This document shows positions 1 to 64,000 of a stretch of 64,000 bases of DNA, one piece after another. The DNA comes from Tetrapyrgos nigripes (taxonomy: Eukaryota > Basidiomycota > Agaricomycetes > Agaricales > Campanellaceae). Below the pieces are notes generated by a model. The model did not search any database, was not told the origin of the DNA, and saw only the letters and a program-made list of their open reading frames with translations. How positions within the stretch are numbered: the first letter of the stretch is position 1; every line of letters begins with the position of its first letter. Both the position numbers and the translations under genes were made by a program. The DNA lies in contig JAACJM010000162.1 in assembly GCA_013368315.1 (NCBI GenBank), forward strand, positions 1 through 64,000, read 5' to 3'.

Positions 1-312
1 ACTACAAACGTATGAATACTTAACGCTAGAACCTGTCTCGAAGGAAGACAGAGACTAGTGCAAGTACAACTTAGACAATAATAAGTCAAAAGCGGACTCA
101 GGTCTTAAACTACTCAAGTATTCACACGTTATGAAGAAGGCAAAAGAGCTATCACAGCTCAAGAAGGATACATTAGGTATAACTAAGTCTACCAAGAGAA
201 ATACAGATGGTGGTATACAACAAGACTGGCTATACATCCAAGAAAGGCTACAGACTGGTATACAAGCTGGTATACAACAAGATAAAAGGAGTACGAGAGG
301 GTATAAACAAAA
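1..312. other. No gene; short internal repeats
   Basis: No convincing coding frame. The stretch 205-300 contains three near-copies of a unit beginning GGTATACAA, spaced by a few tens of bases, so it looks like degenerate repeat DNA. It lies downstream of the minus-strand genes that follow. Confidence 0.4.
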
Positions 313-645
313 CTACTTCTCATAAGGGAACTTTGCGAAGGACTTGTCCAGACAGATGGTACCAACGTTACGAAGGTCTTCTTCCTCAGGACTAGACCTT
401 CGACGACGAACCACAGGACCCAGATTGTACCTAGCCGCTATCTCTTCAAAGGTTAGAGGCGGGGAGGGAGTTCTTGGACCCAGTCGAGTGCAAGTTGGTG
501 GAGGAATAGAGGGTTCAGGCGACAAGCTAGGATACATGAGCTCAGTCCTGGACTCTATGTCTGAAGGACTAAGACCACCTTCGAATAGTGGTGGAGTAGC
601 GGCTTCATAGGACTCTTGAAGGCTGAATCCTATAAAATTGTCCAC
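313..645 (-). CDS. Possible 3' exon of a hypothetical Pro/Ser-rich protein
   Basis: An open minus-strand frame rich in Ser, Pro and Glu ends in a stop at 313. It follows directly on the stop of the 663-1379 gene but is shifted by one base: read one base over, the acidic stretch at 680-650 continues smoothly into this frame. It is therefore either the frameshifted tail of that gene or a separate exon. No known domain is recognised. The composition (ESRTEL, PPPTCTRLG) matches its neighbour. Confidence 0.3.
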   Translation of the reverse strand: MDNFIGFSLQESYEAATPPLFEGGLSPSDIESRTELMYPSLSPEPSIPPPTCTRLGPRTPSPPLTFEEIAARYNLGPVVRRRRSSPEEEDLRNVGTICLDKSFAKFPYEK

Positions 646-662
646 TTCCTCTTCTTCTGCCT

Positions 663-1379
663 TTACGCCGTTCTCCTCTCGAGGTCGAGCAAGTCGGTAT
701 TAGCGGTAGAAGTCGGAATGGAAGAAGTGGAAGGACCAGCAGTGGAAGAATTAGCGGGAGTAGGGGTTGAAGGTCTGAGTCGACTTTGCTCGAATATGCA
801 GCGAAGACAGGGAGGAGAGAACTCTAGAATGGCGTTTTCATCCTCCTCAGCCTCTTCATCCCCTCCCTCTGGACCAAAGGCAGTTTGCTGGAAATACTGC
901 GCCAGCAGCAGGTTATGCGGAACAGGGATGAATGCTGGAGTTGGTTGGATTAGCAGAGCCGCAGGCTCAACACTAGTGTTCAAGTCGGCTTCATCCACCC
1001 AGTCTTTGGAAGGAGGAGTGTCCAAAGTCTAGCAGTACAAGAAGAGTTAATAAAAGGAAAATAGAGGAAGAAGAAAGAAAACAAGACTCACAAGCATCTC
1101 CGGGTCATCCTCAGGTCCAGCAAGATCAGAAGAAGGACTAGGTGGCGGTTCTATCCCTACGGCAGCTAATAAGGCAGCTAAGGTCTGAGGAAACTTGGTA
1201 AAATCAGGAGAAGACCGACCAGCAGGAGTCGAAGGTGATTTTGAAGGCGAGCTTGGAGTGAGAGAAGGAATGATAGGACGAGAGGGAGGGGTACTGGGTT
1301 GACCAGAGGAGCTAGGACAAAAAGGGACAGATGCAGTATCCCCAACCCAAGTAGAATCCAAGTCCTCCAGTTTCACCAA
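663..1379 (-). CDS. Hypothetical Ser/Pro-rich protein with a CxxC motif, two exons
   Basis: Two exons, 1379-1092 and 1028-663, are joined by an intron with GTGAGT donor and CTGCTAG acceptor. Both exons have lengths divisible by three, and together they give 217 residues starting MVKLEDLD. The first half is Ser/Pro-rich low complexity. The second half has an acidic stretch (GGDEEAEEDE) followed by CLRCIF, a CxxC pair seen in many fungal proteins of unknown function. No catalytic domain is recognised. The stop at 663 is one base out of frame with further coding-like sequence down to 313, so the true C-terminus may be longer and this copy may carry a frameshift. It looks like a member of an expanded repeat-associated family; that is inference. 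Confidence 0.45.
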
Positions 1380-1436
1380 GCCCTCAGTAACCCTAACTGG
1401 AGTAATAGGCGGCCAAAGGTCCAGCCTAGCCTGGAT

Positions 1437-1925
1437 TTAAGCAGGAGTTGAAGGGATTGGTGGTACAGGAGTAGAAGGGGAAGTTTCATCAGCAAAACGG
1501 ACCCTACAGCTGCTATTTGATAACTTTTTGGCCCGAGGGGTCTTCAAAATGGAGGCTTTGGGAGCCTTTGATACCTTGGACACATGAGGAGTTGTTGTTG
1601 AAGTCTACAAAACCAAAAGTATCCAATTTAGTGGTAAAACTGATAAAATTCAAAACAAAACTTACAGTTTTACTTTTCTTGGGAGAACTAGCAGGGCCTT
1701 TGAAAGGCACTTTTCGTTTTGAAGACTACAACAGAGGCAGATTAGCGGCCCAACGAAACCATTAGTGGTAGAAATAAGAAAACTTACGGTGGAAACAGAC
1801 GTTGAAGTAGGTGGTGCGCTTGAAGCACCCGGGCCAGATGTTGACGCCACTCCAGTAGCTGGTGCAGAAACTAGCGGTGCACTAATGGTGCTAGATCCTG
1901 ACACAGAACTGGAGGGAGCACACAT
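1437..1925 (-). CDS. Hypothetical small Ser/Thr/Pro-rich basic protein, three exons
   Basis: Exons 1925-1788, 1725-1666 and 1604-1437 join in phase 0 through introns with GTAAGT donors and TAG acceptors. They give about 121 residues from an ATG preceded by an in-frame stop. The N-terminal 46 residues are Ser/Ala/Pro/Thr-rich. The middle and end are basic, with SSKRKVPFKG, KASILKTPRAKK and a VRFADET stretch. The KxxxILKTP/VRF pattern resembles short docking motifs, but no function is claimed. Further 5' exons upstream cannot be excluded. Confidence 0.45.
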
Positions 1926-2285
1926 GGGTACATCAGACTACCAACACCACCGCTAATCTTCAATAACAGAGAGAAAGAGGGAGAAACTAGTGCACTTACC
2001 AAATTGGGTACGTTGGTAGGCAACGGGTGACTAGGATCTCAAGCACTACCATACTCCTCAATGGGCTTGCGACCAGCGATGAGTAGCCAGTCCAAGTTTT
2101 GACTAGTGCCTAGCGCATTATGCGCTGACTGATCCCGACGACGAGGGAATAGAGTGATAAGGAGGCTTAAAGCCATATCCCTCATCTGCCTCACCCAGGG
2201 TCAGAATGCAGCGTTGTTGTGGAAATGGTGTAGTCAAGATCGCGCTAGATAATGAAAAAAAAAGAAAATAATGAAGAATAAAAGG
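1926..2285. other. No gene seen
   Basis: Between the two minus-strand hypothetical frames there is no coding frame that connects to either of them by a convincing intron. It may include introns or short exons of the 1437-1925 gene. Confidence 0.35.
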
Positions 2286-2522
2286 TCAAACAAGGAGGAA
2301 AAAGCAGAGATCGTTGTGACTCATGATGAACTCGATATAAGGCGCAGCCTCAGCAGCGAGCAAGCCATCTTTGTCACCGACCTTGAGTATAAGTCGGATG
2401 TGGAAGGCGCGCTTGGCGAATTGGCAGAGCTGCTCCAAGCATGCGTATAACGCTCGACTATGGGGATTTAGTAGTCGGCCAGTGTGAGAGGGGTCGGTGA
2501 ATGGTTTTGGAAGTGAGGGCAT
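2286..2522 (-). CDS. Hypothetical 78-aa ORF, probably one exon of a larger gene
   Basis: A minus-strand frame starts MPSLPKPF and contains a non-repetitive segment with GRLLNPHSRALYACLEQL and later AAPYIEFIMSH. Its balanced composition and lack of simple sequence suggest real or formerly real coding DNA. No domain is recognised. Splice sites to neighbouring exons were not resolved. It may belong with the Ser/Pro-rich frames at 1437-1925. Confidence 0.35.
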   Translation of the reverse strand: MPSLPKPFTDPSHTGRLLNPHSRALYACLEQLCQFAKRAFHIRLILKVGDKDGLLAAEAAPYIEFIMSHNDLCFFLLV

Positions 2523-2747
2523 CGTTGGGAGACAGCGAGCATGACATGGAAGAGGGAAAAAGTGGGACTTAGAGAAATTTTCACAGCCCTCTTTATCTTA
2601 CACTCTCCATACTTGGAATTCTGGACTGGCGGTCTGAAATTCCCGAGCTCGATCGTCGAAAAGACCCTCAAATGCCAAAATGAGTAAACGCAGATGAGCG
2701 TTAAAGTTAAATGGGCGCTAAAGTGCCAAATTGAGTCAAAGATTCAT

Positions 2748-5700
2748 CTATTTTGATGATCTGAGAGACCCTGCACTGATGGAAAAATCAGATTTTCTGG
2801 TAGAGCGGTCCATTTTTCTAGCAGAAGAGCACGGAGAACTGGAAATGCCTAAGATGGATTGATAAAAGAAGTCGGAGGACTTAGACATAGCGACAGTATG
2901 TTTTATGACAGTCTCAAGGTCTTGCCATGAGGCGTCTGAATTGGCGGCATTTACCGAAAACTGACGAGGACTTCCCAAAGAGGAACCTTGAAGGACTAGC
3001 ACCAGGTGGCATTGCCTACAACAGACAGTTGACCAAGGACAGTCAAGATCTTTAGTTGGGGGGAGATGATACGCCGTACAAATTCACGGTAAATAACCCA
3101 AACTAGCACTAATACATGTCTAAGATACTCTTAAATGGATAATAAGGACTAGAGTGAGTCCTGAACTGCTAGTCAAAGTACTAGGAATTAGGTGTATAAC
3201 CTAAGGAATGTTAATGGGCAATACTTACAGATAAGAATAAGACTTGTTCAAAGTATTATAACAAATACATACTAGGGGATACAGCTATAGTAGCAGACCC
3301 ACCTAACTACAAAGTCTACAAAGACTTAACAAACCTGCTATAGTGGCCTAATACCGCTAGTACAACTCAAGGGATAGAGAAGGAGGAGAAATGCCCCTAT
3401 TCACAGGTACACATTGGCATTACAAACCCAGATCGAAGGCTTAGACCACTAGATCTGAAAGGACATGCCATCATCGGACAATTCGGATATTCGGGATTCT
3501 AACCCGGATGTATACAAACTTGCAGTGCATATCTACAGATGGTTAAGATAGAAAAGTGGTACAATAGTTATATCAATAGAAAGCTAGAATCCATAGCTTT
3601 CAGATGGTACACAAGGGATGGACTAGCGGCAATGATACTAAGTATCTAAAAGTGTTGTGAAGTCACAAACGTAAGGAGATCCAAATCAGCAGGATTACTG
3701 ATTCAGGCATAAGTATTACCGAAAGCAGTACTTACCAGAGATCACTACAGTTTAGCGTCTTAAAGATGAGTGCAGTACTATCCTTTGCTATACTACGCTA
3801 GTTCGTAAGGCTTGAGCATTACTATTGAAGAGCTGGACTCAGATTAGTGGTGTACAAGTTTAACTAGCGGTATAAAGGGATAAGTATACATTCAAAGCTA
3901 TAGAGAACGAGAGGCGGAAACTAGATATGAGAGTACCCTAAACCCACAGGATTAGCGGTATTCTGAAGGGTAGTCATAAGTGGAGCTATCTGAGTCAGGT
4001 AGGCTACGGCCGCCAGTACCAGAGAGTACCCTACTACACCACCAACCGAGTTTAAGATCCTCCTGATGCGAGACATAGATATCAGTGCAATGAAACGTAA
4101 GAATGTGCCTCTGAGATCTGTGAAATGTCCGTAGAAGCTCGAATGGTAGGAATCCCCACGAAAGACCTGAACGGCAATCTCACAGGAAGGTGTCATGAGC
4201 AAACAGCTTTTTGACTGTGTGTCGATGTTTGCCTGACATTCCTGGCATCTCATAGCAAGCTTTACTCTTAAAACCTCCTGGGCACATTATCGTTGTCCTC
4301 AATCCTCAGCAACTGCAAGTCCAATTATCCTGCCCTCAAGCAGTGATCACGAGTTGGTTGAAAAACCACAAAGCCGCCAATGCAATTTTGCTCTGCTGCT
4401 TTTCCTTCATCAACTTCATCCTTCAGCAGATCAACTCAACTCAACTTGTGCAATTCAGAGGTGATGGACTTCTGCAATGGTGCGTGCCAGTGGTCACCGC
4501 AGCTTTCCTTGTTTACTGACATCTCTACTTGCAGTACTTTGGTAGCATGGGGGTTTCTTGCATTAAGTCGAAGTCAGGATATTTTGTTTTTTCATCCTTA
4601 GGTGTGTGCAATAATTTAGTGCAATGCAGCCCTCGTTCTCACCGTGACACCATCTCTATGTCTCGCAGCATATCAAGTTAGCATTGTCGTTATTCTCAGG
4701 TGTGTGCATACAGTATTCTCTTGGTATTCTTCCATCTTCGGTTCAATATTATCCTTCAGGACTAGTTAGGCACTACTCTCCAGATAGCCATCCCTCTGTA
4801 CGTCGTCACTTAAACTTTGCTGTCCACCCTCCAAATCCATTGGTGTTTTACATTCCAAAGTTACTATGCTAGTGTCATGATATGTCATTGCAAGCTATCT
4901 TATAGCCCTGCTATATACCTTTTCTCCGTAATTCATGTGAATATAATATCATAGTTATGCATTCTCGAGAGCTTGTGTTGCCACCGTAAGACTGAGGCAT
5001 CCGCCATATGGCATCGTTGCGCGAACAGCAAACCATTGCTTCGCTGAGACTGACCCAAGCTCATTAAGACGTTTTGAAAATATTTATACAATCGGGTGAT
5101 GTTCTAAGGTGGTCTCGGACGGGAAAACGTCATATGGAGACTGCCTGTCTGGAGAAGCCACTGTGTTAGTGGAATTATGTCTTGAATTGACGTAGTTAAA
5201 ATCTCAATCTGAGGTTTGCCCCAGGTCGTCCTAGGAACATTGTGGGAATGTCCTACTGAGATGCCAGCCGGTTGGTGGTGTAGTAAAGAGAGTGGAGCAA
5301 GAGACAGAGAAATCCCTACTACGAAAATTAGATAATATTCAAGTTTCCTGTATACCCTAATTAGAAGGTACCTACTAGATCCAGTAGTTACTACGCTCAT
5401 GGACTAGCGGTTAGAGTAGATTTTCTGTTTTCATTGATATATTTTAGCGGACATTGAAAAGAAATGTAAAACTGTATAGTTGTAGCTACGAGTAGTATAA
5501 AAGGACCAGGTATTACTAGTAGCTACCCAAGCAATGGACTGTAGAGTATCAGGATTCTCCCTATCTAGCGGTAGAGACTGTGAAACACAGACAAGAGCTT
5601 CTAAACAAACTTATCATACTCGCATGGAGTCTAAACATACAGTGTTGGTTAAATCAGTGTTGAATATATTTGTTGGTTGTTTTTTGTGTTTATAACTTGT

Positions 5701-5950
5701 GTCCTCAAGACTTGGAAACTGTGACTAAGGCATTGACGCCTTCAAATAGAATTGAACTGGTTGACCTGATATTGTGTGTGTGCCTTCATGCATTTGTGTT
5801 TTGTGGGAATAGCCTTTGTGTGTGCCTTTGTGCAAACCTTTACAAAAATCCCCCAAAAGATCTCCAAGCTGTGGACTAAATTGAAGAGTATTCTAATTAC
5901 TAGATACACTCGCAAAACAAATCGTATAGGTTTTTCTGGTTGTGTTCTGT
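2748..5950. other. Gene-poor, probably transposon-derived DNA
   Basis: Only short unconvincing frames occur, including an 84-aa minus frame at 3002-2748 of unknown meaning. At 3055-3070 a G-rich tract (TTGGGGGGAGATGAT) resembles the polypurine tract that precedes a 3' LTR, but no matching LTR pair was found. Several AGCGGT-containing stretches recur through 3.3-5.6 kb. The region probably consists of old retroelement remains upstream of the decayed element that follows. Confidence 0.4.
5496..5504 (+). promoter_or_regulatory. Candidate TATA box upstream of the decayed gypsy element
   Basis: TATAAAAGG lies about 510 bp upstream of the first recognisable gag codon and could be the U3 promoter of the 6.0-11.9 kb element. 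No LTR boundary could be drawn, so this rests on the motif and position alone. Confidence 0.25.
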
Positions 5951-6015
5951 GTGCTAAGAGCACTTACTAGAGAAACAGCCTATTAACAGTCTTGACAAGC
6001 ATTGCTAAGCTCCTC

Positions 6016-6570
6016 ATGAACCAAAATCAAAATCAATCTAGGGCTAACACTAGCAGACAGTCAGGTGGCTACAACAATTGAGGTTTCAATAACAATAGTT
6101 ATCCAAGCCAACCTCCAAGATACGGGTCAAACTCAAATCAGATGGAACACAAGTGTTTCTTCTGTGGAAGTCCAGATCATCTGTTACCTGACTGTGATAT
6201 CCAGATGAGCTTCTTTGAGAAAGGATGGATTATCAAGGATAGCTATGGGAATGTTCATATGAAAGACAGAAGTACCCTGCCAAAAGTCAATGATGCTGAT
6301 ATGGAGACCAAAGCTCAAAAGATCAAGAAGGTTGCTAAGGAGAAAGGTTGGGCAAAGAAAGTGCTGTTTGCCTCTGAAGCAGAAGCTATGGAAGCTTATG
6401 GTGAAGGAAATGTTACTCTCAGTACCTTTATGGGGAAATTATCTACAATGGTCTCGACCATAGATAAGAAACATAAAGTGCTAGAAGAGAAGCAAGAAGA
6501 AGCTGAGTTGCATTGTAAAGATGATATGGATCTAATCCAGAAGCTTGAAATGCTCCTGGCAGGAAACTGA
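6016..6570 (+). pseudogene. Gag C-terminal fragment with zinc knuckle
   Basis: Read from the ATG at 6016, the frame has an Asn/Gln-rich stretch, an in-frame TGA at 6079-6081, then CFFCGSPDHLLPDC near 6154. That is a C-x2-C-x4-H-x4-C zinc knuckle typical of retroviral-type Gag. A Lys/Glu-rich tail follows to a stop at 6570. The TGA sits where CGA (Arg) would fit, consistent with a C-to-T change at a CpG. Confidence 0.7.
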
Positions 6571-6581
6571 AGACTCTAAGG

Positions 6582-7202
6582 ATGGGGTCTGAAGACAAAT
6601 CAGTGTCGCAGTTTGTCACTAACTGGGATAAGACCCCTGAGGAGGGAAAGCAGACTCAGATGAGACCACATGTGGAAATACTGACTATTATGAAAAGGAA
6701 AGAAAAAGCGGAGATTTATAAACCTCCACAAAAGAGAAATGAGGAGAGACCAACGGAGACAGATGAGTCGGAGTCTTCATCAAGTGCAGAAAAAGGGAAA
6801 TTGGAAGAACCGACTACCCCCAACTGAAATGTGGCAAACACTAGACCATTTGATAGGAATATACCCATAAATAAGGAAAGATTAGCTGGTAACAATCTGC
6901 CTGAGGACCCAAAACCTATCAAGAAGCTGAAGGTAACCAAGCCTAAAGCTAGGCTAGCAGAGCACCCATTGTTGGACGAAGTAGTGGATTCAAGAGAATC
7001 TTTAATGTTGACGGGAATAGAAGAAAAGATAGTTGATCAAATCATTCATGGAGAAGTTTCAATGCAAGCACTGGAAGTTACAGCTATAAGTCCAGTAGTA
7101 AAGAAACTACTTAAACAGAGACTTAGTAATTTAAACATGAAGCCCAGAATAAGAAGGAAGAAGGTTAATGTCAAGTTAATGTCAACCAGCAATCACAAGT
7201 AG
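6582..7202 (+). pseudogene. Linker region of decayed Gag-Pol
   Basis: Two frames in the same register (6582-6827 and 6831-7202) are separated by one TGA at 6825-6827. They are charged and carry no recognisable domain, and are placed between Gag and protease. The NTRPFDRNI-type stretch just after the stop reads as normal Gag-Pol linker sequence. Confidence 0.5.
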
Positions 7203-7258
7203 ATGGCTTAGATCTCGAGGAAAAAGTATACTTCACTGTAGAGGACCTAACACAGCCT

Positions 7259-7957
7259 ATGATGCATGTCTATGTACAAGGAAAGGGTAGACTGCTCCCT
7301 AACGCGATTGTTCATAAAGACATAGTTGAACAGTTCTTGAAGGAGAGGCCTGAAGAAAGAGGGAAAAAGATTATTATTGCGGCAAGACCCTCTGATGATC
7401 TTAGGGTAACCTATCCCTCGATCAACAGCTCAAACCAGATGGTAGAATGTATTATGGACAATGGATTGCAGATCATCTCCATGGATACCAGAGTAGCTAC
7501 AGGTCTTAGGTTAACTTGGGATCTGGATGTAGTTATTCATATGGAGAGCGCTAACGGTGCCATTACTCCTACCAGAGGTCTAGCGAGAAATGTCAGCTGT
7601 CACTTTGGTGACTTAAAAATCTTCTTACAAATTCATATCATGGACAATTGTCTTTATGAAGTACTTATGGGACAACCATTTGATGTCTTGTGTGAAACAA
7701 CAGTACAGAACACACGAGATGGGAACCAGTTCATCACTCTACACAATCCGAACTCCAATCACAGGTGTATGATACCTACGTATCCCAGAGGTCAGAAGCC
7801 ACAAATTCTACCTCTGCCAGAAGAGAAGTTCATAGATGCTGAAACTGGGGAAGAAGTACCTGTACCCACTAGACAGAATGATGATGATGAGAAGGGGGAA
7901 GCAAAAGAAGTGGATCAAGAATCCTCAAATTTTCAAGGGTCCTTGATGAACTGTTAG
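7259..7957 (+). pseudogene. Retropepsin-like protease region
   Basis: The segment holds a DNG motif followed by LQIISM near residue 67, in the position of the D-S/T-G active site of retroelement aspartic proteases. LYEVLMGQPFD follows, matching the second conserved block (hydrophobic-G-x-x-x-L/F-D). It is in a different frame from both flanking segments, so the element is frameshifted here. Protease identity is inferred from order and these two blocks. Confidence 0.55.
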
Positions 7958-7971
7958 AGTTACAGGGAGAG

Positions 7972-8502
7972 GTGGCCCTGTCCTTTGATTATAATGATAA
8001 AGGAGAAATATTTATTACAGGATTCTCTGCTGCTAGAAACAGGAGTTTCACAAAGGAAGAGTTAACAGAAGCATATGTTTATGCTTCAGATGGCATAAAG
8101 AAGAAGGATAAGAAAGCAAGTGTCCTGCTTCAACAGTATAAAACTCAGAAAGAAGTTAAGAATCCCACTGTGGTCAATGCTGACATGTTCAGAGCTCAAG
8201 CATCGTCTCTGAACTGTGATGTGGAAAATGGGCAGCCTAGCGGGGCAACAGACGAGGATGAGCCTGACATTAAGAGTGCTTTTGGAAGATATAAACCCAT
8301 AGCACTTAAAGTGAAACTGGTCAAAACAGAGTTACCTCCTGAATACTGGATTACAAGGAATATAACAGGAGATCTGCTAAAGGATATACTGAAGTTACCT
8401 ACTAATCCACCAGAGTTCACCCCTGGTGAGCGTTATACTGAGGAAAGAAAGAAAGTAATTGATGAGAATCACCCAGAAGGTTTCCTGTGGCTGGAAGAGT
8501 GA
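7972..8502 (+). pseudogene. Pol segment between protease and RT
   Basis: This open frame shares its register with the downstream RT and is separated from it by a single TGA at 8500-8502. It contains a conserved-looking PTNPPEFTPGERYTEERK stretch just before the RT, which in this element type leads directly into RT. No separate function is assigned. Confidence 0.5.
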
Positions 8503-8508
8503 AAGCTT

Positions 8509-9312
8509 ATGCACATATTTATGAAGTTGCAGGAGTTAGGGTTCACTTGGAAGACCGAAGAAGCTGGTAACTTTAAGGTAGAATTCTTTCTACCTTTAAA
8601 GCTAGCAGTAACTCTGCATGTTCCTTGGGTAGAGAAGAACTTCCCAATTCTGCCAGGAAAATATCAGGAGATATGTGAACTTATCGAGGAAAAGATAGCT
8701 GCTGGAACGTACAAACGATGCAACGGTAGCTACTGGGGAAAATGGTTTTGTGTTCTTAAGAAGGATGGTCAAGTCAGGATAGTACATAGTCTGGAACCCC
8801 TGAATAAAGTAACTATTCAGCATTTGGGTGTGCCACTGGCAACCACTGATGTTGCTAGGGAATTTATGGGCAGAGCATGCCTCGGGACACTAGACATCTT
8901 TGTCAGCTATGATCATCGATACATTAATGAGTCCTTGAGAGATATGACTGCATTCCAAATGCCCTTTGGACTTCATCAACTGGTTAAATTACCAATGGGT
9001 TGGACTAATTCAGTCCCAATTTTCCACAATGATGTTACTTATATTCTCAAGGAGATGCCTCATGTCACTATTCCTTACATAGACGATGTGCCCATCAAGG
9101 GGCCACTGTTGAGATATGAAACTGAGGATGGGGGCTATGAGACAATACCAGAAAATCTGGGCATAAGAAAATTTGTCTGGGATCACTTCCAAAATTTGGA
9201 TCGAGTAGTGCAACACATGAAGTACGCTGGCAGGACCTTCTCTGGGAAGAAAATGATCCTCTGTAGTCCAGAAGCTAAGATAGTTGGTCATATATGTACT
9301 TATGAAGGTTGA
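8509..9312 (+). pseudogene. Reverse transcriptase domain
   Basis: RT blocks are visible: KWFCVLKKDGQVRIVHSLEPLN (fingers), LDIFVSYDHRYI, FQMPFGLHQLVKLPMGWTNS and the active-site block YIDDVPIKGP with both catalytic Asp. The frame ends at a TGA at 9310, and the same register continues for about 35 codons (VKVIKTWPVPKDLSELRSFLG) before a frameshift near 9393. The catalytic Asp pair is retained, but the polyprotein is broken. Confidence 0.75.
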
Positions 9313-9410
9313 GAACTGGATGAAGAAAAAGTGAAAGTAATTAAGACATGGCCTGTGCCAAAAGACCTTAGCGAGCTTAGGAGTTTCTTAGGTACGCAGG
9401 TATTCTTAGG

Positions 9411-9932
9411 ATGTACATGAAAGATTACAGCACCATAGCAGTACCGTTATATGAACTTACCAGGAATGTACCTTGGCATTGGGGACCAGAACAAGAGAAA
9501 GCTTTCAAAATGGTCAAAGCTACTATATGCAGTGCACCAGCATTAAAGGCAGTGGACTACGCTAGCGAAAAAGGCATAATCTTATCAGTGGACACTTCGT
9601 ACATAGCAGTGGGATATGACCTATATCAAGGAGATGAGAGGGACCTCAAGCAGAAGAATTATATTTACTTTGGGTCGATACCTTTGAATCCGAGGGAGAA
9701 ACGATTCTCACAGCCGAAACGAGAACTTTATGGTCTCAAGCGAGCTCTGGAAGACTCGTTCTACTATACTTACAGATGTAGGGACCTCCACATTCACACA
9801 GACGCTAGCTACATTGAGGGAATGTTGGATAATCCTAGTAGTGGTCCTAATGCGACTATTAACAGGTGGATCAAAGAAATCCGCAAATACCAATTTGAGC
9901 TAGTACATGTAAAGGAAAAACTCATATTCTAG
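9411..9932 (+). pseudogene. RNase H domain
   Basis: The segment continues RT-RNase H sequence (PLYELTRN, then EKAFKMVKATI), followed by SVDTSYIAVGYDLYQ and HIHTDASYIEGML. These correspond to RNase H blocks with acidic residues, although the usual order around the first Asp is altered. It ends at a stop near 9932 with a frame change into the next segment. Confidence 0.65.
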
Positions 9933-10570
9933 TGGATGGTTTATCCCGACGTGCTCCAAATGAAGGCGAGAAGCATCAGAAGCTGATTCCAAAAGTAGAT
10001 GAAGATACAGAGGAAGAGGATGATGAGCTACCTCTACACTTCAGTATGGGAGAAGGAGAAACTGAGGAACCCTATGATTTTGAGGAGTTTAAGCACTTAA
10101 TCAATTATAGAGGAGGCTCTTTTAATGGCTTAGCAGCTGGAGAAGAAGTAGAGGATGAAATTCAAGAGGAATTAGATCATGAAAACATCTGCTCACTAGC
10201 GAGGACAAGGTTCGCAGAAAGTATTGGGGTAAAGTTGACAAGAGAATCGGAAGAGATCACTAACCCGCCTCTTCAACAACTCGCACATGTTATCATGGCA
10301 CTGCTGGATAGTGCAGAATAGTCGAAACAACACCCTTATAGCAAGACTCACCGAACTAAAGAAGCTAAAGAGTTTGACATTATGATTCCTCAAATTATTG
10401 AATACTTAAAGGACCCTATGGGTTCCTTGTTGAAAGAGCTTAGCGTAAAAGCTAAGAGAAAGGTTATAAAAAGAGCTACACATTTCTTTGTTAACAAAGA
10501 AGGAAGATTGTACTGAAAGAACCCTGACGTTCAAGGACAGCATCTTCTCTACATACCTAAAGAAAGGAGA

Positions 10571-11341
10571 ATGTTTATGATGCATGCTGTGCATGATCAT
10601 TTAGGACATAAAGGAGTATATGCAACAGAATGTTTAATCGCTAGACGATTCTGGTGGCCAGATATGGAAACCGACGTTCAGTGGTTTGTTGGAAGTTGCA
10701 ATGTTTGTCAAGCTAGGCAGCTCAGACTACCAAGAATACCTCCTATGCTAACTCATACTCCCTCCTTGTTCCAGAAAGTACACATAGATGTTTTCAAAGT
10801 ATCACCAGCTAGCAACGGGTGTAAGAACATTGTGCATGGTAGATGTGCGCTATCAAGATGGTCAGAAGGATGTGTGTTAAAGCATGATACCGCTAGGGCC
10901 ATTGCCAAATGGTTCTTCAAGGATATAATATGCAGATGGGGAGTCCCTGAAGAAGTTGTGACAGATAATGCTCCTCAAATGAAAGCGACTCTTCAGTGGC
11001 TTGAAGATAAGTATGGGATTCGAGGTATAACTATCTCAGCGTATAATTCTCAAGCTAACGGAGTAATTGAACGCACACATTTTGATATTAGACAAGCCTT
11101 AGTAAAAGCTACTGGTGGTGACTTGTCTAAGTGGTTTTGGTTCTTGAAACCAGTGCTATGGGCAGATAGAGTAACTCCTAGGAGAGGTCTAGGATGCTCA
11201 CCATACTTTATTGCTCTGGGAGCAGAACCTATTCTACTGTTAGACATAGTAGAATCAACCTGGTTAGTTAAATTACCGGATAGGGTTCTATCAACTGGAG
11301 AGCTAGTGGGATATCGAGCTCAGGTGCTAGCTAAGCATTGA
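10571..11341 (+). pseudogene. Integrase zinc-binding and catalytic domains
   Basis: An HHCC zinc motif (HDHLGHKG ... CNVCQ) is followed by a catalytic core with HIDVF (first Asp), VVTDNAPQM (second Asp) and NGVIERTHFDI (Glu), the D,D-35-E triad of retroviral-type integrases. A TGA ends the frame at 11339-11341. The integrase tail resumes at 11504 in the same register after another stop at 11461. Confidence 0.75.
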
Positions 11342-11503
11342 GTGCATGTAGAAGAGATGATCACTAGAGTAGATGATCAAAAGAGGGCTGAATTGAAGTG
11401 CTTCAAGAAGAAGTATAGACATGTTATTAAAAACTGGGACTTTAAACCTGGAACTTTAGTGTAAGTTCGTAATACTCCAATTGAGAAGAACTTAGACAGG
11501 AAG

Positions 11504-11944
11504 ATGTATCCTAGGTACATAGGACCTATGATCATTATCCGAAGGACTAAAAGAGGTGCCTATATCCTAGTGGAAATGGATGGAACAGTTCTGCAAGAGA
11601 AAGTGGCTGCCTTTAGGGTTCTACCTCATAAAGCGAGATATGAACTAATAGATCTTCCAGAAGATATTCATAAACTTATTGATTTAGAGCCAGAGCAGCT
11701 CTGAGCAATGGTTGAGGATGACTCTATGGACAAGTCTTGGGTACCAGGAAAAGACTACATCTTTGATCATATGCCTATGCTAAGAGCGCCTCAATATGAC
11801 TCTAATGGAGAAATAGTAGAGTCAACAGCTGAACCAAATGATGAAGAGAACCTAGTGGGAGGGTCAGATGACAAAGAAGAGCTACCTGAAGCAGAGTCAA
11901 CATCAATTGGACCTCATACAAGAGCTAGGGCCAACAACACTTAG
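11504..11944 (+). pseudogene. Integrase C-terminal tail and acidic end of Pol
   Basis: MYPRYIGPMIIIRRTKRGAY is typical of the small beta-barrel after the integrase core (PRYLGPMVV-type block). A stop near 11702 separates it from an acidic tail ending at 11944. No chromodomain is seen, unlike the younger element downstream. Confidence 0.6.
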
Positions 11945-12009
11945 TGGGATAAATTATGACAAAAATAAGTGGTCAATTAAGTTGGACTAGGGTGGATAAC
12001 AAAAATCCA

Positions 12010-12078
12010 CACCTATCCACAGTGGGTAATGTTTGATCCATAGATATGCAAGGTGCTACCAAACACTGTGGATAGGTG
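12010..12078. repeat. Inverted repeat (15-bp perfect arms)
   Basis: CACCTATCCACAGTG at 12010-12024 is exactly inverted at 12064-12078, with a 39-bp spacer. Allowing one indel, the arms extend three bases outward. It sits about 65 bp after the last codon of the decayed gypsy element and may be a small foldback element or part of its 3' end. No target duplication could be identified. Confidence 0.55.
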
Positions 12079-12497
12079 ATGGAATGCAAGTTCTTGGCGA
12101 GGATAAGATAACACTGATACTGCATTGGTGTTATCTCATACTTCGACGCCATGTTAACCACTACACTAAACTTGCTGTTATTCCTATACATAAACCCAGT
12201 TGAATGAACTGACAAACACTAGCACTAGCTTACATAATATGGCAATCCTGTTTAACGAGATTAATACATGGCCATTATCTACTTAATACAAGGACAAAGA
12301 ATGATTTGGTAGTGTTAACAGTACACTACAGCCTGTAGGACCTAGCAGACGAGTCAAAGAAACGCTAAGGGACGAGGGTTACAGTACTTACTATGGGAAA
12401 AGTGTTTATCCCTCCTTTGGTTTGCTGATCGAATAGATCCGAGGATGTGTCCTGGTCTATGACATTAGCGACTATGCCTGGCAATTGATTAATGTAC
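12079..12497. other. No gene seen
   Basis: This stretch is AT-rich with no coding frame longer than a few dozen codons that looks real. It probably contains the 3' flank of the decayed gypsy element; an LTR could not be delimited. Confidence 0.35.
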
Positions 12498-12719
12498 TTA
12501 CAATTGACTCATGGAGACAGCAACAGGTTGTCTACAAGTAGTACAACTGAATAGATGAGGGTTGGATTTTGAAGCCACCCAATGTTGGTTAGCAAGAAGA
12601 GAGTCCATAGGATGTCTTTTCAAAGCCAGGGTATGGGACGTAGACCTCACATCTTGACGTTGGTGAGGACAGAGAAGGAAACAGGACCAATGTCCAAGAG
12701 TACAATAGATGCAGGCCAT
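12498..12719 (-). CDS. Hypothetical Cys-rich ORF, possible exon
   Basis: The minus-strand frame starts MACIYCTLGHWSC and ends with SCTTCRQPV before a GTAAGT donor-like site at its end. Two CxxC-type pairs about 45 residues apart could form a small zinc-binding fold. It lies 240 bp downstream of the stop of the 300-codon gene at 12963-22396, so it is either a separate small gene or a fragment. Function unknown. Confidence 0.35.
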   Translation of the reverse strand: MACIYCTLGHWSCFLLCPHQRQDVRSTSHTLALKRHPMDSLLANQHWVASKSNPHLFSCTTCRQPVAVSMSQL

Positions 12720-12962
12720 GAGGATGGATCAAGTCTGAAAAAGTGGCACTAAGCACTGACAGTTTATATCCTGCTCAGAAATATTCTGATCCAAGTCCAA
12801 ATGACAACAGAATCTGGATCTGAGCAGCAGAACAAATGATGGTGCTCCAGAGAGATCAGAAGGGTCAATAAAGAATGATTTATTGATACCTAGCAGACGG
12901 TGTACCTATGCGAATGATCCAAAAACTGAATGTGACTACCTAGCGAAAGCTATACTAAGGGT

Positions 12963-15900
12963 CTACTGAGAGGCCTGAGCAGCTACAGATGAGGCAGAAG
13001 TAACCAAGCCCATCAGAATAACGGAGATAGACTTATTAGTGCTATTCTCAGGAGAAAGGTCCCTAAGAGACTGTTTCTCAGTCATGGCAGCATCCTTCAA
13101 CTCTGTACACTCAAGCTTAGTGTCAATAACTGCGACTAAATTGTCATAAGCCCCTCTGTAATGCAAGGCGAGGAAGTGCATTTGGTGAGCGACAGACAGC
13201 ATTTCCCCTCTCAGGAAGTTCTGCATAGCATTCAGAGACTCATCAGGAAGTTTCTTATAGTTGAAGAAAGCCCTGACATTGGTCTTACAGAAAAGCTCCT
13301 CAGGTGTATCAAGCAGTTCTAGAAAGGAAATCATAATGAGCCACTAGGTAGGAAAAAGATAGAGGAAATAAGTACTTACCAGTAGACAGAGGGTTGAAGT
13401 TGTTCACAGAACCAGTGAACACACGGCTACACTTGGTATGGGCAAGCTCGTCCTTGTCATGAATCGTCCCCCGCCTATTCATTTCCTTTCTATTCTTTTC
13501 CCTTTATTACCTATTTCCCACTTTAACCCCATAAATACTAACCATTTCTCATCATCGTCTATAGTTACCATCTCCATAGATCTATGACTCACACTCTTAT
13601 CTCCTCCGATTCCTATCTCCATGGACATTCTCACTGTCAATCATTCCTTATGATCCAGTACCTTCATCTATCCATATTTAGCTCATTACTCTCTCGCCCT
13701 TGACATCTCCACATGATACCGTCTATTATTACTTACTCTTTCCCATCTGTTCATATTTTACTTATATACCTGTGATCTTTGTAACCTATTCCTCAGTTCG
13801 TTCACTTCGTCTCCACTCCGTACTTTTACTACGCAGTGTAGAGCCTAGTCAGCTTACTTTCTCTCTACCTCTCTATCTCTTTATCTCTCTATCTCTTTTG
13901 ATCAATCTACTCTCTTGTAACTGACTTTCTCGTATTGTGTGACTTGGGTGGTTATTGAGTGTACCGACAACCTTGACACTTGAACGAACTCCCATACACC
14001 CACCTCACAAATCCTTCCGTCGTATTGAACCTCCCTACTACCCTACTCTTCCCTTTCATCCTGTCTACCCCACATCCCCAAATTCGTATCGAACCCACTA
14101 TAACCCCTCGTGACTACGAACGGGTTCCATTTCCCCTTCCTCACTACCTCTTGCACACTGAATACTGGGTCTCTCACGGAAGAAATATACAAGCGAACCC
14201 TTGGAGCTTTGACCGACACTTCGTTTGTACAAGACGTTGGGTGTGGAAACTTACCTCAGGTGACGTAGTTCTCTCGACGTTCTCATACATAACAGTGAAA
14301 GAGGACTTCGATACAGGAGAAACAGTGGTTCAGATCAAAGGACCTCTATTCTTCAGAGAAAACATCGACTACTCTCCATCATCACCCTACCCCGAATACG
14401 GTCTAGCATCCTCCTTTGTCCTAGGACCCAACTACCTTTCTTAAAAGAATTGGTGTATGACCGATTGACGATCCGCATCTGCAGACCCGAACCTCCACTG
14501 TGCCAACCAACCACACGTATTCCATCCCGCGTCAAACCAAGACGCCTGCTATATCCCTGAAAACGGCGACGATCCTTGGGTTCCGTGCACTACACAACCG
14601 TGCCTAAACAGATATAACACTCAACGACTCACTAACGTCGAACTCCCGAGTTGGTTACACGTTATAACCCAACTCCAAGAACTTGCAATTCAAAAAGCAC
14701 ATCGAAAACCCAGAACCAAATCAGGCCAAGGGACCTCTACACCTACCAACCAACCCTCCGAACCCAATCCAGTACCAGAAACCCCTTCCAATAACCCATC
14801 AGAACCAGACAATCCCACTCCCCCACCTTCTTTGCCCACCATTCCATCCGCTGAAGGACCATCCGTAGCCCCTCATCGCCCTCCTACACCTCCTTCTCCA
14901 AATCCGTCCGACCCAGACGACTCAGTCATGGCTGATACACCTCCTATCGGGTCGAACGGAACTTCCGAACGAGAAAGAAAACCAGACGCCTTCAATGGAG
15001 AATGAAGCGAGGCAAAACGATGGCTGGCCCTATTTAACAACTACCTACGCATGAATAAAGGAAAGTACCCGACTGAGGAAAGTCAGGTTTCGTTATTCCT
15101 GTCGTTCTTTATGGGAGAAAAAGGAGGAGATTGGGCAATGCAGAGATTAATAGAACGAGATGAAGATGAAGAGAACGAGGACTTGGCGAGTACACTGGAT
15201 AAGTGGAGGTGGATAACTTTGAAACAGATACGTGATAGATTCAAAAAGGACTTCAAAGCTCTCGCCTCGGAAGATGTGGCGAGGACAAAAATCAAGTTTG
15301 CTAGAATGAAGGGGACGGATATTAGCAGTTACAACAGCATCTTCGACACATACGGAGAAGAGTCCGAGTTCGGAGAAGCAGCGCTGTTGGAATTTTATCA
15401 GGATGGACTGCCACCCAAACTCCGAGAAGCTGTTGGAAGAACGTATCCAAAGTGGGATGACTTTGAGGAATACAAGGAAAGAGCTGTGGAACTTCATTTA
15501 GAGTGGCTGAAGGAACGGGAAAGACAAGGACGCTGGAAAACTACTTCGACATCGAAGAGTAGTCCAGGTCTGTCTCAGGGAAGAACGGTAGCAAGTGTCA
15601 ATGCGCTTATGAATATGGGACCAGGTGCTAACTCGTCTTTCACTCCACTACCTAAACTGACACCCGATGAAAGGACCAACTTCGAAAAGCAGGAGCATGC
15701 TTCGCATGTAGACAAACTGGACACATGAGTAACGAATGTCCAACATTCCCAAGGACGTCATCTCAAAACACTTCCCGAACCTTTCCCTCTCGTGCTGTTC
15801 GAACAGCCGAAACCGCATCTTCACCACCTGTAACGGTAGCTCAGACGTCTTCATCTCGAAACACAATCAAGGATATTTCCGACATGGTTAACAGGGTTAA

Positions 15901-18900
15901 AGGACTAGAGGGAGAAGAAAAGGAACAAGCAACCGTCTATTTAAAAGACATCATGTCTAAATTGGATTTTTGAATCACTCCTCTGCTACGTCGTCAGTAG
16001 GAGTAGAACAGTACACCGGACAGTTAAAGAACAATCGATATAGTGTGTTATACCCCTCTAGTGAGCGAGTCTTTCCTTCAGAAATAAGAATGTCAGCAAT
16101 CACTCGTAACAGACAGATACCATCAATCACACTCAAAACTGAATTAATCAGCAAAGTTACTGGCAGAAAAATCGACGCAAACGCTCTAATAGACAGCGGT
16201 GCAGAAGGCATAATCATCAATGGCCAATTCGCACAGAAACATCAACTCACCCTTCTTCCTATTAAGAACCCGTTTCCAGTTCGAAACGTCAACGGCTCCG
16301 AAAACACCATGGGATGGGTGCGAGAATATACTATCCAAAACCTCTGTATCTACTCCCGAGACGGCGAGGCGTACCACAAAGAAGAGGCTGAGTTTTACAT
16401 GACAGACATCGGGGATCACGATATAATCCTCGGTACCGACTGGTTGGAAGAACATAACCCAGATATAGACTGGTCAGAATCGCGGGTAGATATGACTAGA
16501 TGCCCAGAGACGTGCATCACGGCAAAACCTCCCATTCTCCATTTGAAAACTAAAAAACCCACAGTCGTCGACCCAAGAACCCACCACAAAGATTACCAAG
16601 TCAGATGGTTAGAACCAATTGGACAATTCAAACCAGTCGCCCAACCAAAAATCGCAGGGCGACGCCGTCGAATTCCTATTTGATCGTTCCACCGAAGTTC
16701 GGAGGAAACGGCAATCTTTACTGAAGACGATTATGGGAGAGATGCGATCCCAGGACAATGGGAACAGGACATAATGGAGGAATTGTTTGGGAAAGAGGAA
16801 AGGATAGACGAAGAGGCGCCAGGGATACTAAACCTGAACATCCGTGCAGGGTTCACAAAAGCACAAGAACTTGCAGAAGCAGCTCAGAATGTTCAGGTTG
16901 ATGTACCTCTTAAAGATAAGATTCCTTCGCAATATCATCAGTTCTTACGAGTCTTTGACAAACAAACTTCAGAACGATTACCGAAACGTGGCGGATGGGA
17001 TCATGCTATCGAGTTAAAACTGGACTTTGAACCGCACCCCTGCAAAACGTACCCTTTATCTCCAAATGAACAAAAGGAACTCGATGAATTCATCAAGGAA
17101 AACCTAGAGAAAGGGTATATAAGACCGTCGAAGTCTCCTATGGCAAGTCCCTTCTTCTTTGTAAAAAAGAAAGACGGAAAACTACGACCAGTACAGAACT
17201 ATCGTGCCCTGAACAGAGGGACCATCAAAAACGAATACCCCCTACCGCTTATATCAGAACTCGTAGACAAACTAAAGGGGGTGCGGATATTTTCCAAGAT
17301 CGACCTTAGATGGGGATACAACAACGTACGCATCAAGAAGGGAGACGAATGGAAAGCGGCATTTAAAACCAACCACGGTCTCTTCAAACCAACGGTGATG
17401 TTTTTTGGTCTTATGAACTCTCCAGCTACATTCCAAGCGATGATGAACACTCTATTCAAGAACCTGATCGACTCCGGAAAAGTCGTAATCTATATGGACA
17501 ATATTCTCATATTCACAGAATCACTAGAAGAACATCGATACATGGTGAAACAAGTATTGGCACGACTCCAGGATAACGATTTATACGCTAAACCGGAAAA
17601 GTGCACTTTCGAAACCGATTCAGTAGAATTCCTCAGCCTTATCGTTTCACACAACACATTGGCGATGGATCCAGTCAAGGTCGAGGGCATGACCAAATGG
17701 CCAACCCCACGCAACGTCAAAGACGTACAGTCATTTCTTGGCTTCGGAAATTTCTACCGGCGTTTCATACGTGATTTCTCAAAAATCGCATGACCACTGT
17801 TCGATCTCACAAAGAAGGAACACCCATGGGAATGGTCCGAAGAAGCTCAAAGGGCTTTCCAAGCACTCAAAGATACGTTTACGACCTCGCCAGTCCTTCT
17901 TATGCCTGATCATTCTAAACCATACCGAGTAGAAGTTGATGCGTCAGATTACGCTACAGGTGGTATCTTGCAACAACAATGTAAGGGTCACGTCCCTTAC
18001 TCCATATATAGCGCCTGCGACGGTATTCACACGTACCGAATATTGTGGCCTTTTGGTCCAGTTGGAGGTTGGGTCTCATCGCAGGCTGACCTAATCATTT
18101 ACAGAATATTCGGTATGTACGGTCACTGGTTCGATCCTCGAGGAACTCCCCTTCTCATAGGGCCTCGGGATTTCGCCCTTCACAGAACCAGTGGCTGAGG
18201 ATCGGGACAGGCATGGGAAACCTGAAACGATTCGGGGTCTTCTATATAAGGACACCGATCTGGGCCTGAGGAACCCAGAAAGGAGATTGCCTCGAAGGGG
18301 AGGTAATGTAAGGGTCACGTCCCTTACTCCATATATAGCGCCTGCGACGGTATTCACACGTACCGAATATTGTGGCCTTTTGGTCCAGTTGGAGGTTGGG
18401 TCTCATCGCAGGCTGACCTAATCCTTTACAAACAAGGACTGGATGATAAATGGCATCCGGTAGCCTACCTGTCAAAAGCCCTATCTGAAACTGAACGGAA
18501 TTACGACATTCACGACAAAGAATTGCTAGCGATCATACGCGGACTCGAAGCCTGGTGACATTACCTGGAAGGTGGACCACATACCATTGAAATCTTGACC
18601 GATCACGACAATCTCAGATACTTCACCACCGCTCAGAAACTCAGCCGACGACAAGCAAGAATGGCCTTGTTTCTGACCAGATTCGACTTTACGCTCACTC
18701 ACAAACCCGGGAACCTGAATCGAAGTGACCCGCTTTCTCGCAGGTCAGACCATAAAGAGGGGGTCGAGAACGACAACAAAGATAGGGTCTTATTGGATCC
18801 CAGGTTCTTCAGGATTCAAGCGACAAGACCAGGAACGGTAACCGCAATTGGAGATACAGAATTGAAAAGATGGATCAAGGAATGTCTGAAAAAGGATGCT

Positions 18901-21900
18901 GAAGTTGTAAGTGCGTTACAAACGATCTTTAACAACAGACCACCCGCACTGGCAAAAAATCTACAGGAATGGAATTACGAAGACAGAATCATCCTGTTCC
19001 GAGGAAAGATCTACATCCCAAACGATCAACAACTCAGACGGGACATTGTTAAAATGCATCACGATAGCCTCACGGCAGGACATCCGGGACAATTCAAAAC
19101 GTACGAACTCGTCAGTAGAGAATTCTGGTGGCCTGGTATGTCAGTATTCGTTCGTAACTATGTTGAAGGATGCGCTACCTGTCAGTTAACCAAGGCAAAT
19201 AACCATCCGGCGCACGTACCACTAATTCCGAACGAGATACCGGAACGACCCTTTGGCACAATTACAACCGATTTCATCACGGATCTGCCAGAATGTGACG
19301 GCTTTAATGCAATTCACGTCACAGTTGACTGTTCAACAAAAACAGTTGTTATTTCTCCATGCAGAAAAGATATCGATAGTAACGGAACAATTGACCTATT
19401 GTTCGACGGCACTTGGCGACGATACGGCTTGTGGGACAAAATGATATCTGACCGCGGACCTCAATTCGCAAGCCAAGTGATGAAAGGGATATACGCTAAG
19501 TTAGGTATCACTTCGGCACTCAGTACAGCTTATCATCCCCAAACAGATGGCGAGACAGAAAGGTTCAATCAAGAACTCGAACAGTATCTTCGAACCTTCT
19601 GCAACTATCGCCAAGACGATTGGGTTAAATACCTACCTTACGCCGAATTTTGCCACAATACCCAAGTTCATTCAGCAACCGGGAAGTCGCCGTTCGAACT
19701 ACTCCATGGATACCTACCCCGACTCTTCCCTTCCATCAATCCAACTTCACACGTACCAAAAGTCGAAGAGCGCCTTCAAAACTTGGATACTCTCCGAGAA
19801 GAGCTAAAAGCAAGTCTGGCGACAGCAGCAGAACAGATGAAGGAGCAGAACAAGGACTATACTAGCGAAGGAAAGAGGTTTAAGGTTGGGGACAAAGTAT
19901 TGCTAGACGGAAAGAATTTGAAGACAACGAGACCGAAAGCTAAGTTGGCAAATCGTCGTCACGGACCTTTCAAAATCACTGATGTTATCAGTGAAGTCAA
20001 CTACCGACTCAAATTACTGAATAGCTGGCGCATTCATCCAGTGTTCCACGCTTCACTCTTATCGCTGTACAAAGAAACCGAGGCCCACGGAGTGAACTAT
20101 CCGGGAGAACCGGCTGAGTTACTCCCCGAAGACAACGAATATGATGTAGAAGCAATTCTGGATTCAAAACTAACAAGGAACCGCCAGGGAGTACAATACC
20201 TTGTCAAATGGTTGGACTATGCTGACTCAGAGAATTCATGGGAACCGGCTTCGGGATTGACAAAGGTGAAGGAGATGATCGAAACCTTCCATGAACAACA
20301 TCCAAATGTGTATCGACCCAAAAACCTGATACGCCCTGGAACAACGGTACGTTCACTAGGAATCGCCATGGAAGACATCTGGCGAAGTACCTGTGTGCTT
20401 CAGGCAAAAGCACAACTCCGAGGAGAAACACTATTACGAACCGTTGGTATTCTATGCCCTCCTTCCCACCTCACTCAGCAATCAGACTCAGACTTCTGTC
20501 ACCATTCATCAATCGCATTCCCTCGTTAACGGCGTCTACTGCCAAACCCGTCTCCGAACGATGACCTCACCGTCTGTGCAGCACTTACGCCATACAAACC
20601 AGCAACTATAAAGGACCCCTCTCCAGGATAGAGAACGACAGAACATCATCCATCGCTACCAGTCAACCACCACTCACTCATACCCCTTCTACCATGATGT
20701 CGACTACTCCTTCCACCGACACCATCGTCCACAACGCACACCCAACCAACAGGGGGCGCTGCACCTACGGCAAACGCTCAGGACGTCAATGCCGACTTTC
20801 AAAACAACATGCAGGACCACACAACGGATGCCAACGCTGCACATGGGGAGGAGAGGATGGACCAGGGCACTGTAGACTGGGTAGAGGACATAGCGCCAGA
20901 TGCATAGTACAGTGGACATCCCTACGTGCAGAACACAAAGGGAACCTTGGATGGGGCAATGGCAGTATATGGGGGGCACACGTCACCCTACCATATAATA
21001 ACGACAATGGAGGAAATGGAGCGGGCTGGGGTACAGCTACCGACACGACAGGATGGGGAGACTTAACTGACTGGAACGATCCCAGGTGGGATGCTGCAAA
21101 TTACACCGAAGGATGGGACAGCTTGAAGAAGTACTGGCCGAGTCAGGGAGACTTGGACAGGCGACTTCGTCAACAGTGGGCGAAACACTGGAAAAGCAGC
21201 TTGCCGAGCTCCGGTGAAAGCTCGTCCTAAAGAGGGGGTAATGTCATGAATCGTCCCCCGCCTATTCATTTCCTTTCTATTCTTTTCCCTTTATTACCTA
21301 TTTCCCACTTTAACCCCATAAATACTAACCATTTCTCATCATCGTCTATAGTTACCATCTCCATAGATCTATGACTCACACTCTTATCTCCTCCGATTCC
21401 TATCTCCATGGACATTCTCACTGTCAATCATTCCTTATGATCCAGTACCTTCATCTATCCATATTTAGCTCATTACTCTCTCGCCCTTGACATCTCCACA
21501 TGATACCGTCTATTATTACTTACTCTTTCCCATCTGTTCATATTTTACTTATATACCTGTGATCTTTGTAACCTATTCCTCAGTTCGTTCACTTCGTCTC
21601 CACTCCGTACTTTTACTACGCAGTGTAGAGCCTAGTCAGCTTACTTTCTCTCTACCTCTCTATCTCTTTATCTCTCTATCTCTTTTGATCAATCTACTCT
21701 CTTGTAACTGACTTTCTCGTATTGTGTGACTTGGGTGGTTATTGAGTGTACCGACAACCTTGACAGTCCTGATGATTAGCCTCAGCCTTACGAAGGTAAT
21801 AGTCAGCCTTGAGGTATTCTCGAGACGAGGTATCAATGCCCTCGACGAAGGAGTAATGGAGACATACAGTGGTAGCACGAGTTGTTGGACAAGGGGTACC

Positions 21901-22396
21901 AGGAGTTGCTCTGGAAGCCTTGACCTAGCAGGAACAGTCAGAATACTTTAAGTACTAGAATAAGTGGAAGAAACGTACCTCAGCGATCTTCGGAAGATCT
22001 TTAACATTTTTAGGAGCATGGCTAGATGCTCCAAGACCACAAGCGTTGCCCATCTGATAAAATAAGATAAGATCAAGGGGTATAAGTGGTTAGAAAAGAC
22101 ACAGACTTACCATAACGTCATCCTCGGGAATGTCCTTGAGATCAGGCAAGACCTCAACATCGGATTCCACTAGTCAGTAAAATGTATCAGTTGAGCAAGC
22201 GAACCTGCAGACCTTCTTCAGGGCACTTTTGAGCAAAGTAGACCTTGGAATTCACAGGATTGATGTGTATGTCTTCTATACCTGCTGAGAAGCTCTGTAA
22301 CAAAGAATGAGACTGTATTTCTCCTTGGGCAGCAACAGCTTCAGCAGTGATGGGAGAAACCCAGGTTCTGTACTCTGCAGTGCAACATTGGGCCAT
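12963..22396 (-). CDS. Hypothetical 300-aa protein, exon 4 split by a chromovirus
   Basis: Five minus-strand exons join cleanly: 22396-22213, 22169-22111, 22053-21979, 21924-21771 plus 13454-13380 (one exon split by the 8.3-kb insertion), and 13318-12963. They sum to 903 nt, 300 codons plus stop, with every phase matching and no internal stop. Introns use GT donors (GTCTGC, GTAAGT, GTACGT, GTAAGT) and TAG/CAG acceptors. The protein starts [12 protein letters not shown]. It has no recognised domain; a charged helical segment ([15 protein letters not shown]) precedes the insertion point, and a segment with [13 protein letters not shown] follows it. Because only the insertion breaks the frame, the gene was probably functional until recently. 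The first donor (GTCTGC) is the least certain junction. Confidence 0.6.
13450..13454. repeat. Target-site duplication, left copy (GTCCT)
   Basis: GTCCT immediately precedes the TG of the left LTR and recurs immediately after the CA of the right LTR at 21766-21770. Five-base duplications are standard for Ty3/gypsy integrases. Confidence 0.95.
13455..13978 (+). repeat. 5' LTR of the chromovirus (524 bp)
   Basis: Begins TGTCATGAATCG and ends CAACCTTGACA, with perfect 5-bp terminal inverted TGTCA/TGACA. A TATATA lies near 13763. No difference from the 3' LTR was seen by eye. The 74-codon open frame inside it is repeated in the other LTR and is not a gene. Confidence 0.95.
13763..13768 (+). promoter_or_regulatory. 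LTR TATA box
   Basis: TATATA in the 5' LTR lies about 32 bp before AGTTCGTTCA (13795-13804), the segment complementary to the primer-binding site. That spacing suits a transcript starting at or near the self-priming segment. Confidence 0.5.
13980..15725 (+). pseudogene. Gag of the chromovirus, interrupted
   Basis: One register runs from the LTR edge to 15725 with stops only at 14442 (TAA), 14466 (TGA) and 15003 (TGA). The first 150 codons are Pro/Tyr/Trp-rich, and a Pro/Ser/Asn-rich linker follows near 14700-14920. The capsid-like part begins around 14985, with [10 protein letters not shown] and later [13 protein letters not shown], which match Ty3-type Gag capsid blocks. Two of the stops could be TGG-to-TGA changes. 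A one-base deletion near 15694 throws the zinc knuckle into the next frame. The long N-terminal extension is unusual; its role is unknown. Confidence 0.7.
13981..13990 (+). other. Self-priming primer-binding site of the chromovirus
   Basis: TGAACGAACT, two bases after the LTR end, is the exact complement of AGTTCGTTCA at 13795-13804 within the LTR. In Tf1/sushi-type chromoviruses the 5' end of the mRNA folds back on such a site and primes its own reverse transcription, instead of a tRNA. No tRNA-like complement was recognised here. Confidence 0.6.
15698..15973 (+). pseudogene. Gag zinc knuckle and C-terminus
   Basis: [14 protein letters not shown], encoded at 15698-15739 in the -1 register relative to upstream Gag, is a C-x2-C-x4-H-x4-C knuckle. 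The frame continues through a Ser/Thr-rich part and a short charged helix to a TGA at 15971. The knuckle falls in frame with the capsid if one G is restored around 15693, so a single-base deletion is the simplest explanation. Confidence 0.75.
15970..16683 (+). pseudogene. Pol N-terminus with aspartic protease
   Basis: The Pol register opens after a stop at 15958 and overlaps the Gag stop at a run of five [15 protein letters not shown] is a classic retropepsin D-S-G-A active site, and [18 protein letters not shown] is the conserved second block (ILG-x-D/P-W-L). A TGA at 16681 ends this frame, while the same register continues into RT. Confidence 0.8.
16774..17793 (+). pseudogene. Reverse transcriptase with altered active site
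   Basis: All RT blocks are present: [47 protein letters not shown], the palm, and connection sequence [12 protein letters not shown]. The catalytic box reads YMDN where Y-x-D-D is required (Asn codon at 17500-17502), which should abolish polymerisation. Several other residues differ from the family pattern in ways explained by G-to-A or C-to-T (QNYR for QDYR, LFKPTVM for LFEPTVM, GLMN for GLTN). A TGA at 17791 replaces a position where Arg (CGA) is usual. Confidence 0.85.
17975..17979. repeat. TRIM target-site duplication, left (AACAA)
   Basis: AACAA directly precedes the TRIM left LTR and recurs at 18431-18435 directly after its right LTR. Confidence 0.9.
17980..18103 (+). repeat. TRIM left LTR (124 bp)
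   Basis: Starts with a 7-bp-arm palindrome, GTAAGGG ... CCCTTAC (17981-18000), around a CACGT core, and contains a TATATA at 18005. It matches the right copy except for A/C seven bases from its end (18097 against 18424). Confidence 0.92.
18105..18115 (+). other. TRIM self-priming primer-binding site
   Basis: AATATTCGGTA, one base inside the LTR boundary, is an 11-base perfect complement to LTR positions 18034-18044. It uses the same layout as the host chromovirus. Confidence 0.6.
18293..18306 (+). other. TRIM polypurine tract
   Basis: A purine run with a GGGGAGGTAA core abuts the right LTR. It resembles GAGGGGGTAA in front of the chromovirus 3' LTR, which supports recognition by related reverse transcriptases. 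Confidence 0.6.
18307..18430 (+). repeat. TRIM right LTR (124 bp)
   Basis: Same length as the left copy, with one mismatch. The AACAA duplication follows at once. Confidence 0.92.
18595..20529 (+). pseudogene. Integrase with chromodomain (end of Pol)
   Basis: This long intact frame carries the end of RNase H, an HHCC zinc domain ([12 protein letters not shown] ... CATCQ), a catalytic core with [21 protein letters not shown] and [12 protein letters not shown] (D, D, E present), and a C-terminal chromodomain around 20135-20300 ([11 protein letters not shown] ... [17 protein letters not shown]). Chromodomains of this kind direct integration to particular chromatin. The integrase part itself shows no stop. 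It is labelled a pseudogene because upstream Pol is broken and it cannot be made as a polyprotein from this copy. Confidence 0.85.
20694..21230 (+). CDS. Extra Cys/His-rich ORF of the chromovirus, 178 aa
   Basis: This is an intact ATG-to-TAA frame between Pol and the 3' LTR. Near residues 20-75 it has two tandem units of the form CTxG-x(5-7)-CRL-x(2-3)-H-x(4-5)-C (the first around [13 protein letters not shown], the second around [14 protein letters not shown]). Each could hold a zinc ion. The rest is Gly/Trp/Asn/Asp-rich ([20 protein letters not shown]) with a basic, Trp-containing end. There is no signal peptide or membrane segment, so it is not an envelope protein. It is the only sizeable element ORF without a stop. 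A nucleic-acid-binding accessory role is a guess; the position is outside the standard gag-pol set. Confidence 0.55.
   Translation: MMSTTPSTDTIVHNAHPTNRGRCTYGKRSGRQCRLSKQHAGPHNGCQRCTWGGEDGPGHCRLGRGHSARCIVQWTSLRAEHKGNLGWGNGSIWGAHVTLPYNNDNGGNGAGWGTATDTTGWGDLTDWNDPRWDAANYTEGWDSLKKYWPSQGDLDRRLRQQWAKHWKSSLPSSGESSS
21230..21241 (+). other. Polypurine tract of the chromovirus
   Basis: AAAGAGGGGGTAA directly before the TGTCA of the 3' LTR is the expected plus-strand primer site. It overlaps the last bases of the extra ORF. Confidence 0.75.
21242..21765 (+). repeat. 3' LTR of the chromovirus (524 bp)
   Basis: Same length as the 5' LTR with no visible difference. The GTCCT duplication follows at 21766-21770. 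Confidence 0.95.
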
Positions 22397-23899
22397 GAGA
22401 GAGAGGAATAGTGATGAGATGCGAAGTAGATTCCATGAGACATCTAGTATTGGTGGGCATTGAGAAGGTACACTTTGTGGTCATCGGCCATCCCTGCCAA
22501 ATTCAAACTCTGACACTGGCTGACGCAAATGGCAGAAGTCTCTGTAGCCTCATAGGTTCATCCTGTGAACTAGTTTGTATGGAGAGAGATATTTATTTAG
22601 ACTATAACGACAATGTCTAGAAATCTGAATTTCAAGATTATGGTCAGAAGTATATGGGACAGTGAAAATGGCACCCAGTTTTCGTCACTGTTCTCTTTCT
22701 GCTGCGAAATTCAAAAATCCAATTTCAAGCCTTGGTATAGTACTCTAATAAGTGTTTGTTTGATACAAAGTAGGAACCATTGAGAGGACAAGGAAGTTTG
22801 GAGAATCTGGCAGGGAGACAGGCATCAAAGATAGGGGCTAGATCCTGTTTAGCTTATATACCCAATTTTCTTGTGGGGAAAGGCCTCATTTTTCAATTTT
22901 GGATATTTCTCAAAGATCCCAGACCCTAGGCAGCACAATCATAGCTGTTTAGGGTGTTAGAGGCTGAGGGGAAGTGCGAAAAGCCATAATGTGTGAAGGT
23001 CACACTTTTACAGTCACACATTTTTGCCCCAGGTGGCCGATGACCACACCTTGAGTGATTAATTAAAGATTTGTAGGTGACTATGATTCTATGCAAGTCT
23101 ATGTACTGTCGAGGTTGAAATCCCTCATCCCCCCGACCGCAGGCCTGAGCTAACGGCCCTCAATGAGGGTGTCCTTCTCGTCTAGCAAAATGGCTATTAA
23201 AACGCTCCTCCAAAATATATATATATATTTGTAGGTGAATACAAAGTCTAGATACCATTTCGGGAAACTCGCCACAAATGTACCTACAAACAACCCCGCC
23301 TGGTCCGTGCGTTCTTTTCTCAGCAATAAAAGTCTGCTCGGAACGTTTGTAATCTTTACCACTCTGGCCTTTTGGCTTAGATCAAGTGTAGTATCTGTTC
23401 TTAATAGTTTAACCACTATTACGAGGGCACCGCCCTCCGTATTTGGTTATCTAATTTTTGTCGCCCCCGTCCTCGAAGCTCTGCTTGCATCTTCGGGGCA
23501 CGATGACCTTGCCACTGCAGTACCGGCTTGTGTCGTCAGGGGAACTACTTTGCTGCTGTGGTTTTCTTTCCCTTCTCCTTTCTATCTTTCTCTTTGCTGC
23601 GAGCCACTCACTTCGGGTCACTTGATTCGTTGAGGGTCTCAGCAAAAAGATTAGTGGAAGTTGGTGAAGATGGAAGTCGTTAGTTTTTGGAACTTGTTTC
23701 ATCTTTGGAGCAGGCGTCTTTGGTAGTTTTATGTAGAGAGAGAGCTTTAGTATACAGTATGTGAATACACAATATCCATGAAGTTTGTGAAGTCGTCAAC
23801 CTCAATGAGATTCCTGAGCGTTTGTAGCGTTTGAGCCTTTCTGGAGGGACTGTTAAAATATAGACAAGGCCTACTTACGACAGACTACAATTTGATTCA
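22397..23899. other. Intergenic, no supported gene
   Basis: Upstream of the MAQCC gene and downstream of the NmrA-like gene. It contains a TA-dinucleotide run near 23215-23230 and a short inverted repeat (GTGTGAAGGTCACAC, 22994-23008). Frames on either strand here are short and show no family features. Confidence 0.45.
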
Positions 23900-24953
23900 T
23901 CAACCCCACCACATCCTCAAAAACTCTTCCAAACCGACTGGTTTTACAACATCCTTCAGACCAGCATATGTTTCGCTACGCTTCATTTCCCCTCTGCCAA
24001 AGCTCAGTCGTCCTTCCAAACCAATCTTGGCTAACGGCGTGGCACTGGGATCCAACTTCGACTGAATTGTTTCTTCGGAAATATAGGTCACTTGGAGCTT
24101 TTTACCTGCCAGTAGCACAAAAAGTGAGTAATCCGCAGTGATACTTGGATAAAACATAGACTCTGCACTCGCACTTACCCAAAATTTCCTCTGCAAGATC
24201 TCTAATCTCATTCATACTCCTCACATCACCTACCAAATCCATCTGCTCTGGCCAAACATCCAACTGCGTCGCATGCGCTATAAACTCTCCCATATCCTGA
24301 ATCCTACTCGTCCACAACAAAGCTTGTCCGTCTCCAGGAATCTCTGCAGTGCCATTTTCGAAATCAAAGACCAGCTTATGCGCAAACATATGCCCATGCG
24401 CGTCTTCTCCACTAGATTTCGGATTTCCAGAAGCTAGGTAGTTCATTATCACCCCAGTGACGAATTTGGTGTATTCGAAATGAACACCTGAGCCTGAGCC
24501 TGAACCAGAGCGAGCGGCTTTAACCTCTCGAAGACGCTGAAGTATAGGACGCTTTTTCACGTATATCGTAACCGAATCAGCGGTTTCAGAGTCGACGGAT
24601 AGTTCGCTTGGAGAAAAGCGACGGATGGTAGGGACGTTGAGAGCAGCAGTCAGCACGTTTTGCTGCGCTACATCGAATACCTCCACATCGCCAAACAACG
24701 CTGAAATGACAGTATCGATGTTATGTTCTCGGAGAATGGACTCGATACCTGAGGTATCGTTGTAGTCGACCGCAATGATAGGGGCACTGGATCCGGCAAA
24801 GGTGATGTCGGACTTTTCAGGTTTGACGGAGCGAGAAAGCACAATGATATGAAGAGAAGGAACGGTTGATTTAAGTGAGAGGAGTGACTCGACGATGTGA
24901 AGACCTATACGGCCAGTTCCCCCTGCGACTGCGATGCGTTGAGAAGGAGACAT
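23900..24953 (-). CDS. NmrA-like NAD(P)-binding reductase (isoflavone-reductase-like), copy 1
   Basis: Two exons, 24953-24179 and 24105-23900, joined across a 73-bp GTAAGT...CAG intron, give 326 residues. The N-terminus MSPSQRIAVAGGTGRIG carries the GGTGxIG dinucleotide-binding motif (residues 11-17) of the atypical short-chain dehydrogenase NmrA/PCBER group. PTIRRFSPSELSVD and FVTGVIMNYLASGNPKSSG match the mid-protein blocks of that group, and the C-terminus VVKPVGLEEFLRMWW is typical of its substrate-side lobe. Substrate is unknown; such proteins act as NADPH-dependent reductases or redox sensors in the cytosol. It is about 85% identical by eye to the copy at 31.6-32.6 kb in the same orientation, so the two are recent duplicates flanking the kinase fragments. 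Confidence 0.85.
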
Positions 24954-25423
24954 AGTATGATGAAGGGGTAGTGGGTGTTACAGTCAGGAGAAGTCTTATA
25001 TGAGATTGCCAGATGTAAGATGTATTGCATGCCGTGCGTACGTGTACGGCGCTTTTAGGCAATAGCTCGGCGGTATGTAGAAACTTCCACGGAAGGAGAA
25101 CCATTGAAGAACGCCTAAAGGTACTATATAATCAAGCGCATGCAAACACCATGCGTCGCAGCAATGTAGTAGGACAACTTGTAGCCAGCCCTTAACCCGT
25201 CTGAAGAAAGTCGGACAGTTTATTACAGGGATTAAATCACAGACGTACGACGCAATATGAGATCATCCACTCCAGCCGGTTGAAAATCAGTATGTGTCGG
25301 AGTTCTTTTTGTCTTGGCTCCACCAATGCCAGCCCTACGAGGATTATAGAGTCATTTGAGGTACTCCAGAACACGGGCTTTTGTTATCTGAAGAGACACA
25401 CAGCTCAGCAGGTCTTCTGATAC
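24954..25423. other. Intergenic start of a duplicated block
   Basis: From about 25055 this matches the sequence starting at about 27987 (CATGCGTCGCAGCAATGTAG at both 25152 and 28075). No gene is seen. Confidence 0.6.
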
Positions 25424-25570
25424 ATGGATGATACGCCATACCTCTTACATAGAGCCAACAGTGATCGTATCCAGCTTCAATGTTTCGTCAACATCCATTA
25501 GTAAAGCCATGTCGTGTATCATGACCGTCTTCAAAACCATCCTTCAACGATATTCACGGCAGCACGCGTT
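25410..25570 (-). pseudogene. Decayed kinase receiver scrap (NIK1-like)
   Basis: On the minus strand LKTVMIHDMALLMDVDETLK can be read. It corresponds to LKTIMLHDTDSLVDYDG in the better-preserved fragment at 26.7 kb. No longer frame survives. The matching piece in the second unit (about 28350-28450) is shorter by a deletion. Confidence 0.6.
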
Positions 25571-25827
25571 CGCTTTGACGCCGCCAGGTCCACAAGTATT
25601 CATACGTTGGTCGTGGGTGGATGCGATGCGACCGTCGACGAGTGACAGTCCGAGTCGGAGAGCAGGAGTGACTCAGCAACTGAGTGAGTAGCTTTTAAAG
25701 GTTCCATAATCCCAATCAAGAAGGGAGTTTCATAGACATCGAGTATTTATGAGTCTGGCTGAGCAGTCCATTGTAATAATGACAGGCTGTAAGCAATAGT
25801 AAGAACAGATATGAGTGGCAAAAGTAC

Positions 25828-27567
25828 TCAGTAAAACGATTCATAGCGGCATTTAGCACCTCCATTCCGTTCACTTAGTAGTCCATCAATAGCGTCAATC
25901 AAGTCATTTCTGCGTATGGGCTCTAGTAGAGAGGAAGGGCATCGTCAAGCACAGAGATATGTTGCATGGAGAACGGGTGGACATACTGGTTATGAGGTCA
26001 TTCGCTCCAGCTTCTAAGAAATCCGTGCGAGTACTAGTAATAACTGAAAAGCCCCAGTTAGGCGTTATCTGTGACTAGCTAGAAACTGGCAGAGATGTAC
26101 AACCAGAGCGTTCCAATCCAATTATCGGAACAGGTGTCAGCTGGTTCTTCTTCTCATAAGTCCGAATCAGCCCTATGGACTCGAAGCCAGATATGATAGG
26201 CATAATATCGTCCATCTAAGTCAAAATGTATCAATGGGAATGCAGACGTACAGGTAGGGTAAGACTAAGACACACCATGACCAGATCGTACCGCTTGGTA
26301 CCTTTCTCAATTCTCTTCGTGTACATCTCCACCGCTTCTCGTCCGTTTTCCGCAATGTCGATTTCATGACTAAACTTCTCTAGTATCTTCTTCATTAGTC
26401 TCTGGTTCACCACGTTGTCTCCGACAGCCAAGATATAATACGACGGTATCCTCGGGATATGCGTTGAGAGACCTTCGTTCAGTGCCATGCACAGATCTGA
26501 AGGAGAGATAGACGTAGTGAGGTATTTGTGAGAGATGACATTGTTCCTGATGTACCACTTTGCTGTAAAAGACAGTTCGTATTTTCTTTTTTTGGGATGT
26601 AGTCAATCACACTCACTGTCAGGCTCTAATAATGCAGGCGCAAGCAGTACTATGGGTATCCATTTGAAATGTTCGAAAGTACGCAGTTTTGTCACCTGGA
26701 ATGATGATTGACTTTCAACGGTCGTCAAAACAGCATAAAAGCGAACTTGTACCTCTTCTATGGAGCTTGCTACAATCGTATCCGGCTTCAAAACTCCATC
26801 ATAGTCCACCAACGAATCCGTGTCGTGTAGCATGATGGTCTTCAAACCCCATTGTGCAATGAGGTCGGCGACACCCGTCTGAATCCGCAAAGAATCCAAA
26901 AGCAGGACGGTCTTATTGGAGTAAGGCACCGGTAGAGAAGGGGTAGAGCGCGACTCTACCCCGTGGGCAGAAACTCGAGAACGCATCGTGAAGAAGAATC
27001 GGGTGTCTTGGGGAGGAACCGAATGCACCCAAATGTTCCCGTGCAGATTGAGGACTTCGCGTCTCATATGGCACAGAGGTTCCAGGTTAGGTCTCAATGC
27101 CATAGCCAAGTCGCTCTAAGTCATTCTGAGTCGGAAACAGCAGTGCAAGCAATGACATAGCTACCCACACCCCGCGGATACTCTTCCTCTGCTTGACAGT
27201 ATTCCATCATCAAGCTCAACTGCTCAGGCCCAAACCCATAACCAGTCTTCCTGGCACAAAACTGGAGCAGTATGCCTTCGTCATCTTTCTCCAGCAGCCT
27301 GCAGCTCAGTACTACACAGTTCGGTTTTCCTTCCCGTTGGGCTGATTCGCGTCCGATCAGGTCTCCCACCAGTACATGGATGATGGTCCTGAGTTGAGTG
27401 GGGTTACCGAAGAGTCTGTCAGGAGTATCAGAGTGGATTTTGTAGTTAAAGTCCAGGGAAGGTAGTATCGGTGTCGAACGGTTTGAGATTGCGTAGGCGA
27501 AAGCACGGAAAATGGTTTGGCGGAGGGAATAGTCAATCGCTGGTCGTGGTCCTAACCAAGCCGACAT
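25828..27567 (-). pseudogene. Truncated group III hybrid histidine kinase fragment, copy A
   Basis: In order on the minus strand: an ATPase-like domain (27567-27150) with GNPTQLRTIIHVLVGDLI at the N-box and ARKTGYGFG at the G1 box; an ATP-lid/G2 remnant (LNLHGNIWVHS, FFFTMRS); a degenerate receiver (NKTVLLLDSLRIQTGV ... FKWIPIVLLAPALL); and a C-terminal receiver (26488-25828) with DLVM-MDDIMP across an intron and ITKPIRRNDLI. The segment around WIPIVLLAP is characteristic of fungal group III (NIK1/Os-1) kinases. The N-terminal HAMP repeats and phospho-accepting His domain are absent. The N-box lacks its Asn and the G1 box lacks its Asp, so ATP use is unlikely. An acidic-pocket change (VGDN for AEDN) and an in-frame stop near 26060 suggest decay. 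Confidence 0.7.
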
Positions 27568-28349
27568 GTTCAGCGTTTATCACTGAATAGCATTGTGCTG
27601 GGCTTTGATTTGGCTTCAATTGGGAGGTTGCCGCGAATCCACATGGGACTTTGTGTTTTCGCCTTTATTACATCTTGCTCTTGACCACAATGCCGTCTGC
27701 GAAGGTGGAAGATCTCGACAAGTTCAGAAATTCGGGAACGGTCTCGTGATCCTCAAAGTCTTTTCCCGAACTTTCACCTTGTTTTGCTGCCAGTCAAAAC
27801 TACGTCCTATAACCAGTCTGCTATCTGGATATTCACCACTGCGAAAGCGCGGAGAGGCACTCAGAAGCGAGCCGTATGCCCCCAGATCTCTGGCCTATTA
27901 TTTTTGCTCCGTGTCCTTGAATATTATGTTCGGGCCATTGCCTCACCAAGACGACCCCTGTATTAGAATTTTAAGCAGCAGCTCTAGGCAATATCTCGGT
28001 GGTACGTAGATTCCACGGAAAGAGATCTATTGAAGAACGCCTAAAGGTACTACATAATCAAGCGCCAAAAACCATGCGTCGCAGCAATGTAGTAGGACAA
28101 CTTGTATCACCTCCAGTCCTTAACCCTTCTGATGAAAGTAGGATAGTTTATTACAGGGATTAAATCACAGACATACGATGCAATATGAGATCATCCACTC
28201 CAGCCGGTTGAAAACCAGTACGTGTCGGAGTTCTTATTGTCTGGCTCCACCAATGCCAGCCCTACGAGGATTATAGAGTCATTTGAGGTACTCCAGAGCA
28301 CGGGCTTTTGTCATCTGAAGAGGCACACAGCTCAGCAGGTCCTCCGTTT

Positions 28350-28450
28350 ACATGGATAATACTAAAGCCATGTCATATATCATGACCGTCTTCAAAGCCG
28401 TCCTTCAACGATACTCACGGCACGCCTTCGCTTTGATGCCGGTAGATCCA
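28350..28450 (-). pseudogene. Decayed kinase receiver scrap, unit B
   Basis: Sequence matching 25505-25575 of unit A (for example CATGACCGTCTTCAAA at both 25521 and 28381), but with upstream bases deleted. It cannot encode a protein. Confidence 0.55.
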
Positions 28451-28659
28451 TAAGTATTCATATATTGGTCGTAGGTGTATGCGATGCGACGAGTGACAGT
28501 CCGAGTCGGAGTGCGGGGGTGACTCAGCAACTGAGTAGCTCCATAATCCAAGAAGGGAATTTCATAGACATCGAGTATTTATTCTGGCTGATCAGTCCAA
28601 CATAATAATGGCAGGCTGTAAGCAGCAATAGCAAGAACAGACATGAGTGGCAAAAGTAC

Positions 28660-30382
28660 TCAGTAAAACGATTCATAACGGCATTTGGCACCTCCATTCC
28701 GTTCACTTAGTAGTCCATCAATAGCGTCAATCAGGTCATTTCTGCGTATAGGCTCTAGTAGAGAAGAAGGGCATCGTCAAGCACAGAGATATGTTGCATG
28801 GAGAACGGGTGGACATACTGGTTACGATGTCATTCGCTCCAGCTTCTAAGAAATCCGTGCGAGTAGTAATAACTGAAAAGCCCCAGTTAGACGTTATCTG
28901 TGACTAGCTAGAAACTGGCAGAGACGTACAACCAGAGCGTTCCAATCCAATTATCGGAACAGGTGTCAGCTGGTTCTTCTTCTCATAAGTCCGAATCAGC
29001 CCTATGGCCTCTAAGCCAGACATGATAGGCATAGTTTCGTCCATCTAAGTCAGAATGTATCATTGGGAATGCAGGCGTACAGATAGGACGAGATTGAGAC
29101 GGACCATGATGAGATCGTATTGCTTAGTCCCTTCCTCAATCCTCTTCGTGTACATCTCCGCCGCTTCTCGTCCGTTTTCCGCAATGTCGACATGACTAAA
29201 CTTCTCGAGTAACTTCTCCATTATTTTTTGGTTCACCATGTTGTCTTCGGCAACCAAAATATAATACGACGGTATCCTCGGGATATGCGTTGAGAGACCT
29301 TCGTTCAGTGCCATGCACAGATCTGAAGGAGAGATAGACGTAGTGAGGTATTTGTGAGAGATGACATTGTTCCTGATGTACCACTTTGCTGTAAAAGATA
29401 GTTCGTATTTTCTTTTTTTGGGATGTAGTCAATCACACTCACTGTCAGGCCCTAATAATGCTGGCGCAAGCAGTACTATGGGTATCCATTTGAAATGTTC
29501 GAAAGTACGCAGTTTTGTCACCTGGAATAATGATTGACTTTCAACGGTCGTCAGAACAGCATAAAAGCGAACTCGTACCTCTTCTATGGAGCTTGCTACA
29601 ATCGTATCCGGCTTCAAAATTCCATCATAGTCCACCAACGAATCCGTATCGTGTAGCATGATGGTCTTCAAACCCCATTGTGCAATGAGGTCGACAACAC
29701 CCGTCTGAATTCGGGAAGAATCCACAAGCAAAACCGTCTTGTTCGAGTAGGGCGCCGGTAGAGAAGGAAGAGAGCGCAATTCTGTCTCGAGAGCAGAAAC
29801 TCGAGAACGCATCGTGAAGAAGAATTGGGTGTCTTGACATAGATCCGAATGCACCCAAATATTCCCGTGCAAGCTGAGGACTTCGCGTTTTACATACCGC
29901 AAGGGGTACAGGTTAGCCCCAAGTGCAGTCAGCAGGCCGTTCTAAGTGTTACTGAGTCGGAAAACAACAGAGCAAGCAATGATATGGCTACTCACATTCG
30001 TCAATAGATCCTCTTCCTCTGCTTGACAGTACTCCATCATCAAACTCAACTGCTCAAGCCCGATTCCATTTCCAGTCTTCCTGACACAAAACTGGAGCAG
30101 TACGCCTTCATCATCCTTCTCCAATAGCCTGCAGCTCAGTACTACGCGGTTCGGTTTTGCTTCCGATTGGGCTGTATCACGTATAAGGAGGTCGTCCACG
30201 AGCACACGAATGATGGGTCTGACTTGAGCGGGGTTACCGAGGAGTCTGTCAGGAATATCGGAGTGGATTTCGTAGTCAAAGTCCAAGGAAGGTAGTATCG
30301 GTGAACGGCGCGAGATTGCGTAGGCGAAAGTACGAAAAACGGATTGGCGGAGGGAATAGTCAACCGCTTGTTCGGTCGACAT
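28660..30382 (-). pseudogene. Truncated group III hybrid histidine kinase fragment, copy B
   Basis: Same architecture as copy A: ATPase-like domain from 30382 (GNPAQVRPIIRVLVDDLL; VRKTGNGIG), degenerate receiver (NKTVLLVDSSRIQTGV ... WIPIVLLAPALLGP) and C-terminal receiver (YYILVAEDNMVNQK; then MDETMPIMSG after an intron). The receiver acidic pair (ED) and phospho-acceptor Asp are kept, unlike the pocket in copy A. The ATPase N-box again lacks Asn. There is no His phospho-transfer domain. Whether any spliced product is made is unknown. A short HATPase-receiver protein could act as a decoy, but decay is the simpler reading. Confidence 0.7.
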
Positions 30383-30606
30383 TGGTCTTAATCACGCCAA
30401 CACGTTCAGCAAGCATTACCTTAGGCGTCAATTGGTGAGCGACGTTTGAGAAGTCGCGTTTTCGCCGCTAGGTATAATTTATCCTATCTTGCTCTTGACC
30501 ACGATCGTCGATGTCGTCTGGGAAGGATGAAATATCTCGACAAGTTCAGAATCCCAATTTTTGGCTTGGAAGTTGGCTTAAAGCTGGCTCTCGCCGGTCG
30601 CGGACC

Positions 30607-31257
30607 TACTATCCATACCCCTGAAGTGACAAGGGCCCCAGAAGTGAAAAATTTCAAGAAATATGTCCATATCTTTGTCCCTCCCCCATTTCCCTTCGTA
30701 GAAACTGAACGGTAAATACCTCTATACCTTACCTTCATTTCTATGTAGTCAGAATTTCCAGATGTGCACTGAGACATTTGCCATGGGCCGCAAACGACGA
30801 AAAACTGCGTTTCCGCGAGCGTGACAGAAGTGAAAAGGTTCAGAACATGGTATTCCTCTCGAGAAAATATTCAGGGCCTTTTCTAGTACATCATAGTGCG
30901 TATATGTATCTGTATGACTACTTTTTGATGTCAAAATTGAGGAGTTATGCATCATCAGGTTCAAGAGGTTGCAGTCGACGGTGAAAACTTGATTTAAACT
31001 CCGCTCGGCACCTGCGTTTTCAATGAGTGTCACACCAGTGACATTTTTCACTTCCCCGCCAATACGCTGTCACAAAACGTCCCTCGTCGGCCCTCCACGG
31101 CTTGTATCCACATCCCTCGGAAAACCCTCTAAGTTTGATAAACTGAAGGCTTATACCATAGACTTGAGGTGTGTAAATTTTTGCGGACAACGGTAAAGAT
31201 TTGAGGAAGTTTTAATTCATCAACATTTTATTTTTCACTTCTGGGGTATGGATAGTA
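30607..31257. mobile_element. Non-autonomous inverted-repeat element, 647 bp, TA duplication
   Basis: The termini CTATCCATACCCC (30609) and GGGGTATGGATAG (ending 31255) are perfect inverted repeats. With one mismatch they extend through GAAGTGA (about 20 bp). Both ends are flanked by TA (30607-30608, 31256-31257), as for Tc1/mariner-type elements. Internally, AGAAGTGAAAA-like motifs recur near both ends. No transposase frame is present. It lies in unit B of the duplication at a place where unit A has no such sequence. Confidence 0.75.
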
Positions 31258-31598
31258 TTCGGATTTTAGGAGCGATCTCGTGTTTCTCGCGATCGGAAGT
31301 CTTTTCCCGAACCTTCACCTCGTTTTGCAAAGAAAAAAAAAACTACGTCCTACATATAATAATCATATATCATCGGAAACGATCAGCCTATTTTTTTTCT
31401 CTGTCTGCTTGCCATTGCCTCGCCACGACGACTGTGACCTTCATGTTCATCGTATAGTCTTTGGAGAGGCCGGTGGTACTTTAAGTTGTAGAACAGTGTC
31501 TACCAATAGAATATTTCTACCCATCTCATTCTTCGGAACAGTCTGGTCATAAAGTCTTGAGGACACCTACATACCTACGCAACACTAGAAAGAAACCC
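31258..31598. other. No gene; end of duplicated unit B
   Basis: It matches 27735-27960 in part and then runs into the 3' end of the NmrA-like gene. No coding frame is supported. Confidence 0.5.
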
Positions 31599-32629
31599 TC
31601 AGCTCCACCACGTCCTCAGAAACTGTTCCAAACCGACTGGTTTTACAATGTCCTTCAAACCAGCATACGTTTCGCTACGCTTGACTTCACCCCGAGCAAA
31701 GCTTATCATTACCTCAGCGACAACGTTGGTCAGTGAGGAAGGATTAGGACCCAGCCTCAATTGAAGCTCTTCTTCGGACAGATAGGTCACATCCAGCTTT
31801 TTGCCTGTCAATTGCACAAAAAAGTAAGCAAAACCCCAGTACCACAGCGAACAGAATTACCCAAAATCGCTTCCGCAAGAGCCCTAATCTCATTCATACT
31901 CCTCATATCACCTACCAAATCCATCTGCTCTGGCCAAACATCCAACTGTGTCGCATGCGCTATAAACTCTCCCATATCCTGAATCCTACTCATCCAAAAC
32001 AAAGCTTGTCCGTCTCCGGGAATCTCTGCAGTGCCATTTTCGAAATCAAAGATCACCTTATGTGCAAACATATGCCCATGCGCATCTTCTCCGCTAGATT
32101 TAGGATTGCCAGAAGCTAGGTAGTTCATTACCAGCCCAGTGACGAATTTCGTGTACTCGAAACTTGGAATGCCTGGGCCCGAGCGAGCGGCTTGAATCTC
32201 TCTGAGACGTTGGAGTATAGGACGCTTTTTCAGGTAGTACATCGTAACAGAATCGGCGGTTTCAGAGTCAATGGATAGTTCGCTTGGAGCAAAACGACGG
32301 ATGGTTGGGACGTTGAGAGCAGCTGTGAGGAGGTTTTGCTGCGCTATGTCAAATACGTCTGCATCGCCGTACAATGCTGAAATGACAGTGTCGATGTTAT
32401 GTTCTCGGAGAATGGACTCGATACCCGAGGTATCGTTATAGTCGACCGCGATGATAGGGGCACTGGATCCGGCAAAGGTGATCTTGGACTTTTCGGGTTT
32501 GATGGAGCGAGAAAGCACAATGATATGCAGGAAGGGAACGGTTGGACTGAGCGAGAGGAGAGACTCGACGATATGAAGACCTATGTGGCCAGTGCCTCCT
32601 GCAACCGCGATTCGTTGAGAAGGAGACAT
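31599..32629 (-). CDS. NmrA-like NAD(P)-binding reductase, copy 2
   Basis: Exons 32629-31861 and 31804-31599, joined across a 56-bp GTAATT...CAG intron in the same place as in copy 1, give 324 residues. GGTGHIG replaces GGTGRIG, keeping the Gly residues. Other blocks (IRRFAPSELSIDSET, NYLASGNPKSSGEDAHGHM, VGLEQFLRTWW) are shared. It lacks the short SGSGSGSG insert of copy 1. Both copies are open with conserved splicing, so both are likely functional. Substrate unknown. Confidence 0.85.
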
Positions 32630-32889
32630 GTTATGATAATTTGTGTGGAAGGGCAGTGGGCGTTACAGTTAAGAAAGGTCTTATATCATATATGAGACTG
32701 TCAGACGTCGTCAGATATATACATATTGCATGCCGTGCATACGTGTACATCGGGTAGCATTTAGCACCTGCATTCTGTTGACCACAGGGCCACAACATCT
32801 GATGACAATCTAAGAGAAAAAATTGTAAATAGATTTAATGCGGGGATCACTGACAGACGTACGGCTCAAAAATAGAACCTCCACTCCAG

Positions 32890-33475
32890 CCTCTAGAGTA
32901 TCAGTACGTCTGGCTCCACCAGTGTCGGCGCAACGAAAACTTTTGAGAGTCATCTGACGGACTGGCGAACTTTCGCCTGAAGGCACGCGTCTCAGCAGGT
33001 CTTCAAATAGATAGAGGAATGAGCCGAACCTCTCCCATATCAACTATGATCGTTCACAGCTTCAATATTTCGTATGAACGAAGTCATGCCACAGCCATCC
33101 TCCAACAAAATCCACGACACGCGTTTGCTTTGACGCCGCCAAGTCCACAAGTCCACAAGTAAAACTTGCTTGTCAGTGTAAGGCGCCGGGCCCGACACAG
33201 AAAGAGGTAACATCCCATTCCACTCTGAGAGCGGCAACTCCAATAAAAGAAGAGAAACTTTCATGCAAATCGAGGAATTGGCGTCTTGTCCGAGTCTTTT
33301 ACGGCGAAGAAAGCCTCCACATGGATTTACCGGATTCCGAGTTGCAACAGCATCCTTCCTAACGCAAAACTAGAGTACGCCTTCATCGACTTTCTGCGGG
33401 AGCGAAAATTGGCAATCTTGGAGGGCAAGGAACAAAGCCAAGTAAGCAATGCGGCAGCGGTGACGTCCGTGTGGT
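32890..33475 (-). pseudogene. Third, badly decayed kinase fragment
   Basis: On the minus strand around 33415-33360 the words KVDEGVL and FCVRK match KDDEGVLLQFCVRK of copy B. At 33205-33160, APYTDKQVLLVDL matches APYSNKTVLLVDS. Frames are broken throughout. It sits upstream of NmrA copy 2, as fragment A does for copy 1, suggesting the ancestral duplicated block was NmrA plus kinase fragment. Confidence 0.6.
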
Positions 33476-33479
33476 GAAG

Positions 33480-34002
33480 GAAAGGTCGGGGTTACATAAC
33501 TATCAACTTTTTCCCTTTCTCCCGCGGGCCGCCATGATGTTCATACAGGCTCTTATCTAGCTCTGGGTCCCTTCTGGCAGACCCACCTTCTTGGAAGAGA
33601 ACTATCAGGACGATATGTACTAATTGTTCTCAAATTAAAGGTATTAATTTGATTGCCTCTAGAATGCCGACACTCACAATAATTTTGCGTTGGCGTTGGT
33701 GCAGGTCCACTAGTACTCATTTAGCAGCCTCATTCAGGCCCTCTTCTCCAGTATGCAAGAGTCGAGATAAGATGCTTTGGACCTGGGCCTTGTCAGCTGG
33801 CTTCCCGATGCTGGTCGACCGCGTCAATCTCCCGCCCAATGCTATATTATGTCTGCCAAGGTGCAGATCATCCTTCTAGACGTAGTCAACAATTTCGGCC
33901 ACTGAGCCCGCGCGTGTGCACTGGCTCGCCTTCTCTCAGAGCTCTGAGGCTTTTTAAAGCGCAAATGCGAGTCGCCAGTACGCCATTGACTTTCAATCAG
34001 AT
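33480..34002. other. Intergenic, nothing recognised
   Basis: No coding frame with family features was found between the decayed kinase fragment and the NmrA pseudogene. Confidence 0.4.
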
Positions 34003-34913
34003 ATGTCTACTACCACCACTTCCTACACCAACACCTCCTTTGCTACCATGCTGCTCTAGTCGACGTCTTCACCGAGCACTCCACGGACGTGGTGGTGTCC
34101 ACTCTGTCGAATGCTGCACTTTCCGATGCTCAGAAGAAGGCTGGTCTAGCAGCGAAAGATGCTGGAGTAAAGCTTTTCGTTCCTTCCGAGTATGGAATCG
34201 TTACAATTGGCTTAGCTGGATTGGGAGAAGGTAACGCCTTAGCCCAAAAAGATAGGTTCGCAGGCATGTTGCTCTGCTCTGATCCCAATGTTACTCGGCG
34301 ACTGACTGCTTGTACACAATAGAATTCTTGAAATCTATCGATTTACGTTGCCTGCTTGCCTCCAATCTTCGGGATGACTTATTGACACATTTCACAGCCT
34401 GGCATGTTGTATCGGTTCACTCCTTGGATAGTTGGCTATGACTCGAACCAAAAAGTCAACATCGTTGGCAAAGGCGAAACTCCCATCAGCTTTACGGCCG
34501 AGGAAGACGTTGGCGGCAAGTCTTCCTTGATCTTTTCCTGGTTGAGTTTCGTAGTGTGAGATTCTGACGCCCCACGTTTTCTTTCTTCAGGATTCCTGGC
34601 ACACGCATTGATTACGCACCCTCTATCCGTTCTATCCGACGCTCACTTCCGTCTTGAAGGCGATCGTTTGACGTTTCGTCAAGTCGCTGAACGTCTCGAT
34701 AAACTTTCTGTCTTCGCAGAAGCTATACCTGGTTCGCAGTCGGAGTTGCGTACCTTGATTGCGTCCCAGTGTGAGACGGGAGCAGGAAGCACTGGCTGGG
34801 ACCATGGCAAACAGAAGGAGAACCCACAGGGTAGTGAAGATGGTGCTGGAAGTGCGAATAAACTCTGGGAAGGACATGTTTGGAAAAGGCTCGAGGATGT
34901 CGTATCGTTGTAA
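34003..34913 (+). pseudogene. Truncated NmrA-family gene of a second subfamily
   Basis: An ATG with a Ser/Thr-rich start (MSTTTTSYTNTSFA) is followed within a few codons by a stop. Coding resumes about 15 bp later at DVFTEHSTDVVVSTLS, so the Rossmann beta1-alpha1 part with the Gly motif is missing, consistent with an internal deletion. Then come LFVPSEYG and KDRFAG, a damaged stretch around 34280-34395, GKGETPISFTAEEDVGG, and, after an intron with a GC donor (GCAAGT ... TTCAG, about 34516-34591), FLAHALITHPLSVLS through to ETGAGSTGWD and KLWEGHVWKRLEDV. The C-terminal half is well preserved. It differs clearly from the copies at 24 and 32 kb. Confidence 0.7.
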
Positions 34914-35187
34914 ATTTGTCCAGGTGTGATGAGTAAAGGTAGTATTAGCCTAACCAGATTATTCTGTCCAATCATTGGTGTTGTTAACTAGAGAAAGTTC
35001 TAGACGTGCGAGAATCTACAGCAACTCGCGAAGAAAGCTGAGGTTATTGTTCACGTGACGTGCGATGTGGGACTGGGGTGGAACTGGATATATAGTTGAC
35101 ATTGACCTCTGCCCGCCTAGTATTTGAAAAGTAATTAGGACAGGTACGAGAGGAAAGAATGACACGTACCATCCATCAACTATTTAC

Positions 35188-37463
35188 TTAGCTCCAGCAC
35201 TCCTCAATCAACCTTCCCGTCCTCTCTAAATTCTGCACATATTCCTTCGCTTCTTCCTCATCCCGTCCACCATACTGTCGTATCGCATGTCTAATGGCCT
35301 CCTTCACGCTAGCAGGCATCTTATTGGACGATCTGCAACCCAGTCAAATACATCGATGAGGCCATGAGTAACTACGAAATCAGACGATAGAAAAAAACAG
35401 TTCAAAAACTCACCCAGAAATTACGATCCAAGCACCCATCTCGTCAAGTAGCTTCCATATTCGCTCAGCGTCTTCCTTGATGAGATCCTGCACGTAAAAT
35501 TTCGGAACACCTTCAGGACCGTCTCGGGAGAATGCAACTCTGTATACGAGCTGATTTTGTGTAGCGTAACCTTCCCAATCATCTCTGTAGTGCTGATCTT
35601 TGAGTTTGGACCGACAGCCAAAGTAGAGGGTATTTTCTGTTGCCTAGTGTTAGAGTCGCGGATTCTAAAAAGTAAGCTACAAGACTTGTCTCACGGTGAG
35701 CTTCGTCATGTATGCGTTCCTGGATGATGGCTCTCATTGGTGCTATACCAGTCCCAGGACCTATGCAGATGATAGGAGTCTGGCTGTTTATAGGGAGACG
35801 AATGAATCCTTTGATGATGCCTATTTTCAAAGAGTCGCCTAAGAAGGTAGTTTAACAAGAGTATCATAAGAGAAAAGGATGCATAATACCAGGTCTCAAC
35901 CTCGAGAGATATCGAGAACACACTCCTCTTCGAGCGGCTTTAATCCATTTAGTTTTGTACTGCACCATTGCAGCGCATAGATGTAGCTGTTGCGGGTGAT
36001 CCTGGAAGGAAGAACGATTTAGTTGGGAGGAAGATGCAATTAGACAGAAAGTGAAACACCTTGATTGAGCTAGCGATTGAAAACTGCCGAGGACGTAGGA
36101 AAGGGAATACGTCAAAAATGTAGTCTTTTGGTATCTTGACGTTACGAAAATCGGAAAGGACTTCTATGATAGTGCGTCTCGGACGAAAACAGTATTCGTA
36201 AAGATCATCCTGTAGAAACGTCAATGACAGCAGACAATGTAATGGATTATCTTGACTAACAGCTCCTTCTTGAGATTCAGCCAAAAACTCATTCAACCTC
36301 TCTATCTCTATGGCTTCAGATGTGAAGTTGCGAAGATGACTGAAAAAGATACGGCGAGGTACCGCATTGAAGTCTAGATAGCGAGTAAATATTATCCGTA
36401 GGGTGGAGATATTGGGTAGATGGTCTGGTAATGATTGATCTGGAGGAACATTAGAAGGAATCAAACAAGTAGAAAAGAAACATACCTTCGCATAGTCTTT
36501 CTATTTCATATGGCTCATCAGCGATATTACCCCAGCCCATTGAAGAAAGAAACTCTTCGACATCATCAGGATGTGTTTGTGGATGTATAACGGCAATGTC
36601 TCCTGGAGAGAAGCTGTCCTTGAGTCAATTCATGGCTGAAGGAGAAACAATGGCGATACGTACTGTATATCGTCCTCGAAATCGAATTCGAGATGCCTGA
36701 CATCTTGGTACCAATCTGGTGCTGTTATGCGTTGATTGGCCTTTACTCGGGCATTGTGATAGAGTGGGTCCGTATCGAGAGGATCCTCAAAGATCGCTGA
36801 TAGAGTAGTCGGCTTTAATCTAACCCTTGACGGAAAGGCGTGATTGGCTGGAATAACCTGGACGCCTTCAGGTAAAGGCATCAGCTCGCACAGTGTGTCC
36901 ATGAGACCAACTATCCACGGTTCTAACGCCCCATCTAGTCTGCAAAGATCTGTCAAAGAAGCTGATTGGAGTAGTATGGAAACATACCCCAGAGGATGTT
37001 GATCGTCTCCTTCGCCGGTCTCGTAAAATTTCGTAGCTCCCAGACTCTCCAGCCTCCTCATCAACTTTCTGGCCGGCCAGCAAAACTTTTCATACGACGA
37101 GTCTCCCAGACCGAATACCGCGAAATAGAGTTCATCGAATAGATCTGCTGGCAAATCTGAACGCAGCAGCATGTTCCAGAGCATAGTCATTGATCTAGGT
37201 TCTATCCCCGAGCCTGTCGTAGACACGACGAAAACAACCAAAGATTCTGATATCAGGTCCGTCTACACAAATGTTAGTTTTACAAACTGAGAAAATTGCA
37301 GAAAACATACCGTAGGATACTCATCCATGCTCAGTACACGAGGTCTAAGATGTATTCTTCGACATTGTCGAGCAAGTCTGTCTGCGACATCTTGAGCATT
37401 TCCGGTCTCTGTGGCGTACAGGATAAGGATGGTTCTCTCTGGGTCAGGGTCGTCATCCAACAT
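35188..37463 (-). CDS. TAH18: NADPH-dependent diflavin oxidoreductase
   Basis: Ten exons: 37463-37311, 37262-36988, 36939-36664, 36613-36486, 36439-36261, 36209-36060, 36001-35890, 35838-35695, 35636-35414 and 35332-35188. They join with matching phases to 1785 nt, 594 residues, the size of human NDOR1 (597). Domains in order: flavodoxin-like FMN domain (ILYATETGNAQDVADRLA; VVFVVSTTGSG; FGLGDSSYEKFCWPARKL); connecting/FAD domain (PRQFSIASS, RRGVCSRYL); NADPH domain (IICIGPGTGIAPMRAI, TLYFGCRSK) and C-terminal RLIEECWS. The enzyme moves electrons from NADPH through FAD and FMN to Dre2 for cytosolic Fe-S cluster assembly. Introns are 45-81 bp. All key cofactor blocks are present, so it is expected to be active. 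Confidence 0.92.
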
Positions 37464-38158
37464 ATCAGATAAGATTGCCCTAGACTCAAGCCAGTACGTG
37501 ATGAAGTTTTACCAGCGACTGGTTCGAGTCTAAGACTGCTCGGCATCACACGACGGCGCGAATCTCGACCACAATGTCGACTCTAGTCTCTACAGATGAA
37601 AGCCATGAAGGAAAGGATACGAAATCCCATTCTTCAGCAGGGTTAGTCTCGGGCTCACCGGTTCAACGCTCAATCTTATGGACACCTCGTCTATAACTCC
37701 CGATATACTTTGGAACACGATCTGAAGAGATGGAAGAAGGTCATTGTGACCGTCTCGATAATTCCTTACCTGGGTAGGCCTTTGTCCTTTTCAGTAGTTC
37801 TCGGTCTTCATCAGGTGTGCATTCATTCACTGCTCTTTCTTCTTCTACCATCCAGGGTGCTCTACGTGGTTACCATTAGTCTGGTTTGGATCGGACAAGT
37901 TTGGAGACTAAATCAAATTGTTCATAGACTTCTTCTCGCTACTATCAGCACCTGCGTGTATCAAGATACTTAGGCCTGCCAACCAAGCGCTTGACGGCGG
38001 ACGCTGAAGAAAGCGCGCTCCTTTGACTATCGTCACGTCCGCATTGCGTGCAAGATTTCTTGTGAGAGACCATTGATTTCTACTGCGTTGCATTCAATTC
38101 ACTCAAATAGCTCTTGAAAAGCATGGCCGAACTGTTTATTGACTGGAAAGGCCATCTG
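37464..38158. other. Mostly unassigned; possible exon on + strand
   Basis: About 37560-37765 on the + strand has a coding-like frame (VYNSRYTLEHDLKRWKKVIV) ending at a GTAGGC donor-like site, but no gene could be built from it. A stretch near 37497-37550 resembles 48320-48375 (both contain GCGACTGGTTCGAGT), so the area may be part of the same duplications that spread the RING fragments. Confidence 0.35.
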
Positions 38159-38994
38159 TTTGTATTGAAGACTATAACGCATGCTGCAATATCTGTCTCG
38201 AAGATTTCGATGAACCAGCACTGGCACCAGAGTTTCAAGTTGATATGGGCGGGGATGACAAGCCAGAAGATGACAGGACTCCTAAACCATTGAGAAAGTT
38301 GATATGTGGGCATGTTTTGCATGTTAGTCTACACCTTTACTTTCACATTACAGTCAACTCTCTCTTAAGGCACACCCCTCAGTCACGGCCAAAAGGTATG
38401 CCTTAAGAGAGAGTTGATTGTACATTGCTCTCAGCTGTCCGTCATGATTGACCATATGATACTTTCAGGAAGAGTGCTTACCCATGTTCCAAAACGACGA
38501 TTATGACAAAACGTTCGAATGCCCTGCATGCCACACACAAGTCTGGACCTCCCTGCATGACCCAAAGCAATTTTCGCTTCTCTCGGATGAGTTTCCTTGC
38601 GACGCCAATTACTATGACACTCTTCCACCATGGAAGAGGATACACCAGCAACTATCGGACTGGGCTATCTTGTTGTCTATCAGCCAACTTGACGCTGACC
38701 TTGATAGTACTACTCGTAGGCACGGGGTCAGCAATAGAGCTTTGCGTATTTGGACTAGTCAGACCTACGGGAGATATATTCATTCCAAGATGACAGATAG
38801 CCCCGAGGGAGTGGTGGATTGCTTATTTGTGGAATGGAGAATGGCATGGATGATCAACACTTCCGACCATAGCGACGCGGGTAGCATGTTGAGAATGCTT
38901 TCGGATGCCCTCGGTCTGAAGGGTGCGCCTCGTTTATTGGCGGTGTTGGGCAAGCACTTTGCAGATCAGCGCCATTGGGTGGTGCACAAGTTCA
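38159..38994 (+). pseudogene. RING-H2 gene fragment, copy 1
   Basis: On the + strand, part of the RING exon is readable (CLEDFDEPALAPEFQ ... LRKLICGHVLH). Then comes an intron enlarged by a 70-bp insertion, then EECLPMFQNDDYDKTFECPACHTQVW and on to VVHKF near 38994. Beyond that the similarity to the 43.7-45.5 kb gene stops abruptly. The 5' exon and last 130 codons are missing. It is in the opposite orientation to the other two family members. Confidence 0.8.
38349..38422. mobile_element. 70-bp foldback MITE with TA duplication
   Basis: Positions 38351-38420 form a near-perfect hairpin: 22-bp arms starting CAGTCAACTCTC, inverted as GAGAGTTGATTG, with one mismatch. TA flanks both ends. The paralogous intron at 44.7 kb reads TTACATTGC with no insert, giving the exact empty site. 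CAGT-like ends and a TA target suggest mobilisation by a Tc1/mariner transposase. Confidence 0.85.
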
Positions 38995-40339
38995 GAACTG
39001 TAATCGTATCATACTGGTCCCAAATTCTACTTTACATTACTGCCGTTACCGCCGATTAAATTGTGTTTTAAAAGGGGTTTTTACAAAAATCTAATCATCG
39101 CCGTGAGTTACATCTTGAATTTCCATCCCCTCTCTCTTATACCCATCGCGCAGGACCCCAGGGCTGTCCATGCTTTTCCCTTGTCATCCGCCATGGATAG
39201 ACTCTTCGCGCAGGACCCCAGGGCTGTCCATTGCTTATACCTATTTGCCGCCGTCTCCCGATTTCTCCCATTCGTTTTTTAATTACCTTAATATATCGGC
39301 ATTTATTCCTACGGTACTTTAGATCAGTTCCCTTTTCTACTCCTTTCTGTAGGTTGTACTTAGACCCGAGAGTCTCGCCCCCACCTTCTCCTTACTTTCA
39401 TTTCTCCTCACGAGTCTATAAGTGTTCAACAGTAGTTTTTGCGTCACCCGCCCTCCACTCCCATATTTGCATGTACATACTATGTCTAGCGCTGCTGAGC
39501 CTCATCTCGTCGAAATATACCCAGGGGAGTCGCTGTTTCAGGGCTCCCCGTGATCCGCCTATCATTCACTGTTCGAAATTCTTCTTAGACGACGCTGCAA
39601 GATGATTAGTTGTAAATCAAATGGATCGGTCGAACCGATTTTCCGCATCGGGTGACTCGAGTCTCGAGTTGGACTCTAACTCGATTATCGGCAACACTAT
39701 TTGTTGCTCGACAAAAGCTTGATGGAGAATTTGTGCTTGGTGCCGAGTCTGCCGCATTGACAGAAAAGGATATAATTTCCCCGAGATACGAGTAACCTAT
39801 TCCACTGAGAACAATCTGGGAACAATCTACGATAGAGATGTACATACCAGCCTTTATGCATTTATGAATCGGCCCTTGAAACTATACCGCAAGCTATACT
39901 TGTCGCTCCTGAGCAACACCTCCGCGGCTACTAAGTCGGTGCTATTTCCGCATAACCGCCAATACGTCAATTTGTAGTAAAATTTGTTTGGCTTGATCTT
40001 AACCTTCCAAGTCGAAACCCCCTGGTCCCCTGGTCGCAAAGAAGTCGCTTTTCAATCACGCATTGACAGTACTAGGTCTCCAATTACCTGCAGGCCCATA
40101 GACTTTTTCTGGCGATGCTTCGCCTCTAGGTGCGAACGGAAGTCCTCTGAAGACTGACGCATACGGCGTCCGACCTCAATACATGACCAATATGATCGAT
40201 CTCTTGACCGTTCTCGATGGTTTTATGACCTACTGGCTCAGATCGGTTATACACTCAATATAAGTAAGTCATGTTAATCATCAGCAGGCCATACCCAGCT
40301 CCTCGCTCGTTTGTTCTCATTTGTGCTGGGCCTAAGACC
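38995..40339. other. No supported gene; contains a 60-bp-spaced repeat
   Basis: Apart from the direct repeat listed separately, no coding frame with family features is seen. The last few hundred bases should hold the promoter of the DUF6534 gene. Confidence 0.4.
39146..39231. repeat. 26-bp direct repeat, period 60 bp
   Basis: TCGCGCAGGACCCCAGGGCT and the six following bases occur at 39146-39171 and again, without change, at 39206-39231. Confidence 0.85.
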
Positions 40340-41998
40340 ATGGATTCTTCATACGGTATGACACTTGTCGCTCGAGCAGGGGCATCTGTTGCAATCCCGC
40401 CACCTACGGCTGACCAGATTGCCCTTGCTAAGGTCGTAGAATCTATGTAAGTCTGATCTTACACGAGTTCCTTATCGGCAAAAATTACTCACTGCTATTC
40501 ATGCTTCCCAGCTACGGACCATCTCTCATCGGAATTCTCTTCGCGATGATCCTTTACGGTGTTTCACTCACTCAAGTCAGTCCAATCTGTCCCAGTACAG
40601 AATGAACAGATGAAGTTAACGGTTTTGGACAGATGTACTTCTACTTCAAATTGTACAAGGATGACAAGTGGTGGACGAAGTACGTTGTACGTCACTTGCA
40701 AGCTGTTCACCACACTACGTGCCTCCAACTTACACTTGTCTTCTGAAGCTACTCGCTCTGCTCGTATTCGACACCGCTATAGTCGCATTGGACTTTGAAT
40801 TCTTATACAAGTGTCTCGTTTCTCAATTTGGTGCGTTTCCCTCGTAGCTGTGCAGGAAGTGTCTCATTGAACTGAGGTTCTTTGTTGTTCAGGTTTCCCT
40901 GAGAGCGCTGCGAAAGCTGGATGGGGTAAGTGCGCTACTACAATTTTGGGATAAAGCACTGAGAAATTAATTGGATGATTGTACCAGCCTTTGGAATCAG
41001 TGAGTATCAGCCTGCTACATTCCTCAGAGTTATTGAATGACTGGGTATAATTCATGAATTGTAGATCGAGGTTTAACTGGTTGCGTCGGAACTATCGTGC
41101 AAATATTTTTCGCGTGGCGTGTCCAAAAGCTCACAGGGTACACTGCGGCGACTGCTCTAATTTCCTTGCTGTCATTCGTCGGTCTTGGTGCGTGCTAGAC
41201 GAGCTCAAGCTTTATTTATCGTTGATATTCTTTTACTCAATATGCAGGTGGTTCCATCGCCTTGTCCGTCATTCTTGCGCAAGTCACCTTCGCCGATTTC
41301 GATGCATTCAAGACCTGTGCAATCGTCTGGCTCATCGCCACCGCTACGGCTGACATTACTATCACCGTTATCTTGATTTTTTACTTGGTAAGTACTGGTT
41401 CAACTTTTTATAACCAGCATGCTGACATAAAGCCCTCAGAGGAGCCGGAAGTCAGGTATCAACCAAAGCAACCAAGTGATTGACCGTATCATTCGAAGTG
41501 AGTCTTCCGAAACTTTTCTCCGCGTGGTAAATCATCCTGATACCCGAGTTCCCTAGTGACGATGGAAACCGGCTCTTTGACTACAATTTTCGCCATTATG
41601 GATCTTGTTTGCTATCTCACCATGGGTAACGTCAGTACAACCGGTACCGACTCCAGTCATGTTTTCTGACCATCATTTACAGGTTAACGGCGCCCACATC
41701 ACTTTTCAAGTCAGTGCGTGTGTTTTCCTCTCTTCCTCTATCTCTACGCGCCTCTTGACCAAGTTTGACGACAGTTCTTTCCAAATTATATATCAATTCA
41801 CTGCTCACTACACTCAATTCTCGTCAGAGGACTGACTTGTCAAGTAACCCTGGCGCGACCGAGAGTCCGGATGGATATCCCCTCTCGAACAGATTTGAGC
41901 AGACTCAAGTCTTCGTCACGGTCAACCACGAAATTGATAACGACATCAAGTCCAGCTACGATAATCAGGACAGCAAGGGGAATTCTGTCGGAGTATAA
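40340..41998 (+). CDS. DUF6534-type multi-pass membrane protein
   Basis: Twelve exons (40340-40446, 40512-40575, 40633-40686, 40749-40830, 40893-40925, 40988-40999, 41065-41187, 41248-41387, 41440-41497, 41557-41630, 41683-41713, 41775-41998) join in phase to 1002 nt, 333 residues. Hydrophobic segments include LIGILFAMILYGVSL, LLALLVFDTAIVAL, CVGTIVQIFFAW, ALISLLSFVGLGGSIALSVI, CAIVWLIATATADITITVIL and LTTIFAIMDLVCYLTM, six or seven passes. The end of the fold, LSKLYINSLLTTLNSR, is the hallmark of the DUF6534 family, which is greatly expanded in Agaricomycetes and has no known function. Exon 6 is only 12 bp. The tail is hydrophilic. Confidence 0.85.
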
Positions 41999-42130
41999 CG
42001 AACGTACACCGTGAATAGGGGTTGACGCGTTGACGCGTTACGGTTACTTACGATTATTTCCTTTCTTTTTTTTCTTTTCTCATTCATGGTCCACGTGTAG
42101 ACTACTATATATACCTTTATAATACCTTAG

Positions 42131-42164
42131 GACACCTCTGTCTTTGCTATTACGAGACAGAGGT
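42131..42164. repeat. Hairpin, 11-bp arms
   Basis: CACCTCTGTCT and AGACAGAGGTG flank an 11-base loop about 130 bp after the DUF6534 stop codon. It could fold in the 3' UTR; function unknown. Confidence 0.5.
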
Positions 42165-43642
42165 GAGCCACTGACATATTAGTCTTATAGTAATCTCGCA
42201 GCGCGGGCAGTGCTGCAAAGTTATTACATAATCAACGCCGGCAATGCAAAGGCCAGCGCATTTCTGCACCAAATTACTCCAACTTTTCTTAGATATATGT
42301 AGTTAGAGCAGGGTAAAATGAGTCAAAAATTTTGGCTTGAGATGTAGACTAGAAGTACTACTCAGGGAGGGGAGAAAAGCGCAACCAAAAGATTGAATCG
42401 GGAGTGGCTGTGTTGACACGGAAATGGACTTCGGGCATTTTTGCGAGTTCTGCTTCGTTTCCGCTCGTAATTTTTGGCATGTAGACTCAGAAATGTTTAC
42501 ACTAAAGATTTATCAAATAATATATATTCTTTGAGTGGAAGTAGGAGCGAAAATGAAAGGAAATTGCTCGTGAGAGGATCTGGTGACTTTTCAGCGCTGC
42601 CCGCGCCTATAGGTTTGCACCAGACTACTGATATACCTAGATTTATCGTATTTCTATCTGGGGTTGAATTTCAACAAATTCTACAAGTTCTGTGTGATTT
42701 ACGCAGGCCGAGCAGAGTCACATTACTCAGTTGAGTGGATGAGAGTCCCTTACTTAGTTGAGCCGGAGAAACCTCTCATCCGCTGGTTTGGTTCACGTAA
42801 TATTTTCCTGGAATACCCATATGGTACTCGAAAAAGTAGTGGTATTATCTGTGTTGATCTTCAGCAAGAGGAATAGTTGACCAGTAGCTGGTAACCTCAT
42901 AGACAGAGTTCAACTGGAACACGAGGGGTGCTGTCACTGAACCACGTCTATGTTCCATTGAGAATGAATGAGATACACGAAGACAGAACTAGTGCCAACA
43001 CGTACAACAAGTTTCACATTGGACGAAGGGACCTGAGGAGCCACATTTCCATGACCAGTGGTCTCTGTTTTGTGAATGAGCCACAGCAGAACCTGTGGAC
43101 AGGGTTTCACGCACTGGAACCATAACCTTGGGCAGTACCAATGGCAGGCACAGAATGAACGGCAGAGAGCCCGATGAGTGCGTACTTGACGACAGTACTA
43201 GTAGTGCTGGACATGTTGGACCTGATATCCTGGGTTGACCAGATTGACTAACAGACCTTTTATTGCTCATCGTCAGAATGAAGCTTGGAAATGCGGAGAA
43301 ACATGGACGCGTATCAGCAGTGCCCACCACAATCTTGAGCTTTTTTTATCCTTAAGCTTTTTTGCTCCAGAGGTCATCTCTTATAATTCACTCCGACGAA
43401 CGAAAGTGGCAGATCATGAATGTGGGTGTTGGTACTTGCCCGTTATTGCGTTGCTCAGGAGATACATGACGTGCTGACCGTCAGATATACTGGTTTAGAA
43501 TCAATCTGAAGCTCTGAAGAGTCACTGGACTGAGGGACCCTTAGTTAACTTACCCAGAACTTGTAGATTCAGAGCTACACACACACTCATTAGCCGATTT
43601 CCTGCTTCTGCAAACAACATAGACACAAACGTGTTCTGTCAA

Positions 43643-43685
43643 GGGTTGGGGTTGGAAATGGGAATGGGATTGGGATTGGGATAGG
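43643..43685 (+). repeat. G-rich tract, GGGATT-like repeats
   Basis: Seven runs of three or four G occur in about 43 bases (GGGTTGGGGTTGG ... GGGATTGGGATTGGGATAGG). The spacing would allow a G-quadruplex. It is too short and irregular to be a telomere remnant with confidence. Confidence 0.5.
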
Positions 43686-43711
43686 ACATTCCTTAGTATA
43701 TGCAGTCTGTA

Positions 43712-45495
43712 CTACCTGTCCCTTTCAACTCTCTCATCTATTTCATACAGGTCACTGAACAATGTTGAGAGATAACTTGCCCATGAGTTACATCTTTGAC
43801 AAAGACTTTTGACCTCGGTACCGATAACATCCCTAAGACGTTTGATATCCACATTATCTTCAGCTGGGAGACCCATGAGGATGTTGTGATATACACCAGC
43901 CACAGCAACAGATTCGTCAATGGTCAGTTGTATCAGAACACGGACCACCTTTGGTATTATGCGATTCCGAAAGCGTGAATAGATGGCAGCATGAGGCCAT
44001 GCAAGACGAAAGGCGGACCACCACAACTCCGTAGGATGACTGGCTTGAAAGGCACGATCTTTAGGGAAAAAATGGTATGTTGTCAGAGCACCATCAAGTA
44101 ACGAGAACTTGTGCACCACCCAATGGCACTGATCTGCAAAGTGCTTGTCCAACACCACCAATAAACGAGGCACACCCTTCAGACTGAGGGCATCCGAAAG
44201 CATTCTCAACATGCTACCTGCATCGCTATGGTCCCCTTTGAAAAGGGAAGTGTTGATCATCCGTGCCATTCTCCATTCCACAAATAAGCAATCCACCACT
44301 CCCCTGGTGCTATCTGTCATCTTGGAATGAATATATCTCCCATAGGTCTGACTAGTCCAAATATGCAAAGCTCTATTGCTGACCTGGTGCCCATGAGTAG
44401 TACTATCAAGGTCAGCATCAAGTTGGCTGGTAGACAACAAGATAGCCCAGTCCGATAGTTGCTGGTGTATCCTCTCCCATGGTGGAAGAGTGTCATAGTA
44501 ATTGGCATCGCGAGGAAACTCATCCGAGAGAAGCGAAAATTGCTCTGGGTCATGCGGGGAGGTCCAGACTTGTGTGCGGCATGCAGGGCATTCGAACATT
44601 TTGTCATAATTGTTGTTTTGGAACATGGGTAAGCACTCTTCCTGAAAATATCATATGGTCAATCATGACGGACAGCTGAGAGCAATGTAATGTGAAAGTA
44701 AAGGGGTAGACTAACATGCAAAACATGCCCACATATCAACTTTCTCAATGGTTTAGGAGTCCTGTCATCTTCTGGCTCCACGTCATCCATGCCATCATCA
44801 ACTTGAAACTCTGGTGCCAGTGCTGGTTCTTCGAAATCTTCGAGACAGATATTGCAGCATGCGTTATAGTCTTCGATGCAAACAGATGGTATGTCTGAAT
44901 GCACAAACCTAGACGGGACATCAGACAAGGTGGGAGGTTTGGAAAGATGCACTAACATTGATAGCCATTCAGATGAAGCAGGTCCATTGACTTCGGAAGG
45001 TTGAAGGTCGGGGATACAAGGCAGGTAACGAACAAGTGGTAGTTTACCTGGAAAAAATGATAAATGATAAGAATGAAAGACAAGCAAAGATAATGTTAGT
45101 AAACCCCCAAATAACATAGTCAATGAAGCCTCACTTCTTCTCTCTTTTACAGCCACTAGTCTCCCCAAGAGTTGTGCAAACTCGTCAAATTCCCGGAAAT
45201 CTAGCCCTTTGGTTTTTTCAGCGCGTCTCACCAGCTTCCTCATCTTCGGTAGTACAAGGACTCAGAGTTGCTCTGGCTCAAGCTCGTTGAATAATTCCTT
45301 CAATCTCTCCATTGCCCATTGCAACAGTGGAGGTAGCGGAGACAATGAGGATGACGACGAATCCGAATCTGCATCAGTAGAAGCAGAAGCGTCCAGTGAT
45401 GCTAGGTGGTATGAAGGCCTGGGTGGGTTGTGCGAAATCTGGTCAACTTGTTCAGGACGTAGTTCTGTGGCGATGGTGGGAGTGTTCTGGTCCAT
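43712..45495 (-). pseudogene. RING-H2 family gene, copy 2, one premature stop
   Basis: Exons 45495-45135, 45047-44716 and 44641-43712 sum to 1623 nt, 540 codons plus stop, in matching phases. The only defect is TGA at 45264-45262 (codon 78), where the 47-kb copy has CGA. The product would have an acidic Ser-rich N-terminus, then a RING-H2 finger at roughly residues 185-255 (CNICLEDF ... CGHVLHEEC ... CPAC) with a long acidic loop between the second and third metal ligands, then about 290 residues of unknown fold. RING-H2 domains recruit ubiquitin-conjugating enzymes. A Met after the stop (45243) could allow a shorter product containing the whole RING. The hydrophobic stretch read at 45133-45050 is intron, not a membrane helix. 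Confidence 0.75.
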
Positions 45496-45818
45496 GTCGT
45501 GAATCGGAGTGTCGAGGGCAGAGACAAGAGGTTTAAGAAGACCGCAGTGATAAGTGTTCCTGATGTTCTACTTCCCACAAGTCGTAGCCTTTTTATCATT
45601 GATAGGCGCCTCGTTTTGAGTCTAAGTACATACTACAGCAGTTTGATGGGGTGGATCTGTGTAGCATGCTGTTACATGACATGATTGAGATTCGAGGCTG
45701 TGCGTTGGATAGGATGGCAGATTTTGGGCGAGTTAGAGCCACAGATTTGCAACGGATTGAGACGAACCTCAGAAAGAGGGGAACAGCGCCGCTTACTCAG
45801 AACTTCCTTCCTTCTACA

Positions 45819-45897
45819 TATGTAGGTTAGTTTGTACAAAAATTATTTCACACGCACGCTCTACATGAATTAATTTTTGTATAAACTAACCTACATA
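45819..45897. mobile_element. 75-bp foldback element with TA duplication
   Basis: TGTAGGTTAGTTTGTACAAA at 45821 is inverted at 45895, with one substitution in about 25 bases and a spacer of about 20 bases. TA flanks both ends (45819-45820, 45896-45897). No coding capacity. Size and layout match the 70-bp element at 38.4 kb, though the arm sequences differ. Confidence 0.7.
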
Positions 45898-46054
45898 CGA
45901 ACTACTTCTCTTCGCGCATTGCCATCTTGTCTTGATTTTATATATACTGGTCTTATTCTTGTACTGACTCTGTGTCTGTCTGCATTTTCCTGCTCCCATT
46001 CCCCATAACCCCAGCTAAATACGCCCGAGGAATGTACGTAATCTGAGTCAAAGA

Positions 46055-46675
46055 TAGGGCTCCTATCGGATCGGATTGTGTCGGATTCGGATGCCATCCG
46101 CTCGGATGGGTGGTCTGCAAATCCCAATCCGCATCCGCCGGATGGTATCCGAGCATCTGACGGATGATCGCCGGATGAGTTCTGCTTCCCTTATATAGTA
46201 TATCTACGATCACATGACATACAGATAAGATAAACAACATGGTGGCGGCCAAGGAATGCAAAAGAGTAACAGAAAATAAACCAAGGATATGAGCTGGAGA
46301 GAAAAGATAATAAATTAAAGAATAGAAAAGTATGTGTCTAGGTTTCAGACCTGACACCACGCCTTCAATATCGGAGCGCCAGCGTTCGCGAAACACTCAA
46401 ACCAGTCAGCGCCATGAAGGATTAATGCTGTCTGTTGAAGCCACACATACTACTGGTTGCGGCCGTTATTTATTTTTGTGTATTTCTCTACTCGGTAATA
46501 GTACTATATAGTGTTTCTGAAACTTCCAGTGTTGGGCTTTCCATCCGCAGATTACCGTCGGATTGGTCGGATGCTATCCGTCGGATGGAGGAGGAGGAGG
46601 AGCACCATCCGCATCCGAATCCGAAGCAGCAATCGCTCGGATGGCGCCGGATCATCCGATCCGCTAGGAGCCCTA
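46055..46675. mobile_element. 617-bp non-autonomous TIR element built of CGGAT repeats
   Basis: The ends GGGCTCCTATCGGATCGGAT (46057-46076) and its inverse at 46654-46673 differ at one base, and both are flanked by TA. From each end inward for about 110 bp the sequence is packed with CGGAT/ATCCG words, including three near-palindromes CGGATG-NN-ATCCG. The middle has no transposase. Dense subterminal repeats are often transposase binding sites; here they also form CGG-N7-CCG, a layout bound by fungal zinc-cluster factors. Confidence 0.8.
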
Positions 46676-47024
46676 GGACTCAAAGATCGAGTTCCCGAAG
46701 AAGTAGAGGCAGAGCTGCTGCTGGAGGGTAGAGGGATAAAGTATAGGCTTAGGTATTTGTCTGCGGAGGATTAATTAGGCATTGTACAAGGAGCAGACTT
46801 CAAAACTACTAGTAGGCTAGCAGCACAGTCAAAACGTCGTCGGAAAGTTGGTCTGAAGGGATAAGTTTGTGGATTTTCATCATATATTGGTAAAAGTAGC
46901 GCCGCTTGCGAGTGCACGCCTTCGAGTCAAACTTTTCTTTCTTTTCTAAGTAGCAGAAACTTGAGATTAGGCCATTCCTTAGTATATAATCTGTATAATC
47001 ATAATCACGATGCAGTCTGTGCTA
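46674..47024. other. Short spacer, no gene
   Basis: Spacer between the 617-bp element and the RING pseudogene. No supported frame. Confidence 0.45.
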
Positions 47025-47740
47025 CAATTGTTCTAGAGATCCAGCATATCACCTTCAACTCTCTCGTATCTTCCATACAGGTCACCGAGGAACGTTGAGA
47101 AATAACTTGCCCATAAGTTATGTCTTTGACGAAGACTTTTGACCTCGGTACCGATAACATCCCTGAGACGTTCGATATCCACACTATCTTCAGCCGGGAG
47201 ACCCATGAGGATGCTGTGACATATACCAGCCGCATCAACAGATTCGTCAACGGCCAGTTGTATTGGAACACGGACCACCTTTGGTATTATGCGATTCCGA
47301 AAGCGTGAATAGATGGCAGCATGAGGCCATGCAAGACGAAAGGTGGTCCGCCACAACTCCGCATGACGAGTCACGACTAGCACGAAAAGCACGAGCTTCA
47401 GGGAAAAAATGGTATGTTGTCAAATTCCCGGAAATTCAGCCCTTTGGTTACTATTAGCGCGTTCCAAATCCATCACCTTCCTCATCTTCGGTAGTACAGA
47501 GACTCGGAGTTGCTCTGGCTCGAGCTTGTTGAAATATTGCTTCAATTCCTCCATTGCCCGTTGCAGCAGTGGAGGTAGCGAAGACGATGACGACGAATCT
47601 TCAGCTTCATCGGCAGAGGAGTTTGGTTCTGAGTATGATGACCTGGGTAGTTTGTCCAGAATATGGTCAACTTGTCATTCCGCACGTAACTCTGTGATGG
47701 GTGGAGTGTTTTGCTCCATGTCGGGAATCGAGTCGGGGTG
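47025..47740 (-). pseudogene. RING-H2 family gene, copy 3, internally deleted
   Basis: On the minus strand the N-terminal exon (MEQNTPPITELRAE, then a TGA, and later LEPEQLRVSVLPKMRK) runs directly at about 47423 into the C-terminal exon (LWRTTFRLAWPHAAIYSRFRNRIIP ... LRDVIGTEVKSL). The whole RING part and about 1 kb of gene are missing. The join lies at GTCA, a tetranucleotide present at both breakpoints in copy 2 (near 44085 and 45186). The stop CGA/TGA site of copy 2 is CGA here, which shows the ancestral codon. Confidence 0.8.
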
Positions 47741-48603
47741 ACAAGGGTATAAGAAAGAGGGTTAAGGAGACCGCAATAATAAGTGTTCCTGCTCAGGGCA
47801 TTCTGTCAAAGTCAAACTGCTGTCTGTACTTCAAGGGACAAGATGCGTCTGCGCGTGCCTTACTGTTCGCTGTGTGGCATGATTCGAGGCTGTGAGTCGG
47901 ATAGGATGGCAGATATTGGGTGAGTTGTTGCAGCAGATTGAGAGAGGAACAGATTGAGAATTGGCCACGCTTATGTACTCAGACTCTTCTGAACTTCCTT
48001 CACGCGTGCGCATCTCCCTCGAAACCCTTCTCTTCGTCAGGGATTCCCAATCCTATCGCCAGCGAAGAATAGATCCTTTTTCGACCATGGATTTCATCAA
48101 GCATGGGGAACTAAGATATCGTCCGTTCAGCTCGACACCTTGCTTTGGCTGGGAATCTGCAGCTGGATAGCACCAAATGTCGCATTACTGGACGGAAGGT
48201 CTTGCCTTCAATCTATATCCGATCCCTGGCGGACAGCTGCCCATTGGTCGATGAAGTTTGGAACAAGCGCGACTGGGAAACTCCAAGCCCGGTCCATGGC
48301 CAAGTCGTGAGATGTGTGATGAAAGTTTTACGCAGCGACTGGTTCGAGTTCGAGTCTAAGATAGTGCTCGGGGTGATCCGTGCAGTGAAGCATTGAGCAA
48401 GTAGAAAGTAGTTACAGATTTGATAGATCTACTAATGATGTCCTATACAACTATGTAAAGGTAAGTAATACGAGCAATAATGGTACAATGCAAGTCCGGA
48501 TGTCCAAATGAGAGTGAAGAGATGTACGATAATTGAAAACATATGTATCCACAACTCAAGACCATAACAAACAATCTGACCCATCCTCTAATTCCACACA
48601 AGA
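47741..48603. other. No supported gene
   Basis: A + strand frame at 48145-48396 (83 aa) has no recognisable features. Its end region resembles 37497-37550 upstream of TAH18. No gene is called. Confidence 0.4.
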
Positions 48604-51600
48604 CTATCGTTTCTCTTCTTCCTGTACAGCTTCAGACATTAAATCTGGTGGAAAACGAAGCTAGTCAGCACTAGGATAAGGGTTAGGAGGAAGAAAGAGC
48701 TCACCTCCCCACATCGAATTCTGCATGGAAGATAACACCAGTTGTGGATCATCCTCAATAATTGAGTCACGTCTATGAACGAACAAGGTGAGCATCCACA
48801 CCAAAAGTCAAAGGCTTAGAACGTACGGATATCTCCCGAGGTCAGTAGAGAGCCGGCTGACATCGCTCAGTCGCTTGCTCCTCTGTAACGCCGAGGTCGA
48901 GTTCCGGTCTATTGACATGGACGGACTCGGGGAGTGATGCGGACTATTGGGAACAGAATCAAAACCCAGAGAAGATATATCCCGAGTAGTGTGTGGAGGC
49001 GTAGATGGCATAGCATCCACGATAATGGAAGGTATTTCTTTCCAAAGAAAAAGGAAACGTCAGAAAGGGGATCCCGCTCACCATGAGTGAAAGAAACTTA
49101 CCTTGGGATCCAAATTGTTCCGCTTGCCGACACTGCAGATGCTTAAGGAACCTTCTTCGATGAGATATCGTTTTCAACAACGAGTGGACACGGTCCAGGT
49201 TGACCAAATCGGTGACCAGCTTGTTTGTCTCAGTCCGCGCAACCAGGTCACTCAGCCTTTTGACAGAGCGAATCATCAGTTCGGGCTCCAAACATGTATA
49301 TGCCAGTCATAACTCACACTAAGGCTTCATGATCCACAATAAGTTTATGGTGTGCCAACAGAAGCAACATCTCCGTAAACGAGATCCCGCGACCAGGTTG
49401 ATGTGCGATAGTAGCTTCGTGGTAGAGACGAGTGTATATCGCCCTGCGTTTGCGAATGGCAGCGTAGTCAATACCATTCAGGGCCGTGTCCAATTTGCTC
49501 AGGTCGACGTCATCGACAACGCGAGGTGGAGGCCAGGTATATGAAGAATCGGAAGACATTCTGCAGGCGGCCAAGATGTTGGGAATGCTGTAGTCGACAG
49601 GGTATATGCGAACTTCAAAGACACCGCTCAATTTCTGGAACCATGATCAGCATCAAAGATCATAGAAATACAGAGAGGACGTACGCCAAAGAACGGGACA
49701 AAGTTGCCTCGTTCAAGATAGCCAGTCTTGGGATTGGCAAACCCTGCCCAGACCTTCTTGAAGGCACGCATTTGCTCCCGAGTAATTGATTTTGACCCTC
49801 CGGACGTTTGGAAGACATAAGAAAAACTATCGACAACCACACCTGCAAGTGCACGGTCAGCGATATTACCCAAACCTGGTAACAAACAGAGTGAAAGGCT
49901 TACCAGTAAATAAGTTGACGAATATATACTGCATCGCAAAGTCAGTCATGCTACACCTTCCACAGGTATAATCACTTACCATGCTGAGGATGTTCCAAGC
50001 GATGAACAGAGTAAATGCCCACCCGACGCTACCGCAGTCAGAATCTGGTTCAGTCGGTGACGAGTTTGTACATGTTGGGTAAACTCTGGCACTAAAAAGG
50101 AATCAGACACTTCAAGGTTTGGTAGAACAATAAATGCATACTAATTGTGCATATACTGATTCCACCCTTCACTATAGCCTGTATCAGCAAAAAATCCAGC
50201 GCCAAAACAGTTAAAACTCGACGAACCCTGTACTCATGAAAGCCAGCATTACCAATGCTGAACCAACTGTCGAGTAATTTTGTGTCCTTGTTTCCCCAGT
50301 GCTCCACTTGGTTAACCCGAATACTTCGACGTAGAGGATGGCGAAGAACATAAAGAAGATGAACCACAGGATCAACAAGCTCACAATCGATGGCAAGCTC
50401 GCCCTGCTCAGATTGTCAGTCCAGACCCGCGGTAATGAGATAAGAATAATACTCACACAGCCGTCTTGAACAATTTATTGAGACTATTTGTTCGCTGAAC
50501 CAGCTTGAAGGCAATGCTGACAAGGAACAGCTTCTGAAGTTGCTGGGCAACAAAACCGTTTTGTCCAAATCGTACAATCAGCGTCGTCGCAAAGGAACCA
50601 ACCGTGACCAAAATATCGAACAAATTCCAGCCATTTGCACGATAACTCGTCCAGCCGAGACCCACGAAACGGACGATCACGTCGACGATGTATATGCAAG
50701 TAATCACCAGGAAGAAGTCATCTAAAGCAGGGATAAGAAGGACGAATTCGTCGGCGGAACGTGCAGCTCACTTCGCAAGATATCAGCAACTGCAATGGTA
50801 CTGTAGGTTTGAGTCCTATAGAACAAAGTCAGAGATCGTTTGAGCAAAAGCTACATGAGGACACATACATCAATACCAGCACATGCAGAACAAACAAGAA
50901 CGTCATACTCCTCGACCACCAGCCATGTTTGTGAATCGCTCGGTCAAAGCACCATTTACGAATGGCACTTGTAGGTCGTGTTTTCGGTCTCTTGGAAGGC
51001 TTTTGGCGTTTGAAGAGTTTCTGGAGGTCAATCCACTCTTTTTGAGATTGAGTCAGAAAAGCAGTCCCTGTTCTGGAACTGAAGTTTCCGATGATGATAC
51101 TATAAAGAGATTTAAGAGTTATTTATTCAGTTTAACGACGAAGAAGCATAGGAGCTTACCTGACGAAGAGGGTCAAGATCACTACACCTCCAATCAAGTG
51201 GTAAATGAGGAAGAAAATGGCATTCCACTCTGATGCATTGGTATCCGGCTGTGCGTCCCTTCCAGCTATACTCGTCGCAATGTTCAAGACATCAATCCAT
51301 CCTTCTAAAGAGACAATTTCGAACAGGATGAGTAAAGACGAACGAAAGTCATCAAAAGAATAAATGGTAGATGGTGCTGGATCCGTCCATACTCGGGGAA
51401 CCAAGAAGGTGAACTGGTTATCATCGAATATCGAGGCGTCGTACTCGTTGACGCAGTCGCTGATACCTGAAGCATCCCCGTCATTGCATTCCTTCATCGT
51501 GCCAGCGAAGATGTTGAGCCCCCATACTGCATATGGAATGATATACAGTATAGCAAGAACAGCTGCATCCAGGATACGACTAGCGCCGGATATTATCAAC

Positions 51601-54600
51601 GACTGGAAGGCAACCCTCATCGAGTTGAACAGGGTAATGAGACGAAGAGCACGAAGTGCTTTGAGAGAACGAGTGAACCGGGTAAGACCTCCAATGAATA
51701 TCAAGGAAGTGGCGACATTCAAGGTAATGCCTGCTAAGATGATAAAGTCGATGATGTTCCAGATACTGCGAATATATGCGTTCGGCGTGAAAGCGAAACC
51801 GTCTGCACATATCTTGATGAAAAACTCCAGCATCAAAGTAAGCGTGAATGCCCCCTCAGCGATGTCAAACCATGCCCCTCGTATCTTGCCAAACTGGGCA
51901 TAATAATTGCGACGATATATAGGGGTAGCGATGATTTCTGTGACAACTCCACCAATGACAGCGAGAAGGATGAGGAACTGGAAGGCAGGGTGTGCATAAG
52001 GTGAATGAGGTGTCCCAAAAATACGTTCTCCATGAGCAGGTTGGACAAGTTTCTGGCAGAACCTCCGGAAGAAATTGTTCTGATCAAAAATCCAAAAGGT
52101 CTTGTCGTAGGAAGGGTGCTCGCGTATAAAGTCAGCTTTCTGTGCACGGCGTTCGTAAATCGCATCGTTGATGTCATCGGCAGCGACTGTGACATTGTTC
52201 ATTGAGGCAAGTAGCTCCCTGATGCAATGTTAGTTAGCTAGAAAGAGCAAGATCATAAAAGACGCACAAGTGACGTTCCGTCTCTTCATCACGAAGGGCT
52301 CCCAAGGTATCGCTACGAGAATGCTTCAACGTCGCCAATGGTACATCATTATTCTTCTCATCCCCAGCAAAGAGCTTCTGCAACGCCGACAAAGATTTCG
52401 TCGTATAATGACGGACACCCCTCCGAGTAGAGCTTCCTGTTGTTGCACGTTCCTACAGATAAGGGTCTGTCAGCTTTGAATCACAGCAAGCAAGATGGCA
52501 TGCATACGTCAAATCCACCTGCTAAAGGAGAAGAGGCACGATAATCCTGAACCAAATCCTGCTGTATAGACAACACCAAATTTGAAGGCAAGTTCTCCAC
52601 TTTGACTTTGACAGGGTTAGGCTTCACCCAACGATAGGGGTTCAGTCTCCGCAACCAAGTAGCCCTTCCAGTCTGTATCTGATGGGAAGCCCAATAACGT
52701 GAAGCTTGCCTAGACCGCTTTTGTTCTTCCGCGACTTCAAAGTTCTCGTTGATGACGGCGACGAACATTTGCAAGATGATGACTGCAGATTTGTCAGTAC
52801 ACTGCGGATATCACCAGAGTTGCGATCAACTTACAATTGGCAAAGAGCTCCCATACACTGAAAAGGATGAGGACAAGAACCGTCTGTGATAGCTTCTGTT
52901 CGGCTTGGCCAGTGGAATACAAGATATCGGTCCAGTTTTCAGAAGACATAACTTGGTACATGGCCAAGAAGGAATTGAACAATTCCTTAAAATTCATGTT
53001 CGTGTCAGACCCCAGATCACCTCGAAGAACTTGCACAGCGACCAGTGCAGCAATGTAGTTCATCAAGATGAGAAACAGGGACATGTTGATCAGACCGTAC
53101 ATGTTTCCAAATACAGAGAGCTAAAGGAGAACATCAGATACTGAACCATGTTCAATCAGACGAAAGCAAAACCCACCAACAAAGGTCTCATCCTCGGCAC
53201 CTCCAAGATAACCCTATAAAACCTCGCCAATTGAAAAATTGTAAACCACGGATACACAGACGAATTCCTGATAACAGGAATCTGTATCACACTCGAACCA
53301 ATTGCCAATATCAAATCCAACCAATTATTCCCATATGAGAAAAAGGTTCTCCAATCTGGCAACGTAGCCAACCCACGAATGACGATTTCCACGTCAAAAA
53401 GAAGTGTGATGGCTAGTTCGCCGATGTGCATGATTTGTTCGTGGGTTTCCGAGACGTTGGCGGTACGCGTCGCTTGGAGGACTAGGGAGGTGAGAGCGAA
53501 GATGACAAATATCCAGCGACTGTGTTCGTAAAAGGTCTTGACCCAGTTGTGTTGAGTTTTGCGTCCTTCAGTACCGGACCAGCCGTCATCTTGATCGTCT
53601 GCGAGGTTCGGAAGTCTGTGGTAACGAACAGGTAAGGTCAGATTGAGATACAGCTTGAAGAAACCTACGGTGCAGCTCCAAAAGCACTTTTCTTAGTCTC
53701 AGATCTGATGGCGGAGAATGTGTTGGTTATGACGGCGACAAACAGATTGATGAGCCAAAAGTTCAGAACGATGACACATATGATGAAGAACAAGCTCGAG
53801 ATGAAGAATTCGGCATCTATCATACTGTACATCAACGGTGTCCACTGAGAGAAGAAGCAGAAAAAGATGATTAGAGATCGGCGGGTACTGATGTCAAGAA
53901 AGATGAAACTCACCCCGTTCGCTGTTGCAACGATAACAATCTGGAGAATGGCATAATATATCGTGTCAAAGCTGGATATACCGTCTTCCGGATTCCTATC
54001 AACCTAAAAAGAGAATGCATGAGAAGCTGCAACGGGCGTTTAATTGACACCACGTACTCTGCACACCTGGCCAAGAGGGCAGATGTAGCCCTTGGCATCA
54101 CTATCCGAAGGCTGACCATCCTGGTGAAGATAGGTCCTGACTTGCAGCGTCGTATCGTCGATAAATCCACCACAAAACTGAGAAAGCTGGATTTCATCTT
54201 CTCCATCAGTTGGTAAGAGAAAGCAAGAGCGACGAAGGGACCCGTTGAATGACTGAATACCGATGATTCTGGAGCACGACGAGATCAGTCGCAATGGCAA
54301 TGAAAGAGCGAGTGTACTCACGAGAACAACACCATTGCGAAAACTACAAAATAGGCCACGCTGGCCAGCAAAGGCCTGGCAGTCTTCAACGAGTGCATGA
54401 TCGTAGTTGTCCCAGAGGTGATGGCCAACAACCTCGCTGTCCTAATCACACTCATGGCCCTAAACACCCCAATATGATATTGCCCTCGCTCCAGCCCCGT
54501 CATCGCCAACACAAACGTTACCCAAAAGCTCACGATAGCGACGAAATCAATCCTACCCCAACTTTGTCGGAGATAAGGAACATTTCGCATAGTTTTATCG

Positions 54601-56167
54601 TTCACCTCCGTGATGTTGAGTCGAAAAGGTAAAGACAGCGCTTCGCCGGGGTTTTTGGTATCCGAGTGAAAAGCAGCGGAAAGAAATGTAGGTTGGGTTG
54701 GTTCTCGGATGATTTGACGAGAGGCTGAGGCGACGTGTTTGATTTTTTCGTTGATAACGGTGGAAGGAGCGGAGGCGGAGGTACTAGGTGGGTGGTGGTC
54801 GGGTAATTGGATGGAGTTGGCTAGTTCGAAGGGACGTCTGACGTTCTTGTTGAATCTTGACAGTCGTTGGGTAAGTGATAGGCCACGAGCAAGAGGGCCT
54901 CCAGATTGAGAAAGCGAGCCTTGACGGTTCAAATCTGACCCGTCAGCGGTAGGATGGGGGGATACGATGGAATGTGAAGGAGCGTTGGAAAATGGTGAGG
55001 TAAAGAGGGAAGAAGTGGGTATTTCGGGATCGAACAGGAAACCGTTGACACATATTCGAGCAAAGGCTTCGAGGCTGAAGAAGATATTTAGAAAGATGAA
55101 AACACGAAGGAAAGGATGAACGCACGTAAATATGATAAAGAGAAAAAATAACGCCCAGTCTTCCCAGGTATGAAAATAACCTCGCGTTCGAGGAGGTTCT
55201 TCGCCTTCCGGTAAAGTTATTGAACGAGCGGACTGAAATGTTAAAATCACAGCATTAAGAATAATGAAGAGAAGGATAACAGGCTCCGTCCATCTGGTTT
55301 ACAAGACACGTCAGTACCACACAACCGAGACGATAACATAGACACTCACGGATGCATCAACCACTCGTACAAATTTAACCGTACTTTGCTGTATGGACCA
55401 AAACAACCCAATGTGCGCCCTCGGATAGGCAAGCTCTTGCTCAAATCCGGCAACTGCTCATCTTCTTTAGGCACTCCATCTTCACCCTCTAACCGTACCT
55501 GGTTCTCTAGTCCATTGTTTGCGAGATTGACGACCCGGAAGGAAGCACGACGTAGACTCTTCGACATGGATTTGATGGCACTACTTGTACTCCTCAGAGG
55601 CGACGGAGAAACGCTGTAACGAACAGTTCTCCTCCGTGGCGTACTGCCAACGCTCGTCTCAGGGTCTGCATCGTGCCACCTCTGTTCCGTGGGATTCCTC
55701 GACATATTCGTGGTCAACCTCGCCTCGTCGTCTTCTCTATTTCCTTCCATCTCCAGCGCGTTTCCGGCAATCAGTGAAGCTGTCGAAGGACCTGAATGGT
55801 GAGTGGAGTAAGTGTATGTGATGTCCTGCGGATGCTCGTAATGTCGGTTATTGAGATAAGGATGTTCACGGGCAAAAGAGAGATGTGCATCCGTTGGAGA
55901 ATCGTTGAATGGGTCTTCGTTGTTTGCAAGGACAGGGTAAACTGCTGTGTTTGAGCTTCCAGCCTCAAATGAAGGTATCTCTAGACGAAGGGGATCCTGC
56001 CCGACGTCTACTTTTCCCCAGCTTGTTCTTCTTCGCGTAAAGCGATCCGAGGGGTCCAACGCAGGAGACGGTGGACGAGAACCGATGCCAGAAGGAGTGC
56101 CGGTGAGGTCTATGGCTGAAGAGGAGGAACTACGGCGTACGGCTGAGTGGTGAGGGTGCGATTCCAT
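48604..56167 (-). CDS. CCH1: Voltage-gated calcium channel, Cch1 type
   Basis: A multi-exon (over 20) minus-strand gene of roughly 2,000 residues starts MESHPHH at 56167 and ends EAVQEEEKR at 48604. The N-terminus is long, Ser/Arg-rich and cytosolic. Four ion-channel repeats follow. Pore helices read ATANGWT (I), SSENWTD (II), SLEGWID (III) and SEGWNQ (IV), so the filter is N/E/E/E. S4-like segments are strongest in repeat III ([14 protein letters not shown]). After repeat IV come DSFSYVFQ and an EF-hand-like helix region ([13 protein letters not shown]), then a Ser/Pro-rich tail. Exons 1-13 join in phase, for example 56167-55350, 55293-54322 and 52218-51160; the junction at 50230-50190 is the least sure. 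Cch1 acts with Mid1 in the plasma membrane for high-affinity calcium influx under stress. No breaks were seen. Confidence 0.92.
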
Positions 56168-56442
56168 AGAAGAAATGCACAAAAAGGGCTCAGCAGCGTT
56201 TCCGACGACGAGCAGAGGCCAGTACTGGACTCGACGTTGGACGACGGCAAGGAAATTTAGTGGTTACTGTGGGAATTTCGTAAATGAAGACTACCGGCAT
56301 CCTCGCACCGCTTTGATAGTCTCTGAGTCTCTTTGCTCATATCAAAGCTATGGCATGACTCAAAGTATATAAGTAGAACATAAAACATAGGATAGCATAG
56401 AGTTCGGCCTGTAGCAAAATACAAAAAAATCTACAACATGTT

Positions 56443-59400
56443 TTAACGGCCTTGGAGTCTCCGAGGACGCCAGACACCCTCTGATTTCTTGGAACCAACG
56501 ACTTGGAATCCATCGTCGTCCTTTGGAGTCTCAGCTTTTGCGGGTGCTGGGGAAGCAGGTCGTGGCGAAGCTGCATTACCACCAGCCCCTTCAGCCTTCT
56601 TCGCCTCCTCTCTGGCTCTCCATCCACCACCACCACCACCACCACCCGCTCCTCCTCCTCCTGCTGCAGCACTAAACGCTCCAGGCCTGTATTTCCCAGC
56701 TCCAGGCGCAGGGCTCTCCGTACGAGGTGGAGTAACGTTGTTGCTAGCACGCGTAGGCGTAGGCGGACCACCAGACGTCGCAGTAGAAGAAAGATTGCTT
56801 CGTCTCCAGACGTTACCGCCATCGGTAGTAGCAGTCTTCGACGGTCCAAAGGCAGAGGAGGTTGACTTCTTCTCCAATGCACGTACCCTGCGGCGTTCTT
56901 CGGCCTCTTCTTCCCTCTGTTGTTGTAAACGAACTTGTTCGGCAGTAGCAGCACGTTCCGCCTCCCTTTGTTTGCGTAAAGCATTGGCTTTCTCTTCGGC
57001 CTCGCGTTTTGCGGCTTCTTCTGCAGCTACAGCGGCTTCTTCCTCTGCGCGAATTCTTTCTTCTTCCTCAAGGCGCTCTGTAGGAAGAAATTAGCAGATA
57101 TATCAGTAGATGGAAAAATCCACATACCGGTTTCAATCCTTTCCAGCTCTTCCTCCTTCTCCCTGCGAACACGCTCTTCATCTTCTCTCTTCTTCCTCTC
57201 TGCTTCTTCGGCAGCAAGGAAAGCCTTTGTTCTCTTCTCCTTCTCCTCTTCAATCTTCCCAAGTGCTGCAGCTCTCTTCTTGGCAAAGTCTTCACCCTTC
57301 TTCGCAAGCAAGAGTTCCTTCCTGGCTTTGAAATCATCCATCATCCTCGATAGACGAGTCTTCGTAACCATATCTTCCTTGAAGGTGGCTCTAGTTGTTT
57401 CTTTGCGAGCAATTTGGACAGCATCAAAGGTTTGACGATCGGCAAGCTGTTGGCGCTCGTAGTCCTGAGCAAGCAAAGGACGTTCTTCTTTTCGGAAAGC
57501 ACGCTCGAGATGGTCGACACGTTTGGAGACAACACGCAAACGGTGGTTCATCTCTTTCTTTTCCTTCTCGAGTTGCTCCACCTGGAGACTGATCAAGTTT
57601 TCGGTGTCAAAGTTGGCCATCTTCTCCATCCTCTATAAAATTTTTAAAAAAAGAGAAAAATCAGTACCATCACAAACCGAGAATTAAACAAAAGCCCACC
57701 TCCAAATCATCACTCTTGATAACGCCAGTCTCCAACAATCCTTGAGCATACTTCTTCGCTTCAGCAATCCTGATGTTCTCTCTCTCCTTCCTGTTCCTTT
57801 CCAATTCCTTCGCCCTCATCTCATCTCTCGCCTTCTTCGCTTCCTCTTCTTTCTCCTTCCTACTCTGCTCAGCCCTCCTGCTAGTCTCCTCCTTCTCCTT
57901 TCTCACACTCAACTCACTCAACAACTCCCTCCTCCTAGCCACAATCGCTCTTCTCAAGCTAAGCGCCTTCCTCTCATCCTCAACGGCACTGACCAACGCC
58001 TTCAACTTTTCCTTCTGCTGTTCCTCTTGCTCCTTCTTCTTTTCTTCTCCATCTTTCTCGCCCTCTTCCAATACTTTCAACGAATTATACAAACAAAGTG
58101 CCACATTACTCAGCCTCGTCCTAATCAACTCGGACAATGTCGGTTGCACATTCTCTCTACTCCCAACTCCACTTCCACTCGCCCCTGTAGCCGAAGCAGA
58201 CGACGACGACGTGCCCGCATTAGCACCCGTACCAACAAAGTCCTCATTGACACCCCCGAATGGCTCATCGATAAATATAATACACCCCTCCAAATGATCC
58301 ACACGAACATTCAACTCTCCACGACGCGCACATCCCATGATGTAGGCTTCGACTTGAGTTTCATTATACGCCCCAGGGACACCTGCATCTCTCAGAGGCG
58401 CGATGAGTGAGAGGAGGTTATTGATTTTAATGGAAGAGTAAATTTGGCTGAGATGGGAAAGAAGACGGGAGAGGAGGGCTTGATGGAGGAGAGGGAGGTA
58501 GGGCGCGTAAGAGGGATCAGAGGATGAGGAGAGAGTCTTGAGGAGAGGAGCGATAGAAGAACATAAGGTAACGGGGTCAAAGGTCACTTCAAGGATGTTG
58601 TAGAGCTGTTTGACGTGCGGTGGTGAGATTTTGAGGACGTCACGAGAGAGCTGTTTTGTATTATTCGTCAGCATATAACTAGAAACTAAGAGAAAGGAAA
58701 AAGGTGACTAACCGCATCCTTGAGCAACCCAGTACGGGTAGGTGTTTTCGTGAGACCAAGCAACGAAGTGAGACGAGTAGCTCTGCCTTTAGCCTCCTCC
58801 TCATCGGTCTGAAGACCGACAGGTACGGCGAGAGCACTGACGAGCACCTGTCCAGCGAGCTTACTCAGCTCTTCATCTGATTTCCCGCCGATGCTTGTCA
58901 CTACAGCGTAGTACTTGCCCCAAGCAGCAGCATGGTAGAGAGCATTACCGCTCATCAAGAAGATTTTGGTGAGTTTTTCATAGTAGTTGGCCATCATCGC
59001 CGGCCTGGGAGCCTTCTTCGCCATTGTCAAGAGGTTATGGACATCCTCGACGGAACGGAAAGCCTCCTGCCAGAGCTCGAGCTCGACAGAGGTGTTGAGT
59101 TGGGCGAAACGTGTGTCGAGGTGGTGCTGGAGTATATCGGGATCCGAGAGGTTGATGGAATGGGGCTGATGTGAGTACTTGGCCACATTGGACAAGTGGA
59201 GACGCAGAGTCTCGCACAGACGGCGGAACTCGACTTTTCGTTGGTGTTTGAGGCAAAATTTGAAGGCTTGTTGGGCAATGTTCTGTACCGAGATGATCGG
59301 AGGGGTTCGTAAAAAAAAGGCAAGATGACGCGTACCTGATAGATCGCTTCCAACCGAGCGTTGTTTTTGAGGGTCTCCAAAGACGTCCGGTAGCTCTCCC

Positions 59401-59863
59401 ATAAAAACTTGAGCCAAGGTGTCACCAGCGCCCGGTCTGTCCTATCCTTGCTCTGGTCACCGCTGACGGCACCAAGCAAGATACTCTCGGGCGTTTCGCT
59501 AGCTTCTAAATCATCCACATCTACCGCAACCTGAACTGCGGCCTTTTCCTGCGCCTCCCTAACCTTAGCATCGGCCAACTGAACAAACTTGGTGATGACC
59601 ATCTCGATGCTTTGCACGTTTGTGTTTTGCGCAATGTTTTTGTACTGCATCAATCCTTCCTTTGCTGTACGGCCTTTTCTCATTTCGACACAGAGTTCGA
59701 TGAAACGGTTCATGATGGGTTCTAGAGATGGAAGAGGTGTCGAGCGAAATCGTTTTGAAGCAAACATTTCGGTCAAAGATTGGAGTGCAGCATGGGTTTG
59801 ACCGACAGATATGAGGCCTTCGGCCTGCTTGAGCACAGTTTCGGGTTTGGAAAACGGTGCCAT
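56443..59863 (-). CDS. TIF32: Translation initiation factor eIF3 subunit a
   Basis: Five exons (59863-59336, 59282-58713, 58650-57700, 57632-57128, 57077-56443) join in phase to 3189 nt, 1062 residues. The N-terminus [22 protein letters not shown] and [25 protein letters not shown] and [19 protein letters not shown] match eIF3a. A PCI region follows around residues 330-530 ([13 protein letters not shown] ... [11 protein letters not shown]). Next comes a very long Lys/Glu/Arg coiled coil typical of the subunit, and a Gly/Pro/Ser-rich tail with a run of glycines and FQVVGSKK. eIF3a is the scaffold of eIF3 on the 40S ribosome. Length is close to the fungal norm (about 960-1060). The promoter side faces 59.9 kb. 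Confidence 0.93.
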
Positions 59864-60921
59864 GGTGGAAACTGAAGGAGTAGATATCAGTTCTAATGGT
59901 CTAGGAAAGAAAATAGATAAGAGTACTCACACAATGAGCAGGACCTCGAAGGGACTGTCGGTTTCGTCGGGCACAGGGACAAAAATTAAGGTTTGCAATG
60001 ACTAAGCTTTCGCCTCCGAAACCTTTTGCAAAACAGTTGCAAACTCGGTCCTTACTCTGACACAGAATACTCTAGACTCTTTTCTTTCGAATCTCGGATT
60101 TATCTGGAATCTCCCGAGGGCTACAGACTGTCATTTCCAGATTAACACTCATGACACCAGAAACGCCAACCTATCCATCGAGCGGATATACATAATGGTA
60201 TTTTCGGTGTGCATGCGATCGCTAGCCTCTATGACAACCCTTTGATTCGGTCAGTCATAGTCTAGCGCCGTCATCACTACTCATGTCTCAAGTTTCCGGA
60301 TGTGGGAGTGAAGAGGGAAACGCCTTTTACCCGCCGCTGCCTATCACCATTTTAACTACTCTCAATCAGCTCAGTTGCTGTTGGAGTCATATTCACATCA
60401 TTGTCTAAAATAACCAATACAGGTCCCGACCCTTCTGCAGCTGGCAGACAGACATGAGAGATGCGCTTGCCCTGGCTTCTTTCTTTATTGATCCCAGTCC
60501 TTTTCGCTGCAGAATGCAGATCACAGCCGTTCATGTCCGCGTCCGAACTGTCTAAAATAGCTATACAAGCTCCAAACTTTCTGGCAAGAAGCAGACAGAC
60601 ATGGGAGATCCTTTTCTACTCACTTCTTTCAGGACTCCAGACCGACCTGCCGCTGAGATGCAATCATTCGTTCCAAAAACATCACCATGTTCATATGAAG
60701 TACTATTATGTGGCGCCGACTTGGGCTCGGCATCATCTTCTTGATGTATGTGATTTATCCTTTCCAAGTGGACTACTCAAGAAGCTGGAGCATCAGCGCT
60801 ACATGTCAACTTGGAAGATGATCTCTTAAAAGTGCTGGTTGCTCGGGGAACCGAATGCCTTCACTCACTGGACCATTCTTCCATTCTTTCATTCTTTCAA
60901 AGCCCGCCGTCGAGCTCGACG
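59864..60921. other. Intergenic; short duplicated coding-like scraps
   Basis: Presumed promoter of TIF32 plus unassigned DNA. On the minus strand at 60534-60352 and 60767-60561 two short frames share words (ISHVCLPAAEGSGPVLVILD; then SVCFLPESLELV), and AGCAGACAGACATG-like sequence recurs, so this looks like a degenerate tandem copy of a small coding piece of unknown origin. Confidence 0.4.
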
Positions 60922-62664
60922 ATGACTCTGATCACCTTTACCTTAATCCTTTTCTATTATCTTTCTCTCGCCTTCTGCGTGAATATTACCGATGACTCGT
61001 AGGTTTGGCATGAGTCTTGATAGTGAGTACCCGCTGACAGATCGATTAGCTCAGGATTTACTTGCGCTCCCAATTTTGAGTTGCGTTGGCAAGGAGGTAC
61101 TGGTAAGTGCCATTCACCGTCTTCAAGACAACTTTCTGACTTGTGATGATCCTTAATACCTAGCTCCGTACACAGCTGCGGTCCAGGTCAGTCTTCAGCG
61201 AATCCTCTACAACTAACTGAAGGCGAACTGAGTTCGATTGTATCCTCAAATCAACAGTGAGCTTGGCACTTAGGACATCTTTTCAGGCCTCGAAACTGAC
61301 TTGTTCCTTAAGGTTCATTCAGGGAAACGGGAATTCCACAGGAACCAAAAGTACAGTAAACAACGCGTCTTCAACCATTGCTATTCCTTCTGGTGAGCTT
61401 TGAGTCTCCGAGTTTCAGTGAAGTTTATGCCGAGATCAACTGATGCCTTGCCAATGTCGATCCAGGACTTAACAGCATCAAATGTACAGTAATCGACAAT
61501 AACGGGGAGAACGATGTCCTGACCCTTCATGTCCTATATCGTGAGTATGATCTCTCACTTTCTTAGGTTTCGATGCTCATCCAGGTTGTAACGCCTCTGA
61601 AAATTTCCCAATACCTGGGTGATCTGACTATCTGATCCAAAACCGGTAATAAACTCCTCCTCCATCAGCTAACGCCGCACAATGCGGAGGGACTGGCGAT
61701 ACTGGTAATAACACTGGCACTGGTGGCGCTTCGGGAACCAGTAATCCTCCTACTGTGAGCACCGTATCATCAACCAATGATAATAATAGCATTCAACGAT
61801 CTCCTGACCATTCTACTGGCGCTTCGAACTCTGCATCGATTACTATCACCACCACTGCAATTGACCATGGCCGAACTACCGTGGCATCTCCTTTGCCTTC
61901 GCTCCCTCCTAATCAAAACCCTCAATCGAACCCTCAGGGTAATCGAATCAGCCCTGGAGCAGTGGCTGGTGCTGTCGTTGGGAGCGTTGCTTTGATAGTC
62001 TTATTCACGGTTATTGGATTGCTCATCTATAGAAGACGCGCCGCAGCAGCGAAGAACAAAGTAGAGTTGCAAAGAGTTGAACCTTTTTATCCGGGAGATT
62101 CACCTAGTATGTCTCTTCTGACTTTTTGAGCGCTTGGAACCTGGCCGACTGACGGCTCATCCACTTCAACCGGCTCGCTTCTATTTTTCTTCATATCTAG
62201 TGCTAGCAACCCCATCGACGACAAGATCCCGTCTCACCGGAATGTCTTCGTCTTCAACATTTCCAAACGAAAAATCTGCTCGAAGGCATGTACATTGGCA
62301 GAACCGTGATACGAGATCATCATTGCCAGCCTCCTTGTCGACACGGTCGGCGTCAACAACAACAACATCAATGGCGCCCAGGAGTCCACCCACCGCCACA
62401 GGTGACCATTTCCAGGTGCCACAAGTACCACCGGCGGCACTGATTCTGGATCGACATGATAGTAACGCCAGTAGGGTTGAAGTCCAGAATCAGCCTCAGA
62501 GCGAGAACGACGGCGGTCAGGGTCCGACGTTGAGCATGGAAACGGTGCCTGCGAATTGGGAGGAGGAAAGGACAGTTTTGCGAACACAGGTTGGCCTGCT
62601 GATGTCGGTGAATGCGCAGTTGGCTGGGTTGACGCCTCCATCGTACTCCGAGTCGCGCCACTGA
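60922..62664 (+). CDS. Single-pass membrane protein with signal peptide and Ser/Thr stalk
   Basis: The start MTLITFTLILFYYLSLAFC is a clear signal peptide. Several short exons follow, separated by introns (first GTAGGT...TTAG near 61001-61048), giving a small extracellular part with Cys (SGFTCAPNFELRWQGGT; SIKCTVIDNNGENDVLTL). The large exon 61669-62106 has a Gly/Thr/Ser stalk and one membrane helix (AVAGAVVGSVALIVLFTVIGLLIY) with a positive-inside RRR stop-transfer signal. The last exon, 62201-62664, is a Ser/Pro/Thr-rich cytosolic tail ending in a short coiled segment (EEERTVLRTQVGLL) and TPPSYSESRH. This layout is common in Agaricomycete surface proteins of unknown role. Internal exon limits between 61100 and 61660 are approximate. 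Confidence 0.7.
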
Positions 62665-63633
62665 ATTTGTAATTTTTTTGAATCAAAGTGACTCTGGGGC
62701 ATTCAAGCTAGAGGCTTGAACTTGGCAGGACTCGGGATTACTACTTATAACGGACTGTATTTCTTCTTTAGTACCTACGCGTCGTACGGGCATTGGGAGC
62801 CTAGGTTCCTGTAGCCTGAACTAATATTTCAAACCACCACATGATATGAACACTAATAATAATAGTATCATCTCACTCATCGCTGCAGGATGTTATATAC
62901 CCGTTCGATCTCAACGTCCAACAGCCGTACTGTATGGTGAGCTATACAGGACCGAGTCGTGCCATCATATCATCCGAATCATCTCGCTCTTCTACACTAT
63001 CGGCTTGTGTGACCTTTGGGAAGTGTGAGTTGTAGACGAACACTAAAAGGATCCCTGCGTACTCACCACACGGAGGACCGACTTCTTTGAGGACTCTTGA
63101 AGCTCGCCTGCTACGATCGATTCGTCCAAAATCCGATACAACCCAATGAGTGTTGAGTTGAAAACCAAAATTATAACATTAAAAGTTGTTGAGCCACATC
63201 AGTCGAGGCATTGATGATTTAACACCTTTATAGTATTCATCATCCTGATTCTGTGTGAGCGTTCGTGCGCGTGCCTAAGTAACAAGTTCGAAGTAGTCAG
63301 GCTCGCTTGCAATCGATACTATTACTACTTACTACATACTAGTTACATCTAGTAGCATGTTCAGCCACAAATCTCGCCGTCTAAGACTCGGAGGCAATGC
63401 TTGATCTTCTCCAGAGCGCCCGAAGATCAAAAGCTTCTTCAAATCACAGATAGTGACTCCTCTGCACGCGGCTGGCATAGCCTAGTAGATCTTCGAATAA
63501 TTATATCAGATACAACATCGAGCAGTAAAAACATCGATAGCAAAATAGTAACTAGGTACTAGATCTACGTATGCATGCTCGGGCTTGGCTCGGGCTGCTA
63601 GTACTGTACATATGGCAACTCACCAGAAAGACC
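62665..63633. other. Intergenic, nothing recognised
   Basis: Between the membrane protein and the right-edge gene. Only short frames without family features are present. Confidence 0.45.
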
Positions 63634-64000
63634 TCAGATGGTGTTCTAGAAGCTTAGTGATCAATCTCAGAATAGTACAACTCAGAGCGGCGGACTTACC
63701 TTCGTCATGGTCCAGTTCATAATGATCTTAGTGAGTTTATCATCCCTCCCTTCGAGGCATTTGTTGCAAGTAATATGCTGCGTCATGGCATTGAAAACAT
63801 CCCGAATTGTACTCGTGAAGACATCTACGAAAAATAAAAATGATATGATATGAGCCGAACTGAAACCGGCACACCAGGCACAGCAATTTGAATCACATCA
63901 AATAAGTAATGCCACGACGTACCAGGTTTTGCAGACCACGAAAAATACGCCGTAATCATCATCCAAGCACTCAACAAATCTCTCTGTTCGGTAAACCCAC
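63634..64000 (-). CDS. 3' end of a gene running off the right edge
   Basis: Three minus-strand exon pieces fit together in phase: 64000-63923 (FTEQRDLLSAWMMITAYFSW), 63824-63700 (DVFTSTIRDVFNAMTQHITC ... GRDDKLTKIIMNWTMTK) and 63645-63634 (ending at TGA). Introns have GTACGT and GTAAGT donors and TAG acceptors. A CNKC pair is present. The family is not recognised and most of the gene lies outside the window. Confidence 0.45.

Follow-up and report, generated by a model that had tools for sequence, protein, structure and literature searches.

TRIMs of plants, animals, and fungi are alike in being shorter than 1000 bp and in having LTRs of 100-250 bp, a primer site, a purine tract, no genes, and solo LTRs, and their definition, as worded in the accessible part of PMC6934838, includes a primer site complementary to a tRNA. 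They occur in Boletales (PMC5689174, in part), and fungal TRIMs, those of Agaricomycetes included, are already described in the available portions of PMC5689174 and PMC10886601. An LTR element of 292 bp has been reported in grasses (PMC3281118, in excerpt), so that the 451 bp of the element described here are no record. The accessible sections of a paper on bivalve TRIMs mention the self-priming of coding elements and propose no clear mechanism for the bivalve TRIMs themselves (PMC6934838). In Tf1/Tf2, Tj1, and other self-priming Gypsy elements, the primer site is complementary to the stretch of the LTR taken to be the start of the RNA (PMC7175516 and PMC4600332, partial texts).

We analysed the first 64,000 nucleotides of contig C158 (the window, meaning this whole stretch) in the 98.5-Mb assembly of Tetrapyrgos nigripes, which NCBI taxonomy places in Agaricales, Marasmiineae, and Campanellaceae; all genome searches were run on this assembly. 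Coordinates refer to the + strand, the target-site duplications being strandless. The element occupies 17980-18430, 451 bp composed of a 5' LTR of 124 bp (17980-18103), a 203-bp interior, and a 3' LTR of 124 bp (18307-18430), and it is bordered by two copies of AACAA (17975-17979 and 18431-18435). The LTR termini are TGTAA...TTACA, with the usual TG...CA ends, and the sole difference between the LTRs is an A at 18097 against a C at 18424. A TATA box, TATATA, lies at 18005-18010 and is present in 39 of 40 aligned LTRs (alignment A2, hand-picked from the fetched ones), and the polypurine tract GAAGGGGAGGTAA at 18294-18306 adjoins the 3' LTR. The sequence-only reading had listed these same parts, and all were recovered from the sequence. 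It had also named an 11-base primer site complementary to the element's own LTR, and this too holds: the 11-mer TACCGAATATT at 18034-18044 (LTR positions 55-65), exact in 26 of the 40 LTRs, is the reverse complement of 18105-18115, a site that starts one base past the LTR. Because the TATA box is located about 25-30 nt upstream, this 11-mer is the predicted 5' end of the RNA.

The longest ORFs wholly inside the element are of 88 and 76 aa, and neither has a Pfam match, in agreement with the earlier statement that it carries no genes. Its length below 1000 bp, LTRs within 100-250 bp, and purine tract, together with the lack of any coding capacity found, bear out its identification as a TRIM. 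The element has T4 runs only at position 72 of each LTR; since other copies have interior T4 runs, no argument is drawn from T-run terminators.

The window copy is a member of a mobile TRIM family of T. nigripes. Searches of the assembly returned at least 40 matches with the interior (40 of 42 candidates scored) and at least 40 with the LTR (40 of 134 scored), and a 33-base LTR core occurs 98 times genome-wide when up to 3 mismatches are allowed, compared with 0 for the reversed control. Fifteen copies, taken as those with both LTRs fairly complete, were compared in detail. Exact 5-bp duplications flank 11 of them, all different; at C11 4 of 5 bases match, and C171, C410, and C204 show no match. 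Solo LTRs behave similarly, with exact duplications at 10 of the 14 fetched, two of these ten (C235 and C277) having common flanks. An array assessed separately, on C18, reads LTR-interior-LTR-interior-LTR with CTTCC on both sides. The LTRs of the 15 copies differ from each other at 0-12 positions per copy, and 48 of the 54 differences are transitions; by eye, these often fall at CG sites, which matches the expectation for methylated-cytosine decay. Five copies, on C4, C20, C25, C269, and C271, represent one subtelomeric insertion with the duplication GCAGG, which has one mismatch within the primer. Around it, at least 5 kb of sequence is identical and stands 3354 bp from each of the five contig ends, which reflects either homogenisation of the subtelomeres or an artefact of assembly, and this copy contains about 275 bp of additional interior sequence. 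At C204 130315-131069, two oppositely oriented TRIM copies are separated by about 14 bp, one of them lacking its 5' part.

The window copy interrupts a chromovirus, as the sequence-only reading had stated. This chromovirus has a 5' LTR of 524 bp at 13455-13978 and a 3' LTR at 21242-21765 that is identical to it over all 524 bp, a GTCCT target-site duplication, and detectable protease, RT, integrase, and chromodomain. The TRIM lies in its pol region, with the insertion point in the RNase H domain. Stop codons flank the insert in the pol frame, one to either side, so the TRIM alone does not account for the broken chromovirus; the chromovirus at 13455-21765 thus combines identical LTRs with stops in pol, as if it had been broken at insertion or mutated later. 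For the empty-site search, the TRIM with both flanks was compared with the genome and 40 of 478 candidates were scored. All 12 chromovirus relatives matched on both flanks are empty at the TRIM site, and in each of them the two flank matches share exactly 5 bases, which means one copy of the target and no TRIM. The TRIM thus inserted into a pre-existing chromovirus copy, which bears out transposition by insertion. The insertion had been called young from its single LTR mismatch; the identical LTRs of its host make it recent, and the empty relatives accord with this.

No near-identical allele that would represent a second haplotype was found for the locus, the best other full-length match being at 91%. 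The flank that holds the chromovirus, window 12200-13450, is itself a dispersed repeat with eight other near-full copies at 85-91%. Elsewhere in the window, a U2 spliceosomal RNA gene lies at 23356-23544 (Rfam RF00004, 115 bits), and 23900-32536 and 43719-47596 contain diverged direct duplications, 85-96% alike over pieces of 100-300 bp with a spacing of 2-8 kb. Two NmrA-like proteins of the window's contig appear among the protein matches. A near-perfect 90-nt palindrome at L037 1819-1908 is likely a short inverted-repeat element; unrelated miRNA models matched both of its strands, with scores short of their gathering thresholds.

The complementarity between the primer site and the LTR is far beyond chance. 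None of 3000 dinucleotide shuffles gave an 11-nt match that began no more than 5 nt from the LTR end, and the best shuffle reached 10 nt. In the predicted fold of a 206-nt RNA that starts at LTR position 55 (-80.2 kcal/mol, z -3.58), all 11 nt sit on the primer site and the primer helix encloses a U5 hairpin (18067-18096, with 18067-18075 paired to 18088-18096), followed by two stems. The best fold of each individual copy places at least 9 primer nucleotides on the site in 13 of 20 copies, 8 in one, and none in six (alignment A3, 20 copies hand-picked from the fetched ones). In a longer RNA, from LTR position 55 into the 3' LTR, the primer site is predicted to pair instead with the second 11-mer, that of the 3' copy of R. 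Across the primer:site helix 97.3% of cells are paired without any double change, 8 of 13 pairs are invariant, and the others show one-sided changes or are broken, such that covariation neither proves nor refutes the helix. The nine pairs of the predicted U5 hairpin show zero variation in the 20 copies.

Covariation is informative for the RNA that follows. RNAalifold, applied to 32 interiors, returned a 13-pair stem directly after the primer site (stem 1; 18120-18197, with 18120-18132 paired to 18185-18197) and a second stem in two parts (stem 2; 18199-18233, with 18199-18204 paired to 18228-18233 and 18208-18211 to 18221-18224). The alignment, A1, retains 32 of 48 interior matches; the 16 omitted comprise 9 that duplicate the subtelomeric insertion or are second pieces of it, and 7 other partial or duplicate pieces. 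Over 31 distinct rows, 98.0% of the 709 cells of the two stems are paired and 26 cells have changed on both sides, the covariation score being reached by 0 of 500 shuffles and slid-partner controls giving 15-44% paired. The picture is less clear for two of the five measures: 10 of 500 shuffles reach the 6 pairs with a double change, and 398 of 500 reach the 16 pair types. The clear double changes are AU/GC (5) and CG/UA (5) in stem 1, and AU/UA (12) in stem 2. These cells count sequences, not events, and because the stem 1 changes mostly split the older from the younger group, a few events may underlie them. The two stems downstream of the primer site are kept by compensatory change among the copies. 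A hairpin at the 5' end of U3 (17981-18000, with 17981-17987 paired to 17994-18000) behaves alike: 97.8% of the 223 cells of its 7 pairs are paired, its covariation score is reached in 0 of 500 shuffles, and pair 6-17 shows the compensatory change (GC in 20 sequences, CG in 10, UA in 1, other in 3). Two other candidates were set aside: a helix joining LTR alignment columns 34-41 to 101-108, which is 96.7% paired with covariation at shuffle level and is not claimed, and a pseudoknot of 18132-18139 with 18197-18204, which competes with stems 1 and 2, the structure preferred by RNAalifold.

A TRIM without genes would borrow its enzymes, and the interrupted chromovirus points to a candidate source, as it would seem from its sequence to self-prime by the same logic. 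Its primer site at 13981-13990 is complementary over 10 nt to the core AGTTCGTTCA at positions 341-350 of its own LTR, a layout obtained in 0 of 2000 shuffles. Allowing up to 3 mismatches, the chromovirus primer segment occurs 677 times in the genome (reversed control, 0) and the LTR/primer-site junction 501 times (reversed control, 44), and among the best matches listed all but three primer segments keep the 10-nt core. Of the 150 RNase H matches scored, irrespective of family, 19 lie in stop-free frames longer than 1300 aa, and frames of this length lie between or beside LTRs of the window-chromovirus family, for example on C321 and C49. The chromovirus family is large and includes some long open pol frames, so that helpers of such a kind are available. 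Among the assembly matches listed and the pattern matches, no autonomous element has the interior, the primer site, or the exact purine-tract junction in common with the TRIM. A helper recognisable by shared sequence was also sought with two patterns, the LTR end plus primer site and the purine-tract/LTR junction; their exact matches all lie in TRIM copies or fragments, outside which there are some matches with 1 or 2 mismatches. With no sequence-sharing helper found, the TRIM is linked to its candidate helpers by mechanism only; homology between LTRs is seemingly not needed for trans-mobilisation, according to the available part of PMC10886601.

Could the element be a passenger, duplicated along with one chromovirus, and not an independently transposing family? 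The window copy does sit within a chromovirus, and the five subtelomeric copies do derive from a single insertion in an identical segment. Both the 12 relatives empty at the site and the distinct duplications at many sites speak against such passive copying, the latter refuting it for the family, and we give it practically no credence. The sequence-only reading had proposed that many copies with distinct 5-bp duplications would confirm an active family, and that finding no copies, or copies in the same chromovirus context only, would point to local duplication; the LTR and interior searches of this genome found the many copies, at many sites and with differing duplications. Priming by a tRNA, through its 3' end or an anticodon loop, with mobilisation by Copia elements and an incidental LTR match, deserves more weight. 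Primer sites that pair with the 3' end of a tRNA begin with TGG. The TRIM site does not, and an 11-nt self match one base from the LTR is hard to reconcile with coincidence given the shuffles above; the purine-tract/LTR junction, GGTAA|TGT, is moreover common to the TRIM and the chromovirus. The case for a tRNA comes from fungal Helenus, for which the accessible text describes mostly anticodon-loop tRNA primers, 5-bp duplications, and a link to Copia helpers (PMC10886601). On balance we regard tRNA priming as improbable.

How the RNA is made is less clear. An A-box-like TGGTCCAGTTGG at 18054-18065, exact in 37 of the 40 LTRs, and a B-box-like GGTTCGATCCT at 18128-18138 (GGTTCGATTCC in several older copies) lie in the LTR and the interior, respectively, 74 nt apart from start to start, and this arrangement suggests a putative Pol III promoter that straddles the border between LTR and interior. 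A Pol III start lies about 20 nt before its A box, which here would coincide with the self-primer 11-mer. Pairs of A and B boxes were scored at a spacing of 30-100 nt in 12 copies with 1000 shuffles each, using a Pol III consensus, and in 10 of the 12 no more than 2 shuffles equalled the best pair (16 for C11, and 568 for C35, whose 5' LTR is interrupted). Judging from these motifs, Pol III may drive the TRIM RNA; of all the LTRs, only the 5' one in a full-length copy has both boxes. The competing explanation, a self-primed TRIM transcribed by Pol II only, has the near-universal TATATA about 25-30 nt before the predicted start on its side and treats the boxes as chance or relic. The B box overlaps stem 1, whose pairing could alone conserve it, but GGTT on the 5' side of this stem is constant across all 32 copies, whereas three of the four bases it pairs with vary, and the shuffle results for the box pair are likewise at odds with chance. 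An origin of the TRIM from a tRNA was considered and rejected, neither Rfam nor ARAGORN finding a tRNA in it, which also favours Pol II, as does an A box (TGGTC...) one base off the TRGCY of Helenus (PMC10886601, in part). Transcription by Pol II only is, in our estimation, just short of an even bet. We advance tentatively, as clearly below even odds, a SINE-like LTR parasite in which a Pol III RNA of about 350 nt, with its promoter split across the border so that the 5' LTR acts as one only in full-length copies, folds its 5' end into a primer and is then reverse-transcribed and integrated by self-priming chromoviruses.

Based on the above data, we propose, with a probability of about 0.78, that the gene-less TRIM inserted into the chromovirus is self-primed by the first 11 nt of its RNA and that its enzymes come from self-priming chromoviruses. 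The match statistics, the predicted fold, and the like layout of the host chromovirus all favour self-priming, as had been suggested from the sequence. The RNA would start near LTR position 55, and its first 11 nt would pair with the primer site just past the LTR. RNase H would presumably cut off the 11-mer, as in Tf1, and the paired 11-mer would then prime reverse transcription. Copying enzymes would be borrowed from the self-priming chromoviruses of the T. nigripes genome, the probable helpers, and stems 1 and 2 might act in packaging or priming.

The cis signals of LTR retrotransposons are usually studied in large coding elements, and here they come down to about 450 bases, while diverged copies in one genome already reveal which RNA stems compensatory change keeps. 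As the likely primer is part of the TRIM itself, no tRNA would be needed in tests of helper dependence. Synthesis of the RNA by Pol III would link SINEs and LTR elements; should the split promoter and the self-priming both prove true, the element would be the first TRIM known to prime itself and would represent a new route for mobilising Pol III RNA. Earlier work has described TRIMs, self-priming, and Pol III TRIMs separately. A self-priming TRIM, which the sequence-only reading had judged unusual, was not found in the literature searched, mostly outside subscription papers and hence weak as an absence. Added to that reading here are the predicted fold of the primer over a U5 hairpin, the covarying RNA stems, the abundant self-priming chromoviruses as a candidate helper class, and the pair of A and B boxes.

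Compared with TRIMs as defined, whose primer site is tRNA-complementary (PMC6934838, available part), the window TRIM has a site that matches its own LTR over 11 nt. The complementarity of Tf1 is also of 11 nt, and matching LTR 55-65 is a Tf1-like layout, with the RNA start predicted there; a U5 stem-loop is reported as required in Tf1, and a U5 hairpin is predicted here (PMC7175516 and PMC4600332, partial texts). Tf1-type elements, of the Tf1/sushi chromovirus lineage, encode Gag and Pol, whereas the 451-bp TRIM encodes neither, and it would work in a Tf1-like way without being a member. With Helenus and the proposed TRIMp3 it has in common its shortness, 5-bp duplications in fungi, A/B-box motifs, and occurrence in Agaricomycetes. 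In Helenus, however, the LTR holds a tRNA-like sequence that includes both boxes, whereas here only the A box is in the LTR and the B box belongs to the interior, so that tRNA-derived A and B boxes within the LTR, by which Helenus/TRIMp3 are recognised, are not found in the window TRIM. Helenus is moreover tRNA-primed, with Copia-like primer sites in fungi and, as far as the accessible text goes, no complementarity between the tRNA sequence of the LTR and the primer site, whereas the LTR of the window TRIM matches its site (PMC10886601). The window chromovirus resembles the TRIM in self-priming layout, 5-bp duplication, TGT...ACA ends, and GGTAA|TGT junction, but it is coding, has LTRs of 524 bp, and is not among the matches scored in genome searches with pieces of the TRIM.
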